Source of the DNA: Arenicola marina
Lineage: Eukaryota > Annelida > Polychaeta > Arenicolidae
Assembly (NCBI GenBank): GCA_964019135.1
Contig: OZ025253.1
Coordinates: 3,128,520-3,192,519, forward strand
Reading direction: 5' to 3'
DNA length: 64,000 bases
In this document: one piece after another, positions 1-64,000 of the stretch
Numbering within the stretch: position 1 is the first letter of the stretch
How the letters are laid out: each line of letters opens with the position of its first letter
Notes under the pieces: generated by a model
The model's database searches: none
Told to the model about the DNA's origin: nothing
The model's input: only the letters and a program-made list of their open reading frames with translations
Made by a program: the position numbers and the translations under genes

Positions 1-509
1 TCTGTAACCATGAAAATGCCTTTTCGTCGTAGCTCTCAAGCCCGTGGTGGTAGTATAAATAACCCAAAGCCATATCTAGTTTATATCTTAGCGTATTTCT
101 AATTCTGCAAATGTATTTCCTGACCGTCATTTTTCTTCTGTCCCTCCTGATTCAGTGTTTTTAGTTTCTCGATGTTTAAAGCGTGTGTCCAACCTAATCT
201 AATCACGAGCTGCACCGAAAGTTTACATCTTAAAATCAATTTGGTGAGTGTTAACGCTTCGTTTCGACCGAGTAATTAGGAGAAGACAATCAAGCCAACC
301 CGCCCCCATCAATGTCGAGCAGCGCGCCATTTTACCGGAGCAAGTAACGAATATTGTGACCCGTCATGTGGCGCCGCCTTACGTCAGAACTGGAAATTAT
401 TTCGCGGAGGAAACTCTTCACAGTGGAGGTACCCTTCAGGGGAAACGCGTGAAACGAGAGATCAGGGCCGCGATTTACAGATGAATTGTGGAAGTTCCAT
501 GATTTGAGT

Positions 510-765
510 TAGAATCGCAGCTAATTATATTTGCGATGAATACGCGCTCTTGTGTTGCTCACACAGTAGGCGTCATTTCCGGTTTGAATATAATTAGAGT
601 ATCGCCTCCTGATTGGTCAACCAAGGGCTGCCGCCTGGTTAAGCGGCGAAATCATGGCAGACAGTCACTTCTAAATTTGATTCTGAGCTACAGACAGGAC
701 GCTAAATTCTGTAATTTGGACGACAGACACTTGGGTATTATATGAATCGTTAAAGAAGCGTTTGA
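510..765. repeat. Dispersed repeat of unknown family (arm A copy)
   Basis: About 250 bp, from 'agaatcgcagcta' to 'tatatgaatcg', occur again in arm B (about 17,675-17,935, inverted) as part of the large duplication, and as a more diverged copy at 53,335-53,592 outside it. No coding sequence or tRNA-like promoter boxes were seen. It is an interspersed element or another duplicated fragment; its ends are not defined. Confidence 0.6.
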
Positions 766-1767
766 GGCCAGGCTGACGCTTTACGTTAATTATTAATGGC
801 ACTTTCCTTGTTCCTAAAATTGAGTTTGACCCGTAACCTGTTATTTTGATGTTGGTTCATCATCGAAACTGTTTCCAAATTTCTGTTTAACAGTAATATT
901 AAGAAGGTATGCATGGGAAAACGGGACCAATGTGGCACTCTTAAACATGAGACATTTGATGCATGACCAAATTGTCTCGTGAAGTGAAATATGTCATCAA
1001 ACATGACGTTGTCATCACGAAACCAGCAACACGAGCTTGAGGATATATCACGAGCTTCTATTTAAAATAATGAAATGTGAACACCATTTTCATATTGTTT
1101 TAGCAAAACAATTTTTACTTAGCTCTAAGTATGACTTTTATGAATACATCTATGTTTGACGACGCTGCCATATCTAGTATAAGTTTATGTAGTATTATGT
1201 TGAAGATAGGCCAGATTGGGTTAGAGTTTAATGCTATTTTATAAGCTTCAGCTAAAGAAAAGGAAATCGTATCTACACAATCTTATATAGAGTTTATACT
1301 TATACAATACTTTCATATTTTGTCAAATTTCATCATAAATAATTTTTAATTGATCTCATGATAGCAGCTGATACAGACCTCCTATTTCTTCGACATCGTT
1401 AAATAAACACATTGATCAAAACCTCAGTTCGCGTCAACGTTGTTATGTTTGCCACCAAGTCATTATCTGTTCTTATCTGGACCCAAACGTTTGCTAAAAG
1501 GTGGCCATGCCATGCGCACAGTATAGTCATTTCTCTTGCATTGTTTGCTTTTATATGATACGTCTGGTTCAGATGTTGTTTTGATATATCACGAACTGCC
1601 AAAATATTCCTTTAAGTGTCAGTAATGACCGGCAGCTATCAGTGGCCAGTTATATAAATGCATTGAATTTACTTTTTTTTGTGTTTGTTAGTATTGAATT
1701 GCATGACATAATTCATTTCGATAAGCAGCGAAACCTTGCAATTTTTTTATTGACAGAATCTTGCATT

Positions 1768-4700
1768 CTAGAAACCATCATCTATCAAAACCTTTCCCCA
1801 GGGCTTGCCGAACACACATTGATGTACAGTATCCAATATCATTTTCACTCGTCTGTCTAAGGCCTGAAGATGTGGCTCAGTCAATAGAGGGCGGATCCTG
1901 TCTTTGGCGAGAGATTCTCGCATGCGCTGGCTCAACTTTCGCCTGCCAGTTTCGAGGTCGAGTAGCCGCTCCAACGTTGAGAAGCGAAAAATGCAGCACT
2001 GCTTGATGGGAGCCAGAAGAATTCGCTCGTCGATGTTCGACTTTCCGAACCTAAAACCAAAAATATATTGTAACAACGACGAATCACCGAATCACAAGAC
2101 TGAAATGAAACTAATTTACACAATATAATTATTAGATTACTAACGAGCACGGATCCAGCAAGATGAAATGAGGGGGATGAGGGTGCGGGCGGGGTCCACT
2201 TTGGGAATGACACAATGTTACGATCGAGGGGTGTGTGGGTGTGTCGCTGTATGTTTGATCGGGGTGAGTGGGGGAGATCTCTCTAACAAAAAGCATAAAA
2301 AAAAAAAAAAAAAAATACACCCCCCACCCCCACTTCCCTCATCTCATGCACTCGAAAAGGGCGATCCACACCGACAAAGCAAGGAAAATAGAAGATCCTA
2401 GTAGCTTAGAAAACGCTGAGCGTGACAGTTTCAGTGCAAACTGCCGCTTACTTACCCTCTGCCATTGTCGTAAAAGAATAAGCTCGTATCGTTGTCCCAT
2501 CTCTCGAAAGTATTAAAGTTATGTCTGTCAAGGTTTCCTGCAAAACATGAAAAACGACGCATGGTATGGTATATGTGCGTATCTTAAACGCATTATAACT
2601 GACTGGTTGCGCGTAACTTGCTATGCGTCTGTGGCAAAGAAGCAGATTTCCATTTCTAATTACCATCAAACCCATTACTTGTTACAATCTCATATTTGCT
2701 ATGACGCCTATCTAAATGTTACATTTACGTTTAGAGGTCATCATTTAGTACAATGATGGTAAAGGTAAAAATCGAGGCCATTCTTAAGGTGAATGCGGAT
2801 TCATGCGCCAGTGTGAGAGTTGTTAGGTTCTGGTGCACAAAACGCAGAATTAACTTCAGTATTAAATACTAATTACGAAAACAATGGCGCAGTAACGCGC
2901 AGGCCCACAAACAGCAACCCATCGTGAACATATTATACTCTTCTTAGGACCGTCCAGAAACTTTACTATCCGATAATCCTCCATTTCCATATGTGTTGCA
3001 ATCATATATATGTACATATGTGCAACAAACATGACCCAAGCCGTTATCATGGCGATAATAGGGGTGCACTGCAGCAGCGCTCACCCGTGAGGAAGTCAAA
3101 GGCCGCCATGTCCATGACGTCGAGAAGACGCTGGGTCTCGTTGTAAGGATGCTCGGCGCGCACCTGGTCGCAGTGGGTATTATCGCTCATCCACGCCGCG
3201 TCCCGCCCGATGATGTAAGACTGCTTCCAGGGGCTCACCCAGCTGGTACGGTCCGCCACCAAGCGGGAAGGCAGGTAACTAGCGAACGACCCCTCCACGA
3301 GGTCTGGGGACCCGCAGACCCCGAACGGCGTGTAACAGAACTGATCGCACTGGCCGTGGAAGCAAATGTTGTGGGCTGGATGGAAAGAAGTATCACTTCA
3401 TTGTTATTGCTGACACACCCTGTGGAAACATAGTGGTAGCCATCTTGCATCGTAAGTTCGACGCAACCGGGAGGGAATATTTAGCCTTTGAATATTTGGA
3501 TATGTGCCCGGCGCTGGGCGAAATGTGCCGCTCCGCTTCGAACTTACGGGACCCTGATAACATATGCAATATAACGATATGGTTTCCTGTGATGCGAGCA
3601 CAGATGCGATTTTCGTACAAGCATATGCTACAATCAATACATTTATGTGTTTTTTTTTAACATGGAAGATGAACCTATACTTATTCCACGCGCGACATAA
3701 GAACATCAGCGAAACGCCGCGTGCTCCAGCCTCAAGCTTACCGTGCTTTTCAGCTTATAGGGTACATACCAACAGAGCGGTAGAAAGTTTTTCGTAGTTC
3801 CTTGGAAGCCAGTCTCTTGATGTCGTGCGTTAGGTTCACCATTCGGCCGGCGACAGGCGGCACGCGACGGAAACCTAGGATCCTGGGTCAGGGTGGAAAC
3901 GGTCAAGTAACCATGACGACGAACGGTTGATCGGCGGGTTATCGCATTAATGCATTTGGTAAATTTACTGATACTAAAATTACAAATATAGCTATTGTCT
4001 ACCTGAATAATGACTTTCAGAAATATTCAGACACATTTGGTTGGTGAAGTAATGTGTAATGTCACTATGTTGATGACGTAATGAACGAGAAAGCCACACT
4101 TAAGATGCAACAATTTAGCAAAAAAAATCACAATTCGCATTTTATTTATTGCGAACTTCGTGTTTATCCCATTAACTTGATTTCAATGGAAATTAAATAT
4201 TTTTGTAATGGAAAGAATGCTGTATGAGGACCTGTTGTACCAGTACACATAGTACATAGCTATATATATATCAGCCAAGGGGGATCTCGGCTCAGCCACC
4301 GCCTGCCGTTGAACTCCGACCAAATTGGGCATTTCTGGAAAGCTCATCCTACCTAATTAAACCCCCTATGTTGTGGCCATCTCGTCCCAAATTGGACCCT
4401 CTTTTTGGCCACCCCGACCCAAATTGTGCCCTCCTTTTGGCCATCCCACCCAAATTGTACCCTCTATTTGGCCATGCCTCCCCAAATTGGACCCCCTTTC
4501 CCTTAACGAGCACTCGTCCAGATATTATATATAACATGGCGGCAATAATGACCTGTCGAGGTGGAAGGCGGCGACCTCCGCCTGGAACCTCTCGAACTCG
4601 TCGTAGTAGGCGCGATCCGGAGGGTTCTCCTGCTCGATGGGGAACCTGCAACACACACACCCTATAGAAACCAGGGCACTGCGTATGAAAACACAGGGTG

Positions 4701-7700
4701 ATACCGTGGCCACGGGCCGCGAGTTCAGTTCGGAGGCATAAACTGGCATCAGTCACCCAAGCCCTAGGCAAATCCAGTGATGTCAGGATTCCGGTTTGGA
4801 CTAATTTAATGTTACGATCGAAATCCGGTTAATCGAAAGAAATCTCCCAAAAACAAGCCACTTCCTATGCATCAATTGTATTCGACATCAGTGACTATAA
4901 TAAACAAATGATTTACTTACTTACGGCCCCTGGCTACTTATATCCGCTAAATGATACAAAACCCGCTTCATCGGAAGATTCGGTTTATCGGTAGGAGAGT
5001 TTTCTTTCCGCATGAAACATCTTTAAGATTCCCTTTAATCAGCCGATTAAAGTTATTACGGTCATATAACATTTCCATTACAGCTTGAACTCTCACCTCT
5101 TGGGTTTGAACATGACCCGACTGCCGTCCTCACCTCTTGGGTTTGAACATGTCCCGTCCTCACCTCTTGGGTTTGAACATGACCCGTCCTCACCTCTTGG
5201 GTTTGAACATGACCCGACTGCCGTCCTCACCTCTTGGGTTTGCACATGACCCGTCCGCCGTCCTCACCTCTTGGGTTTGCACATGACCCGGCAGCCGTCC
5301 TCACCTCTTGGGTTTGAACATGACCCGACGCCGTCCTCACCTCCTTGTAATGAGGACATGTTTGAACATGTCATGTTCAAACATGACCCGTCCGCCGTCC
5401 TCAGCTCTTGGGTTTGAACATGACCCGTTCGCCGTCCTCACCTCTTGGGTTTGAACATGTCCCGACCGCCGTCCTCACTTCTAGGGTTTGAACATGACCC
5501 GTCCTCACCTCTTGGGTTTGAACATGACCCGTCCGCCGTCCTCAGCTCTTGGGTTTGAACATGACCCGTTCGCCGTCCTCACCTCTTGGGTTTGAACATG
5601 TCCCGACCGCCGTCCTCACTTCTAGGGTTTGAACATGACCCGTCCTCACCTCTTGGGTTTGAACATGACCCGTCCGCCGTCCTCACCTCTTGGGTTTGAA
5701 CATGACCCGACCGCCGTCCTCACTTCTTGGGTTTGAACATGACCCGTCCTCACCTCTTGGGTTTGAACATGACCCGATTGCCGTCCTCACCTCCTGGGTT
5801 TTAACATGACCCGACCGCCGTCCTCACTTCTTGGGTTTGAACATGACCCGTCCACCGTCCGCATCTCTTGGGTTTGAACATGACTCGTCCGCCGTCCTCA
5901 CCTCTTGGGTTTGAACATGACCCGACCGCCGTCCTCACTTCCTGGGTTTGAACATGACCCGTCCTCACCTCTTGGGTTTGAACATGACCCGTCCACCGTC
6001 CTCACCTCTTGGGTTTGAACATGACCCGACTGCCGTCCTCACCTCTTGGGTTTGAACATGACCCGACCGCCGTCCTCCAGCCGGAAGACGAGCTTGAGCT
6101 GTGTCCCCTGATCTGGAATAGTCTCCAGGCCAACGATGGGTTTTGTCGCCAAGGATTCCACGTAGCGGTCGACCACATCGCTGTCTTCCGGATACAACTC
6201 GTACTGACCGATTTCATTCTGGAATCGCTTCCACAGCGGCAGGCCACCATTTGGTAAACTTGTACTAAAGGCGAAAAAAACACTCGTATATTAATTTGAT
6301 TGAGATCTTTTTGAGACTCGCACCGAGCAGCCATAAGGTATTACGCAATATAATGTAATACCATTTAGGGCCTCCCCGATAGCTCAGTTTGTTAGTCTGT
6401 GCATTGAGTGCTCTGGCCACCTGCGAGCCTAGCGGCAAGTGGGTCGGTTCTTCGAGCCCCGCTGTGGCCATGTCTGTGTGGTCGCAGGATAAAAATCCCA
6501 TTCTTTCATAATCGTTCTTTGCAAAGATTAACATGGCGTGGAACATGGCTCCACGCTCCCCTCCTTCTCTATTGGCGCGATATGACCAGAATCGGTTAAA
6601 GCGTCCTGAATATACAACCAACCAACCAAGCACTACTGCTTCTGCCACAAAAGAATACTGTTAGCATCCGAGTGACAGAAGGCTATTTTTAGCACCGACA
6701 AGCGCCGTGCGTGATCTTGTCTGTTGTTTAGTAAAAGTGCATGCTGTGGTGTAATAGGTTTACCTGTCAGACGTAGCGATATTTAAACAGTCAAGCTTTT
6801 AACATTTACTCGTCACGTTTTCCAATGACAATATGCACCAAAACCAACCACAAAGACAATAGAATGTTAGTATACCGCAAATGATGACTGACACGTTGAA
6901 CAAAAATTACATAGGCCAAATGGTCATTAGAGGACTCCGACATTTGATGGCCGACCGCAAGGTGAGAGGGAAGATTATTTATGATCAATATGGCCGATAT
7001 TCTACCTTCACGTACAGTTAAGTAAGTGTCATTGGCTCGCATATTGACTCTGGTCTTATGTATACGACTCACATAATATTGATGGAATAATATCGTAGAA
7101 CATGTCATGATATCTTCAACAAACATTGTCTTATAAATGTAGCAAAGCCAAGTGGGAACCCGTACGACGTTTATTGCTATCTATATAAGCTTGTTTACGA
7201 TTTATACAACTTTTTATGACTTGCGTCTACTTGGATTATCTATTTTGAAATTGAAATTGATAGTATGTCAGGTGAACTGTCAGTCCCCGGTAAAAGAAAT
7301 ATGTCATTGGGTAGTCATCTGTGATGTCTTTTCCATCCTTTCCGTCAACTTTGTTCTACTTCAAATTTCAATACTATTTGTTGCATTTTTAGAGCATTTG
7401 ACCGTTTTTGCATGTGTTGACCGTATCTGAATCTTGTCAGCCTACCCGAGTTACGGCCAACGCCACAATTTCAGCTACAGGCAACATCATAGATTTTTAC
7501 ATGACATTACTACGATCTAATTATAGCTATGGCAGTTATCTTGCTTTCATCATAGCAGCCTCAACACATTTGTCACGGCCCCTGCACAGTTTCAAAAAAA
7601 TGACGAATAAACTATTCAACTGACACTACCTTCCGCCGTCTTTAGTTGGCCGCATCTGCAGTTACCGGCCCCGTTTGCATACAGTGACTATCTGGACAAC

Positions 7701-8526
7701 CATTTAGACGTTTTAAACAATTGATCCTGTGATCAATAACCACTTATTCGTCCTCATGCAGAGAAGCGACGCTTATGGTAGTTTAAAATATCAAATCAAC
7801 GAAATATCGAAGAAACAAAACCGCTTACTTGGCAGCCGATGTGTCATTTGGGCTGAAGATACTCATACTGGCACCTGTCTGCCTCCTGTTCGGCGTCCGG
7901 TGCCTGTCCATCGTGCGCACCAGACTCTGTAAAGTCCTCAGGACCCTGGCCTCCAGTTCGAACTTGGGTGTTCGAGCGGCGACCAACTTCTCCTGTTCCT
8001 TTGCCATGTTATACACATGAATGACATCCGAAAAGTTCACGACATCTGGGAGCTGTGTTAACAGCGGCAGGTTCACCAGCAAATCATCTAACAACCGCCT
8101 TTGTTTAGTATCGATATGCATGGTCTCATCGGTAATTTTTTTTACAGCGACGACTATTTCCTGAACTAAGCTATCGTCTTCTTCCGGTTTATCTGTGTAA
8201 GGAGAGGTGTCTACAATGGAGCAATCACTCGCATTACACCTCAAAAGCCTGCTGTTACTGCTTAAATCAGTGTTATTGGTCGTGGCCAGCGCACTCCAGT
8301 TCCAGTTCTGGGGCTGCGGTTTGCTGAGCATGTATCCTCCACTGTCATTGGCTGACCCGGAACCGGATCCCGAAGACGTCAGACGCAGGAGCTGTCGCGT
8401 TAATCCGGTGTTTTGTCCATTATGTAAATTACAATCCGCGACCTGCGAGTCTTGTAGCAATATATACAGAGGTAACACCATGAACGGAAAAACAGTGAGA
8501 CACAATATCCGGTCCTTCAATTTCAT
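1768..8526 (-). CDS. FAM20C: FAM20C-like secretory-pathway Ser/Thr kinase, copy A (7 exons, complete)
   Basis: Exons on the minus strand: 8526-7829, 6264-6043, 4645-4553, 3882-3770, 3375-3085, 2537-2456, 2050-1768. All introns are GT-AG, and the exons sum to 1,782 nt (593 residues plus TAG) in one frame, close to vertebrate FAM20C length. Exon 1 encodes a short basic N-terminus, a hydrophobic signal anchor (about residues 7-24), a Ser-Gly-rich stretch and several N-glycosylation sequons. The kinase core follows: MFKP with K304, [10 protein letters not shown] with E330, [10 protein letters not shown], the cysteine-rich CFHGQC segment, GNLDRH with catalytic D476, and DNGRG with metal-binding D496. 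The D-to-D spacing of 20 equals that of human FAM20C. Motifs fit FAM20C better than FAM20B, which has AKSFG rather than GRGFG. Glu at 330 argues against a FAM20A-type pseudokinase. By family knowledge it phosphorylates secreted proteins in the Golgi lumen. The start is the first ATG before the signal anchor. Confidence 0.93.
5092..6078. repeat. 37-bp minisatellite carrying duplicated exon 2 donor sites (copy A)
   Basis: About 26 units of roughly 37 bp, with a shorter 30-bp variant, lie directly against exon 2 of FAM20C copy A inside intron 2. On the minus strand each unit reads as the end of exon 2 (GTCATGTTCAAACCCAAGAG) followed by gtgaggacgg, so each unit carries an exon end and a 5' splice site. 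Homologous arrays have 3 units in copy B and about 21 in copy C. Confidence 0.93.
6043..6264 (-). CDS. FAM20C: Exon 2 of FAM20C-like copy A
   Basis: This exon encodes residues 233-307, ending in VMFKPKR at a donor AAGAG/gtgagg. It starts after the acceptor ctttag. The last 30 or so bases and the donor are the founder unit of the adjoining 37-bp array, so the exon's own donor is the first of about 26 near-identical donors. Reading past the first donor meets an in-frame TGA at once (AGG TGA), so only exon-proximal splicing gives full-length protein. Confidence 0.9.
6365..6640 (+). mobile_element. tRNA-derived SINE in FAM20C intron 1 (copy A)
   Basis: The 5' part resembles a tRNA: an A-box-like 'tagctcagt' followed by a B-box region close to 'ggttcgatccc' (better preserved in the copy C version at 24,212). 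A conserved body containing 'gcgcgatatgaccagaat' follows, with a tail of CAACC repeats. The same insertion sits at the same intron position in copies B and C, so it predates the duplications. Related copies lie at 9,303, 19,030 and 20,428. Confidence 0.8.
7262..7697. mobile_element. Foldback/MITE-like element, left end truncated (arm A)
   Basis: The right inverted end (about 7,628-7,697) is present, but most of the matching left end seen in copy C is missing, leaving only the part around 7,262-7,285. There is no coding capacity. See the complete form at 25,005-25,510. Confidence 0.4.
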
Positions 8527-8870
8527 GATTCCTTTGTAATTTCTGTCGCGGGTGTATTAATGACTGGCTGATATGAACACTTAAAGATGTGGAGGTATAC
8601 GTTAACCCCGAACAATGAGATCAAGTATTTCCTCAGTTTGCCGAGGCGATAATCGCATAGTTCCAGGAAGTAGGCAAAGGGAAGCCCTAGTTATAAACGA
8701 GCGATGTCTGCACCGGATTAACCGTCACTGTCGGCGGTTATATCATAATATCTCTCGAAGATCTTGCTAAGTAATACGTCGGATACCGATGCGCTCAAGT
8801 CGATGCAAATGTCAAAATAGTTTTGCACAAAGGCTGACGCTTTTGATCGATTTTGCAGGAAATCAAATCT

Positions 8871-10156
8871 AGAATGTAATAAGCGGCTGAACATTTTCTG
8901 TCACGTTTTTAAAGATCAATAGTTTGTCCTCATATCTTTAATTTGGCGACTTACAGAACGACGCATGGTACTCTGGGATTAAGTAGGCTTGGTTGTATCT
9001 AAATCTACTTTAGCAAACATTTCTCGCCGATTTCAGAAATGTTTACGTACCGAGAGATTAACATTCAAATGGATGGCAAAATGTCGTACTTGGCGAATCA
9101 GATATTGATGGATTAATTGGTGTTTTGTGCTCTCTTCTTGCACTTAATATGATAATAATAATTTAATATGATCCATTACAAAAGTTAGCTTTTCGTGATG
9201 ATGATTTCTTTGTAACTGGGAGATTTATTGGATTGACAACTCAGACCAATGCTGTACGGTTCAACAAGTAGCTAGCGTACGAATACCAAACGCTCCTTGT
9301 TGTTAGGTTTGGTTGGTTTGTTATGCAGGACGCTTTAAACGCTTTCGGTCATATCGCGTCAATGGCAGAAGGAAGGGGGAGTGGAGCCATGCCATCGGGG
9401 ATAACCCCCTATTCTTTACGAAGAAAGACATGGGATCTTTATTCTGCTACCACAAACACATGGTCACAGCAGGGCTCAAACCACCGGTCTACGTGCCGTT
9501 AGGCTTTCAGGTGGCCATAGCATTTAAGGCGCCGCTTGCGTCAGAGACGAGAGTTGACGCGAGACGAGAGCACGTGCTAAGTGCAAGCCACCAGCTGTGT
9601 AGAGACGGCAAGTTTTGAACCGGAAGTCCCCACTTCAGCCCTTCAAGCGTGCCAGTCTTTTCTTCAGTGGCCGCCATTTTTTGGCCCACTAGCGCTGCTG
9701 CTGCTGTTGATATATCGAATTCCGGTGAAGAGTAAAACGGACATGCGTTGTCAGTTCTAAATCAGTTCTGTAGAATTTATCGATTTTCTTAGTACCAGGT
9801 GCTATACCCTTCGGCGAAGTGCGATATTTGTTTGAGCTTTAATGTCTGGAGATGTGCGAGGTGGGATTCGAGAGGGAAGAAGGGAAGGGGTTCGGGGGAC
9901 AAAGCAGAGCCCTTGCTCCAAGCGTCATCATTATCCTAATAGTTATAGTGGTTGTTTTCACTATTGCTACTAAACCAGAATAACAGCGACTGCTTCTACC
10001 ATTTATACTAATACTAGGCGTAATATATTAAGTTTATGCAAGCAATGATTCTGATAATGTTAATACAACTTTCTTCGCTTACCTACCTTAACCAGTGCAA
10101 GTTTGTTTTATGCCATTGCATTGCTACTAATTTATGACATTTATTATCCACAGCAC
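8871..10156. other. Spacer between inverted arms
   Basis: This is the centre of the inverted duplication, with no counterpart found in the arms. It contains a SINE copy on the minus strand at 9,303-9,510 and otherwise no exon, RNA gene or repeat that I can support. Confidence 0.5.
9303..9510 (-). mobile_element. tRNA-derived SINE, 3' part well preserved
   Basis: Reading the minus strand, the body and tail match the SINE of 6,365: 'gcgatatgaccg' and 'aaagcgtcctgcataac', with a short CAAACC-type tail at 9,303. The tRNA-like head is degraded near 9,480-9,510. It lies in the spacer between the arms. Confidence 0.65.
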
Positions 10157-11300
10157 TTATCTAACCAACAACAACCGAAGACTAGGGAGGGTGACCAATG
10201 AAGGATACTCCGATACCCCGGCTATTTTGAAACTGGGGAGGATGACCAATTAAAGATAGTCCAATACTCCGATTACGGTGAAACTGAGGATGGTGACCAT
10301 TTAAGGATAATCCTAAACCCCTTTCATGGTGAAACTCATGCCCAAGCTATGGTGAAGGAGACGGCATAGTACTTAATTGTTAAGATGGCGGAGACAGGGC
10401 TTAATACTTCGGTTAAATATGTATGCAGCAGCCTGCTGTCATAGCAATCCATCATGACACAACAATGTCTGTTGGGTTATTGACTGGGTACGAGCGACGG
10501 AATTACACATATTTACAGATCGGATTATGCCACGAAATATTATTTTTGGTCGCAAGCTTTATTAAGTTAACGAGATTGTCAACAGCGCGTACACGCCTTA
10601 ATGGCCACCTCGAGAACATAAGAACAATGATACATACAGAGGCATACAATGAATCAGTTTGCAAACGCGTGGATTAAAATTAAAAAATTCGATCGCGATC
10701 CAGCCACCCATATATTACAAACTTCTAACCGTGCCAGAATTACAAATTATTACAAAAAGCAGCTTCAAGCTTGATACTCTATATTATTCTGTCACTTATC
10801 ACAGTTACGACCTTTGCAGGTTAGTATCCGATAAAATGCCTCCCTGTAGGTGGGCGTACACCAGGCGTATATGACCGGATTAACCGCCGAATTCATGTAT
10901 AATATCACAAGAAAATAAGCAGACAGCGAATTGAGATTGATGTCAGAGGTGATATTAAGATAGGCAAGGATTGTCATTACGTAGAACGGCGCACAGGTGA
11001 CGCCGAATGCCCCCATGATGACCACACTCATCCGCAGCGTTTTGGAACCCTTCATCGTTCTGCGGCGTCCATGAAGCGCTGAGTGTATCACTGATATCGT
11101 GTCAGCAGTCATAAGTTGTCCTGATGTGTCAGCTGTCATACGTTGTCCTGATGTGTCAGCTGTCATACGTTGTCCTGATGTGTCAGCAGTCATACGTTGT
11201 CCTGATGTGTCAGCAGTCATACGTTGTCCTGATGTGTCAGCTGTCATACGTTGTCCTGATGTGTCAGCAGTCATACGTTGTCCTGATGTGTCAGCCCAAA
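10157..11300 (-). pseudogene. 3' fragment of amine-type GPCR gene (TM6-TM7), joined to FAM20C sequence
   Basis: The segment is a direct copy of 27,157 to about 28,200, the 3' end and downstream flank of the full receptor gene. The coding remnant (10,792 to about 11,297) keeps seven units of the 9-residue repeat ADTSGQRMT, then TM6 (GAFGVTCAPFYVM), TM7 (NSAVNPVIYAW) and the stop. TM1-TM5 are absent. At about 11,295 it joins FAM20C exon 1/intron 1 sequence in the opposite orientation. The open frame continues into that sequence for 40 codons, but that extension is antisense FAM20C DNA and not receptor. It is a broken gene made by rearrangement. Confidence 0.85.
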
Positions 11301-11447
11301 CGACACATCGGCTGCCAAGTAAGCGGTTTTGTTTCATCAATATTTCGTTGATTTGATATTTTAAACTACCATAAGCGTCGTTTCTCTGCTTGAGGACGGA
11401 TAAGTGGTTATTAGTCACAGAATCAATTGTTTAAAACGTCTAAATGG

Positions 11448-11967
11448 TTGTCCAGATATTCACTGTATGCAAACGGGGCCGGTAACTGCAGATGCGGCCA
11501 AGTAAAGACGGCGGAAGGTAGTGTCAGTTGAATAGTTTATTCGTCATCTTTTTGAAACTGTGCAGAGGCCGTGACAAATGTTATGAGGCTGCTATTATGA
11601 AAACAAGATAACAACCATTGCTATAATTATATCGTAGTAATGTCATGTAAAAATCTATGATGTTGCCCGTAACTGAAATTGTGGGGTTGGCCGTAACTCG
11701 GGTAGGCTGATAAGATTCAGATACGGTCAACACATGCAAAAACGGTCAAATGCTCTAAAAATGCAACAAATAGTATTGAAAATTGAAGTAGAACAAAGTT
11801 GAAGGAAAGGTATATGAAAAAGCCATCACAGATGACTACCCAATGACATATTTATTTCTTTTACCGCGGACTGACAGTTCACCTGACATGCCTTCCGCCA
11901 TCTATAGTTTACCGTATCTGCAGTTACAGGCCGCTGTTTGCGTAGAGTGGATATTGATTCAACCGGA
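11448..11967. mobile_element. Foldback/MITE-like element (arm B)
   Basis: Imperfect inverted ends of about 70-80 bp are at 11,448-11,525 and 11,885-11,967, sharing 'aactgcagat' and 'ggcggaagg' in opposite orientations. The interior has no open frame of note. It occupies the same intron 1 position as the copies in arm A and copy C, so it predates the duplications. Confidence 0.45.
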
Positions 11968-12644
11968 ACCTTTTGCTCAATGAATGTACTTTAAATAAAG
12001 TCTGAATAAGCCTAACAGTAGTACCACGTTAGAATTGATAGTTAAATGTGTTGTCCAGAAATAAGGGTGACCCATCAGTTTTTTTTTTTTTTTTCAATTT
12101 TAAAATAGATAATTCAAGTACATGCAAGTCATAAAAAGTGGTATAAATCGTAAACAAGCTTATATAGATAGCAATAAACGTCGTACGGGTTCCCACTAGG
12201 CTTTGCTACAGTTATAAGACAATGTTTGTTGAAGAGACATGTTCTGCGATATTATTCCATCAATATTATATGAGTCGTATATATAAGACCAGAGTCAATA
12301 TGCGAGCCAATGACACTTACTTAACTGTACGTGAAGGTAGAATATCGGCCATATTGATCGTAAATAATCTTCCCTCTCACCTTGTTCCACGTGTCAGTCA
12401 TCATTTGCGGTAAAGTAACATTCTATTGTCTTTGTGGTTGGTTTTGGTGCATATTGCCAATGGAAAACGCGACGAGTAAATGTTAAGAGCTTGACTGTTT
12501 AAATATCACTACGTCTGACAGGTAAACCTATTACACCACAGCATGCACTTTTACTAAACAACAGACAAGATCCCACACGGCGCTTGTCGGTGCTAAAAAT
12601 AGCCTTTTGATGCTAACAGCCTTCTTTTGTGGCAGAAGCAGTAG

Positions 12645-12905
12645 TGCTTGGTTGGTTGGTTGTATATTCAGGACGCTTTAAACGATTCTGGTCATATCGC
12701 GCCAATAGAGAAGGAAGGGAGCGTGGAGCCATGGCCCCGGGGGGTAACTCCCTTCTCTTGGCGAAGAAGGACATGGGATCTTTATCCTGCGACCACAGAG
12801 ACATGGCCACAGCGGGGCTCGAAGAACCGACCAACGTGCCGTTAGGCTCTCAGGTGGCCAGAGCACTCAATGCAAGGACTAACAAACTGAGCTATCGTGG
12901 AGGCC
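12645..12905 (-). mobile_element. tRNA-derived SINE in FAM20C intron 1 (copy B)
   Basis: This is the inverted counterpart of the SINE at 6,365-6,640, at the same place relative to exon 2. The CAACC tail is at 12,645-12,660 and the tRNA-like head near 12,850-12,905. Confidence 0.78.
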
Positions 12906-13008
12906 CTAAGTGGTATTACATTATATTGCGTAATACCTTATGACTGCTCGGTGCGAGTCTCAAAAAGATCTCAATTAATTGATATACGAGCGTTTTTTTC
13001 GCCTTTAG

Positions 13009-16000
13009 TACAAGTTCACCAAATGGTGGCCTGCCGCTGTGGAAGCGATTCCAGAATGAAATCGGCCAGTACGAGTTGTACCCGGAAGACAGCGATGTGG
13101 TCGACCGCTACGTGGAATCCTTGGCGACACAACCCATCATTGGCCTGCAGACTATTCCAAATCTGGGGACACAGCTCAAGCTCGTCTTCCGGCTGGAGGA
13201 CGGCGGTCGGGTCATGTTCAAACCCAAGAGGTGAGGACGGCGGACGGGTCATGTTCAATCCCACGAGGTGAGGACGGCCGTCGGGCCATGTTCAAACCCA
13301 GGAGGTTATATGACAGTAGTAACTTTAATCGGCTGATTAAAGGGAATCTTAAAGATGTTTTATACGGAAAGAAAACTCCCCTACCGATAAACCGAATCTT
13401 CCGAGAAAGCGGGTTTTGTATCGTTCAGCGGATATAAGTAGCAAGGGGCCGTAAGTAAGTAAATAATATGTTTATTATAGTCACTGATGTCGAATACAAT
13501 TGACGCATAGGAAGTGGATTATTATGGGGAGATTTCTTTCGATTAACCGGATTTCGATCGTAACAATATATTAGTCGAAACCGGAATCTTGACATCACTG
13601 GATTTGCCTAGGGCTTGGTTGACTGATGCCAGCTTATGCCTCCGAACTGAACTCGCGGCCCGTGGCCACGGTATCACCCTGTGTTGTCATACGCACTGCT
13701 CTGGTTTCTTTAGGGTGTGTGTGTTGCAGGTTCCCCATCGAGCAGGAGAACCCTCCGGATCGCGCCTACTACGACGAGTTCGAGAGGTTCCAGGCGGAGG
13801 TCGCCGCCTTCCACCTCGACAGGTCATTATTGTCGCCATGTTACATATAATATCTGGACCGGTGCTCGTTAAGGGAAAGGGGGTCCAATTTGGGGAGGCA
13901 TGGCCAAATAGAGGGTACAATTTGGGTGGGATGGCCAAAAGGAGGGCACAATTTGGGTCGGGGTGGCCCAAAAGAGGGTACAATTTGGGCCTGGATGGCC
14001 AAAAAGAGGGTCCAATTTGGGACGAGATGGCCACAACATAGGGGGTTTAATTGGGTAGGATGAGCTTTCCAGAAATGCCCAATTTGGTCGGAGTACAACG
14101 GCAGGCGGTGGCTGAGCCGATATCCCCCTTGGCTGATATATATATAGCTATGTACTATGTGTACTGGTACAACAGGTCCTCATACAGCATTCTTTCCATT
14201 ACAAAAATATTTAATTTCCATTCAAATCAAGTTAATGGGATAAACACGAAGTTCGCAATAAATAAAAGGCGAATTGTGAAATTTTTGGCAAAATTGTTGC
14301 ATCTTAAGTATGGCTTTCTCGTTCATTACGTCATCAACATAGTGACATTACACATTACTTCACCTACCAAATTACACAATGTGTCTGAATATTTCTGAAA
14401 GTTATTATTCAGGTAGACAATAGCTATATTTGTAATTTTAGTATCAGTAAATTTACCAAATGCATTAATGCGATAACCCGCCGATCAACAGTTCGTCGTC
14501 ATGGTTACTTGACCGTTTCCACCCTGACCCAGGATCCTAGGTTTCCGTCGCGTGCCGCCTGTCGCCGGCCGAATGGTGAACCTAACGCACGACATCAAAA
14601 GACTGGCTTCCAAGGAACTACGGAAAACTTTCTATCGCTCTGTTGGTATGTACCCTATAAGCTGATAAGCACGATAAGCTCTTATGCTGGAGTACGTGGC
14701 GTTTCGCTGATGTTCTTATGTCGCGCGTGGTATAAGTAAAGGTTTATATTCCATGTTAAAAAAACCCACCTAAATGTATTGATTGTAGCATATGCTTGTA
14801 CGAAAATCGCATCTGTGCTCGCATCACAGGAAACCATATCGTTATATTGCATATGTTATCAGGGCCCCGTAAGTTCGAAGCGGATCGGAACATTTCGCCC
14901 AGCGCCGGGCAGATATCCAAATATTAAGGCGAAATATTCCCTCCAGGTTGCGTCGAACTTACGATCCAAGATGGTTACCACTATGTTTCCACGGGGTGTG
15001 TCAGCAATAACAATGAAGTGATACTTCTTTCCATCCAGCCCACAACATTTGCTTCCACGGCCAGTGCGATCAGTTCTGTTACACGCCGTTCGGGGTCTGC
15101 GGGTCCCCAGACCTCGTGGAGGGGTCGTTCGCTAGTTACCTGCCTTCCCGCTTGGTGGCGGACCGTACCAGCTGGGTGAGCCCCTGGAAGCAGTCTTACA
15201 TCATCGGGCTGGACGCGGCGTGGATGAGCGATAATACCCACTGCGACCAGGTGCGCGCCGAGCATCCTTACAACGAGACCCAGCGTCTTCTCGACGTCAT
15301 GGACATGGCGGCCTTTGACTTCCTCACGGGTGAGCGCTGCTGCAGTGCACCCCTATTATCGCCATGATAACGGCTTGGGTCATGTTTGTTGCACATATGT
15401 ACATATATATGATTGCAACACATATGGAAATGGAGGATTATCGGATAGTAAAGCTTCTGGACGGTCCTAAGAAAAGTATAATATGTTCACGATGGGTTGC
15501 TGTTTGTGGGCCTGCGCGTTACTGCGCCATTGTTTTCGTAATTAGTATTTAATACTGAAGTTAATTCTGCGTTTTGTGCACCAGAACAAAACAACTCTCA
15601 CACTGGCGGATGAATCCGCATTCACCTTAAGAATGGCCTCGATTTTTACCTTTACCATCATTGTACTAAATGATGACCTCTAAACGTAAATGTAACATAT
15701 AGATAGGCGTCATAGCAAATATGAGATTGTAACATGTAATGGGCTTGGTGGTAAATAGAAAAGGAAATCTGCTTCTTTGCCACAGACGCATAGCAAGTTA
15801 CGCGCGACAAGTCAGTTATAATGCGTTTAAGATACGCACATATACCATAGCATGCGTCGTTTTTCATGTTTTGCAGGAAACCTTGACAGACATAACTTTA
15901 ATATCTTCGAGAGATGGGACAACGATACGAGCTTATTCTTATACGACAATGGCAGAGGGTAAGTAAGCGGCAGTTTGCACTGAAACTGTCACGCTCAGCG

Positions 16001-16668
16001 TTTTCTAAGCTACTAGGATCTTCTATATTTTGCCTGTCTTCCCAGTAGGAGTCGGTGTGGATCGCCCTTTTCGAGTGCATGAGATGAGGGAAGTGGGGGG
16101 GGGGGGGGGTGTAAAAATGTTACTATTTTGTTTGTTTGTATGCTTTTTGTTAGAGAGATCTCCCCCACTCACCCCGATCAAACATACAGCGACACACCCA
16201 CACACCCCTCGATCGTAACATTGTGTCATTCCCAAAGTGGACCCCGCCCGCACCCTCATCCCCTTCATTTCATCTTGCTGGATCCGTGCTCGTTAGTAAT
16301 GTAATAATTATATTGTGTAAATTAGTTTCATTTCAGTCTTGTGATTCGGTGATTCGTCGCTGTTACAATATATTTTTGGCTTTAGGTTCGGAAAGTCGAA
16401 CATCGACGAGCGAATTTTTCTGGCTCCCATCAATCAGTGCTGCATTTTTCGCTTCTCAACGTTGGAGCGGCTACTCGACCTCGAAACTGGCAGGCGAAAG
16501 TTGAGCCAGCGCATGCGAGAATCTTTCGCCATAGACAGGATCCGCCCTCTATTGACTGAGCCACATCTTCAGGCCTTAGACAGACGAGTGAAAATGATAT
16601 TGGATACTGTACATCAATGTGTGTTCGGCAAGCCCTGGGGAAAGGTTTTGATAGATGATGGTTTCTAG
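13009..16668 (+). pseudogene. FAM20C: FAM20C-like kinase copy B, exons 2-7 only (exon 1 lost)
   Basis: Exons: 13009-13230, 13730-13822, 14533-14645, 15039-15329, 15877-15958, 16386-16668. All have GT-AG borders and the same lengths as copy A, with no stop or frameshift. The kinase core is whole: MFKP lysine, [10 protein letters not shown] glutamate, GNLDRH, DNGRG and the C-terminal CCIF segment. Exon 1, with the start codon, signal anchor and stem, is missing. At 11,291 the duplication breaks a few codons inside its 3' end and continues into an inverted GPCR fragment. Without a new 5' exon the product would have no start or secretory signal. It is either a young truncated pseudogene or a kinase core captured by an unseen promoter. 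Exon 7 differs from copy A at several residues. Confidence 0.85.
13195..13310. repeat. 37-bp exon/donor repeat, 3 units (copy B)
   Basis: Three units containing the end of exon 2 and its gtgagg donor follow each other at the exon 2/intron 2 border; the second and third are slightly diverged. This short allele shows the array at an early or contracted stage compared with arms A and C. Confidence 0.85.
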
Positions 16669-18545
16669 AATGCAAGATTCTGTCAACAAAAAAAATGCAA
16701 GGTTTCGCTGCTTATCGAAATGAATTATGTCATGCAATTCAATACTAACAAACGCAAAAAAAATGTAAATTCAATGCATTTATATAACTGGCCACTGATA
16801 GCTGCCGGTCATTACTGACACTTAAATCAATATTTTGGCAGTTCGTGATATATCAAAACAACATCTGAACCAGACGTATCATATAAAAGCAAACAATGCA
16901 AGAGAAATGACTATACTGTGCGCATGGCATAGCCACCTTTTAGCAAACGTTTGGCTCCAAATAAGAACAGATAATGACTTGGTGGCAAACATAACAACGT
17001 TGACGCAAACTGAGGTTTCGATCAATGTGTTTATTTAACGATGTCGAAGAAATAGGAAGTCTGTATCAGCTGCTATCATGAGATTAATTGAAAATTATTT
17101 ATGACGAAATTTGACAAAATATGAAAGTATTGTATAAGTATAAACTCTATATAAGATTGTGCAGATACGATTTCCTTTTCTTCAGCTTAAGCTTATAAAA
17201 TAGCATTAAACTCTAACCCAATCTGGCCTATCTTCAACACTACATAATACTACATAAACTTATACTATATATGGCAGCGTCGTCAAACATAGAAAGATTC
17301 ATAAAAGTCATACTTAGAGCTAAGTAAAAATTGTTTTGCTAAAACAATATGAAAATGATGTTCGCATTTCATTATTTTAAATAGAAGCTCGTGATATATC
17401 CTCAAGCTCGTGTTGCTGGTTTCGTGATGACAACGTCATGTTTGATGACATATTTCACTTCACGAGACAATTTGGTCATGCATCAAATATGACATGTTGA
17501 AGAGTACCACATTGGTCCCGTTTTCCCATGCATACCTTCTTAATATTACTGTTAAACAGAAATTTGGAAACAGTTTCGATGATGAACCAACATAAAAACA
17601 ACAGGTTACGGGTCAAATTCAATTTTAGGAACAAGGAAAGTGCCATTAATAATTAACGTAAAGCGTCGACCAGCCTGGCCTCGAACGCTGCTTTACCGAT
17701 TCATATAATACCCAAGTGTCTGTCCTCCAAATTACAGAATTTACCGTCCTGTCTCTAGCTCAGAATCAAATTTAGAAGTGACATGATTTCGCCGCTTAAC
17801 CAGGCGGCAGCCCTTGGTTGACCAATCAGGAGGCGATACTCTAATTATATTCAAACCGGAAATGACGCCTACTGTGTGAGCAACACAAGAGCGCGTATTC
17901 ATCGCAAATATAATTAGCTGCGATTCTAACTCAAATCATGGAACTTCCACAATTCATCTGTAAATCGCGGCCCTGATCTCTCGTTTCACGCGTTTCCCCT
18001 GAAGGGTACCTCCACTGTGAAGAGTTTCCTCCGCGAAATAACTTCCAGTTCTGACGTAAGGCGGCGCCACATGAAGGGTCACAATATTCGTCACTTGCTC
18101 CGGTAAAATGGCGCGCTGCTCGACATTGATGGGGGCGGGTTGGCTTGATTGTTTTCTCCTAATTACTCGGTCGAAACGAAGCGTTAACACTCACCAAATT
18201 GATTTTAAGATGTAAACTTTCAGTGCAGCTCGTGATTAGATTAGGTTGGACACACGCTTTAAACATCGAGAAACTAAAAACACTGAATCAGGAGGGACAG
18301 AAGAAAAATGACGGTCAGGAAATACATTTGCAGAATTAGAAATACGCTAAGATATAAACTAGAGATGGCTTTGGGTTATTTATTCTACCACCACGGGCTT
18401 GAGAGCTACGACGAAAAGGCATTTTCATGGTTACAGGAATAATGAAAATGTACCAACTTTTAAATGAACAAGCGCTTCGGGGTTCTGACGGTTGTTTTTT
18501 ACCCGTAAATTACGGACCATTTTCTGTTTTCCGCAAAGTATCTAA

Positions 18546-18631
18546 TTAGCGCTAAGAAGATTTGCGTATCGCTATGTGGAGAGGTCTTCATTACCCTTAC
18601 TTAGCGCTGCGCAAATCTTCTTAACGCTAAG
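18546..18631. repeat. Near-perfect inverted repeat (21-bp stem, about 43-nt loop)
   Basis: 'gcgctaagaagatttgcg' at about 18,549-18,566 is answered by 'cgcaaatcttcttaacgct' at 18,610-18,628, with one mismatch. It could be the ends of a tiny MITE or a structured transcript. Nothing else supports either. Confidence 0.5.
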
Positions 18632-19029
18632 TAGAAGATATGCCGGCCGTTTATCTGGCATCCAATCAATCAATACATCAATATGGAATGTGGACCGTCT
18701 TGTATTTAGGAATATGCCACAATTATATAACTCTCACACTGGGATTATGGATAACTCATGAGCCTCGGAGTAGTCACTTAATCGCTCGACAGCGGTAAGT
18801 AGATTTATAGCACGGTTTTGAATACGGGCCAATGCAGATATTTATTACGTAACGGCTCGTAACAGTAAAACTTGCATATAGCTTGTGGTGGTGATAGTCG
18901 AACTGCTTGGAGTTGAAAAATGGTTCGGCGCCATGCTGAAGTCATAACAGTGAAGTTGTTTTCATGCAGGAGTTCGTTATGATGTGCCTTACCAAGAAGC
19001 GGATTTTCTCCGCACAACTCTAGTGGACC

Positions 19030-19318
19030 CAGGGGCTGCCCGCCAGCTCAGCAGGTTGGAGCGATCGCATGGATTGCTCTGGCCCCTGATAACCTAACGG
19101 CACGTGGATCGGTGGTTCGAGCCCCGATGTGTTCGTCTCTGTGTGGCTCCAGGATAAGAATATCATGCTCTTCTCGCAAAGAGTAGGGGGTTACCCCGTG
19201 GACATGGCTCCAATCTTCCCTCCCTTCCCCCATTGACGCGATATGAACGGAATTGTTAAAGCCTGGCTGTGTGCTTGATTGTGTCCTCGTTCTCAATATA
19301 CAACCAACCAACCAATAA
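19030..19318 (+). mobile_element. tRNA-derived SINE
   Basis: Same family as 6,365: an A-box-like 'cagctcagcaggttgg', a B box 'ggtggttcgagcccc' near 19,113, the conserved 'gacgcgatatgaacgg' body, and an ACCAACC tail at about 19,300-19,316. Confidence 0.78.
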
Positions 19319-20427
19319 GTAGATGCCCACCCCCCGCCCCCAGCTAATCTTCGGAAAATCCATCCAAAATGTGAATTCCTCAACCCACCCATTTCAATAT
19401 TTCCGACCCCACTCTTGCGACCTTATGAAGAGTCCACAACCAATAGACAATGTTCTTATCCAATGTAAACACAATTTATTATTAGTCGACACCTTTGCGT
19501 TTCGTCAGTCCCTGTAAACATGTTACTGACCTGCCACAGAAACGATTGGAAGGAGTTGTCGCGTCCTGCAAATACTGACGTAGACATTTTTAAAGCTAGA
19601 GGAATTCTATTGTCAAATATCAATATTTGTTTTAATTTCATGCCTTTAAACGGTAGTTTTTAAAACATGAAAACGTATTTTATGCGACACGGTGTAATTC
19701 TCATCCCTCACACCGGAGACTTATGGTATAGTGTGTCATATTTTTTAATCTGGTTCAATTTTGATCAATTAGCGATTCTATCTTGATGTGCACCCGAGTT
19801 TGCTTCATTTTTCCCATCAAACTAGCTTTGGGTCAGATTTAGCCGCGATCGTATAATAGTACATATATATTTGAACAGACCTACTTTACGGCAATCTAGC
19901 TGGAGCCTACTTTACACAATGTAATTATTAGATTACTAACGAGCACGGATCCAGCAAGATGAAATGAGGGGGATGAGGGTGCGGGTGTGTGGCTGTATGT
20001 TTGATCGAGGTGTGTGGGGGAGATCTATCTAACAAGAAGCATACAAAAAAAAAGTAATTTGTTTACACCGCCCCCCCCTCCCCTTCCCCTTCTCTCATGC
20101 ACTCCCCACCGCTCGAAAAGGGCGATCCAGACCGACTCTTTCCGGGAAGGCAGGAAAACAGAAGATGCAGCTTAGATAACGCTAAGCGTGATAGTTTCAG
20201 TGCAAACTGCCGCCTACTTACCCTCTGCCATTGTCGTAAAAGAATAAACTCGTATCGTTGTCCCATCTCTCGAAGGTATTAAAGTTATGTCTGTCAACGT
20301 TTTCTGCAAAACATGAAAAACGACGCATTGAATGCTATATGTGTGTATCTTAAGCACATTTTAACTGACTGGTCGCGCGTAACTTGCGATGCTTTCATGG
20401 TAAAAAAGCAGATTTCATTTTCTAATT

Positions 20428-20690
20428 GGGAGCCGGAGCGAGAGCTCAGTGGGCTAGAGGACTCGCATTGAGTGTTCTGGCCACCGGAAAGCCTAACGGC
20501 ACGTTGATCGGTAGTTTCAGCCCTGCTGTGGCCATGTCAGTGTGGTCGCAGGATAACGATCCCATGTCTTTCTTTGCAAAGAGTAGGGGGTTACCCCCGG
20601 GACATGCTTCCACTCTCCCTCCCTTCTCCCATTGACACAAAAATGGTAAAAAGCGTCCTGAATAGCCAACCAACCAAACCTTTCCTAATT
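20428..20690 (+). mobile_element. tRNA-derived SINE unique to copy C
   Basis: Inserted in the intron between exons 5 and 6. Copies A and B lack it. The flanks 'ttctaatt' and 'ttcctaatt' look like a target-site duplication. It has an A-box-like 'gagctcagtgggctagagg', a conserved body and a CCAACCAACC tail. It marks an insertion after the FAM20C duplication. Confidence 0.82.
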
Positions 20691-23049
20691 ACCACAATGC
20701 CCATTACATGAGCCAATCTCATATTTGTTCTGACGCATATCTGAATATTACATATACGTTTAGAGGTCATCATCTGGTACGAACAGGATATTCATAAACT
20801 TAGGACAGTCCAGAAGCTTTATTATCCGGTAGTCCTCCATTTCCATATGTGTTGCAATCATATTTATGTACATATGTGCAACAAACATGACCATGCAAAG
20901 CCGTTACCGTGGCGATAATAGGGGTGCACTGCAGCAGCGCTCACCCGTGAGGAAGTCAAAGGCCGCCATGTCCATGACGTCGAGAAGACGCTGGGTCTCG
21001 TTGTAAGGATGCTCGGCGCGCACCTGGTCGCACTGGGTATTATCGCTCATCCACGCCGCGTCCCGCCCGATGATGTAAGACTGCTTCCAGGGGCTCACCC
21101 AGCTGGTACGGTCCGCCACCAAGCGGGAAGGCAGGTAACTAGCAAACGACCCCTCCACGAGGTCTGGGGACCCGCTGGCCCCGAACGGCGTGTAACAGAA
21201 CTGATCGCACTGGCCGTGGAAGCATATGTTGTGGGCTGGATGGAAAGAAGTATCACTTCATTGTTATTGCTGACACACCCTGTGGAAACATAGTGTTAAC
21301 TATCTTGGATCATAAGTTCGAAGCGACCTGAAGGGAATATTTAGCCTTCGAATATTTGGATATCTGCCAGGCGCTGGGCGAAATGTGCCGCTCCGCTTCG
21401 AACTTACGGGGCCCTGATAACAGATGCAACATAACGATATGGTTTCCTGTGATGCGAGCACAAATGCAATTTTCGTAGAAGCATTTGCTACAACCAATAC
21501 ATTTCAATACAATACATTGGAAGATGAACCTATACTTATTCCACGCGTGGCATAATAACATCAGTGAAACGCCACGTACTCCAGCCTTAAGCTTACCGTG
21601 CTTAACAGCTTATAGGGTACATACCAACAGAGCGATAGAAGGTGTTCCGTAGTTCATTGGGAGCCAGTCTCTTGATGTCGTGCGTTAGGTTCACCATTCC
21701 GAAACCTAGGATCCTGGGTCAGGGTGGAAACGGTCAAGTAACCATGACGACGAACGGTTGATCGGTGGGTTATCGCATTAATGCATTTTGCAGTAAACCA
21801 AACTAAGGAAAGGTATCCTTGGTATTCACAATAAAAATTATAAACATTCAGCATTTCGTTGACCCGTTGGCGCGGGGCTTCATTAATCTGAGCGAACTTA
21901 TTCTTCCACAGCTGTATATACCCGGACACCATTTGGCTAATTTACTGATGCTAAAATTACAAATATAGCTATTGTCTACCTGAATAATGACTTTCAGAAA
22001 CTTTCACCGTCAGAAATATTCAGACACATTGTCTGATTTGGCTGGTGAAGTAATGTCTAATGTCACTATGTTGATGACGTAATGAACAAGAAAGCCACAC
22101 TTAAGATGCAACAATTTTGCCAAAAATTTCACAATTCGCATTTTATTTATTGCGAACTTTGTGTTTATCCCATAAACTTGATTTTAATAGAAATTAAATA
22201 TTTTTGTTGTGGAAAGAATGATGTATGAGTAGCTGTTATACCAGTATACATAGTACATAGCTATATATATATCAGCCAAGGGGGATCTCGGCTCAGCCAC
22301 CGCCTGCTGTTGTACTCCGACCAAATTGGGCATTTCTGGAAAGCTCATCCTACCCAATTAAACCCCCTTTGTTGTGGCCATCTCGTCCCAAATTGGACCC
22401 TCTTTTTGGCCATCCCACCCAAATTGTACCCTTTTTGTGGCCATCCCACCCATTGGACTCCCTTTCCCTTAACGAGCACCCGTCCAGATATTATATGTAA
22501 CATGGCGGCAATAATGACCTGTCGAGGTGGAAGGCGGCGACCTCCGCCTGGAACCTGTCGAACTCGTCGTAGTAGGCGCGATCCGGAGGGTTCTCCTGCT
22601 CGATGGGGAACCTGCAACACACACACCCTATAGAAACCAGAGCAGTGCGTATGACAACACAGGGTGATACCGTGGCCACGGGCTTCGAGTTCAGTTCGGA
22701 GGCATAAGCTGGCATCAGTGACCCAAGCCCTAGGCAAATCCAGTGATGTCAGGATTCCGGTTTGGACTAATTTAATGTTACGATCGAAATCCGGTTCATC
22801 AAAAGAAATCTCCCAAAAATAAGCCACTTCCTATGCATCAATTGTATTCCCCATTAGTGACTATAATAAACAAATTATTTACTTACTTACGGCCCCTTGC
22901 TATTTATATCTGTTAAACGATACAAAACCCGCTTTTTCGGAAGATTCGGTTTATCGGTAGGGGTGTTTTCTTTCCGTATGAAACTTTTTTTAAGATTCCC
23001 TTTAATTAGCCGATTAAAGTTATTACTGTCATATAACATTTCAATTTCA

Positions 23050-23830
23050 GTTTGAACTATCACCTCTTGGATTTAATATGACCCGACCGCCTTCCTCACC
23101 TCTTGGGTTTGAACATGACCCGTCCTCACCTCTTGGGTTTGAACATGACCCGTCCGCCGTCCTCACCTCTTGGGTTTGAACATGACCCGACCGCCGTCCT
23201 CACCTCTTGGGTTTGAACATGACCCGACCGCCGTCCTCACCTCTTGGGTTTGAACATGACCCGACCGCCGTTCTCACCTCTTGGGTTTGAACATGACCCG
23301 ACCGCCGTCCTCACCTCTTGGGTTTGAACATGACCCGACCGCCGTCCTCACCTCTTGGGTTTGAACATGACCCGACCGCCGTTCTCACCTCTTGGGTTTG
23401 AACATGACCCGACCGCCGTCCTCACCTCTTGGGTTTGAACATGACCCGACCGCCGTCCTCACCTCTTGGGTTTGAACATGACCCGTCCGCCGTCCTCACC
23501 TCTTGGGTTTGAACATGACCCGACCGCCGTTCTCACCTCTTGGGTTTGAACATGACCCGTCCGCCGTCCTCACCTCTTGGGTTTGAACATGACCCGACCG
23601 CCGTCCTCACCTCTTGGGTTTGAACATGACCCGACCGCCGTCCTCACCTCTTGGGTTTGAACATGACCCGACCGCCGTCCTCACCTCTTGGGTTTGAACA
23701 TGACCCGACCGCCGTCCTCACCTCTTGGGTTTGAACATGACCCGACCGCCGTCCTCACCTCTTGGGTTTGAACATGACCCGACCGCCGTCCTCACCTCTT
23801 GGGTTTGAACATGACCCGACCGCCATCTTC
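23050..23830. repeat. 37-bp exon/donor minisatellite (copy C)
   Basis: About 21 very uniform units against exon 2 of copy C, each with an exon 2 end and a gtgagg donor on the minus strand. It is more homogeneous than the copy A array, suggesting recent expansion or homogenisation. Confidence 0.92.
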
Positions 23831-24124
23831 CATCCGGAAAACGAGCTTGAGCTGTGTCCCCTGATTTGGAATAGTCTCCAGGCCAACGAAGGGTTGTGTC
23901 GCCAAGGATTCCACGTAGCGGTCGACCACATCGCTGTCTTCCGGATACAACTCGTACCGACCGATTTCATTCTGGAATCGCTTCCACAGCGGCAGGCCAC
24001 CATCTGGTGAACTTGTACTAAAGGCGAAAAAAAAAATCGTATATTAATTAAGTGATTAACTGAGATCTTTTTGAGACTCACACCGAGGAGCCATAAGGTA
24101 TTACGCAATATAATATAATACCAC

Positions 24125-24395
24125 TTAGGCCCGCCGCGATAGCTCAGTGGGCTAGAGCCCGTGCATTCAGTGCTCTGGTCACCTGAGAGCCTAACGCCAC
24201 GTGGGTCGGTGGTTCGATCCCCGCTGTGGCCATGTCTCTGTGGTCGCAGGATAAAGATCCCATTTCGTTCTTCGTTCGCAAAGAGTAGGGAGTTACCCCC
24301 CGGGGACATGGCTCCAGGCTCCCTTCCTTCTCTATTGGCGCGATATGACCAGAATTGGTTAAAGCGTCCTGAATATACAACCAAGCAACCAATCA
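24125..24395 (+). mobile_element. tRNA-derived SINE in FAM20C intron 1 (copy C)
   Basis: Best-preserved head of the family: 'gcgatagctcagtgggctag' (A box) and 'ggtggttcgatccccgc' (B box). The tail is 'caaccaagcaacc'. Same insertion as at 6,365 and 12,645. Confidence 0.82.
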
Positions 24396-25004
24396 CTACT
24401 GCTTCTGCCACAAGAGAAGACTGTTAGCATCCGAGTGACAGAAGGCTATTTTTAGCACCGGCAAGCGCCGTGCGTGATCTTGTCTGTTGTTTAGTAAAAG
24501 TGCATGCTGTGGTGTAATAGGCTTACCTGTCAGACGTAGTGATATTTAAACAGTCAAGCTTTTAACATTTACTCGTCTCGTTTTCCATTGACAATATGCA
24601 CCAAAACCAACCACAAAGACAATAGAATATTACTTTACCGCAAATGATGACTGACACGTGGAACAAGGTGAGAGGGAAGATTATTTACGATCAATATGGC
24701 CGATATTCTACCTTCACGTACAGTTAAGTAAGTGTCATTGGCTCGCATATTGACTCTGGTCTTATGTATACGACTCAAATAATATTGATGGAATAATATC
24801 GAAGAACATGTCATGAACTCTTCAACAAACATTGTCTTATAAATGTAGCAAAGCCAAGTGTGAAAAAAAAATACAAAAAAATACTGATGGGTCACCCTTA
24901 TTTCTGGACAACACATTTAACTATCAATTCTAACGTGGTACTACTGTTAGGCTTATTCAGACTTTATTTAAAGTACATTCATTGAGCAAAACGTTCCGGT
25001 TGAA

Positions 25005-25510
25005 TCAATATCCACTCTACGCAAACAGCGGCCTGTAACTGCAGATACGGTAAACTATAGATGGCGGAAGGCAGGTGAACTGTCAGTCCGCGGTAAAAGA
25101 AATATGTCATTGGGTAGTCATCTGCGATGTCTTTTCCATATACCTTTCCTTCAACTTTGTTCTACTTCAATTTTCAATACTATTTGTTGCATTTTTAGAG
25201 CATTTGACCGTTTTTGCATGTGTTGACCGTATCTGAATCTTGTCAGCCTACCCGAGTTATGGCCAACCCCACAATTTCAGTTACGGGCAACATCATAGAT
25301 TTTTACATGACATAACTACGATATAATTATAGCAATGGTTGTTATCTTGTTTTCATAATAGCAGCCTCATAACATTTGTCACGGCCTCTGCACAGTTTAA
25401 AAAAAATGACGAATAAACTATTCAACTGACACTACCTTCCGCCGTTTTTACTTGGCCGCATCTGCAGTTACCGGCCCCGTTTGCATACAGTGAATATCTG
25501 GACAACCATT
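25005..25510. mobile_element. Foldback/MITE-like non-autonomous element
   Basis: About 75-bp imperfect inverted repeats at both ends, 25,010-25,085 and about 25,432-25,508. Left: 'gcaaacagcggcctgtaact', then 'gcagat' and 'ggcggaagg'. The right end is its reverse complement with scattered differences. The 350-bp interior has no coding frame. Terminal duplications were not identified, so a chance or older inverted duplication is possible. Confidence 0.5.
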
Positions 25511-26627
25511 TAGACGTTTTAAACAATTGATCCTGTGACTAATAACCACTTATCCGTCCTCAAGCAGAGAAACGACGCTTATGGTAGTTTAAAATATCAA
25601 ATCAACGAAATATCGAAGAAACAAAACCTCTTACTTGGCAGCCGATGTGTCATTTGGGCTGAAGATGTCCATACGGGCACCTGTCTGCCTCCTGTTCGGC
25701 GTCCTGTGCCTGCCCATCGTGCGCACCAGACTCCGTAAAGTCCTCAGGACCCTGGCCTCCAGTTCGAACTTTGGTGTTCGAGCGGCGACCAACTTCTCTT
25801 GTTCCTTTGCCATGTTATACACATGAATGACATCCGAAAAGTTCACGACATCTGGGAGCTGTGTTAACAGCGGCAGGTTCACCAGCAAATCATCTAACAA
25901 CCGCCTTTGTTTAGTATCGATATGCATGGTCTCATTGGTAATTTTTTTTACACCGACTGCTATTTCCTGAACTAAGCTATCGTCTTCTTCCGGTTTATCT
26001 GTGTAAGGAGAGGTGTCTACAATGGAGCAATCACTCGCATTACACCTCAAAAGCCTGCTTTTACTGCTTAAATCAGTGTTATTGGTCGTGGCCAGCGCAC
26101 TCCAGTTCCAGTTCTGGAGCTGCGGCTTGCTGAGCATGTATCCTCCACTGTCATTGGCTGACCCGGAACCGGATCCCGAAGACGTCAGACGTAGGAGCTG
26201 TCGCGTTAATTCGGCGTTTTGTCCATGATGTAAATTACAATCCGCGACCTGCGAGTCTTGTAGCAATATATACAGAGGTAACACCATGAACGGAAAAACA
26301 GTGAGACACAATATCCGGTCCTTCAATTTCATGATTCCTTTGTAATTTCTGTCGCGGGTGTATTAATGTCTGGCTGATATGAACACTTAAAGATGTGGAG
26401 GTATATTTTAACCCCGCACAATGAGATCAGGTATTTCCTCAGTTTGCCAACGCGATAATCGCATAGTTCCAGGAAGTAGGCAAAGGGAAGCCCTAGTTAT
26501 AAACGAGCGATGTCTGGACCGGATTACCCGTCACTGTCGGCGGTAATATCCTAATATCTCCCGAAGATCTTGCTAAATAATAGGTCGGATACCGATGCGC
26601 TCAAATCGATGCAAATGTCAAAATAGT

Positions 26628-27107
26628 TTGAACCAAGAGCATTCGGATACGAATTATTCCACCGTCTTTTGAGCGTAACATTTATCTTTGTTTACAATTG
26701 ACAGGGTGTATTGGGGCTATTTACCCGAAGCTCGCCTCACCAGCGCTGCGATCGACCGCGCGGGCAGCACCTGTTGAATGTATAACCAGGCTTTTAGTGT
26801 GTGTGTGCGGGTGGTGGGGAGGGGGGGGGGGGTGCATAATACTCCAGAGGGTGCGTACATCGGTACGTGCCCCACCTGGGGATTCGCGGAGGATGATGAA
26901 GGGGCGGAATTACGTGAAATAAAATTTGAGACTAGTTGCTATAGCTATAAACATATTACATTGTAAAGAAACAATATGTGCATTTAGTTCTTAATAGTTA
27001 GTGCACGATGCGAACACTTAAGTTACTTAATCATCCGTCAAATTGGGATGTGAGTCCTTATATCGGTGTGAGGGGTCGATAATTAATGCCATGAAGGACA
27101 TTTTTGC
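26628..27107. other. Segment present only beside copy C
   Basis: Relative to arm A this stretch interrupts an otherwise continuous match ('aaatagttt' to 'aaggctgacgctttt'). It contains a G-rich tract near 26,815-26,832. No open frame or known repeat recognised. It is an insertion here or a deletion in arm A. Confidence 0.5.
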
Positions 27108-27156
27108 ACCAAGGCTGACGCTTTTGATCGATTTTGCAGGAAATCAAATATCTTAT

Positions 27157-27787
27157 CTAACCAACAACAACCGAAGACTAGGGAGGGTGAGCAATGAAGG
27201 ATACTCCGATACCCCGGCTATTTTGAAACTGGGGAGGATGACCAATTAAAGATAGTCCGATACCCCGGTTATGGTGAAACTGAGGATGGTGACCATTTAA
27301 GGATAATCCCAAACCACTTTCATGGTGAAACTCATGCCCAAGCTATAGTGAAGGAGACGGCATAGTACTTAATTGTTAAGATGGCGGAGATAGGGCTTAA
27401 TACTTCGGTTAAATATGTATGCAGCAGCCTGCTGTCATAGCAATCCATCATGACACAACAATGTCTTTTGGGTCATTGACTGGGTACGAGCCACGGAATT
27501 ACACATCTTTACAGATCGGATTATGCCACGAAATATTATTTTTGGTCGTAAGCTTTATTAAGTTAACGAGATTGTCAACAGCGCGTACACGCCTTAATGG
27601 CCACCTCGAGAACATAAGAACAATGATACATACAGAGGCATACAATAAATCAGTTTGCAAACGCGTGGATTAAAATTAAAAAATTCGATCGCGATCCAGC
27701 CACCCATATATTACAAACTTCTAACAGTGCCAGAATTACAAATTATTACAAAAAACAGCTTGGAGCTCGATAGTCTATATTATTCTG
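27157..27787. other. 3' flank of the repeat-loop GPCR
   Basis: Directly repeated at 10,157-10,791. It contains several imperfect copies of a roughly 50-bp phrase ('gaaactgaggatggtgacca'-type) near 27,170-27,310. No gene found. It probably includes the 3' UTR of the receptor. Confidence 0.45.
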
Positions 27788-30047
27788 TCACTTCTCACAG
27801 TTACGACCTTTGCAGGTTAGTATCCGATAAAATGCGTCCCTGTAGGTGGGCGTACACCAGGCGTATATGACCGGATTAACCGCCGAATTCATGTACAATA
27901 TGACAAGAAAATAAGCAGACAGCGAATTGAAATTGATGTCAGAGGTGATATTGAGATAGGCAAGGACCGTCATTACGTAGAACGGCGCACAGGTGACGCC
28001 GAATGCCCCCATGATGACTACACTCATCCGCAGCGTCTTGGAACCTTTCATCTTGCTGCGGCGACCATCAAGCGCTGAGTGTATCACTGCTATCGGGTCA
28101 GCAGCCATACGTTGTCCTAATGTGTCAGCAGCCATACGTTGTCCTGATGTGTCAGCAGCCATACGTTGTCCTGATGTGTCCGCAGTCATACGTTTTCCTG
28201 ATGTGTCAGCAGTCATACGTTGTCTTGATGTGTCAGCAGTGATACGTTGTCCTGATGTGTCAGCTGTCATAAGTTGTCCTGATGTGTCAGCTGTCATACG
28301 TTGTCCTGATGTGTCAGCATTCATACCTTGTCCTGATGTGTCAGCAGACATACGTTGTCCTGATGTGTCAGCAGTTATACGCTGTCCTGATGTGTCAGCA
28401 GTCATACGTTGTCCTGATGTGTCAGCAGTCATACGTTGTCCTGATGTGCCAGCAGTCATACGTCGCCCGGATGCATCAGCAGTTACACGTTGTACTGATG
28501 TGTAAGAAGCCATACGTTGTCCTGATGTGTCAGCAATCTTACGCTGTCCTGGTGTGTCAGCAGTCATACGTTGCCCTGGTGTATCAGCAGTCATACGTTG
28601 TCCTGATGTGTCAGAAGCCATACGTTGTCCTGATATGTCAGCTGTCATACGCTGTCCTGATGTGTCAGCAGTCATACGTTGTCCTGATGTGTCAGTGGCC
28701 ATACGTTGTCCTGATGTGTCAGCAATCATACGTCTTCCTGATATGTCAGCAGTCATACGTCTTCCTGATGTGTCAGCAGTCATACGCTGTCCTGATGTGT
28801 CAGCAGTCATACGCTGTCCTGATGTGTCAGAAGCCATACGTTGTCCTGATGTGTCAGTGGCCATACGTTGTCCTGATGTGTCAGCTGTCATACGTTGTCC
28901 TGATGTGTCAGTGGCCATACGCTGTCCTGATATGTCAGCTGTCATACGCTGTCCTGATGTGTCAGCAGTCATACGTTGTCCTGATGTGTCAGTGGCCATA
29001 CGTTGTCCTGATGTGTCAGCAATCATACGTCTTCCTGATATGTCAGCAGTCATACGTCTTCCTGATGTGTCAGCAGTCATACGTTGCCCTGGTGTATCAG
29101 CAGTCATACGTTGTCCTGATGTGTCAGAAGCCATACGTTGTCCTGATATGTCAGCTGTCATACGCTGTCCTGATGTGTCAGCAGTCATACGTTGTCCTGA
29201 TGTGTCACTGGCCATACGTTGTCCTGATGTGTCAGCAATCATACGTCTTCCTGATATGTCAGCAGTCATACGTCTTCCTGATGTGTCAGCAGTCATACGC
29301 TGTCCTGATGTGTCAGCAGTCATACGCTGTCCTGATGTGTCAGCTGTCATACGTTGTCCTGATGTGTCAGCAGTCATACGCTGTCCTGATGTGTCAGCAG
29401 TCATACGTTGTCTTGATGTGTCAGCAGTCATACGTTGTCTTGATGTGTCAGTTTCTGTCATGTTTCTGTCTATAATAACGACAGCGGTTTTCGCTGCTGA
29501 TGACTTCTGTACGACTAGAGTTTTCGCTGTTGATGACTTCTGTACGCTGCCGACATTTGAAGCACAATTGACCATTTGAAATGTCACGGATTTTTGTATC
29601 ATTTTATAAATTGAGAGGTAAATACCACACGATGCTACGTAGGGCACCAGAAAGAATATAACCACATTCGCGAAGCCGCCGGGAGGAGCAAGATGATACT
29701 GACAGCTCTTGATGGTCATTTGGCCAGTTACATAACAAATAATTGGCGCACCCAGACCACAGATCCATAGCATTAAAATAACGACAGCCAATCGTCGGGT
29801 GGTTACTATCAGCTTATAGGTCAATGGGCGACTGACAGCGATTAACCGTTCGACAGATATCGCTAAGATGTGCAAGACAGACACATTGCAGAGCGCGAAA
29901 TCTACCAGTATGGCGACCATACAGATGTCATTGTCAGGGTAGAAGAGGGGAATGATGTTGAGCGGGAGCATCACGCAGCCTACAGCCAGATCCGTCCGCG
30001 CCAGGGAGGCTACCAGCATGTTCTTCCTCTTGCGAAGCCTTGGGAAC
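27788..30047 (-). CDS. Amine-type rhodopsin GPCR with giant repeat in intracellular loop 3, exon 2
   Basis: With exon 1 (31,615-31,449) this gives 808 residues in frame (167 + 2,260 nt). The acceptor is ctcag/GTTCCC at 30,048, and the join restores RFPRLRKRKN. Visible features: TM2 start NMLVASLARTD; TM3 with Asp105 at the amine-binding position (LVDFALCNVS); ERL in place of DRY (122-124); TM4 and TM5; TM6 GAFGVTCAPF, lacking the usual CWxP tryptophan; TM7 with Tyr before NSAVNPVIY; and a short tail. Asp3.32 and Tyr7.43 point to a biogenic-amine-like ligand; the ligand itself cannot be told. Loop 3 (about residues 255-706) is some fifty copies of a 9-residue unit like ADTSGQRMT. It shares ancestry with the receptor at 35,382-40,396, and a 3' fragment lies at 10,792. 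Confidence 0.88.
28097..29452. repeat. 27-bp coding minisatellite in GPCR loop 3
   Basis: About fifty 27-bp units, all in frame with the receptor, encoding ADTSGQRMT with variants (ISGRRMIAD, TPGQRMTAD). Larger blocks of several units recur, so it grew by block duplication. The truncated receptor at 10,792 has seven units. One unit of this array is the breakpoint joined to FAM20C at about 11,295. Confidence 0.95.
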
Positions 30048-30084
30048 CTGAGCAGGTCATGAAATGGAATTATGCAGAAGATGG

Positions 30085-30950
30085 GTCAGTCATCGCGCAG
30101 GTACCAGTCATTGCGCAGGTACCAGTCATTGCGCAGGTACCAGTCATTGCGCAGGTATCCATCATTGCATAGGTACTAGTCATCGTGCAGGTACCAGTCA
30201 TTGCGCAGGTACCAACCATTGCGCAGGTACTAGCCATCGCACAGGTACCAGTCATTGTGCAGGTACCAGTCATCGCACAGGTACCAATCATTTCACAGGT
30301 ACCAATCATTGCACAGGTACCAGTCATTGCGCAGGTACCAGTCATTGCACAGGTACCAATCATTGCGCAGGTACCAGTCATTGCGCAGGTACCAGTCATT
30401 GCACAGGTACCAGTCATTGTGCAGGTACCAGTCATTGCACAGGTACCAGTCATTGTGCAGGTACCAATCATTGCGCAGGTACCAGTCATTGCGCAGGTAC
30501 CAGTCATTGTGCAGGTACCAATCATTGCGCAGGTACCAGTCATTGCGCAGGTACCAGTCATTGTGCAGGTACCAGTCATCGCACAGGTACCAATTAATTG
30601 CGCAGGTACCAGTCATTGCGCAGGTACCAATCATTGCACAGGTACCAGTCATTGCACAGGTACCAATCATTGCGCAGGTACCAGTCATTGCACAGGTACC
30701 AGTCATTGTGCAGGTACCAATCATTGCGCAGGTACCAGTCATTGCGCAGGTACCAGTCATTGTGCAGGTACCAATCATTGCGCAGGTACCAGTCATTGTG
30801 CAGGTACCAATCATTGCGCAGGTACCAGTCATTGCGCAGGTACCAGTCATTGTGCAGGTACCAGTCATCGCACAGGTACCAATTAATTGCGCAGGTACCA
30901 GTCATTGCGCAGGTACCAATCATTGCGCAGGTACCAGTCATTGCGCACTT
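30085..30950. repeat. 18-bp minisatellite at the 3' end of GPCR intron 1
   Basis: About 48 units of 18 bp (minus strand AATGACTGGTACCTGCGC) lie within intron 1, starting only some 35-40 bp upstream of the exon 2 acceptor. A block of about 290 bp is repeated (ends marked by 'aattaattg' at 30,592 and 30,881). Open frames in several registers here follow from the unit length being a multiple of three and are not genes. Confidence 0.95.
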
Positions 30951-31448
30951 TCATTTTTTTATATTATATTAGGGTGCAGGCTTTCATCGCTACCTGTGCA
31001 ATCACTGGCCGAATTGATGGAACATATATGGACATATCCATAAGCCTTCCATACCAAAACACGTTACATGTATATAATAAACATATCATTTCTATTTTTG
31101 CAAGAATCCAAAGACATAGCAGTGGAAACTGGTTGCCTGGGCAACTTTAATTAACAGGGGCAAGTTGTCGTACGTGGCGTTCATAAAATTTATTTCCGAT
31201 GCTTTGCAACGGGAGAGTCGTGTTTTAATGTTGGATACATTGGATAATAATGTTCCCTAAATTAAATGCCCCTATGACCAGATATGAACCGATATAGATA
31301 GACTACGCTCCAATCTTACGTTATATCAAAACATTGCAACATTAGAAGTTGAAAATAAACTTATGTAAGTGTTGACGACTAATATAACAACACCTACATA
31401 TCTTAACTTAGTTTTTTTAATTCACTTGATTTATCGTGGTACACGTAC

Positions 31449-31615
31449 CTTAATATTGCAAGCATGACCACGAGGTTTCCGCCTGAAATCGTTACCATGG
31501 CGACAACGTAGACGGTAAGGGCCAGCCATCGGGGCTTCATCCATTGTATGCTGGCCGTGATGGCCAAGGGAACAGTATCGTTATCGCTGGTCGTCGAATG
31601 TGAGTACGATGACAT
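31449..31615 (-). CDS. Exon 1 of repeat-loop amine-type GPCR (N-terminus and TM1)
   Basis: The first ATG gives a short extracellular tail with an NDT sequon, then TM1 (about residues 29-52) with the GGNLVV signature of rhodopsin-family TM1. It ends AILR at donor TTAAG/gtacgt (31,448). Phase 2 matches exon 2 at 30,047. The exon structure, with the intron right after TM1, is identical to that of the receptor at 40,396. Confidence 0.85.
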
Positions 31616-32734
31616 CTTCCTCGTTATAATATTATATTAGATTATACACATATTGGGTTACATATCTCCCGTGTGGTGTCTTCTAGCCATAAGCAGAAAA
31701 AAGTCTTCAACTTCATGTCCCCGAAGAGATCTTGTATCGGCTGTACAGCTGCTTGGAGTATATCAAAGCCCATTACTGGACATGTCTGTCTGTGTTCCAC
31801 TGAATGTCACAGCGGGCATGGGTACCGGCACGTTGCAACCAATATGTGGTGAATACACAAGTCCTGCATTGCTTAATTGTAAGTGACGTAAACACATTCA
31901 TTGCGCATGGTGTCACGTTCCATGCATTAGGTACCAGGCAACCGCGATGGAATATATATATATATCACAATGGCCATTGATAGTGGATAGTCTATTGTCA
32001 TATGATCTTTGTTTCATTGTCGAGGTATTTGCTTCGAACGTGATATGCTGACATTTATTGATTTTCTGAACGTCTGGTTGCGACAACAGTAATGCTAGAG
32101 CCCTTTAGTTGGAGGCCAATTTGTAACTCGTGTGCGTAATGTACAACCAAAATGTTTATATTGACACTGCGTAATGATCACAGTTACACATATATTATTT
32201 GTGGTGTTCTTTGGTACACTACTTTTGTAATGTTCGGTGTGTTGTCATGGTGACCATAAGGGTTGATGAGTAGAAGGGAGGGGACTGAACTCACGATGCA
32301 GGAAGGGCGTCCTCTCCGAATACCTCAAGTCTTATTATTTTGATCATTTCAGATCAGGTCACGAAAGCAATTTATCGAGACGCTAAATTGCTTATCGAAA
32401 GGAATATCATTTCAGAAGAAAAAATAACGCTAAGATACAAGTTTAATATATATATGTATTTGATGCTTTGAAAACGTACAACATGAATTGGAACTACGTA
32501 AAAGGACATACATGTAATGATTTGCAATGTGAAAATGATAAAATCCTGTAAAATGACTATATAATTATATAAGCCATGCCAAAGTTGTCAATGGACTCTT
32601 TCATAGACCGTGCCGGGCGGTCCAGGATTAGGAAAGTCGTGGATATGGGGGGGAAGGGCGGGGGGGGGGCGAGGGACAAGGGCGGATCATGATATAACAA
32701 CGTGGTGAATAAGGAGGAAGGAGGGATTGCGCAT
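31616..32734. other. Intergenic region upstream of the repeat-loop GPCR
   Basis: No supported gene. It must contain the promoter of the receptor starting at 31,615, but I see no convincing core element. Confidence 0.4.
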
Positions 32735-35245
32735 TGCGATACATGGCGATACATGGCGATACATGGCGATACATGGCGATACGTGGCGATACATGGCGAA
32801 ACATGGCGATACATGGCGATACATGGCGATAGATGGCGATACATGGCCACATATGGCGATACATGGCGATACATGGCGATACATGGCGATACATGGCGAT
32901 ACATGGCGATACATGGCGATACATGGCGATACATGGCGATACATGGCGATACGTGGCGATACATGGCGAAACATGGCGATACATGGCGATACGTGGCGAT
33001 ACATGGCAATACATGGCGATACATGGCGATACATGGCAATACATGGCGATACACTGCGACATATTGCGATACCTGCCGATACATGGCGACATATTGCGAT
33101 ACATGGCGATACATGGCGATACATGGCGATACACGGCGATACATGGCGATACATGGCGATAAGTGGCGATACATGGCAATACATGGCGATACATGGCGAT
33201 ACATGGCGATACATGGCGATACATGGCGATACATGGCGATACGTGGCGATACATGGCGATACATGGCGATACATGGCGATACATAGCGATACGTGGCGAT
33301 ACATGGCGATACACTGCGAGATATTGCGATACCTGGCGATACAAGGCGACATATTGCGATACATGGCGATACATGGCGATACATGGCGATAAGTGGCGAT
33401 ACATGGTGATACATGGCGATACATGGCGATACATGGCGACACATGGCGATACATGGCGATACATGGCGATACATGGCGATACGTGGCGATACGTGGCGAT
33501 ACATGGCGATACGTAGCGATACATGGCGATACGTGGCGATACATGGCGATACACTGCGACATATTGCGATACCTGGCGATACCTGGCGATACCTGGCGAT
33601 ACATGGCGATACATGGCGATACACGGCGACATATTGCGATACATGGCTATACATGGCGATACATGGCGATACATGGCAAAACATGGGGATACATGGCGAT
33701 ACATGGCGATACGTGGCGATACATGGCAATACATGGCGATACATGGCGATACATGGCGATACGTGGCGATACATGGCGATACATGGCGATACATGGCGAT
33801 ACGTGGCGATACATGGCGAAACATGGCGATACATGGCGATACATGGCGATAGATGGCGATACATGGCCACATATGGCGATACATGGCGATACATGGCGAT
33901 ACATGGCGATACATGGCGATACATGGCGATACATGGCGATACATGGCGATACATGGCGATACATGGCGATACGTGGCGATACATGGCGAAACATGGCGAT
34001 ACATGGCGATACGTGGCGATACATGGCAATACATGGCGATACATGGCGATACATGGCAATACATGGCGATACACTGCGACATATTGCGATACCTGCCGAT
34101 ACATGGCGACATATTGCGATACATGGCGATACATGGCGATACATGGCGATACACGGCGATACATGGCGATACATGGCGATAAGTGGCGATACATGGCAAT
34201 ACATGGCGATACATGGCGATACATGGCGATACATGGCGATACATGGCGATACATGGCGATACGTGGCGATACATGGCGATACATGGCGATACATGGCGAT
34301 ACATAGCGATACGTGGCGATACATGGCGATACACTGCGAGATATTGCGATACCTGGCGATACAAGGCGACATATTGCGATACATGGCGATACATGGCGAT
34401 ACATGGCGATAAGTGGCGATACATGGTGATACATGGCGATACATGGCGATACATGGCGACACATGGCGATACATGGCGATACATGGCGATACATGGCGAT
34501 ACGTGGCGATACGTGGCGATACATGGCGATACGTAGCGATACATGGCGATACGTGGCGATACATGGCGATACACTGCGACATATTGCGATACCTGGCGAT
34601 ACCTGGCGATACCTGGCGATACATGGCGATACATGGCGATACACGGCGACATATTGCGATACATGGCTATACATGGCGATACATGGCGATACATGGCAAA
34701 ACATGGGGATACATGGCGATACATGGCGATACGTGGCGATACATGGCAATACATGGCGATACATGGCGATACATGGCGATACGTGGCGATACATGGCGAT
34801 ACACTGCGACATATTGCGATACCTGGCGATACATGGCGACATATTGCGATACATGGCGATAAGTGGCGATACATGGCGATACATGGCGATAAATGGCGAT
34901 ACATGGCGATACATGGCGATACATGGCGATACGTGGCGATGCGTGGCGATACATGGCGATACGTGGCGATACATGGCAATACGTGGCGAAACATGGCGAT
35001 ACGTGGCGATACATGGCGATACACTGCGACATATTGCGATACCTGGCGATACCTGGCGATACATGGCGATACATGGCGATACATGGCGATACACGGCGAC
35101 ATATTGCGATACATGGCGATACATGGCGATACATGGCGATACATGGCGATACATGGCGATACACGGCGATACATGGCGATACATGGCGATACATGGCGAT
35201 ACTCGGCGATACATGGCGATACATGGCGATACTCGGCGATACATG
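32735..35245. repeat. 10-bp satellite array (gatacatggc) with 1,020-bp higher-order repeat
   Basis: About 250 units of 10 bp. The blocks 32,761-33,780 and 33,781-34,800 appear identical base for base, including variant units such as 'gataagtggc' and 'acactgcgac'. Because the common unit lacks stops in most frames, very long open frames run on both strands (for example 32,557-35,313 minus, 33,393-34,412 plus). They encode decapeptide repeats and are a by-product. The array lies between two receptor genes, about 140 bp from the stop of the second. Confidence 0.97.
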
Positions 35246-35381
35246 ATTGCCTTAAAATCGAACTGACTGTTGGTTACACAGCGTCGTAGTTTACAGCTAT
35301 GTGTTTGCATCAATCACAATCATGAAGCCGATAGACCTCATACTCTAGCACTTGTCCCTAATTGAGGCAAACGAGTTGCTT

Positions 35382-36273
35382 TCAGCATTTGCAAGTGAGT
35401 ATTTGGCGGAATGCCTTTCTATAAGTAGGCGTGCACCAAGCATAGATAAAGGGATTGACGGCTGAATTACAGTACAGACCCAGGATGAGATAAGGAAACA
35501 TGAACTGGAGACTCGGGTGCTCTTCAATCCTGAATGACGGGGCGGCCAGAAGGGTGCCGACGATATAATATGGCGCGCAAGTCACACCAAAGGCTCCCAG
35601 AATAATAACGCTCATCTTTAATGCTTTCAGGCCTTTCCTCTTCTTCACATGTCGATTATATGTCTGGGGCGCAGGTGGTACAGCATCTACGGCAGCGGAG
35701 TTACCTTGACTTAAGGACATGCCGGTAATACTGACGCTTAATCTCGAGTGCCCCAATTCCGATTTAATCTCGCGGTTTTCTCGATATTTACGGTTGTTAT
35801 TTTGAAAGGCCACCGAGCCTAGAACACGCATATAGATCGCGACGTATATAGCGCATGAGGTTGCATAGGGAATTATAAAAAACGCCGCGGTATTGACGAG
35901 ACTGGTCACATCATCAAAGCCGAGAACGCAGTCGTTGATACTGATTTGGGCCATCAGATAGTATAACACAGGACCGCATAGGCCACAGGCCCATAACAGG
36001 AACACAAAAACAGCCAGTCGGCGCGGGGTTACTATCTGTCTGTAGCGGAAAGGCCGGGACACTGCGATAAACCGCTCGATGGAGATCGCCAGGATGTGAA
36101 GCACGGACGTATTGCAGAGCATGATGTCGGTCAGGACGGCGGCAATACAGATGTCATTGAGAGGGTAGAAGAGCGGGATGATGTTGAGCGGGAGCACCAC
36201 GCAGCCCACAGACAGATCCGTCAGCGCCAGGAAGGCCACCAACATGTTCTTCCTCTTGCGAAGCTTCACAGAT
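35382..36273 (-). CDS. Amine-type rhodopsin GPCR, exon 2 (TM2-TM7)
   Basis: With exon 1 (40,396-40,236) it totals 1,053 nt, 350 residues plus stop. The acceptor is ttgtag/ATCTGTG at 36,274. TM2: NMLVAFLALTDLSVG. TM3: Asp103 at the amine position (LTDIMLCNTS), then ERF (120-122) instead of DRY. Loop 3 is about 70 residues with no repeat. TM6: GAFGVTCAPYY. TM7: Tyr-Cys-Asn-Ser before NPFIYAW, N327. The C-terminus is short and ends in LTCKC, a possible palmitoylation site. It is a close paralogue of the receptor at 27,788-31,615, same strand and same intron position, so the two arose by tandem duplication. Ligand unknown. The open frame runs 14 codons beyond the acceptor into intron, so the upstream ATG at 36,317 is not the start. 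Confidence 0.9.
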
Positions 36274-36429
36274 CTACAACGGTATAAATTAATGATGCTG
36301 AAACGTTTTAGTGTCATCTAGAACTTTGCGTAACATCTGCGACATTGCCTTGAGCGACGATTTATAAAACAATGCATCGGCACCATTGCAACCTCCATTA
36401 GCAAAGCTGTTACACACTAACTTCTGCAA

Positions 36430-39400
36430 AAAATACGACCAGGTTTTTATTTACTTGCCCAAAGACCGCTAAAATTACGACCAGGTTTCCACTTACTCAC
36501 CTGAAGACAGCTAACAATACGACCAGGTTTTCACTTACTCACCTGAAGACCGCTAACAATACGACCAGGTTTTCACTTACTCACCTGAAGACCGCTAACA
36601 ATACGACCAGGTTTTCACTTACTCACCTGAAGACCGCTAACAATACGACCAGGTTTCCACTTACTCACCTGAAGACCGCTAACAATACGACCAGGTTTTC
36701 ACTTACTCACCTAAAGACCGCTAACAATACGACCAGGTTTCCACTTACTCACCTAAAGACAGCTAACAATACGACCAGGTTTCCACTTACTCACCTGAAG
36801 ACCGCTAACAATACGACCAGGTTTTCACTTACTCACCTGAAGACCGCTAACAATACGACCAGGTTTCCACTTACTCACCTGAAGACCGCTAACAATACGA
36901 CCAGGTTTCCACTTACTCACCTGAAGACCGCTAACAATATGACCAGGTTTCCACTTACTCACCTGAAGACCGCTAACAATACGACCAGGTTTCCACTTAC
37001 TCACCTAAAGATCGCTAACAATACGGCCAGGTTTCCACTTACTCACCTAAAGATCGCTAACAATACGACCAGGTTTTCACTTACTCACCTGAAGACCGCT
37101 AACAATACGACTAGGTTTCGACTTACTCACCTGAAGACCGCTAACAAGACGACCAGGTTTTCACTTACTCACCTGAAGACCGCTAACAATACGACCAGGT
37201 TTCCACTTACTCACCTGAAGACCGCTAACAATACGACCAGGTTTCCACTTACTCACCTAAAGATCGCTAACAATACGACCAGGTTTCCACTTACTCACCT
37301 AAAGACCGCTAACAATACGACCAGGTTTCCACTTACTCACCTGAAGACAGCTAACAATACGACCAGGTTTCCACTTACTCACCTGAAGACCGCTAACAAT
37401 ACGACCAGGTTTCCACTTACTCACCTGAAGACCGCTAACAATACAACCAGGTTACCACTTACTCACCTAAAAACCGCTAACAATACGACCAGGTTTCCAC
37501 TTACTCACCTAAAGATCGCTAACAATACGGCCAGGTTTCCACTTACTTACCTAAAGACCGCTAACAATACGACCAGGTTTCCACTTACTCACCTAAAGAC
37601 CGCTAACAATACGACCAGGTTTCGACTTACTCACCTGAAGACAGCTAACAATACGACCAGGTTTCCACTTACTCACCTGAAGACCGCTAACAATACGACC
37701 AGGTTTTCACTTACTCACCTGAAGACCGCTAACAATACGACCAGGTTTCCACTTACTCACCTGAAGACCGCTAACAATACGACCAGGTTTCCACTTACTC
37801 ACCTAAAGACCGCTAACAATACGACGAGGTTTCCACTTACTCACCTAAAGACCGCTAACAATACGACCAGGTTTCCACTTACTCACCTGAAGACAGCTAA
37901 CAATACGACCAGGTTTTCACTTACTCACCTAAAGACGGATAACAATACGACCAGGTTTCCACTTACTCACCTGAAGACCGCTAACAATGCGACCAGGTTT
38001 CTATTTACTCGCCCAAAGACCGCTAAAATTACGACAAGGTTTCGACTTACTCACCTAAAGACCGCCAACAGTACGACTAGGTATCCACTTACTCACCTAA
38101 AGACGGATAACAATACGACCAGGTTCCCACTTACTTACCTAAAGACCGCTAACAATACGACCAGTTTCCACTTACTCACCTAAAGACCGCTACCATACGA
38201 CCAGGTTTCCAATTACTCCCCTGAAGACCGCTAACAATACGACCAGGTTTCCACTTACTCACCTGAAGACCGCTAACAATACGACCAGGTTTCCACTTAC
38301 TCACCTAAAGACCGCTAACAATACGACCAGGTTTCCACTTATTCACCTAAAGACCGCTAACAATACAACCAGGTTTCCACTTACTCACCTGAAGACAGCT
38401 AACAATACGACCAGGTTTCCACTTACTCACCTGAATACCGCTAACAATACGACCAGGTTTCCACTTACTCACCTGAAGACCGCTAACAATACAACCAGGT
38501 TACCACTTACTCACCTAAAGACCGCTAACAATACGACCAGGTTTCCACTTACTCACCTAAAGATCGCTAACAATACGGCCAGGTTTCCACTTACTCACCT
38601 AAAGACCGCTAACAATACGACCAGGTTTCCACTTACTCACCTAAAGACTGCTAACAATACGACCAGGTTTCCACTTACTCACCTGAAGACAGCTAACAAT
38701 ACGACCAGGTTTTCACTTACTCACCTAAAGACCGCTAACAATACGACCAGGTTTCCACTTACTCACCTAAAGACCGCTAACAATACGACGAGGTTTCCCC
38801 TTACTCACCTAAAGACCGCTAACAATACGACCAGGTTTCCACTTACTCACCTGAAGACAGCTAACAATACGACCAGGTTTTCACTTACTCACCTGAAGAC
38901 CGCTAACAATACGACCAGGTTTTCACTTACTCACCTAAAGACGGATAACAATACGACCAGGTTTCCACTTACTCACCTGAAGACCGCTAACAATGCGACC
39001 AGGTTTCTATTTACTCGCCCAAAGACCGCTAAAATTACGACAAGGTTTCGACTTACTCACCTAAAGACCGCCAACAGTACGACTAGGTATCCACTTACTC
39101 ACCTAAAGACGGATAACAATACGACCAGGTTTCCACTTACTTACCTAAAGACCGCTAACAATACGACCAGTTTCCACTTACTCACCTAAAGACCGCTAAC
39201 AATACGACCAGGTTTCCACTTACTCACCTAAAGATCCCTAACAATACGACTAGGTTTCCAATTACTGACCTAAAGACCGCCTACAATATGACCAGGTTTC
39301 CACTTACTCACCTAAAGACCGCTGACAATACGGCCAGGTTTCCACTTACTCACCTAAAGATCGCTAACAATACAACCAGGTTCCCATTTACTCACCTGAA

Positions 39401-40265
39401 GACAGCTAACAATACGACCAGGTTTGCACTTACTCACCTGAAGACCGCTAACAATACGACCAGGTTTCCACTTACTCACCTGAAGACCGCTAACAATGCG
39501 ACCAGGTTTCCACTTACTCACCTAAAGACCGCTGACAATACGGCCAGGTTTCCACTTACTCACCTAAAGATCGCTAACAATACAACCAGGTTACCACTTA
39601 CTCACCTGAAGACCGCTAACAATACGACCAGGTTTCCACTTACTCACCTAAAGATCGCTAACAATACAACCAGGTTACCACTTACTCACCTAAAGATCGC
39701 TAACAATACAACCAGGTTCCCATTTACTCACCTGAAGACAGCTAACAATACGACCAGGTTTGCACTTACTCACCTGAAGACCGCTAACAATACGACCAGG
39801 TTTGCACTTACTCACCTGAAGACCGCTAACAATATGACCAGGTTTCCACTTACTCACCTGAAGACCGCTAACAATACGACCAGGTTTGCACTTACTCACC
39901 TGAAGACCGCTAACAATACGACCAGGTTTCCACTTACTCACCTGAAGACCGCTAACAATACGACCAGGTTTGCACTTACTCACCTGAAGACCGCTAACAA
40001 TACGACCAGGTTTGCACTTACTCACCTGAAGACCGCTAACAATACGACCAGGTTTGCACTTACTCACCTGAAGACCGCTAACAATACGACCAGGTTTGCA
40101 CTTACTCACCTGAAGGCCGCTAACAATACGACCAGGTTTGCACTTACTCACCTGAAGGCCGCTAACAATACGACCAGGTTTGCACTTACTCACCTGAAGA
40201 CCGCTAACAATACGACCAGGTTTCCACTTACTCACCTGAAGACCGCTAACAATACGACGAGGTTT
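36430..40265. repeat. 42-bp minisatellite carrying duplicated exon 1 donor sites
   Basis: About 90 units fill nearly the whole intron of the second receptor. On the minus strand each unit reads as the last 30 or so bases of exon 1 (encoding GNLVVLLAVFR) followed by a consensus donor TTCAG/gtgagtaagt. The exon's own copy differs from the array consensus by one silent base (CTC versus CTG for Leu). A block marked by 'tttctatttactcgccc' recurs at about 38,000 and 39,007, giving a 1,008-bp (24-unit) higher-order repeat. Open frames on both strands are by-products of the 42-bp period. Confidence 0.95.
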
Positions 40266-40396
40266 CCACCGACAGTGATGGCCATGATTGTGACGTAGAT
40301 TGTGAGGGAGAGCTGCCAGGGCTTGATGGCGGAGATGTTGGTGGTCCCCCCCTGAGGCTCTGCGGTTTCATTAACTAAATTATGTTTCGTTTCCAT
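40236..40396 (-). CDS. Exon 1 of second amine-type GPCR (N-terminus and TM1)
   Basis: ATG at 40,396 opens a 26-residue tail with two sequons (NET, NIS). TM1 follows (WQLSLTIYVTIMAITVGGN to LVVLLAVFR), up to the donor CAG/gtgagt at 40,235. Too short for an ORF search, it was found because the adjoining repeats encode its end. Phase 2 fits exon 2 at 36,273. Confidence 0.87.
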
Positions 40397-41596
40397 GGTG
40401 ATGATTTAATATCCGCGCTGATCACTTACATAGCGTGAGAGTACTGCGGACTTGTTGAATAAACAGTTTCCGTTTCCATGGCGATAACATCAGTGCCCAT
40501 AGTAACTGGTCAGGTTGTTACTGTTGTAATTAGCATAATATGTGCAGGTTTTTGCAACTATTGTTGAAATTATTTAAAATAGTATACCAATAAATATATT
40601 GCTTTACGGATAACTTGGACAGTGCACGGATCCAGCAGACAGCCTTTAGCGTGTCGCGCGTAGTTAGAATGGCTTGCATCCGATATCGTATAGGATACAT
40701 CTTCAGATAATGTGGGCAATGCAATGGTTTTATAGTTGCCTTCCGACAAGCGACATTGTCAGCCCGTGACAATAGGACTCCGAACAGAAGAAGGGCATTA
40801 CGACTCCCAATAGCTGACAGCCAATTGGCCGACACGGCAGTCGGCCGGAACTGGATAATGAATCCTAACATTGTGTCGCAGTCACAAGCATTAGTTGCCT
40901 AGCAACAAGGACGCCGCCCAGCTAGTTGACAAGGTGCGCGGGGCAAGAATCATGAATGTTGAATGAACTCGTCTTGGTCCATCCATCGATCAAAAACAAA
41001 GTCAAGGGCGTGTGTATTTGGACTAGACGGCGGCAGGGATGGGGTGGAGGGGGGGGGGGGGAGGGGTGTCTAATTAGTGCCGCTTTGCGTTGGGAAAAGT
41101 ATACTTTTACAGCGACTAAACGCACCCCACCTCCCATGTTTGACACCTGTCCCACGACTGCATTAATAGAAGAAGAATAACACTATAACAGATAAAAAAG
41201 ACAAAACTGTCAAAAGTTTATTAGATTTTTAAAGCTATGTACAAATTGGTTAAGCTGCTTATGGAACACTTTCATGTTTCACTCCCCCCCCCCCCATTTC
41301 AAGTAATATGACCGCGAACAGAGTGAATTGCCTGCGGTAAAAGTGACGTGAAGCCGGCTTTCGTGCGCCACTGTTTGTTAACAGGTGGGGAAGGGGCGAC
41401 AATACACTGTCATTAATCAAACACGGTAATAGTTGGCTGGAAGCTTCAAAGGAACACATCAAAGTAGTAGAACATAAAACAAGCAAAACGTACAATACCA
41501 AGGGGTAAACCTTTGGACTAAATGTTAATAGAACTACCCCCCAATCTTCGACCCCCCTCCCGAAATAGAAAATACTTACCCCTCCATTAATAAATG
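40397..41596. other. Intergenic region, no gene seen
   Basis: Contains G- and C-rich tracts near 41,045-41,065 and 41,285-41,295. The open frames are low-complexity and unsupported. It would hold the promoter of the receptor starting at 40,396. Confidence 0.4.
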
Positions 41597-43569
41597 TCAA
41601 TATTGGCATACGTAGCGGTTGTCAATGGTATAGTCGTAGGGGTAATTATCTAGAATACTAATTTTGTTGTAGTTTGCGTATCTATGTATGCTGTGTGTGT
41701 CCATTTTAATGATCGCAAAATGAACGCAAAATCCGCGGTCCGTGTGGATGTTGCACTGGCTGAAGTGCACAAATCATGAAGATTGATACGTATTGTGTTC
41801 ACTATGACGGAAAATCTTCACAAATAAAGCCAGGCAAGTTAATTGTTAAGGTCAAGGTCATTGTAGTGGACCGAAGACATAATCCGGATTTTCGTCTTAC
41901 GTCATTTTCACCCTACGGGTGACGCAATCTCGTTATTTTATTCAATTATTCTAATTTTTAGCAGGTCGAAATACTACTTTATATATATTTTACGTATGGT
42001 TGGGCTTGGACGAGACTGTCAGTCGTATTAGCTGCCAGTGCTATTTATGTCATCTCATTTCTTTAAGGTCTTCGCGGCGTTGCCACTTACTAGTAGGATA
42101 CATGTATATCGTGTGTTCATCCCTTTGGACCGATAAAGTCGGCCTGATGCTCTAACTCTAAGGCATGCGATATACGGTCTACGCCTACATATCACAAGTC
42201 AAAATGTGTGACCTCTCAACCGGCGCTCTCCACTAACACACAAACACCATCCTCAGTCGACACTCCAAAACTCGTTACCAGTGTGGTCAAAGACGAAGAA
42301 ATTAATAAACAGTTCACGGCTGCAAAGTACATTATTTGATAAGGGACGTTCCATGTTCTTTCTTTGTTTCGTTCACAAAACCACATATACACGTTCCCCA
42401 GGTGAATGCATCATAGAACTAGAAACCTCTCCCGTGACGTAGTGATCCGCATAATGTCCTTGATCCTCATTGGTTGATATGAGGCCAGGGGATTTAAATG
42501 TCCACGCCCATCGAGAGAACAATTATGGACGACAATAATGGTGTTTAAGCCTTAACAAAATTGTTTGTGAATTCGTAATTCAATTTTTTTGCTGTTAGCC
42601 AAACTTTTCTTTACCCTCATTGGCACTTCCCTTGCGGCCGGAATTGGCTTCTCCTTTAATCTAGATCCCTTCTTGCCTGCTTGTCATTTGGTTCACCGTT
42701 CATATTCTTTTTAAATTTTATCCTTGGGTTCAACATTTAGTTAATATTATACGGAATGCTAGTTGTCACCAAGGCTTGATCTGAGTGACGTTGGGGCTGA
42801 AGCCCTACTTTACACGGTTCTTACCTCTTCCAAGGTCAAGGCCGCGCCTGCGGCATCTTGAGCGTCACTCCTGGCGATATAACACGGAGTCATTCCGTCT
42901 AATGGTGGAGATTTATTCTGTTGTTATATATATATATATATATATATATTAAAACTTTATAAGGTTTGAGTTAACCGAATGCCCAATGCAGGAATAGATT
43001 GATAATAGTGGTCTATTTCAGTTTGTTGTTTCAAACCGCGGAAAATGCCGGCCCGCTCACTTGTAAATAGTACTTTTGGGATCTTGGCATCGCTGCTAAG
43101 CCACGGTAACTGACGTACGATGACGTACGTCAGGACTTATACTTGACATAATTACAGCAGTTGCAGACATGAAAGAAACGACCATTATCGATGAATACTC
43201 CGATAGCTGCAATCATATGTGATAAACAGTGCGTAAAATACGACAGCCATTAGTGGCCTAGCAACATACATTGTCTCTCCATGGACATAATGTAGCCTGG
43301 GAAATGGCCCAATGTATCTTTATGTGACGAGGTGTGTCCATGAGCTGGGTTGAATTGTTTGGTGCCCGCCATGCGTGGTGATTGTCAAGCCTCGTCACTC
43401 GCAGTTAACACTTACAAGGGTAGCAATCAACCTGAATGTGTCCCATTGGAATTCCCAGGCGTGCAGTTTGCATTGTGATATTAATTTGATCTCCACAAAA
43501 TGGCTCTGGTCATCGGGTTTGCGTAAATAATACAACTCCCACCTTGAGAAATAGTGGTACCAGGAAATA
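41597..43569. repeat. Segmental duplicate D1 (intergenic)
   Basis: Matches 54,917-59,390 in the same order and orientation, beginning at 'tcaatattggcatacg' and ending at 'gaggaaata'-type sequence. The second copy is longer because of insertions (55,080-56,005, 56,467-56,873, 57,393-58,534, 58,716-58,913). No gene recognised in it. A TA microsatellite lies at about 42,928-42,949. Confidence 0.88.
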
Positions 43570-46500
43570 GACATCCAAGTAATTCTATACATCTAGGGGC
43601 TTTAAACTGCCAGGGTGTGATGAGGAACGCTCCATATGTGTCACAGTTACTAGTAAGCGAGAAGCTCGATATATTGATTTTGTCTGAACATTGGCTCTTT
43701 CCTGACAATCTAAACTTTCTGAACAGTGTAGAATGCGGTTATTCATCTCATGCCATTGCCGAAGGGAGTCTCGATCCCCTGGATCCTTATCGACGAGGTA
43801 AAGGTGGCGTAGCCATAATGTGGAGGGATAATCTAACACCATTTGCGTCAGTTATTAACACTGGTAGTGATAGAATTATTGGAGCCTCTTTTGACCTCGG
43901 TAAACAAAAGTTTATAACTGTCCTGGGTGTATTTTTACCGTCAAGCAATTGTAGCATCGACACTTTCAGTGAATGTTTGGATCATGTATGTGATTTATAC
44001 GTGAAACACTCTGTGAGCTCACGAGTGATTGTACTAGGAGATTTCAATGCTCAAATTGAGGGACCTAGGTGCTCATGCGAGAGCAATTCTCGAGGGCGGT
44101 TACTCAGGGTCTTTTTAACCAGGTTAGAACTCTGCTCTGCTACAGTCCAAGTTTTTTCCTCCGGGCCGAGGTATACGTTCTGCCCGTATGATGGTGGGCC
44201 TCAAACGTTAATAGACCACGTCTTGCTTCATAACAACGAATGCGATGTAATACTCTCAAGTAAGGTGTTGGATGATCACGAACTAAACTGCTCGGATCAC
44301 CTACCGGTTGTCGTAATGTTAAACACACAGCTCTGGTGCTCTGATAGTCCGAGTTCTGATTCACCGAACCCGAGCCAGTCGAGCGCGGGCGACGTGCCGC
44401 GTTTAAAGTGGAAGGGGCGAAATCAGCATCATATCCGAGAAACCTACAAAGAGGAGTTAGAGAGGTACTTACGGCCCATTACTCAAACAGATCTCGATCA
44501 ACCCACTGCAGTGGATGAGTATTATTGCCAACTAATCAGTCACATGAGACATATCCATCGAAACGGTCTCGCAATCTCGATTTCTGCCCTTTCTGAAACC
44601 CTTCTGGAAGAATGATATAGATACGCTACACAAAGAGATGAAGTGTGCTAGGCAGGTGTGGATTTCTGAAGGTAGGCCTCGAGATGCACTCAGCCTGAGC
44701 TTTTGTTCATACAAAAAACTGAAGCGTACTTTTAGACTTACAATGAGGAGGTTGCAGCATGAGCATGACGATATTTTTTACAAAGAATTAGAGCATCAGG
44801 CTTGTGTTGATCAAAACAAATTCTGGTCCTTGTTGAGAAGGGAAAACAAGAAAACTACCATCTCTCGCAACATACAGGTTAATGGTACTGTCTATAGAAC
44901 TCCAGGTCCAGGTTTGGACAAATTACTTCGCTCAGCTGTACTCTGAGAGTGAAGATAATGAGACGGGGTTTGACGCGGAATATAAGACCAGGGTTACCCA
45001 ACAGGTGCGCGACATACGCGAACATGCTAAACTAGACAAAGACGATATTTTAGAGGAATTTGACTGTAATGATATCAGCAATGCGATAAAAGAGCTAAAG
45101 TTGGGGAAAAAAGGTGGCCCGGACGGCTTAACAGATGAGCATTTGCAATATGCTGGCCCGTCCATGGTAATTTGTTTAACAAATATGTTTAATGCAATGT
45201 ATGTAATGGGGTATTCCCTGATGCCATGAAGGGAGGAAACATATACACCCTGTACAAAGGGTCTAGAAAGTATGACGATGACAGAAAGAACTACCGCGGC
45301 ATATCTCTTCTGCCCGCCATTACGAAATTATTCGAACAGGTAGTCCTAAATAAGATTAAGAAATGGACTCGAGCCCAAAATATATCATTTCCATCGCCGA
45401 ATCAAAATGCTTACCAAGAGTCTCTCTGTAGCCTGCTGGCATCTTTTGAACTACAAGAATGCATTAACTATAACACTGACCGTTTTTCAAAGGTCTTTCT
45501 GTGCTTTCCTGACTCATCCAGCGCGTTTGACACGGTCTGGCACGACGGGCTTTTTCTTAAATTATATCGGTTTGGAGTGAAGGGACAAACCTGGTTATTA
45601 CTATATGAATCGTACCAAAATATGACAGCTAATGTAGTTGTGAATGGCATGAGGTCGAAAAACATAGATGTACGGCGCTCCGTGCGCCAGGGCTCAATTT
45701 TGGGACCATGGTTATATATGTTGTTTGTACACGAGCTAGCGACGGCTCTGTGCACCCCATGTTCAGGCGCCAGCTGTGGTCAAGTTCCATGTGGCGGTAT
45801 ATTGCAGGCCGATGACATTGCTGTCACGGCGCTGACCATTAGTGCCTTGCAAGAGCATGTCTCCTCGTGCGAACAGTATGCACGAAAATGGCGGTTTAAA
45901 TTCAACCCGGTAAAATCAAAATTGATGGTTTACGGCGAAACAGCCAATGCTAAAAGGAAACTTGCCCCCCGTAGATCACTATTGTTAGATAGCGAGCCAG
46001 TCGAAGAAATTATAGACTTTACTCACGTGGGTATACGGTTAAATTCACTAAATATATCAGTTGAGAGAACGAGCGATGCAGCCTCTAAACTGAGAAGCGG
46101 TTTGATGACACTAGTAGGCTATGGTGTAAGACCCGCGGAACTCAGCTGTGTCACTGCCGTGCGATTATATAGGACTGTCGTTTTGCCTCGTGCGTTGTAT
46201 GGGGCTGAGCTGTGGTGGAATTTAAGCAGGGGCGAGTTAGCTCAGTTGGAGCGGGCTCATTCATTTTGCCTGCGATTTATCCAGAATTTTCCTAGAAATT
46301 GTAGTGCAACTATCACTCGATGCATGGTAAATGATCTCAGTTTAGAATGTACGATCGACGTCAAAAACTTACAGTTCCTGGGACGCCTATGCCGGCTACA
46401 TCTTAGCAAGCTGGCTACGGTCGTCTTTGTTGAGCGACTCTTTCAAAACGCAAATGGCCAGTGTACAGGTATTGTTAAAGATTTAACTAATGTGTTATCG

Positions 46501-47210
46501 AAGTACGACTTGTTTGAGCACATTTCAAAGTATGTGTCAGATAACAGTTTCCCTTCTAAGCGAGAGTGGAAAACACAGTTAGAGCATCTGTTAAGCGTCA
46601 CAAAGAGACTCAGCTCTCGCAACAAATTGTTCAGGAAAAATATTATTATTTTAATGGAGTATATGGCTGTAAGCTGCATATACATATTTACTGGCAAATG
46701 GAAAGCACACGGTCTAATGAGAAAAGGCAACTGCGTGCGCTGGCACGACTTAACTGCGTCCTCTATAAAGAAACAGATTCAGCTTGTGAATATTGCAAAA
46801 AACGAATATCTGTCCCCTTAAATCACTCTCTCCACTCGTGTGACAAATACCAGGCGGCTAGAGAGATGTTCTGGACCGAAATAATCAACCAATGTAGCGT
46901 CCAGTTTTCCTCCTATCTTTTTAACTCGAGTGAAAACCTTGTAACCGCTCTCATTTTGGGCCATAGACCTCATCCCAACGAATACACCGATGATTTAGTC
47001 TTGCTCACCACAATAAGTGGCAGGGCATGGCAGGCTTTGTCCTTGGAGCCGCGTCTGTTATTATTAATCTAGTATAGTCAAATGATATTGTAAATACTTT
47101 AATTGTGTGTTATATTTATCATTGTTTTATTATTATTATCGTTACCGTTACTACACTGATATTTATGTATTTGGCTGTAACATACGTTGCTTGAACTCTC
47201 CAGCGAGTGG
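43570..47210 (+). mobile_element. Non-LTR retrotransposon (LINE), endonuclease plus reverse transcriptase, 5'-truncated
   Basis: The AP-type endonuclease occupies about 43,590-44,300 (ALNCQGV, ILSEHWL, GDFNAQ, then a DHLPV motif near 44,300). Reverse transcriptase follows: KKGGPDGLTDEHLQYA (45,110), YRGISLLPAITKLFEQ, SSAFDTVWHDGLFLKL, VRQGSILGPWLYMLF and the catalytic ADD (45,810). A Cys-His C-terminus sits near 46,790-46,840. The reading frame changes about four times between 44,600 and 46,850, so it is inactive. No ORF1 is present. The flanking 'aggaaata' at 43,562 and 47,211 looks like a target-site duplication. The paired locus at about 59,385 lacks the element, so insertion followed the segmental duplication. 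Clade uncertain. Confidence 0.9.
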
Positions 47211-47282
47211 AGGAAATAACTGACATACATATATATCATGATCATGATTTTCTGTATTGACCACTTGGGCCACAGTTTGTAA

Positions 47283-49115
47283 CCCCATCAGCTACATTCA
47301 GACAGATCCACATCACCATCAGCTACATTCAAACAGATCTACATCACCATCAGCTACATTCAGACTGATCCACATCACCATCAGCTACATTTAAACAGAT
47401 CCACACCACCATCAGCTGCATTCAGACAGATCTACATCACCATCAGCTACATTCAGACAGATCCACACCACTATAAGCTACATTCAGACAGATCCACATC
47501 ACCGTCAGCTACATTCAAACAGGTCCACACTACCATCAGCTATATTCAGACAGATCCAAATCACCATCAGCTACATTTGAACAGATCCACACCACCATCA
47601 GCTGCATTCAGACATATCCACATCACTATCAGCAACATTCAGACAGATCCACATCACCATCAGCTACATTCAGACAGATCCACATCACCATCAGCTACAT
47701 TTAAACAGATCCACACCACCATCAGCTACATTCAGACAGATCTACATCACCATCAGCTACATTCAGACAGATTCACATCACCATCAGCTACATTCAGACA
47801 GATCCACACCACCATCAGCTACATTCAAACAGATCTACACCCTCCATCAACTACATTCTGGCAGATCCACATCACCATCAGCTACATTCAGACAGATCTA
47901 CATCACCATCAGCAACATTCAAACAGATCCACATCCTCCATCAACTACATTCAGACAGATCCACATCACCATCAGCTACATTCAGAGAGATCTACATCAC
48001 CATCAGCTACATTCAGACAGATCCACACCACCATCAGCTACATTCAAACAGATCCACATCCTCCATCAACTACATTCAGACAGATCCACATCACCATCAG
48101 CTACATTCAGACAGATCTACATCACCATCTGCTACATTCAGACAGATCTACATCACCATCAGCTACATTCAGACAGATCTACATCACCATCAGCTACATT
48201 CAGACAGATCCACACCACCATCAGCTACATTCAGACAGATCCACATCACCATCAGCTACATTCAGACAGATCCACATCACCATCAGCTACATTCAGACAG
48301 ATCTACATCACCATCAGCAACATTCAAACAGATCCACATCCTCCATCAACTACATTCAGACAGATCCACATCACCATCAGCTACATTCAGACAGATCTAC
48401 ATCACCATCAGCTACACTCAGACAGATCCACACCACCATCAGCTACATTCAAACAGATCCACATCCTCCATCAACTACATTCAGACAGATCCACATCACC
48501 ATCAGCTACATTCAGACAGATCTACATCACCATCTGCTACATTCAGACAGATCTACATCACCATCAGCCACATTCAAACACATCCACGTCACTATCAGCT
48601 ACATTCAGACAGATCCACATCGCCATCAGCTACATTCAAAGATATCCACATCACCATCAGCTACATTCAGACATATGCACATCACCACCAGCAACATTCA
48701 AACAGATACACATCACCATCAGCTACATTCAAACAGATCCACATCACCATCAGCTACATTCAAACAGATCCACATCACCATCAGCTACATTCAGACAGAT
48801 CCACATCACCATCAGCTACATTCGGACAGATCCACATCACCATCAGCTACATTCAGACAGATCCACACCACCATCAGCTACATTAAAACATATCCACATC
48901 ACCATCAGCTATATTCAGACAGATCCACATCACCATCAGCTACATCAAAACAGATCCACATCACTATCAGCTACATTCAGACAGATCCACATCACAATCA
49001 GCTACATTCAAGCATATCCACATCACCATCAACTACATTCTGGCAGATCCACATCACCATCAGCAACATTCTGACAAATCCTCATCACCATCAGCAACAC
49101 ACTGGCAGATCTACA
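47283..49115. repeat. 31-bp minisatellite downstream of sulfotransferase copy 1
   Basis: About 59 units, plus strand 'cagatccacatcaccatcag' plus 'ctacattcagA'-type. The minus-strand unit matches, in length and sequence, the last codons and stop of the adjacent sulfotransferase gene. Variants with 'cctccatcaac' recur in blocks, showing higher-order duplication. Long open frames here (for example 47,577-49,178) are not genes. Confidence 0.93.
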
Positions 49116-50040
49116 TCTCCACCAAGGTCCCTTTTGTACCCACAGCTCGCTACGCCACTGTCGAAATCCACGCCGTAACCGAAAATCTGAAAGTCTTTTT
49201 GGTACGCATCAAAGAGACGTGATATTAGTTCAGGGAATAACCTCTTCAGAGCCCGAATAGTTTTCGTCGTCTCCAACATTTTCTCCTCCGCGGTCATGGA
49301 TCGCTTTTGATTCATGGCTGGCAGAACGTTCGGCTTCCCATCCGGCCCCGGCAGCCGACGCAGCAACTCCGGCATGTCATGAACCATGGTCTCCATCTTT
49401 AGGACGGCGTCGTACTTAACTTCGCAGGGATGACATTGTTGGGAAAATTGTCTCCAGTGTGCGTTGTGGAACCAGGAGCTGTGTCCCAGAGACACGAGCC
49501 GTAGGAAGTCGCTGAGATCCCCCTGGAATGAGCCGTTCCAGGCCTCGGGGTACTGCTCCAGTGTGAGCGGGTTGTAGAATGGTCGCGGCAGCTTGAGCGT
49601 CTTATTGTCCACTTTATCGGCGTACGCGGACAGGAGACGATCGATCGGATGCCTCACCACGATGAACTTGTGGTAGGTCTCCAGTCGAGTCGCCTTCTCC
49701 GTCTCCGTGTAGTCGGTCAAGTATGTGAGTCCGCTTCGTATGATGTTGTCATCGTTGTGCAAGTTGAAGCCTGAGTCCACCATGGCGAGGAAGTCCGCCA
49801 GCTTCATGTTCCTTGCGCTGGCGTGCATCAGGCTCTTCATCGTGGTGCAGGCCACTTTGGGGATTGGGCAATACATCACCTTGCTCACGTCGTCCACTAT
49901 TATAAATTTGTGGGCGCTTTGGTCCTTTATTTGGACGTCTGTCCAGTTGTTTTTCGCGCACATGTGACTGATCCATTTCTGTCGTTCCTCCGCAGAACAG
50001 GTCCTGACTGACGACAGGGGGGTCACTCCCTGGACCAGTT
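49091..50040 (-). CDS. Carbohydrate sulfotransferase (Sulfotransfer_2/HNK-1ST type), exon 2
   Basis: With exon 1 (50,826-50,649) this gives 1,128 nt, 375 residues plus TGA. The acceptor is tgttgcag at 50,041 and the phase is consistent. The PAPS-binding motifs are visible: 5'-PSB CPIPKVACTTMKS (about residues 117-129) and 3'-PB VVRHPIDRLLSAYADK (about 187-202). These place it in the CHST8-14/HNK-1 sulfotransferase superfamily of type II Golgi membrane enzymes, which transfer sulfate from PAPS to sugars. Acceptor glycan unknown. The C-terminus GGDVDLPVCC and stop form the first unit of the adjoining 31-bp minisatellite. A second copy begins at the right window edge. Confidence 0.9.
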
Positions 50041-50648
50041 CTGCAACATAAAGACAATGTGTGGGCTCATTGTACTATGCGGGTATGCAAGCGTCTGGTC
50101 TTTAATAATAATGCTTAGTAAATAAAATTTATCTGTGTGAACCAATTCATACCTTTAACCGTAGAGATTTATTTTAGGGGCAATATGCCACAATACGACA
50201 AATCTTTGCTCTCGTGTGGCCCTTAGCGTGGCGACCGAACGGAGGAGACGACATCCACTCTCTGCCTTCGACTCACTCCGCTAGGGCTCCATTATATCTA
50301 TGTTGTCCGCTACTTCTCCAATGCATTTTCACACTCGCTCGCCAGGACGGCGCCGCCCAAATTGATGGGAAAAATGCGTCGCGCATTTCTACAAATTAGT
50401 GTCGATGACCCAGACTGAGGCTAATAACACACGGTATCAGGTGATGAAAAGTCAGGGTTCATTATTTATTTTTATTTTTGAAAATTATAAAAATGGCTGA
50501 TTTGACCGTTTTTCAACAATCTTGAAACTGGCCCCAGGCCGACGCGTACAGCAGCGGTAAAAGCGGAGCTTGCGTAGCAAAACCGGGTGGCGAGCTTGAA
50601 CGACATTATGCTCGCAACCGATGCCATCATATGATAACGAAAACTCAC

Positions 50649-50826
50649 CGGGATGTGGGGTAGTACCCTCAAGACCGAGTCTTGGTGGTCGTTGCTCGCG
50701 CCACAAGACGCCGTCTAACATGTTGGTCTTCACACCAAAAGAAATATCGCAGAATCCAACGAAAAGTAACGAGAGGATAATTATGCAACTCGAGATTAGC
50801 ACATTTCTAGCTCTAACACTCATCAT
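50649..50826 (-). CDS. Carbohydrate sulfotransferase exon 1 (signal anchor)
   Basis: ATG at 50,826 encodes MMSVRARN, then a hydrophobic segment (about residues 9-31, VLISSCIIILSLLFVGF) expected to be the type II membrane anchor. It ends GTTPHP at donor CCCG/gtgagt (50,648). Phase 1 joins to exon 2 as Glu-Leu-Val-Gln. An additional small exon in the 600-bp intron cannot be excluded. Confidence 0.75.
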
Positions 50827-52281
50827 GTCTGGCTCGACGCGGTAGCTTAGGACACAGTCTGCGGGGATTTAAGTACTGTCTCCGTAATCATGGACGGAAC
50901 TACTTCTACCAACACATTGACAGTTAACACATCAGGGGTCAAATATGTTACCATGATCCATCAAATAAAGTCAGATTTCATATATGCAAAGCAAATGTCA
51001 ATGTGCTAAAATCGATTCTCAACAATCAACAGGCCTTTAACCTGCAGCCCATAAGGTAGCTTTAAACAGCGATTTTAACCTATAGACAAAATTCCAGCAG
51101 GATACGCAGGCCCAGAAATGAAGCAACTCCCCCCCCCCACCCCACTCCCCCGCCACATGCCCTCTAAGCACAATTAATCCCCCCCCGTTCCACGCACATG
51201 CCCAACAGTCCCCTGATATAATAAATACGGAGAAATTATAACCTATAGTACCTTTCAGCCGCCCACAAAAATGGAAAAACGTGGATTCAGAATTACAGAA
51301 TGCATTAATCAATAGCCGAGTCCATGCCCAACACAGCCCCCTGAAAATAAAGCAAAACTGTAGGTGCAAACATTACAGCATGTATCCGCACTTCCCCCAA
51401 CAGCCCCCTGATATATTGATGTATTCCTCGTTATATATTTCTATCCCTTTCACAGGGATGATACACATATATACGAAAATGTATTCCCACGTATAGACAT
51501 CTCGATGTGACCCAGCTTTACGGCTGTTATATGCTTTTATGTACCATGTTGTCTAATTGTTGATTTGAAATAATTTATTAAGAAACAAATGCCAAAATCG
51601 ATTCTGCATGTGCAATTCGATATACGAAAGGACAATATCTACAATGCAGTTTGCGCATTGACATCTGAGTATTGACGAGTAAAGGTTAAGTGCAAAGTTT
51701 TGTGACCTTCCAGCAGCTGGATTTGGTTTCTCTTGCATGTTGATATTGGAGCAACTCAGAACTCTAAGTGCTTCGACATGGTCTAATATAAATAGGTAGC
51801 GCTACATAAGCTCAGCAGGACCGAACACGGGAGAAATAAAACGCAACGCATGCTAGTAAATGGACCACGTGCGTTTGTTTTCACCTGTCCTTGGTACGCC
51901 GCCAGTCTTTTTGTATAATTCGACGACACATTTATAAATTGACATACCACAACAATGATTTCTTTTTGCAAAACACCCAAATTAACTAGCATGACAACAA
52001 AGACGGACCAGGCATGAGGAGCAGAGGCTTAACGCCACCTGTCCACCGCGGGATCGAACATAGAATACAACAGAAATACATAAGACAACAACCATCTCTG
52101 TCACATTCACGCTCTGTCTGAGACTGGAGCAGACAGACCGGGGATACTATTATGTACAACTTAACAGTTCACTTGTCAAGAGACGGAGGGGGTTGGGGGG
52201 GGGGGGGGCAGGAGGCAGGGAAATGCATTACAGTTCATCGCCAATCAATGTCTCTCTATTCAGTAGATATGCTTGTGACAT
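50827..52281. other. Intergenic region, no gene seen
   Basis: C-rich and G-rich tracts near 51,127-51,185 and 52,190-52,209. No supported exon or repeat family. It should contain the promoter of the sulfotransferase starting at 50,826. Confidence 0.4.
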
Positions 52282-53213
52282 TTACCCTAGGTTGGAGACA
52301 CTGGCTTTAATGGCATCGGCCAGTGTGGCGCTGAGTTTCTTGCTCATGTGGGACGCGGGACCAGTGAAGCTGACGATGACCATCACGTTTGTAGGGGGCG
52401 CTTTGAGTAATTCTTGGCAGGCCTGCCTCCCGGCCCCGCTGTCACTCGAGTCTTCGTAATCCCATTCTTCAGCTGAGGTGCTTTTCAGGTGGTAGGCGGC
52501 GCAAACCAGTGGTCAGGCGAGGAGATCGGCGTCAAGCAGGGCAGCTTTGTAGGCCGCCCTGACGCCATTGATGGACCCAACAGACAGAGCTCTGACAGTG
52601 ACGGTTGTGCGCTCCGAGGACTGTTGTAGGCGGATGAAGGTCGTTGCCCTGGCCTCCTCAACTTCCCGTGTTGTCATGAACAGGATATCTCGTGGCGACG
52701 GCCGAACCAGCTTATGATGATACTTATTGCCGTTCACAAGGAGAGAGTCTTGGACGATACGGGTTCGAACACTTGGTGAGGACCCGCGAGCCTTGCTGGC
52801 CAATTCAGCAGGATGGTGGCGACGTTCGCGCAGAAGCGATGGGAATTGCGGTGTAATGCGTGTTATATTTTCTTTATTATATTTGGTTCTTTCTCTTGGC
52901 CGGCTTCAGTTCAAATGCCAAGAATTGACAGACGACAGTTGTCACATGACCACACGATCACGTGATCGACCACAATGTCAAAATACCGAAATCATCTTCA
53001 TCAATCAATAATTATCAATTATATTACACCGCCTTTCGGTTGTTTGAGCGTCTTACTGAAGCTTTTAAGATCTTCGGCCATTTTACAACTGGACAGATTT
53101 GCGACAATGAGCCTAAGGTTAGCCCCTCGCTGTTGTCGTGGCCCAATTCTATGAATACGCTCGAAGGACAGGCCTAGATTAGTAAACCCCTCCTTTTGCA
53201 GCAATTTTCTCAC
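52282..53213 (-). pseudogene. Unidentified coding-like remnant, possibly LINE ORF1
   Basis: Two minus-strand pieces look like protein. 53,213-53,019 contains FERIHRIGP followed by NLRLIVANL, reminiscent of the RRM region of L1-type ORF1 proteins (HRIG motif). 52,803-52,282 reads through LLVNGNKYHHKLVRPSPRDI and AAYHLKSTSAEEWDYEDSSD, with one in-frame TGA near 52,513, and ends TAA at 52,282. The two pieces are in different frames with about 200 bp between. I cannot name the family firmly. A degraded host gene is the alternative. Confidence 0.45.
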
Positions 53214-53334
53214 CTTGTTTTCTCAGTTTTCGTCGTTGTCCTCGGATAATCCATGGATTAATATACTGTATATTATATATATACATTGTATTGTATATAT
53301 ATGTCTTGCAACGATTGTCTGCGTCAAAACACCC

Positions 53335-53592
53335 ATGATGGGAGTTAGAGTCGCAGCTATTTATCTTTGCGGCTATCACGCGCTCGTGTTTTGCTGTCAC
53401 TGTAAGCGTCACTTCCGTTATGAATATAATCGCCTCCTAAATAATCAATCGCGGACACACCTCCAAAAACGACTGCCGCCTGGGTAGTCGGCAAAATCGT
53501 GGCTGGCGACAAATTTTATTGTGAGCTGCAGAAAGGACGGAAAATTCCGTAGATACTTAGGTATTATATGAATCGGTATAGCAGCGTTTAAA
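53335..53592. repeat. Diverged copy of dispersed repeat (as 510-765)
   Basis: 'gagtcgcagcta', 'cgcgctcgtgttttgct', 'gactgccgcctgg' and 'taggtattatatgaatcg' align in order with 513-751. It is clearly more diverged than the two arm copies are from each other. Confidence 0.65.
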
Positions 53593-54359
53593 TATAGAAC
53601 TACTTGTATGCAGATGTCAGTCGGAAATATGGGATATTTAACAAGTGGTTAGCCAGAATTAACTTTCTACGTTTTATACATGTTTACAAGAGAACCAGAA
53701 AAAGTATACGTTGTAAAAGGTATTATAGATAATTGAGATAAATCGCGATTTATTTTTGTTTGCATTATTTTTTCTGCACGAACATATAAGCATTACTCCC
53801 GCTCAGTTTGCGATTTAAACATTGTAATGCACATGTTTTATGAAATAAACCTATTATATTATAAAAAAAGTAGTTTGTCTAAATTGGAAAAGTATGTTCA
53901 GAATTATGTGACATGTTCTTCTTACTATTACAATTGCCATTTTTGTAGTTCTTCAATTTGAGCTTAGAGAAAAATACCACTTTCCAAATATGCTCTGGGA
54001 CATGGTACCGTACTCCATGTTTTCGCTCACAACAATGATAATTTTGGTGCCTATACATTTTCGCTCAGAGCCGGTTTGGTTTGGCTTGCGGGATTGGGTA
54101 GGGGTGTGGCGTAGGGTAAGGGTGGCGGGCGCTGCAGGCGCATGGGTGTGGCGTAGGGGCTCTCGTTGTCATGGGGGTGGAGGCATGAGAGTGGTGAACA
54201 AGCAATGCCAAAGGCACGACAGGATCAACACTGCTTATGCTAATGCCGTTACTCCATCTGCGAAAATGTTTACTACGGGTTGGCAGTTACTAGTACTGGA
54301 GGCGGGAGCGCAGTAACTGGAACAACCTGCAATGTAATTTGTATAGACAAGTATGATGT
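53593..54359. other. AT-rich intergenic region, no gene seen
   Basis: Nothing supported apart from a G-rich stretch near 54,070-54,185 with repeated 'ggtgtggcgtaggg' phrases. Confidence 0.4.
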
Positions 54360-54830
54360 CGCGTGAAAACAGCTGGATTCCTTCTTCCTAACCTCCGTTC
54401 ATAAAGCAAAACAGCTGCAACTATTAAGGACTGGAATATATTATATGAACACGTAAAACGGGCTGAAACTATTCATATATTTAAATTACTTTGATTAATT
54501 AAGCATAAGCATCCAAAAAACTCTATATACTACAACTGGAATAAAAGAGAAAACGCTTTAATTGCCAAAATTCGCGTGGGGTGCAGTGGGCTAAATTTTG
54601 ATCTTTGTCGCAATTTACATGTTAGAAATGATACTTTCTGTCAGTGTGGTTTCAAAAGTGAGAACGCGCTGCATTATTATAAGTCCAGGAAGCATCTGGT
54701 GAATACAGTTCGTACAGTAGTTCCGTTAAATTTACAAACTTTGACGACGGGTATAAACGGGTCGCCACTTAAAAATGATGTTATTATGAATGAAAGCTGT
54801 CCATAAACATATAAAAGAAACAAAAAGGTT
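54360..54830 (+). mobile_element. LINE 3' fragment (reverse-transcriptase C-terminus)
   Basis: In frame from about 54,560: AKIRVGCSGLNFDLCRNLH, then NDTFCQCGFKSENALHYY. This is the Cys-rich ending typical of many invertebrate LINE ORF2 proteins. The upstream part is disrupted, and the ORF ends at 54,806. It is a 5'-truncated, decayed insertion next to the D2 boundary. Confidence 0.65.
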
Positions 54831-54837
54831 TGAAACT

Positions 54838-54918
54838 TGAGTTTCCACTTACTCACCCAAAGACCGCTAACAATATGACCAGGTTTCCACGTACTCACCT
54901 AAAGACCGCCCACAATAT
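54838..54918. repeat. Two displaced units of the 42-bp exon/donor minisatellite
   Basis: 'ccacttactcacc' plus 'aaagaccgctaacaatat' twice. These are diverged copies of the array in the second receptor's intron, lying directly against the start of duplicate D2 at 54,917. Confidence 0.85.
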
Positions 54919-57392
54919 CAATATTGGCATACGTAGCGGTTGTCAATGGTATAGTCGCAGGAGTAATTATCTAGAATACTGATTTTGTTGTAGTTTGCGT
55001 ATCTATGTATGCTGTGTGTGTCCATTTTAATGATAAACCGAACGCGATACGTATACATTATGACGGAAAATCTTCGATTTTCCGGCATCTATCTGTACGT
55101 TAGTTTGTCTGTGTGTGTGTGTTTGTGTGTGCGCGCGCTCTGTAGGTCGCAAAACACAACATTTCGTTCTGTAACTTTACCCATCGATGGGTATCCGACA
55201 TGGCTCGGTCAAGTTCGTGAGCGGGGTATGTAGGTCAACGTCAAGGTCACAGGATTTTTTTGTTTGTTTCTTAACCGTTGGTAGATGGGACCTAAAATCG
55301 GGAAAGTCGCTATAACGTTCACAGTGTTAATTTAAGGACGCTGTACATTATGTCGCGTATTGAGCCCGTAGGTAACTTGTATCACGTCTTTGAATTTTGC
55401 AAATCGCCTAATTAGTTTGTCTGCAAAAAAATGTTACGAACAACTTTAACATAGGACCCTACGAGAGCTATTAACTATTAAGAACAGCTGGCCGACATCC
55501 ATGATGTGTGGCCGGGTACTCGTCACTTGGCTTATTAAGCTGTCAAAACAGCGCGGCCCGCTAATCTTCTTACAATAACAACATTACAGCGAGGCTCTTC
55601 AACGTCGCGAGCTGTGACAGCGACCGAGGTGCCAGTGCAGGCATACTGTTGTGGGGGGCGGGGGGAGGGGCTTCAATCTGGGGTTATGGGATGATTGAAT
55701 TGGTTGCTATGAAACTAATTTGCATGATAGGGATGTAGAAACTAGAAATGTAGACCGAAACTAAATAAACGGGCAGTTTGGTTTTAGCTGTCCACCGAGC
55801 GAGATCGTTCAGCCTGGGGGCGAAACTAATGAGTGATTTCACTTTTGGGATGGGGCCAGGACTTGTGAGGATGCTCACTATAGTGACAGTTTTAGAGCTG
55901 CCGGATCTGATGGGTCAATATGGATCTGAGGTATCAAATATGCCAAATATAGATCTGTGGGGTCAATTAGAATCTAAGGTGTAAAATCTGGATCTGAGGA
56001 ACTAAATACGTCACAGATAAAGACAGGCAAGTCAATTGTTAAAGTCAAGGTCATTATAGTGGACCGAAGACATAATCCGGATTTTCATTTTACGTCATTT
56101 TTACCCTACGGTTGACGTAATCTCGTTATTTTATTCAATTATTCTAATTTTTGGCAGGTCGAAATGTTACTTTATATATATTTTACGTATTGTTGGGCTT
56201 GGACGAGACTGTCAATCGTATTAGCTGCCAGGGATATTTATGTCATCCCATTTCTTTAAGCGTATGGGCTGGATCGTGTAACGTAAGAACAAAGGCGTTG
56301 CCATTTACCAGTAGGATACATGTATATCGTGTGGTCATCCCTTTGGACCGATAAAGTCGGCCTGATGCTCTAAGGCATGCGATATACGGTCTACGCCTAC
56401 ATATCACAAGTCAAAATGTGTGACCTCTCAACCGGCGCTCTCCACTCACACACAAACACCATCCTCAACCCACCGCAACCATTAGTCATTAGAGGGGGGG
56501 GGGGGGGGGGTGCGCAAGGGGTATTTGCGTTCCTCGGGTTTGGGTTTTTCATGTCACCGTGAACTGGTAATGAGGAAAATAACTCTTCGTGAACTGGACA
56601 TGGGGTATTAGCCGACCGCCGAGATCAAGGAGTTTTCATTAATTGTGAACTGAGAATTTTAATATTAAATAACCGTGAATCGGGCAATCGTCAATTTAGT
56701 ATCGTGTATCCGCCCTTCCATTGCATGCAGAGAGTTCTGTTTTTTTTACTTCATCGTGACATGGGAATAAAGAAATATATTTTTCGTGATCTGGGAACAC
56801 GACCCCCCCCCCCCCCTGCTCCCCCCCCCCCCATTAGTTTAATGTTTCTAAGGTAAGGTAAGAGGGTTTGTCAGTCGAAACTCCAAAACTCGTTACCAGT
56901 GTGGTTAATGACGAAGAAATTAATAAACAGTTCACGGCTGCAAAATACATTATTTGATAATGGACGTTCCATTTTCTTTCTTTCTTTGTTTCGTTCACAA
57001 AACCACATATGCACGTTCCCCAGGTAAATACATCATAACACTAGAAACCTTTCTCTATCTGCTGGCCTGTATTTACATATGCATGCACGTCTTCATAGCT
57101 CCCGTGACATAGTGACCCGCATAGTATCCTTCATCCTCATTGGATGATAGGAGGCCAAGGGATTTAAATGTCTGCGCCCACCGAGAGAACAAAAATTCTC
57201 AGTGAATTCATAATTCGATTTTTTTGCTGTTAGCTAAACTTGTCTTTACCCTCATTGGCACTGCCCTTGCAGCCGGAATTGGCTTCTCCTTTAATCTAGA
57301 TACCTTCTTGCCTGCTTGTCATTTGGTTCACCATTCATTTCGTTTTTCATGTTTATCCTTGGGTTGAACATTTACCTGTTAATATTTTACGG

Positions 57393-58506
57393 GCACCTTC
57401 TGGAAAGAAGTATTGTACGTCTGGAGTATTTTTCAGAAAAAGATATATACACCAGACAATGAATTACATTACACCTTCTGGAATGCCTGGTACATAAAAA
57501 ATCCTAATCTGCAAAAATTGAAACAGATATTGATACAAAATAAATGTTTACTGATTCAAGATCTCCTTGTAACGAATAAATTTATTTCCTATGACAATTT
57601 TAAAGCAAAATATAATTATACTATTAACTATTTAGACTACCTCTATCTAGTAAGAGTAGTAAAAGAACATTGGTCACTAGAAAACATTTGTAGTAATAGC
57701 CGAGGGGTAAAAATGGATCCATTAAATGACTTTTATATTAGCAAGAAAGCATGCAATTATGTTTATACGACTTTGATAGAGGATGGCTCGCTGATGAAGA
57801 AGAGAAAACTAAGATGGAATAACATATTAAAAGTAGATGATTTAAATGTTAACTGGACGGAAATCTATACTAGAACATTTAAAACTACATCAGATAGGAA
57901 ATATAATGCGTTTCAATATAAAATTTGCAACTAATCTTGCCCACAAATCACCAGCTCTATCTATGGGGTATAACTGAGACGGATCTTTGCCCTTTGTGTA
58001 AAACTGAAACGAAAACAATAGAACATTTATTTTGGTCTTGTGGGGAAACACGGATGCTTTGGCAGCAAGTGAAATATTGTTTATGGCCCTTTTTAGATAT
58101 TACAATCTATCTATCGATGGAAAACATTCTTTTAGGCGTGACAGATGCAAAATATCAATTGATTGATCAAATATTCCTTACCTTTAAGAAATATATTTAT
58201 AAGACACGATGTTTGGGTGATAAGTTGAATGTAAAGCAAGGGTTTCGTATGTTGAAACAGTTATACGCTGTAGAATATTATATAAGCGAAAGAACCCCTG
58301 GTGGAAAACGAAGCCAAATGTATAAGTTAAAATGGGAGGGTCTTGAAAAGTTGTTTGCCACTGTATGACCGCAGGTGTTGCTATTTTTTGCAGGTTGAAA
58401 AAAAACATATCCTATAGATCTCTTTTGGGGTACTGTATAATGTTTTGGGGGTGTGCTGCTCGTTTGTCGTGTACTGTATACTGTCTGTTCTGTGCCTTGA
58501 TGAAAT

Positions 58507-58534
<28 letters not shown>
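57393..58534 (+). mobile_element. 5'-truncated L1-like LINE with poly(A) tail
   Basis: ORF2 C-terminal region: 57,413-57,934, continuing in another frame at 57,925-58,368 (one frameshift). Key residues include GITETDLCPLCKTET, then HLFWSC, a CCHC-type ending as in L1/Tx1 elements. The tail is a run of about 27 A (58,508-58,534). 'tacgg' flanks it at 57,388 and 58,535 as a short target-site duplication. D1 has an uninterrupted 'attatacggaatg' at the same place, so the empty site is visible. Confidence 0.9.
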
Positions 58535-58537
<3 letters not shown>

Positions 58538-58715
58538 GGAATGCTAGTTGTGACGTAGAGTTGTTATATATATATTAAAACTTTATAAGGTTTGAGTTAA
58601 CCGCCCAATGCAGGAATAGATAAATAATCGTGGTCTATTTAAGTTTGTTGGTTCAAACCGCGGAAAATGCCGGCCCGTTCTCTTGTAAATAGTGCCTTTG
58701 GGATCTGGGCATCGC

Positions 58716-58913
58716 GGGGGCCTCCCTGGTGTAGTAGTTAGCGCACTAGACCGCAGATCAATAGGTCCTGGGTTCGAATCCGGGCTCGGGCACCTAATCT
58801 GGGGCATGTTTCATTCCTTCATCCTTCATCGTCTCGGGAGGTTCCTTGGCCCAACTTAGCCTGTTTGTGCACAAAAGTGGCCTAAAACACCAACATTCCT
58901 TCCATCTGGGCAT
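58716..58913 (+). mobile_element. tRNA-derived SINE with 13-bp target-site duplication
   Basis: The tRNA-like head has A box 'tggtgtagtagttagcgc' and B box 'gggttcgaatccggg'. The body ends in an ATTCCTTCC-type tail. The flanking 'atctgggcatcgc' at 58,703 and 58,914 is a target-site duplication; D1 has a single 'atcttggcatcgc'. This family is different from the CAACC-tailed SINEs. It is not a functional tRNA gene. Confidence 0.92.
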
Positions 58914-59467
58914 CGCTGCTAAGCCACGGTAACTGACGTACGATGACGTACGTCAGGACTTATACTTGACATAATTACAGCAGTTGCGGTCATGAAAGAA
59001 ACGACCATTATCGATGAATACTCCGATAGCTGCAATCATATGTGGTAAACAGTGCGTAAAATACGACAGCCATTAGTTGCCTAGCAACATACATTGTCTC
59101 TCCATGGACATAATGTAGCCTGGGAAATGGCCCAATGTATCTTTATGTGACGAGGTGTGTCCATGAGATGGGCCGAATTGTTTGGTGCCCGCCATGCGTG
59201 GTGATTGTCAAGCCTCGTCACTCGCAGTTAAGACTTACAAGGGTAGAAATCAGCCTGAATGTGTCGCATTGGAATTGCCAGGTGTGCAGTTTGCATTATG
59301 ATATTAATTTGACCTCCACAAAATGGCTCTGGTCATCGGGTTTGCGTAAATAATACAACCCCCACCTTGCGAAATAGTGGTACGAGGAAATATTGGCAAC
59401 AGAATATATTACACATTGAAGCATATGGTCCATATCTAGTACACTGGTGTTTGTATCCTTTATATCA

Positions 59468-59555
59468 TGATCATGATTTTCATGATTTCATGATTTTCAT
59501 GATTTCATGATTTTCATGATTTCATGATTTTCATGATTTCATGATTTCATGATGT
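59468..59555. repeat. Microsatellite of 'atttcatgattttcatg'
   Basis: A run of catgatttt/catgatttc units. D1 has only a single 'atcatgatcatgatttt' at 47,236, so the expansion is specific to D2. Confidence 0.85.
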
Positions 59556-59574
59556 ATTGACCACTTGGGCCACA

Positions 59575-59663
59575 GTTTGTATCCCCATCAGCTACATTCA
59601 CAAAGATCCACATCACCATCAGCTACATTCACAAAGATCCACATCACCCTCAGCTATATTCAG
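59575..59663. repeat. First units of 31-bp minisatellite, copy 2
   Basis: About three units, interrupted at 59,664 by a LINE fragment. The array resumes at 61,565. Confidence 0.8.
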
Positions 59664-60010
59664 ACAGATAGATAGATATAGTTTATTGGTAACTTCAGGC
59701 GCCAGGCCCCTCGTACAAATGCAGAACACAAAAATAACAAGCAACCGACTAGAACAAACTTAGTTAATTAGAGAGAATTAGGTTAGACCTTTTTTCATAC
59801 ATAGTGAATGCTTTTTGTATAAACCTTACTAAGGAGATTAAACATGTTTTTTCCTCGGAAGTCATAATACATAAAAAAAAACTCCAAATATCATATGCCG
59901 TTAAATAACTTGTAGGAAAATAATTATTTCGGAGATTGTCATACAATGGGCATTTCATTAAAATATGAAACTCGTCAAGAGAAGAAATAGTTTCATGTTG
60001 TAGGCAATAT
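59664..60010 (-). mobile_element. LINE 3' fragment inserted in minisatellite
   Basis: Minus-strand frame: ETISSLDEFHILMKCPLYDN, then LVRFIQKAFTMYEKR and a stop. This is the common C-terminus of invertebrate LINE ORF2. The 3' end is a short ATCT repeat tail at 59,664-59,680. It is 5'-truncated. Confidence 0.75.
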
Positions 60011-61564
60011 TACGCGTCGGTTGCGGGTCGGGATTAGAGGAACGAGCGCCGCACAGCCTTGAGCCGTATGAGCCTTCAAAACTTCTCCGTACTAAACTTA
60101 TTCGATTCGTAGGACAACCAGTCTTTTTGTTCGTGAAAAATGGACTAAGACAAATCATCAGAGAATGTAATACATATTCTTTTGTCTTTTGATCCCACGA
60201 AATGAATGAGTCATCAGTACCATACAATGTGCGGTCTTGAAGACAAAATGACAGTCTTTGCAAATGTCCGCCATATTCCTGGAAGTATCCTTGTAGTTTC
60301 CATTTCCTTCTTTAATTATTCACGCTAACAACATTTCATTTTCAAAGACACTTAGATGGATCATTTATGTTGGTACTTTGATAGATACTTTTCTTGGTTC
60401 TCGTTTACGTATCTCAACAAAGTTGAATTAGAATCGCCCAGTGAAGTTTGTGTACATTGTACATGGCGCACATGGCGTTGTGGACACTGTAGCAGTGGCT
60501 GACGCTTCCAGTGGCTGGCGCAGGGAGCGCTTAGTTATTTATTCAGTGACCACGAAGCTGGAGATTCGGTAATAGGCCTGCATATCTATTAACTGATGGC
60601 CGCTGATTTCATTCAGTAGTTGTTGTGTGTAGGTAGGCTCTGCATTTCTTTGTGTTTATGCATCTGTCATATGTTTTCAGTACATGTGTACACACTTTGA
60701 TTTGAACGCTACCACAGCACTGATAGAAATATATAGATGGTGCCCCAGTCCCAACTGGCAGACATCGCTGCTTTTTACCTTTTGGCAGATATAATTCCTC
60801 TATTTTGTACATAGTTACGATTCAGACATTTTTAAAAGATTTTTTAAATCATAACGTAGGTGCAAAGTTGCAGTATACTAGGTGATCGCGCAGCATTGAT
60901 GTTAGTTACAAGTCAAGGATTGCACTCAGTGTGGTAGCTGTCAACAGATTCGATGGTCGCTGCCATGTAACTTTCCCCCCAATGACATTAAAGAAGTACA
61001 GGGGCTGGGACCTTAAAGATTCTGGCAAACCTGCCCTACTGAAAACTGGTCCTCCCACATCCCTCCGCCCGTGACGCGAAAAGTCGGTTCGAAAAGTTCA
61101 GTAGTGAAAATAAATGGTCCCTCCCCGCACGCTCTTCAGGAAAACAACAAAACCTGCAGTCCGCTCACAAACCACACGAAGATTTAAACTCCTGATAACA
61201 GCCAAAGAAAGCCAGTTGAGTCCATCTTGAATTATATATCTGCATACCGCAGACCTTTATCCTGCTCAAAGTGGTAAAATTATGTACATAAATCAATCAT
61301 CACTAATAGAAAACACTAGCATTGTGTACGAAGGGTCTACTCTCTTTGAGGAAATCCGCCCCGCGTGCGTGTTAAACGGCGTCACTCGCGCGCTCCAGGT
61401 TTTGGGTCTCGACCCAAGACCGAGGTGTTTCTCGTTGCCGACAGATGGCGCAGTAGTTTAGGAAATCGTGTATTACCCTTTCGTAAAATTGTTCAATAAA
61501 GGCCTCAGGATCACCAAGTTGTTGCTGAAACCAGGCATAGCCGAATCCATAAGAGAAAAGTAAG
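60011..61564. other. Non-array segment within minisatellite copy 2
   Basis: No counterpart in copy 1. One orphan frame at 61,565-61,372 (minus) reads FSYGFGYAWFQQQLGDPEAF and continues for 40 residues with coding-like composition. No family recognised. The rest is featureless to me. Confidence 0.4.
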
Positions 61565-63427
61565 TGCATTCAGACAGATCCACATCACCATCAGCTACAT
61601 TCAGACAGATCCACATCGCCATCAGCTACATTCAAACAGTTTCACATCACCATCAGCTACATTCAGACAGATCCACATCCCCATCACCTACATTCAGACA
61701 GATTCACATCACCATCAGCTACATTCAAATAGATCCACATCACCACCAACTACATTCAGACAGATCCACATCACCATCAGCTACATTCAAACAGATTCAC
61801 ATCAAGACCAGCTACATTCAAACAGATCCACATCACCATCAGCTACATTCAGACAGATCCACATCACCATCAGCCACATTCAAACGTATCCACATCACCA
61901 CCAGCTACATTCAGACAGATTCACATCACCATCAACTACATTCAGACAGATCCACATCACCATCAGCCACATTCAAACTGATCCACATCACCATCAGCTA
62001 CATTCAGACAGATCCACGTCAGCATCAGCTACATTCAAACAGATGCACGTCACCATCAGCTACATTCGGACAGATCCACATCACAATCAGCTACATTCAG
62101 ACAGATCCACATCGCCATCAGCTACATTCAAACAGAGCCACATCACCATAAGTTACATTCAGACAGATCCACATTTCCATCACCTACATTCAGACAGATC
62201 CACATCACCATCAGCTACATTCAAACATATCAACATCACCATCAGCTACATTCAGACAGATCCGCATCACCATCAGCTACATTCAGACAGATCCACATCA
62301 CCATCAGCTACATTCAGACAGATCCACATCACCATCAGCTACATTCAAACGTATCCAAATCACCATCAGCTACATTCAAACGTATCCACATCACCATCAG
62401 CTACATTCAGACAGATCCACATCACCACCAGCTACATTCAAACAGATCCACATCACCATCAGCAACATTCAGACAGATCCACATCACCATCAGGTATATT
62501 CAGACAGATCCACATGACCACCAGCTACATTCAAAGCTACCCACATCACCATTAGCAACATTCAGACAGATCCACATCACCAACAGCTACATTCAGACAG
62601 ATCCACATCACCACCAGCTACATTCAGACAGATCCACATCACCATCAGCTATATTCAAACAGATCCACATCACCACCAGCTACATTCAAACCGACCCACA
62701 TCACCATCAACAGCATTCAAACGGATCCACATCACCATCAACTACATTCAGACAGATCCACATCACCATCAGCTACATTCAAACAGATCCACATCACCAT
62801 CAGCTACATTCCAACAGATCCACATCAGCATCAACTACATTCAGGCAGATCCACATCACCATCAGCTACATTCAAACAGATCTACATCACATCAGCTACA
62901 TTCAAACAGATCCACATCACCATCAGCTACATTCAAACAGATCCACATCACTATCAGCTACATTCAGACAGATCCACATCACCATCAGCTACATTCAAAC
63001 AGATCCACATCACCATCAGCTACATTCAGACAGATCCACATCACCATCAGCTACATTCAGACAGATCCACATCACCATCAGCTACATGCAGACAGATCCA
63101 CATCACCATCAGCTACATTCAGACAGATCCACATCACCATCAGCTACATTAAAACATATCCACATCACCATCCGTTATATTCAGACAGATCCACATCACC
63201 ATCACCTACATTCAAACAGATCCACATCACTATCAGCTACATTCAGACAGATCCACATCGCCATCAGCTACATTCAAACATATCCACATCACCATCAGCT
63301 ACATTCGGACATATCCACATCACCATCAGCAACATTCAAACAGATACACATCACCATCAGCTATATTCAGACAGATCCACATCACCATCAGCTACATCAA
63401 AACAGATCCACATCACTATCAGCTACA
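61565..63427. repeat. 31-bp minisatellite, copy 2 main block
   Basis: About 60 units of the same 31-bp repeat as 47,283-49,115, with similar variant units (for example 'caactacattctgg' near the sulfotransferase end after the LINE). Open frames within it are not genes. Confidence 0.93.
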
Positions 63428-63756
63428 GGTTGTGTAGCGAGTGCGGGTTGTTAGATGACGAAGTCTACTTTGTTCTTGTATGTCGCTTGCATGATAATCT
63501 CAGAGAGAGCTTAATCCCACCGTATTATTGGAGACTACCAAATAAAGATAAATTTTTAGCACTAGTTATGTCACAGAGCACGAAATTACAGAACAGATTG
63601 TCTGAATATGTTTATCTGGCCAGCAAGATGAGAGAACCTGAATGACGTTCCAGTGTACTAATGTATGAACCCGCCACATGTCATTATGTGTATTGCATCT
63701 TTTCAACACGAGGGCCTCGGGCTCATTGTTGCTTTGAAATAAACTAAACTAAACAT
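63428..63756 (+). mobile_element. LINE 3' fragment inserted in minisatellite
   Basis: Frame 63,430-63,645: LCSECGLLDDEVYFVLVCRL, then RESLIPPYYWRLPNKDKFLAL. This is a typical LINE ORF2 C-terminus with a 3' UTR and an AACTA-repeat tail at about 63,737-63,755. Array sequence resumes at 63,757. It is 5'-truncated and in the opposite orientation to the fragment at 59,664. Confidence 0.82.
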
Positions 63757-63874
63757 ACATTCAGACAGATCCGCATCACTATCAGCTACATTCAAACATA
63801 TCCACATCACCATCAACTACATTCTGGCAGATCCACATCACCATCAGCAACATTCTGACAAATCCTCATCACCA
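63757..63874. repeat. 31-bp minisatellite, copy 2 final units
   Basis: The last units grade into the sulfotransferase C-terminal codons, exactly as at 49,020-49,115. Confidence 0.85.
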
Positions 63875-64000
63875 TCAGCAACACTCTGGCAGATCTACAT
63901 CTCCACCAAGGTCCCTTTTGTACCCACAGCTCGCTACGCCACTGTCGAAATCCACGCCGTAACCGAAAATCTGAAAGTCTTTTCGGTATGCATCAAAGAG
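63875..64000 (-). CDS. Carbohydrate sulfotransferase copy 2, C-terminal part (cut by window end)
   Basis: Encodes FGYGVDFDSGVASCGYKR, then LPECC and TGA at 63,877-63,875. Only one residue (Glu for Val) and a few bases differ from copy 1 at 49,091. The rest lies beyond the window. It shows that the sulfotransferase was part of the segmental duplication. Confidence 0.85.
   Translation of the reverse strand, partial: LFDAYRKDFQIFGYGVDFDSGVASCGYKRDLGGDVDLPECC

Follow-up and report, generated by a model that had tools for sequence, protein, structure and literature searches.

A very large mirage-type minisatellite, built of an exon end and its splice donor, in the first intron of a predicted GPCR gene of Arenicola marina

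Mirages are minisatellite-like tandem duplications of exon/intron boundaries that are known from lancelet globin genes, the name itself going back to work on Adh3; according to the excerpted text of that report, both exon boundaries are affected in the globins, somatic instability occurs at Adh3, and RT-PCR suggests that mirage-bearing transcripts are spliced regularly (PMC3087553). PGBD5 and TnC have been added to the lancelet genes concerned (PMC3902484, as excerpted). In human UBC, dual-specific AGGT sites are used within tandem repeats, and the excerpted text has its authors reasoning that splicing can remove such expansions, which hence do little harm (PMC10809524). The array described here, which fills most of the first intron of a predicted G-protein-coupled receptor gene (GPCR-A), is a very large mirage, and thus of a kind already in print. 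As in the lancelet genes (Adh3, the globins BflGb6 and BflGb9, TnC and PGBD5), its unit lies across an exon/intron boundary; unit sizes are similar (10-72 bp at Adh3), and copy number in the lancelet is unstable (PMC3087553 and PMC3902484, as excerpted). The two differ in scale, the BflGb6 haplotypes that are described having 3 and 6 units against 91 units and 3.8 kb in GPCR-A. Unlike the lancelet mirages, as far as the excerpts of those two reports go, the present genome also has arrays over stop codons. With the UBC repeats the GPCR-A array shares tandem AG/GT junctions (a slash marks a junction throughout), yet the UBC units are described in the excerpted text as coding monomers that can be retained, whereas the translated GPCR-A junctions carry an in-frame stop (PMC10809524).

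The window, that is, the whole stretch of 64,000 nucleotides analysed here, corresponds to C6:3128520-3192519 of a genome of 867 Mb, with 18 chromosome-size contigs among the first 20. Two exons on its minus strand, between 40396 and 35382, encode a predicted rhodopsin-type receptor of 350 aa (Table 1), and the closest solved chains to the joined protein are those of aminergic receptors (5-HT1B, E 1.1e-27). Exon 1 ends within TM1 at CAG/GTGAGTAAGT; the first intron base is 40235 and exon 2 is predicted from 36273, the boundary being a prediction from frame, homology and splice consensus. Of the 3962 bases of intron 1, 3804 belong to the array (96%, ~3.8 kb) and 158 are non-array, and the open reading frame is unbroken only with use of the first donor. 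Just downstream of the gene lies a 10-bp array (window 32732-35245; TATCGCCATG on the minus strand, 251 copies), a word also present upstream of the receptor's start codon, and LINE-like endonuclease and reverse transcriptase frames are present at window 43548-46821.

Table 1. Positions in the window of the genes and arrays discussed in the text
Feature	Position	Strand	Remarks
GPCR-A exon 1	40236..40396	minus	ATG at 40396; ends ...GNLVVLLAVF + CAG; phase 2
42-bp mirage-type array	36432..40269	minus	91.5 copies; first 34 bp exonic, remainder fills intron 1 from the donor (40235)
Intron 1 remainder, non-repeat	36274..36431	minus	runs to predicted acceptor ..CCGTTGTAG
GPCR-A exon 2	35382..36273	minus	TM2 to stop; 7tm_1 E 1.1e-33 for exon-2 frame
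GPCR-B (paralogue) exon 1	31449..31615	minus	coordinates by eye; intron position and phase as GPCR-A; donor AAG/GTACGTG, no array on donor
FAM20-like copy 1, 37-bp donor array	5092..6077	minus	CCCAAGAG/GTGAGG; apparent native intron resumes GTGAG/AGTTCAAG
FAM20-like copy 2, 37-bp array on equivalent junction	13196..13306	plus	3 units only
FAM20-like copy 3, 37-bp array on equivalent junction	23120..23824	minus	19 units
Sulfotransferase 31-bp array	47285..49121	minus	begins over last codons and stop codon; ORF 49091-50074
Second sulfotransferase copy, 31-bp array	61567..63905	minus	interrupted at 63428-63755

The first-pass annotation of this DNA described about 90 tandem donors derived from the exon 1 end, and this description holds: TRF, run on the window, reports a period of 42, 91.5 copies and 93% matches over 36432-40269, and unit-by-unit cyclic alignment resolves 90 full units and one partial unit. 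The range then given, 36430..40396, takes in exon 1 together with the repeat of exon end and donor, and is to be narrowed to the TRF limits for the array proper. The unit consists of the end of exon 1 plus the donor and so straddles the exon/intron boundary, and its consensus is matched exactly by 15 of the 90 full units. Within the exon overlap it departs from the GPCR-A exon only in a silent change of CTC to CTG, as had been stated earlier; the paralogue at ~31.5 kb also has CTC. The donor 9-mers (n=91, the true donor being the first) comprise 48 CAGGTGAGT, 34 TAGGTGAGT, 3 TAGGTAAGT and 6 others, and 85 of the 91, again with the true one counted, read YAG/GTRAGT. The predicted U1 pairing energy of the true donor is reached by 48 of the 91 donors and, by the same prediction, by none of 3957 GT sites on the minus strand outside the array, in agreement with the view of the intron as an array of U1-like sites. 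In 600 translated bases, each of the 11 junctions is followed by an in-frame TGA; its presence had been pointed out before, but it is no added coincidence, because AG/GTGA reads R-stop wherever a GTGA donor opens a phase-2 intron.

These repeated AG/GT junctions, present in most units, might be thought to regulate the gene by serving as dual-specific or recursive splice sites or as a sink for U1. The share of donors that equal the true one in predicted U1 pairing and the UBC precedent point in that direction, but such an active role appears very improbable. There is no clear sign of extra conservation in the donor columns: among the 42 rotations of the unit, GTGAGT ranks 6th and GT 14th for fewest changes. 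For the donor 9-mer the rank is 37th when changed units are counted, an effect mainly of a single C/T site at -3, and 10th when kinds of change are counted. A function of the array is thus without support. Moreover, the unit looks by eye like a poor acceptor, with few pyrimidines before CAG and an inner AG, and copy number at a FAM20-like junction described below spans 3 to 28. Departures from the consensus are unevenly spread: counted from the exon, units 1-10 average 1.0 changes, units 21-30 average 4.0 and the final twenty units 1.3. A lag of 24 units reveals that a block of ~1 kb was duplicated. Instability driven by hairpins was considered and rejected, since two units, folded as DNA, do no better than single-base shuffles (sense -4.2 vs -5.6 +/- 2.2; antisense -2.4 vs -4.1 +/- 1.9).

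A dispersed satellite had been named as the observation that would speak against an exonic origin, and it was checked for in the genome. The search with two 42-bp units gave 49 scored matches, a lower bound since very common words were skipped, and all lie on contig C6 at 3.16-3.22 Mb, within ~52 kb: the GPCR-A array accounts for 43 and a decayed-looking paralogue for 4, and the other 2 are short (58 bp) and lie elsewhere, the one inside the window being a two-unit relic with no exon. Tandem arrays are very abundant in the sampled genome, as would suit a satellite or an assembly artefact that holds a donor-like word by chance. This explanation is nevertheless largely contradicted, and we give it hardly any weight: the unit was met, within that lower bound, only near this receptor family, its register fits the exon edge, and unrelated genes carry unrelated units of equivalent design.

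The paralogues also bear on the age of the array. GPCR-B has an intron at the GPCR-A position and in phase 2, with a donor free of any array, so that the array is younger than the intron; for the same reason, intron 1 of GPCR-A was rejected as a newly gained intron. The potato RdRp gene reportedly gained an intron by tandem duplication over AGGT (PMC4974935), likewise a tandem duplication with splice-competent sequence in a gene, as far as described; there an intron was created, whereas in GPCR-A a pre-existing one was lengthened. The decayed-looking paralogue, ~9 kb beyond the window, has 7.8 (about 8) units; next to it, no exon 2 could be found. A TGG shared with its flank was tried as the founder microhomology of the GPCR-A array and discarded, as that flank is unlike the GPCR-A intron and no exon 2 turned up there; the founder junction of GPCR-A is unreadable, the intron after the array being unlike the paralogue's flank. 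Within GPCR-B itself, the third intracellular loop contains a 27-bp coding repeat (TADTSGQRM-like), present in ~50 copies that keep the reading frame (window 28097-29451, minus strand); a relative with ~7 copies lies at 11099-11295.

A second, unrelated gene in the window with equivalent seeding, also claimed by the first-pass annotation, could be corroborated: the exon end and donor of a FAM20-like gene are repeated in a 37-bp array. The exon was identified through PDB sequences (4kqa, E 5.4e-6; FAM20C 5yh3, E 2.2e-5); Pfam returned no match for its peptide or for five other ORFs. Rfam, at gathering thresholds, also gave nothing. The intron at the array is in phase 2 in both this gene and GPCR-A. 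TRF counts 28.1, 3.0 and 19.1 copies in the three window arrays and 20.0 and 27.1 in two neighbouring gene copies. The array of copy 1 stands between exon CTG/GAGGACGG and the apparent native intron GTGAG/AGTTC, with GAG shared; at the array ends of other genes the shared bases are TGG (sulfotransferase) and 1 bp (a CLC gene, see below). FAM20-like copies 1 and 2 adjoin an inverted duplication, 96% identical, at window 2-4497 and 13910-18436.

The third gene with such an array in the window differs in the boundary concerned. Its ORF matches Sulfotransfer_2 (E 3.3e-37), and its 31-bp arrays, of 59 to 72 units in four gene copies, begin over the stop codon, without a donor. No stop-codon array of this kind was met in the literature searched on mirages and tandem splice sites, which is weak evidence of novelty.

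Taken together, the 42-bp array is most probably a mirage-type minisatellite that arose by slippage or microhomology-mediated duplication and was tolerated with the upstream copy intact, no function being needed. A short tandem duplication of the last ~32 bases of exon 1 and ~10 bases of the intron, as the unit suggests, would have produced a second copy. Unequal exchange or slippage may then have raised the number to 91 units, larger blocks being duplicated as well, as the visible 24-unit repeat indicates. The array would have persisted through the intact first copy of exon end and donor, since splicing from the first donor would remove the surplus as intron, a course with which the RT-PCR evidence from the lancelet agrees. 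Use of the first donor in GPCR-A is not guaranteed, as splicing often favours the downstream member of a pair of equal tandem donors. Equivalent tolerance may apply where a reading frame ends, since surplus copies beyond the first stop codon would fall into the 3'UTR. Array length varies among gene copies, from 3 to 28 units in the FAM20-like gene and from 7.8 in the decayed-looking paralogue to 91 in GPCR-A, all these being comparisons of paralogues.

For the genome at large, we sampled 18 stretches of 10 kb (L015-L032), spread rather than random, each taken at 5 Mb of its contig apart from a single C6 stretch at 15 Mb, and counted arrays of period at least 12 and at least 4 copies after dropping overlapping TRF rows. 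Tandem arrays make up 78,053 of the 180,000 sampled bases (43%). The sampled stretches have a GC content of 49.6%, and 4 of the 18 are array from end to end. A donor score of at least 9 was found in 4 of 37 arrays against 1.5 expected from shuffles or, with a split array counted once, in 3 of 35 non-duplicate arrays against 1.3, which is no clear excess. The first of these three arrays, on C9 and thus on a different chromosome from the window, repeats a CLC exon end plus GTAAGT (71-bp unit, 32 copies; PF00654, E 9.9e-6; PDB 8iab, E 1.2e-7); the second (L032, 53 bp) has the look of an exon end with no family match, and the third (L020, 139 bp) no recognisable exon. Genome-wide enrichment of donor arrays, whose absence the first-pass annotation had named as a further refutation, was probed with a pattern of three CAGGTGAGT at gaps of 12-42 bp, which gave 2660 matches against 830 for the reversed pattern, a single control, but such counts overstate independent cases, since the matches listed came from only three clusters on C1, and the sample itself shows no clear excess.

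Across the sampled array ends there were 100 candidate frames, or 93 without L020 and short or simple ones, and ten were scanned with Pfam. One array (L021 on C7, 304-1525, 33 bp, ~37 copies) begins over a frame end and stop, ..ELQDTRV-stop, with neither a family match nor a donor; two others start 4 bp past the predicted donor of a second CLC exon (E 8.7e-6) and 20 bp past that of a BACK-domain exon (E 5.1e-19). With the window included, nine exon-adjacent arrays were picked by inspection, and eight of them (GPCR-A, FAM20-like, sulfotransferase, two CLC, BACK-domain, L021 and L032) are at the 3' edge of coding sequence (binomial p 0.04); the single one on the 5' side, an array of 18-bp units, stops 39 bp short of GPCR-B exon 2. 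Given so small and hand-picked a sample, the excess serves as a lead rather than as a result.

The preponderance of 3' edges could also mean that the donor region is itself the trigger, with transcription-linked instability (R-loops, U1-bound nascent RNA or replication-transcription conflict) starting duplication at exon/donor junctions. Sense-strand GC skew is in part consistent with this, with values of +0.22 to +0.62 for the arrays of the GPCR-A, FAM20-like and sulfotransferase genes, +0.32 for the one next to the BACK-domain exon and +0.11 for L021, against -0.15 to 0.00 in five coding pieces. Positive skew in 5 of the 8 exon-edge arrays (0.11 to 0.62) is a feature that the neutral account does not predict. 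However, the two CLC arrays give +0.01 and -0.18 and L032 gives +0.04; with values near zero or negative in 3 of 8, skew was rejected as a general cause. Two of the eight 3'-edge arrays begin over a stop codon and two begin within the intron, strong donors are as scarce among the sampled arrays as stated above, and the globin mirages duplicate both exon boundaries (PMC3087553, as excerpted). The stop-codon arrays, in four sulfotransferase gene copies and one sampled stretch, fit tolerance rather than a donor trigger and weaken the donor-specific or R-loop mechanism proposed by the first-pass annotation, which we now regard as unlikely. The same globin mirages, whereas they tell against that mechanism, also count against pure tolerance, which favours 3' edges.

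Returning to slippage with tolerance, we tentatively suggest that minisatellites in this genome may enter genes preferentially at 3' coding edges, donors and stops alike, where duplication is harmless. Introns and 3'UTRs would then grow by kilobases from copies of exon ends, and selection against coding damage would decide where a large part of the repeat DNA within genes begins. Natural genes in which dozens of nearly identical donors follow one another offer a direct test of spliceosome choice. Selective tolerance at the 3' coding edge is suggested as a simple rule for minisatellite entry and intron lengthening, and one open to genome-wide counts wherever a mirage-rich genome has been annotated.
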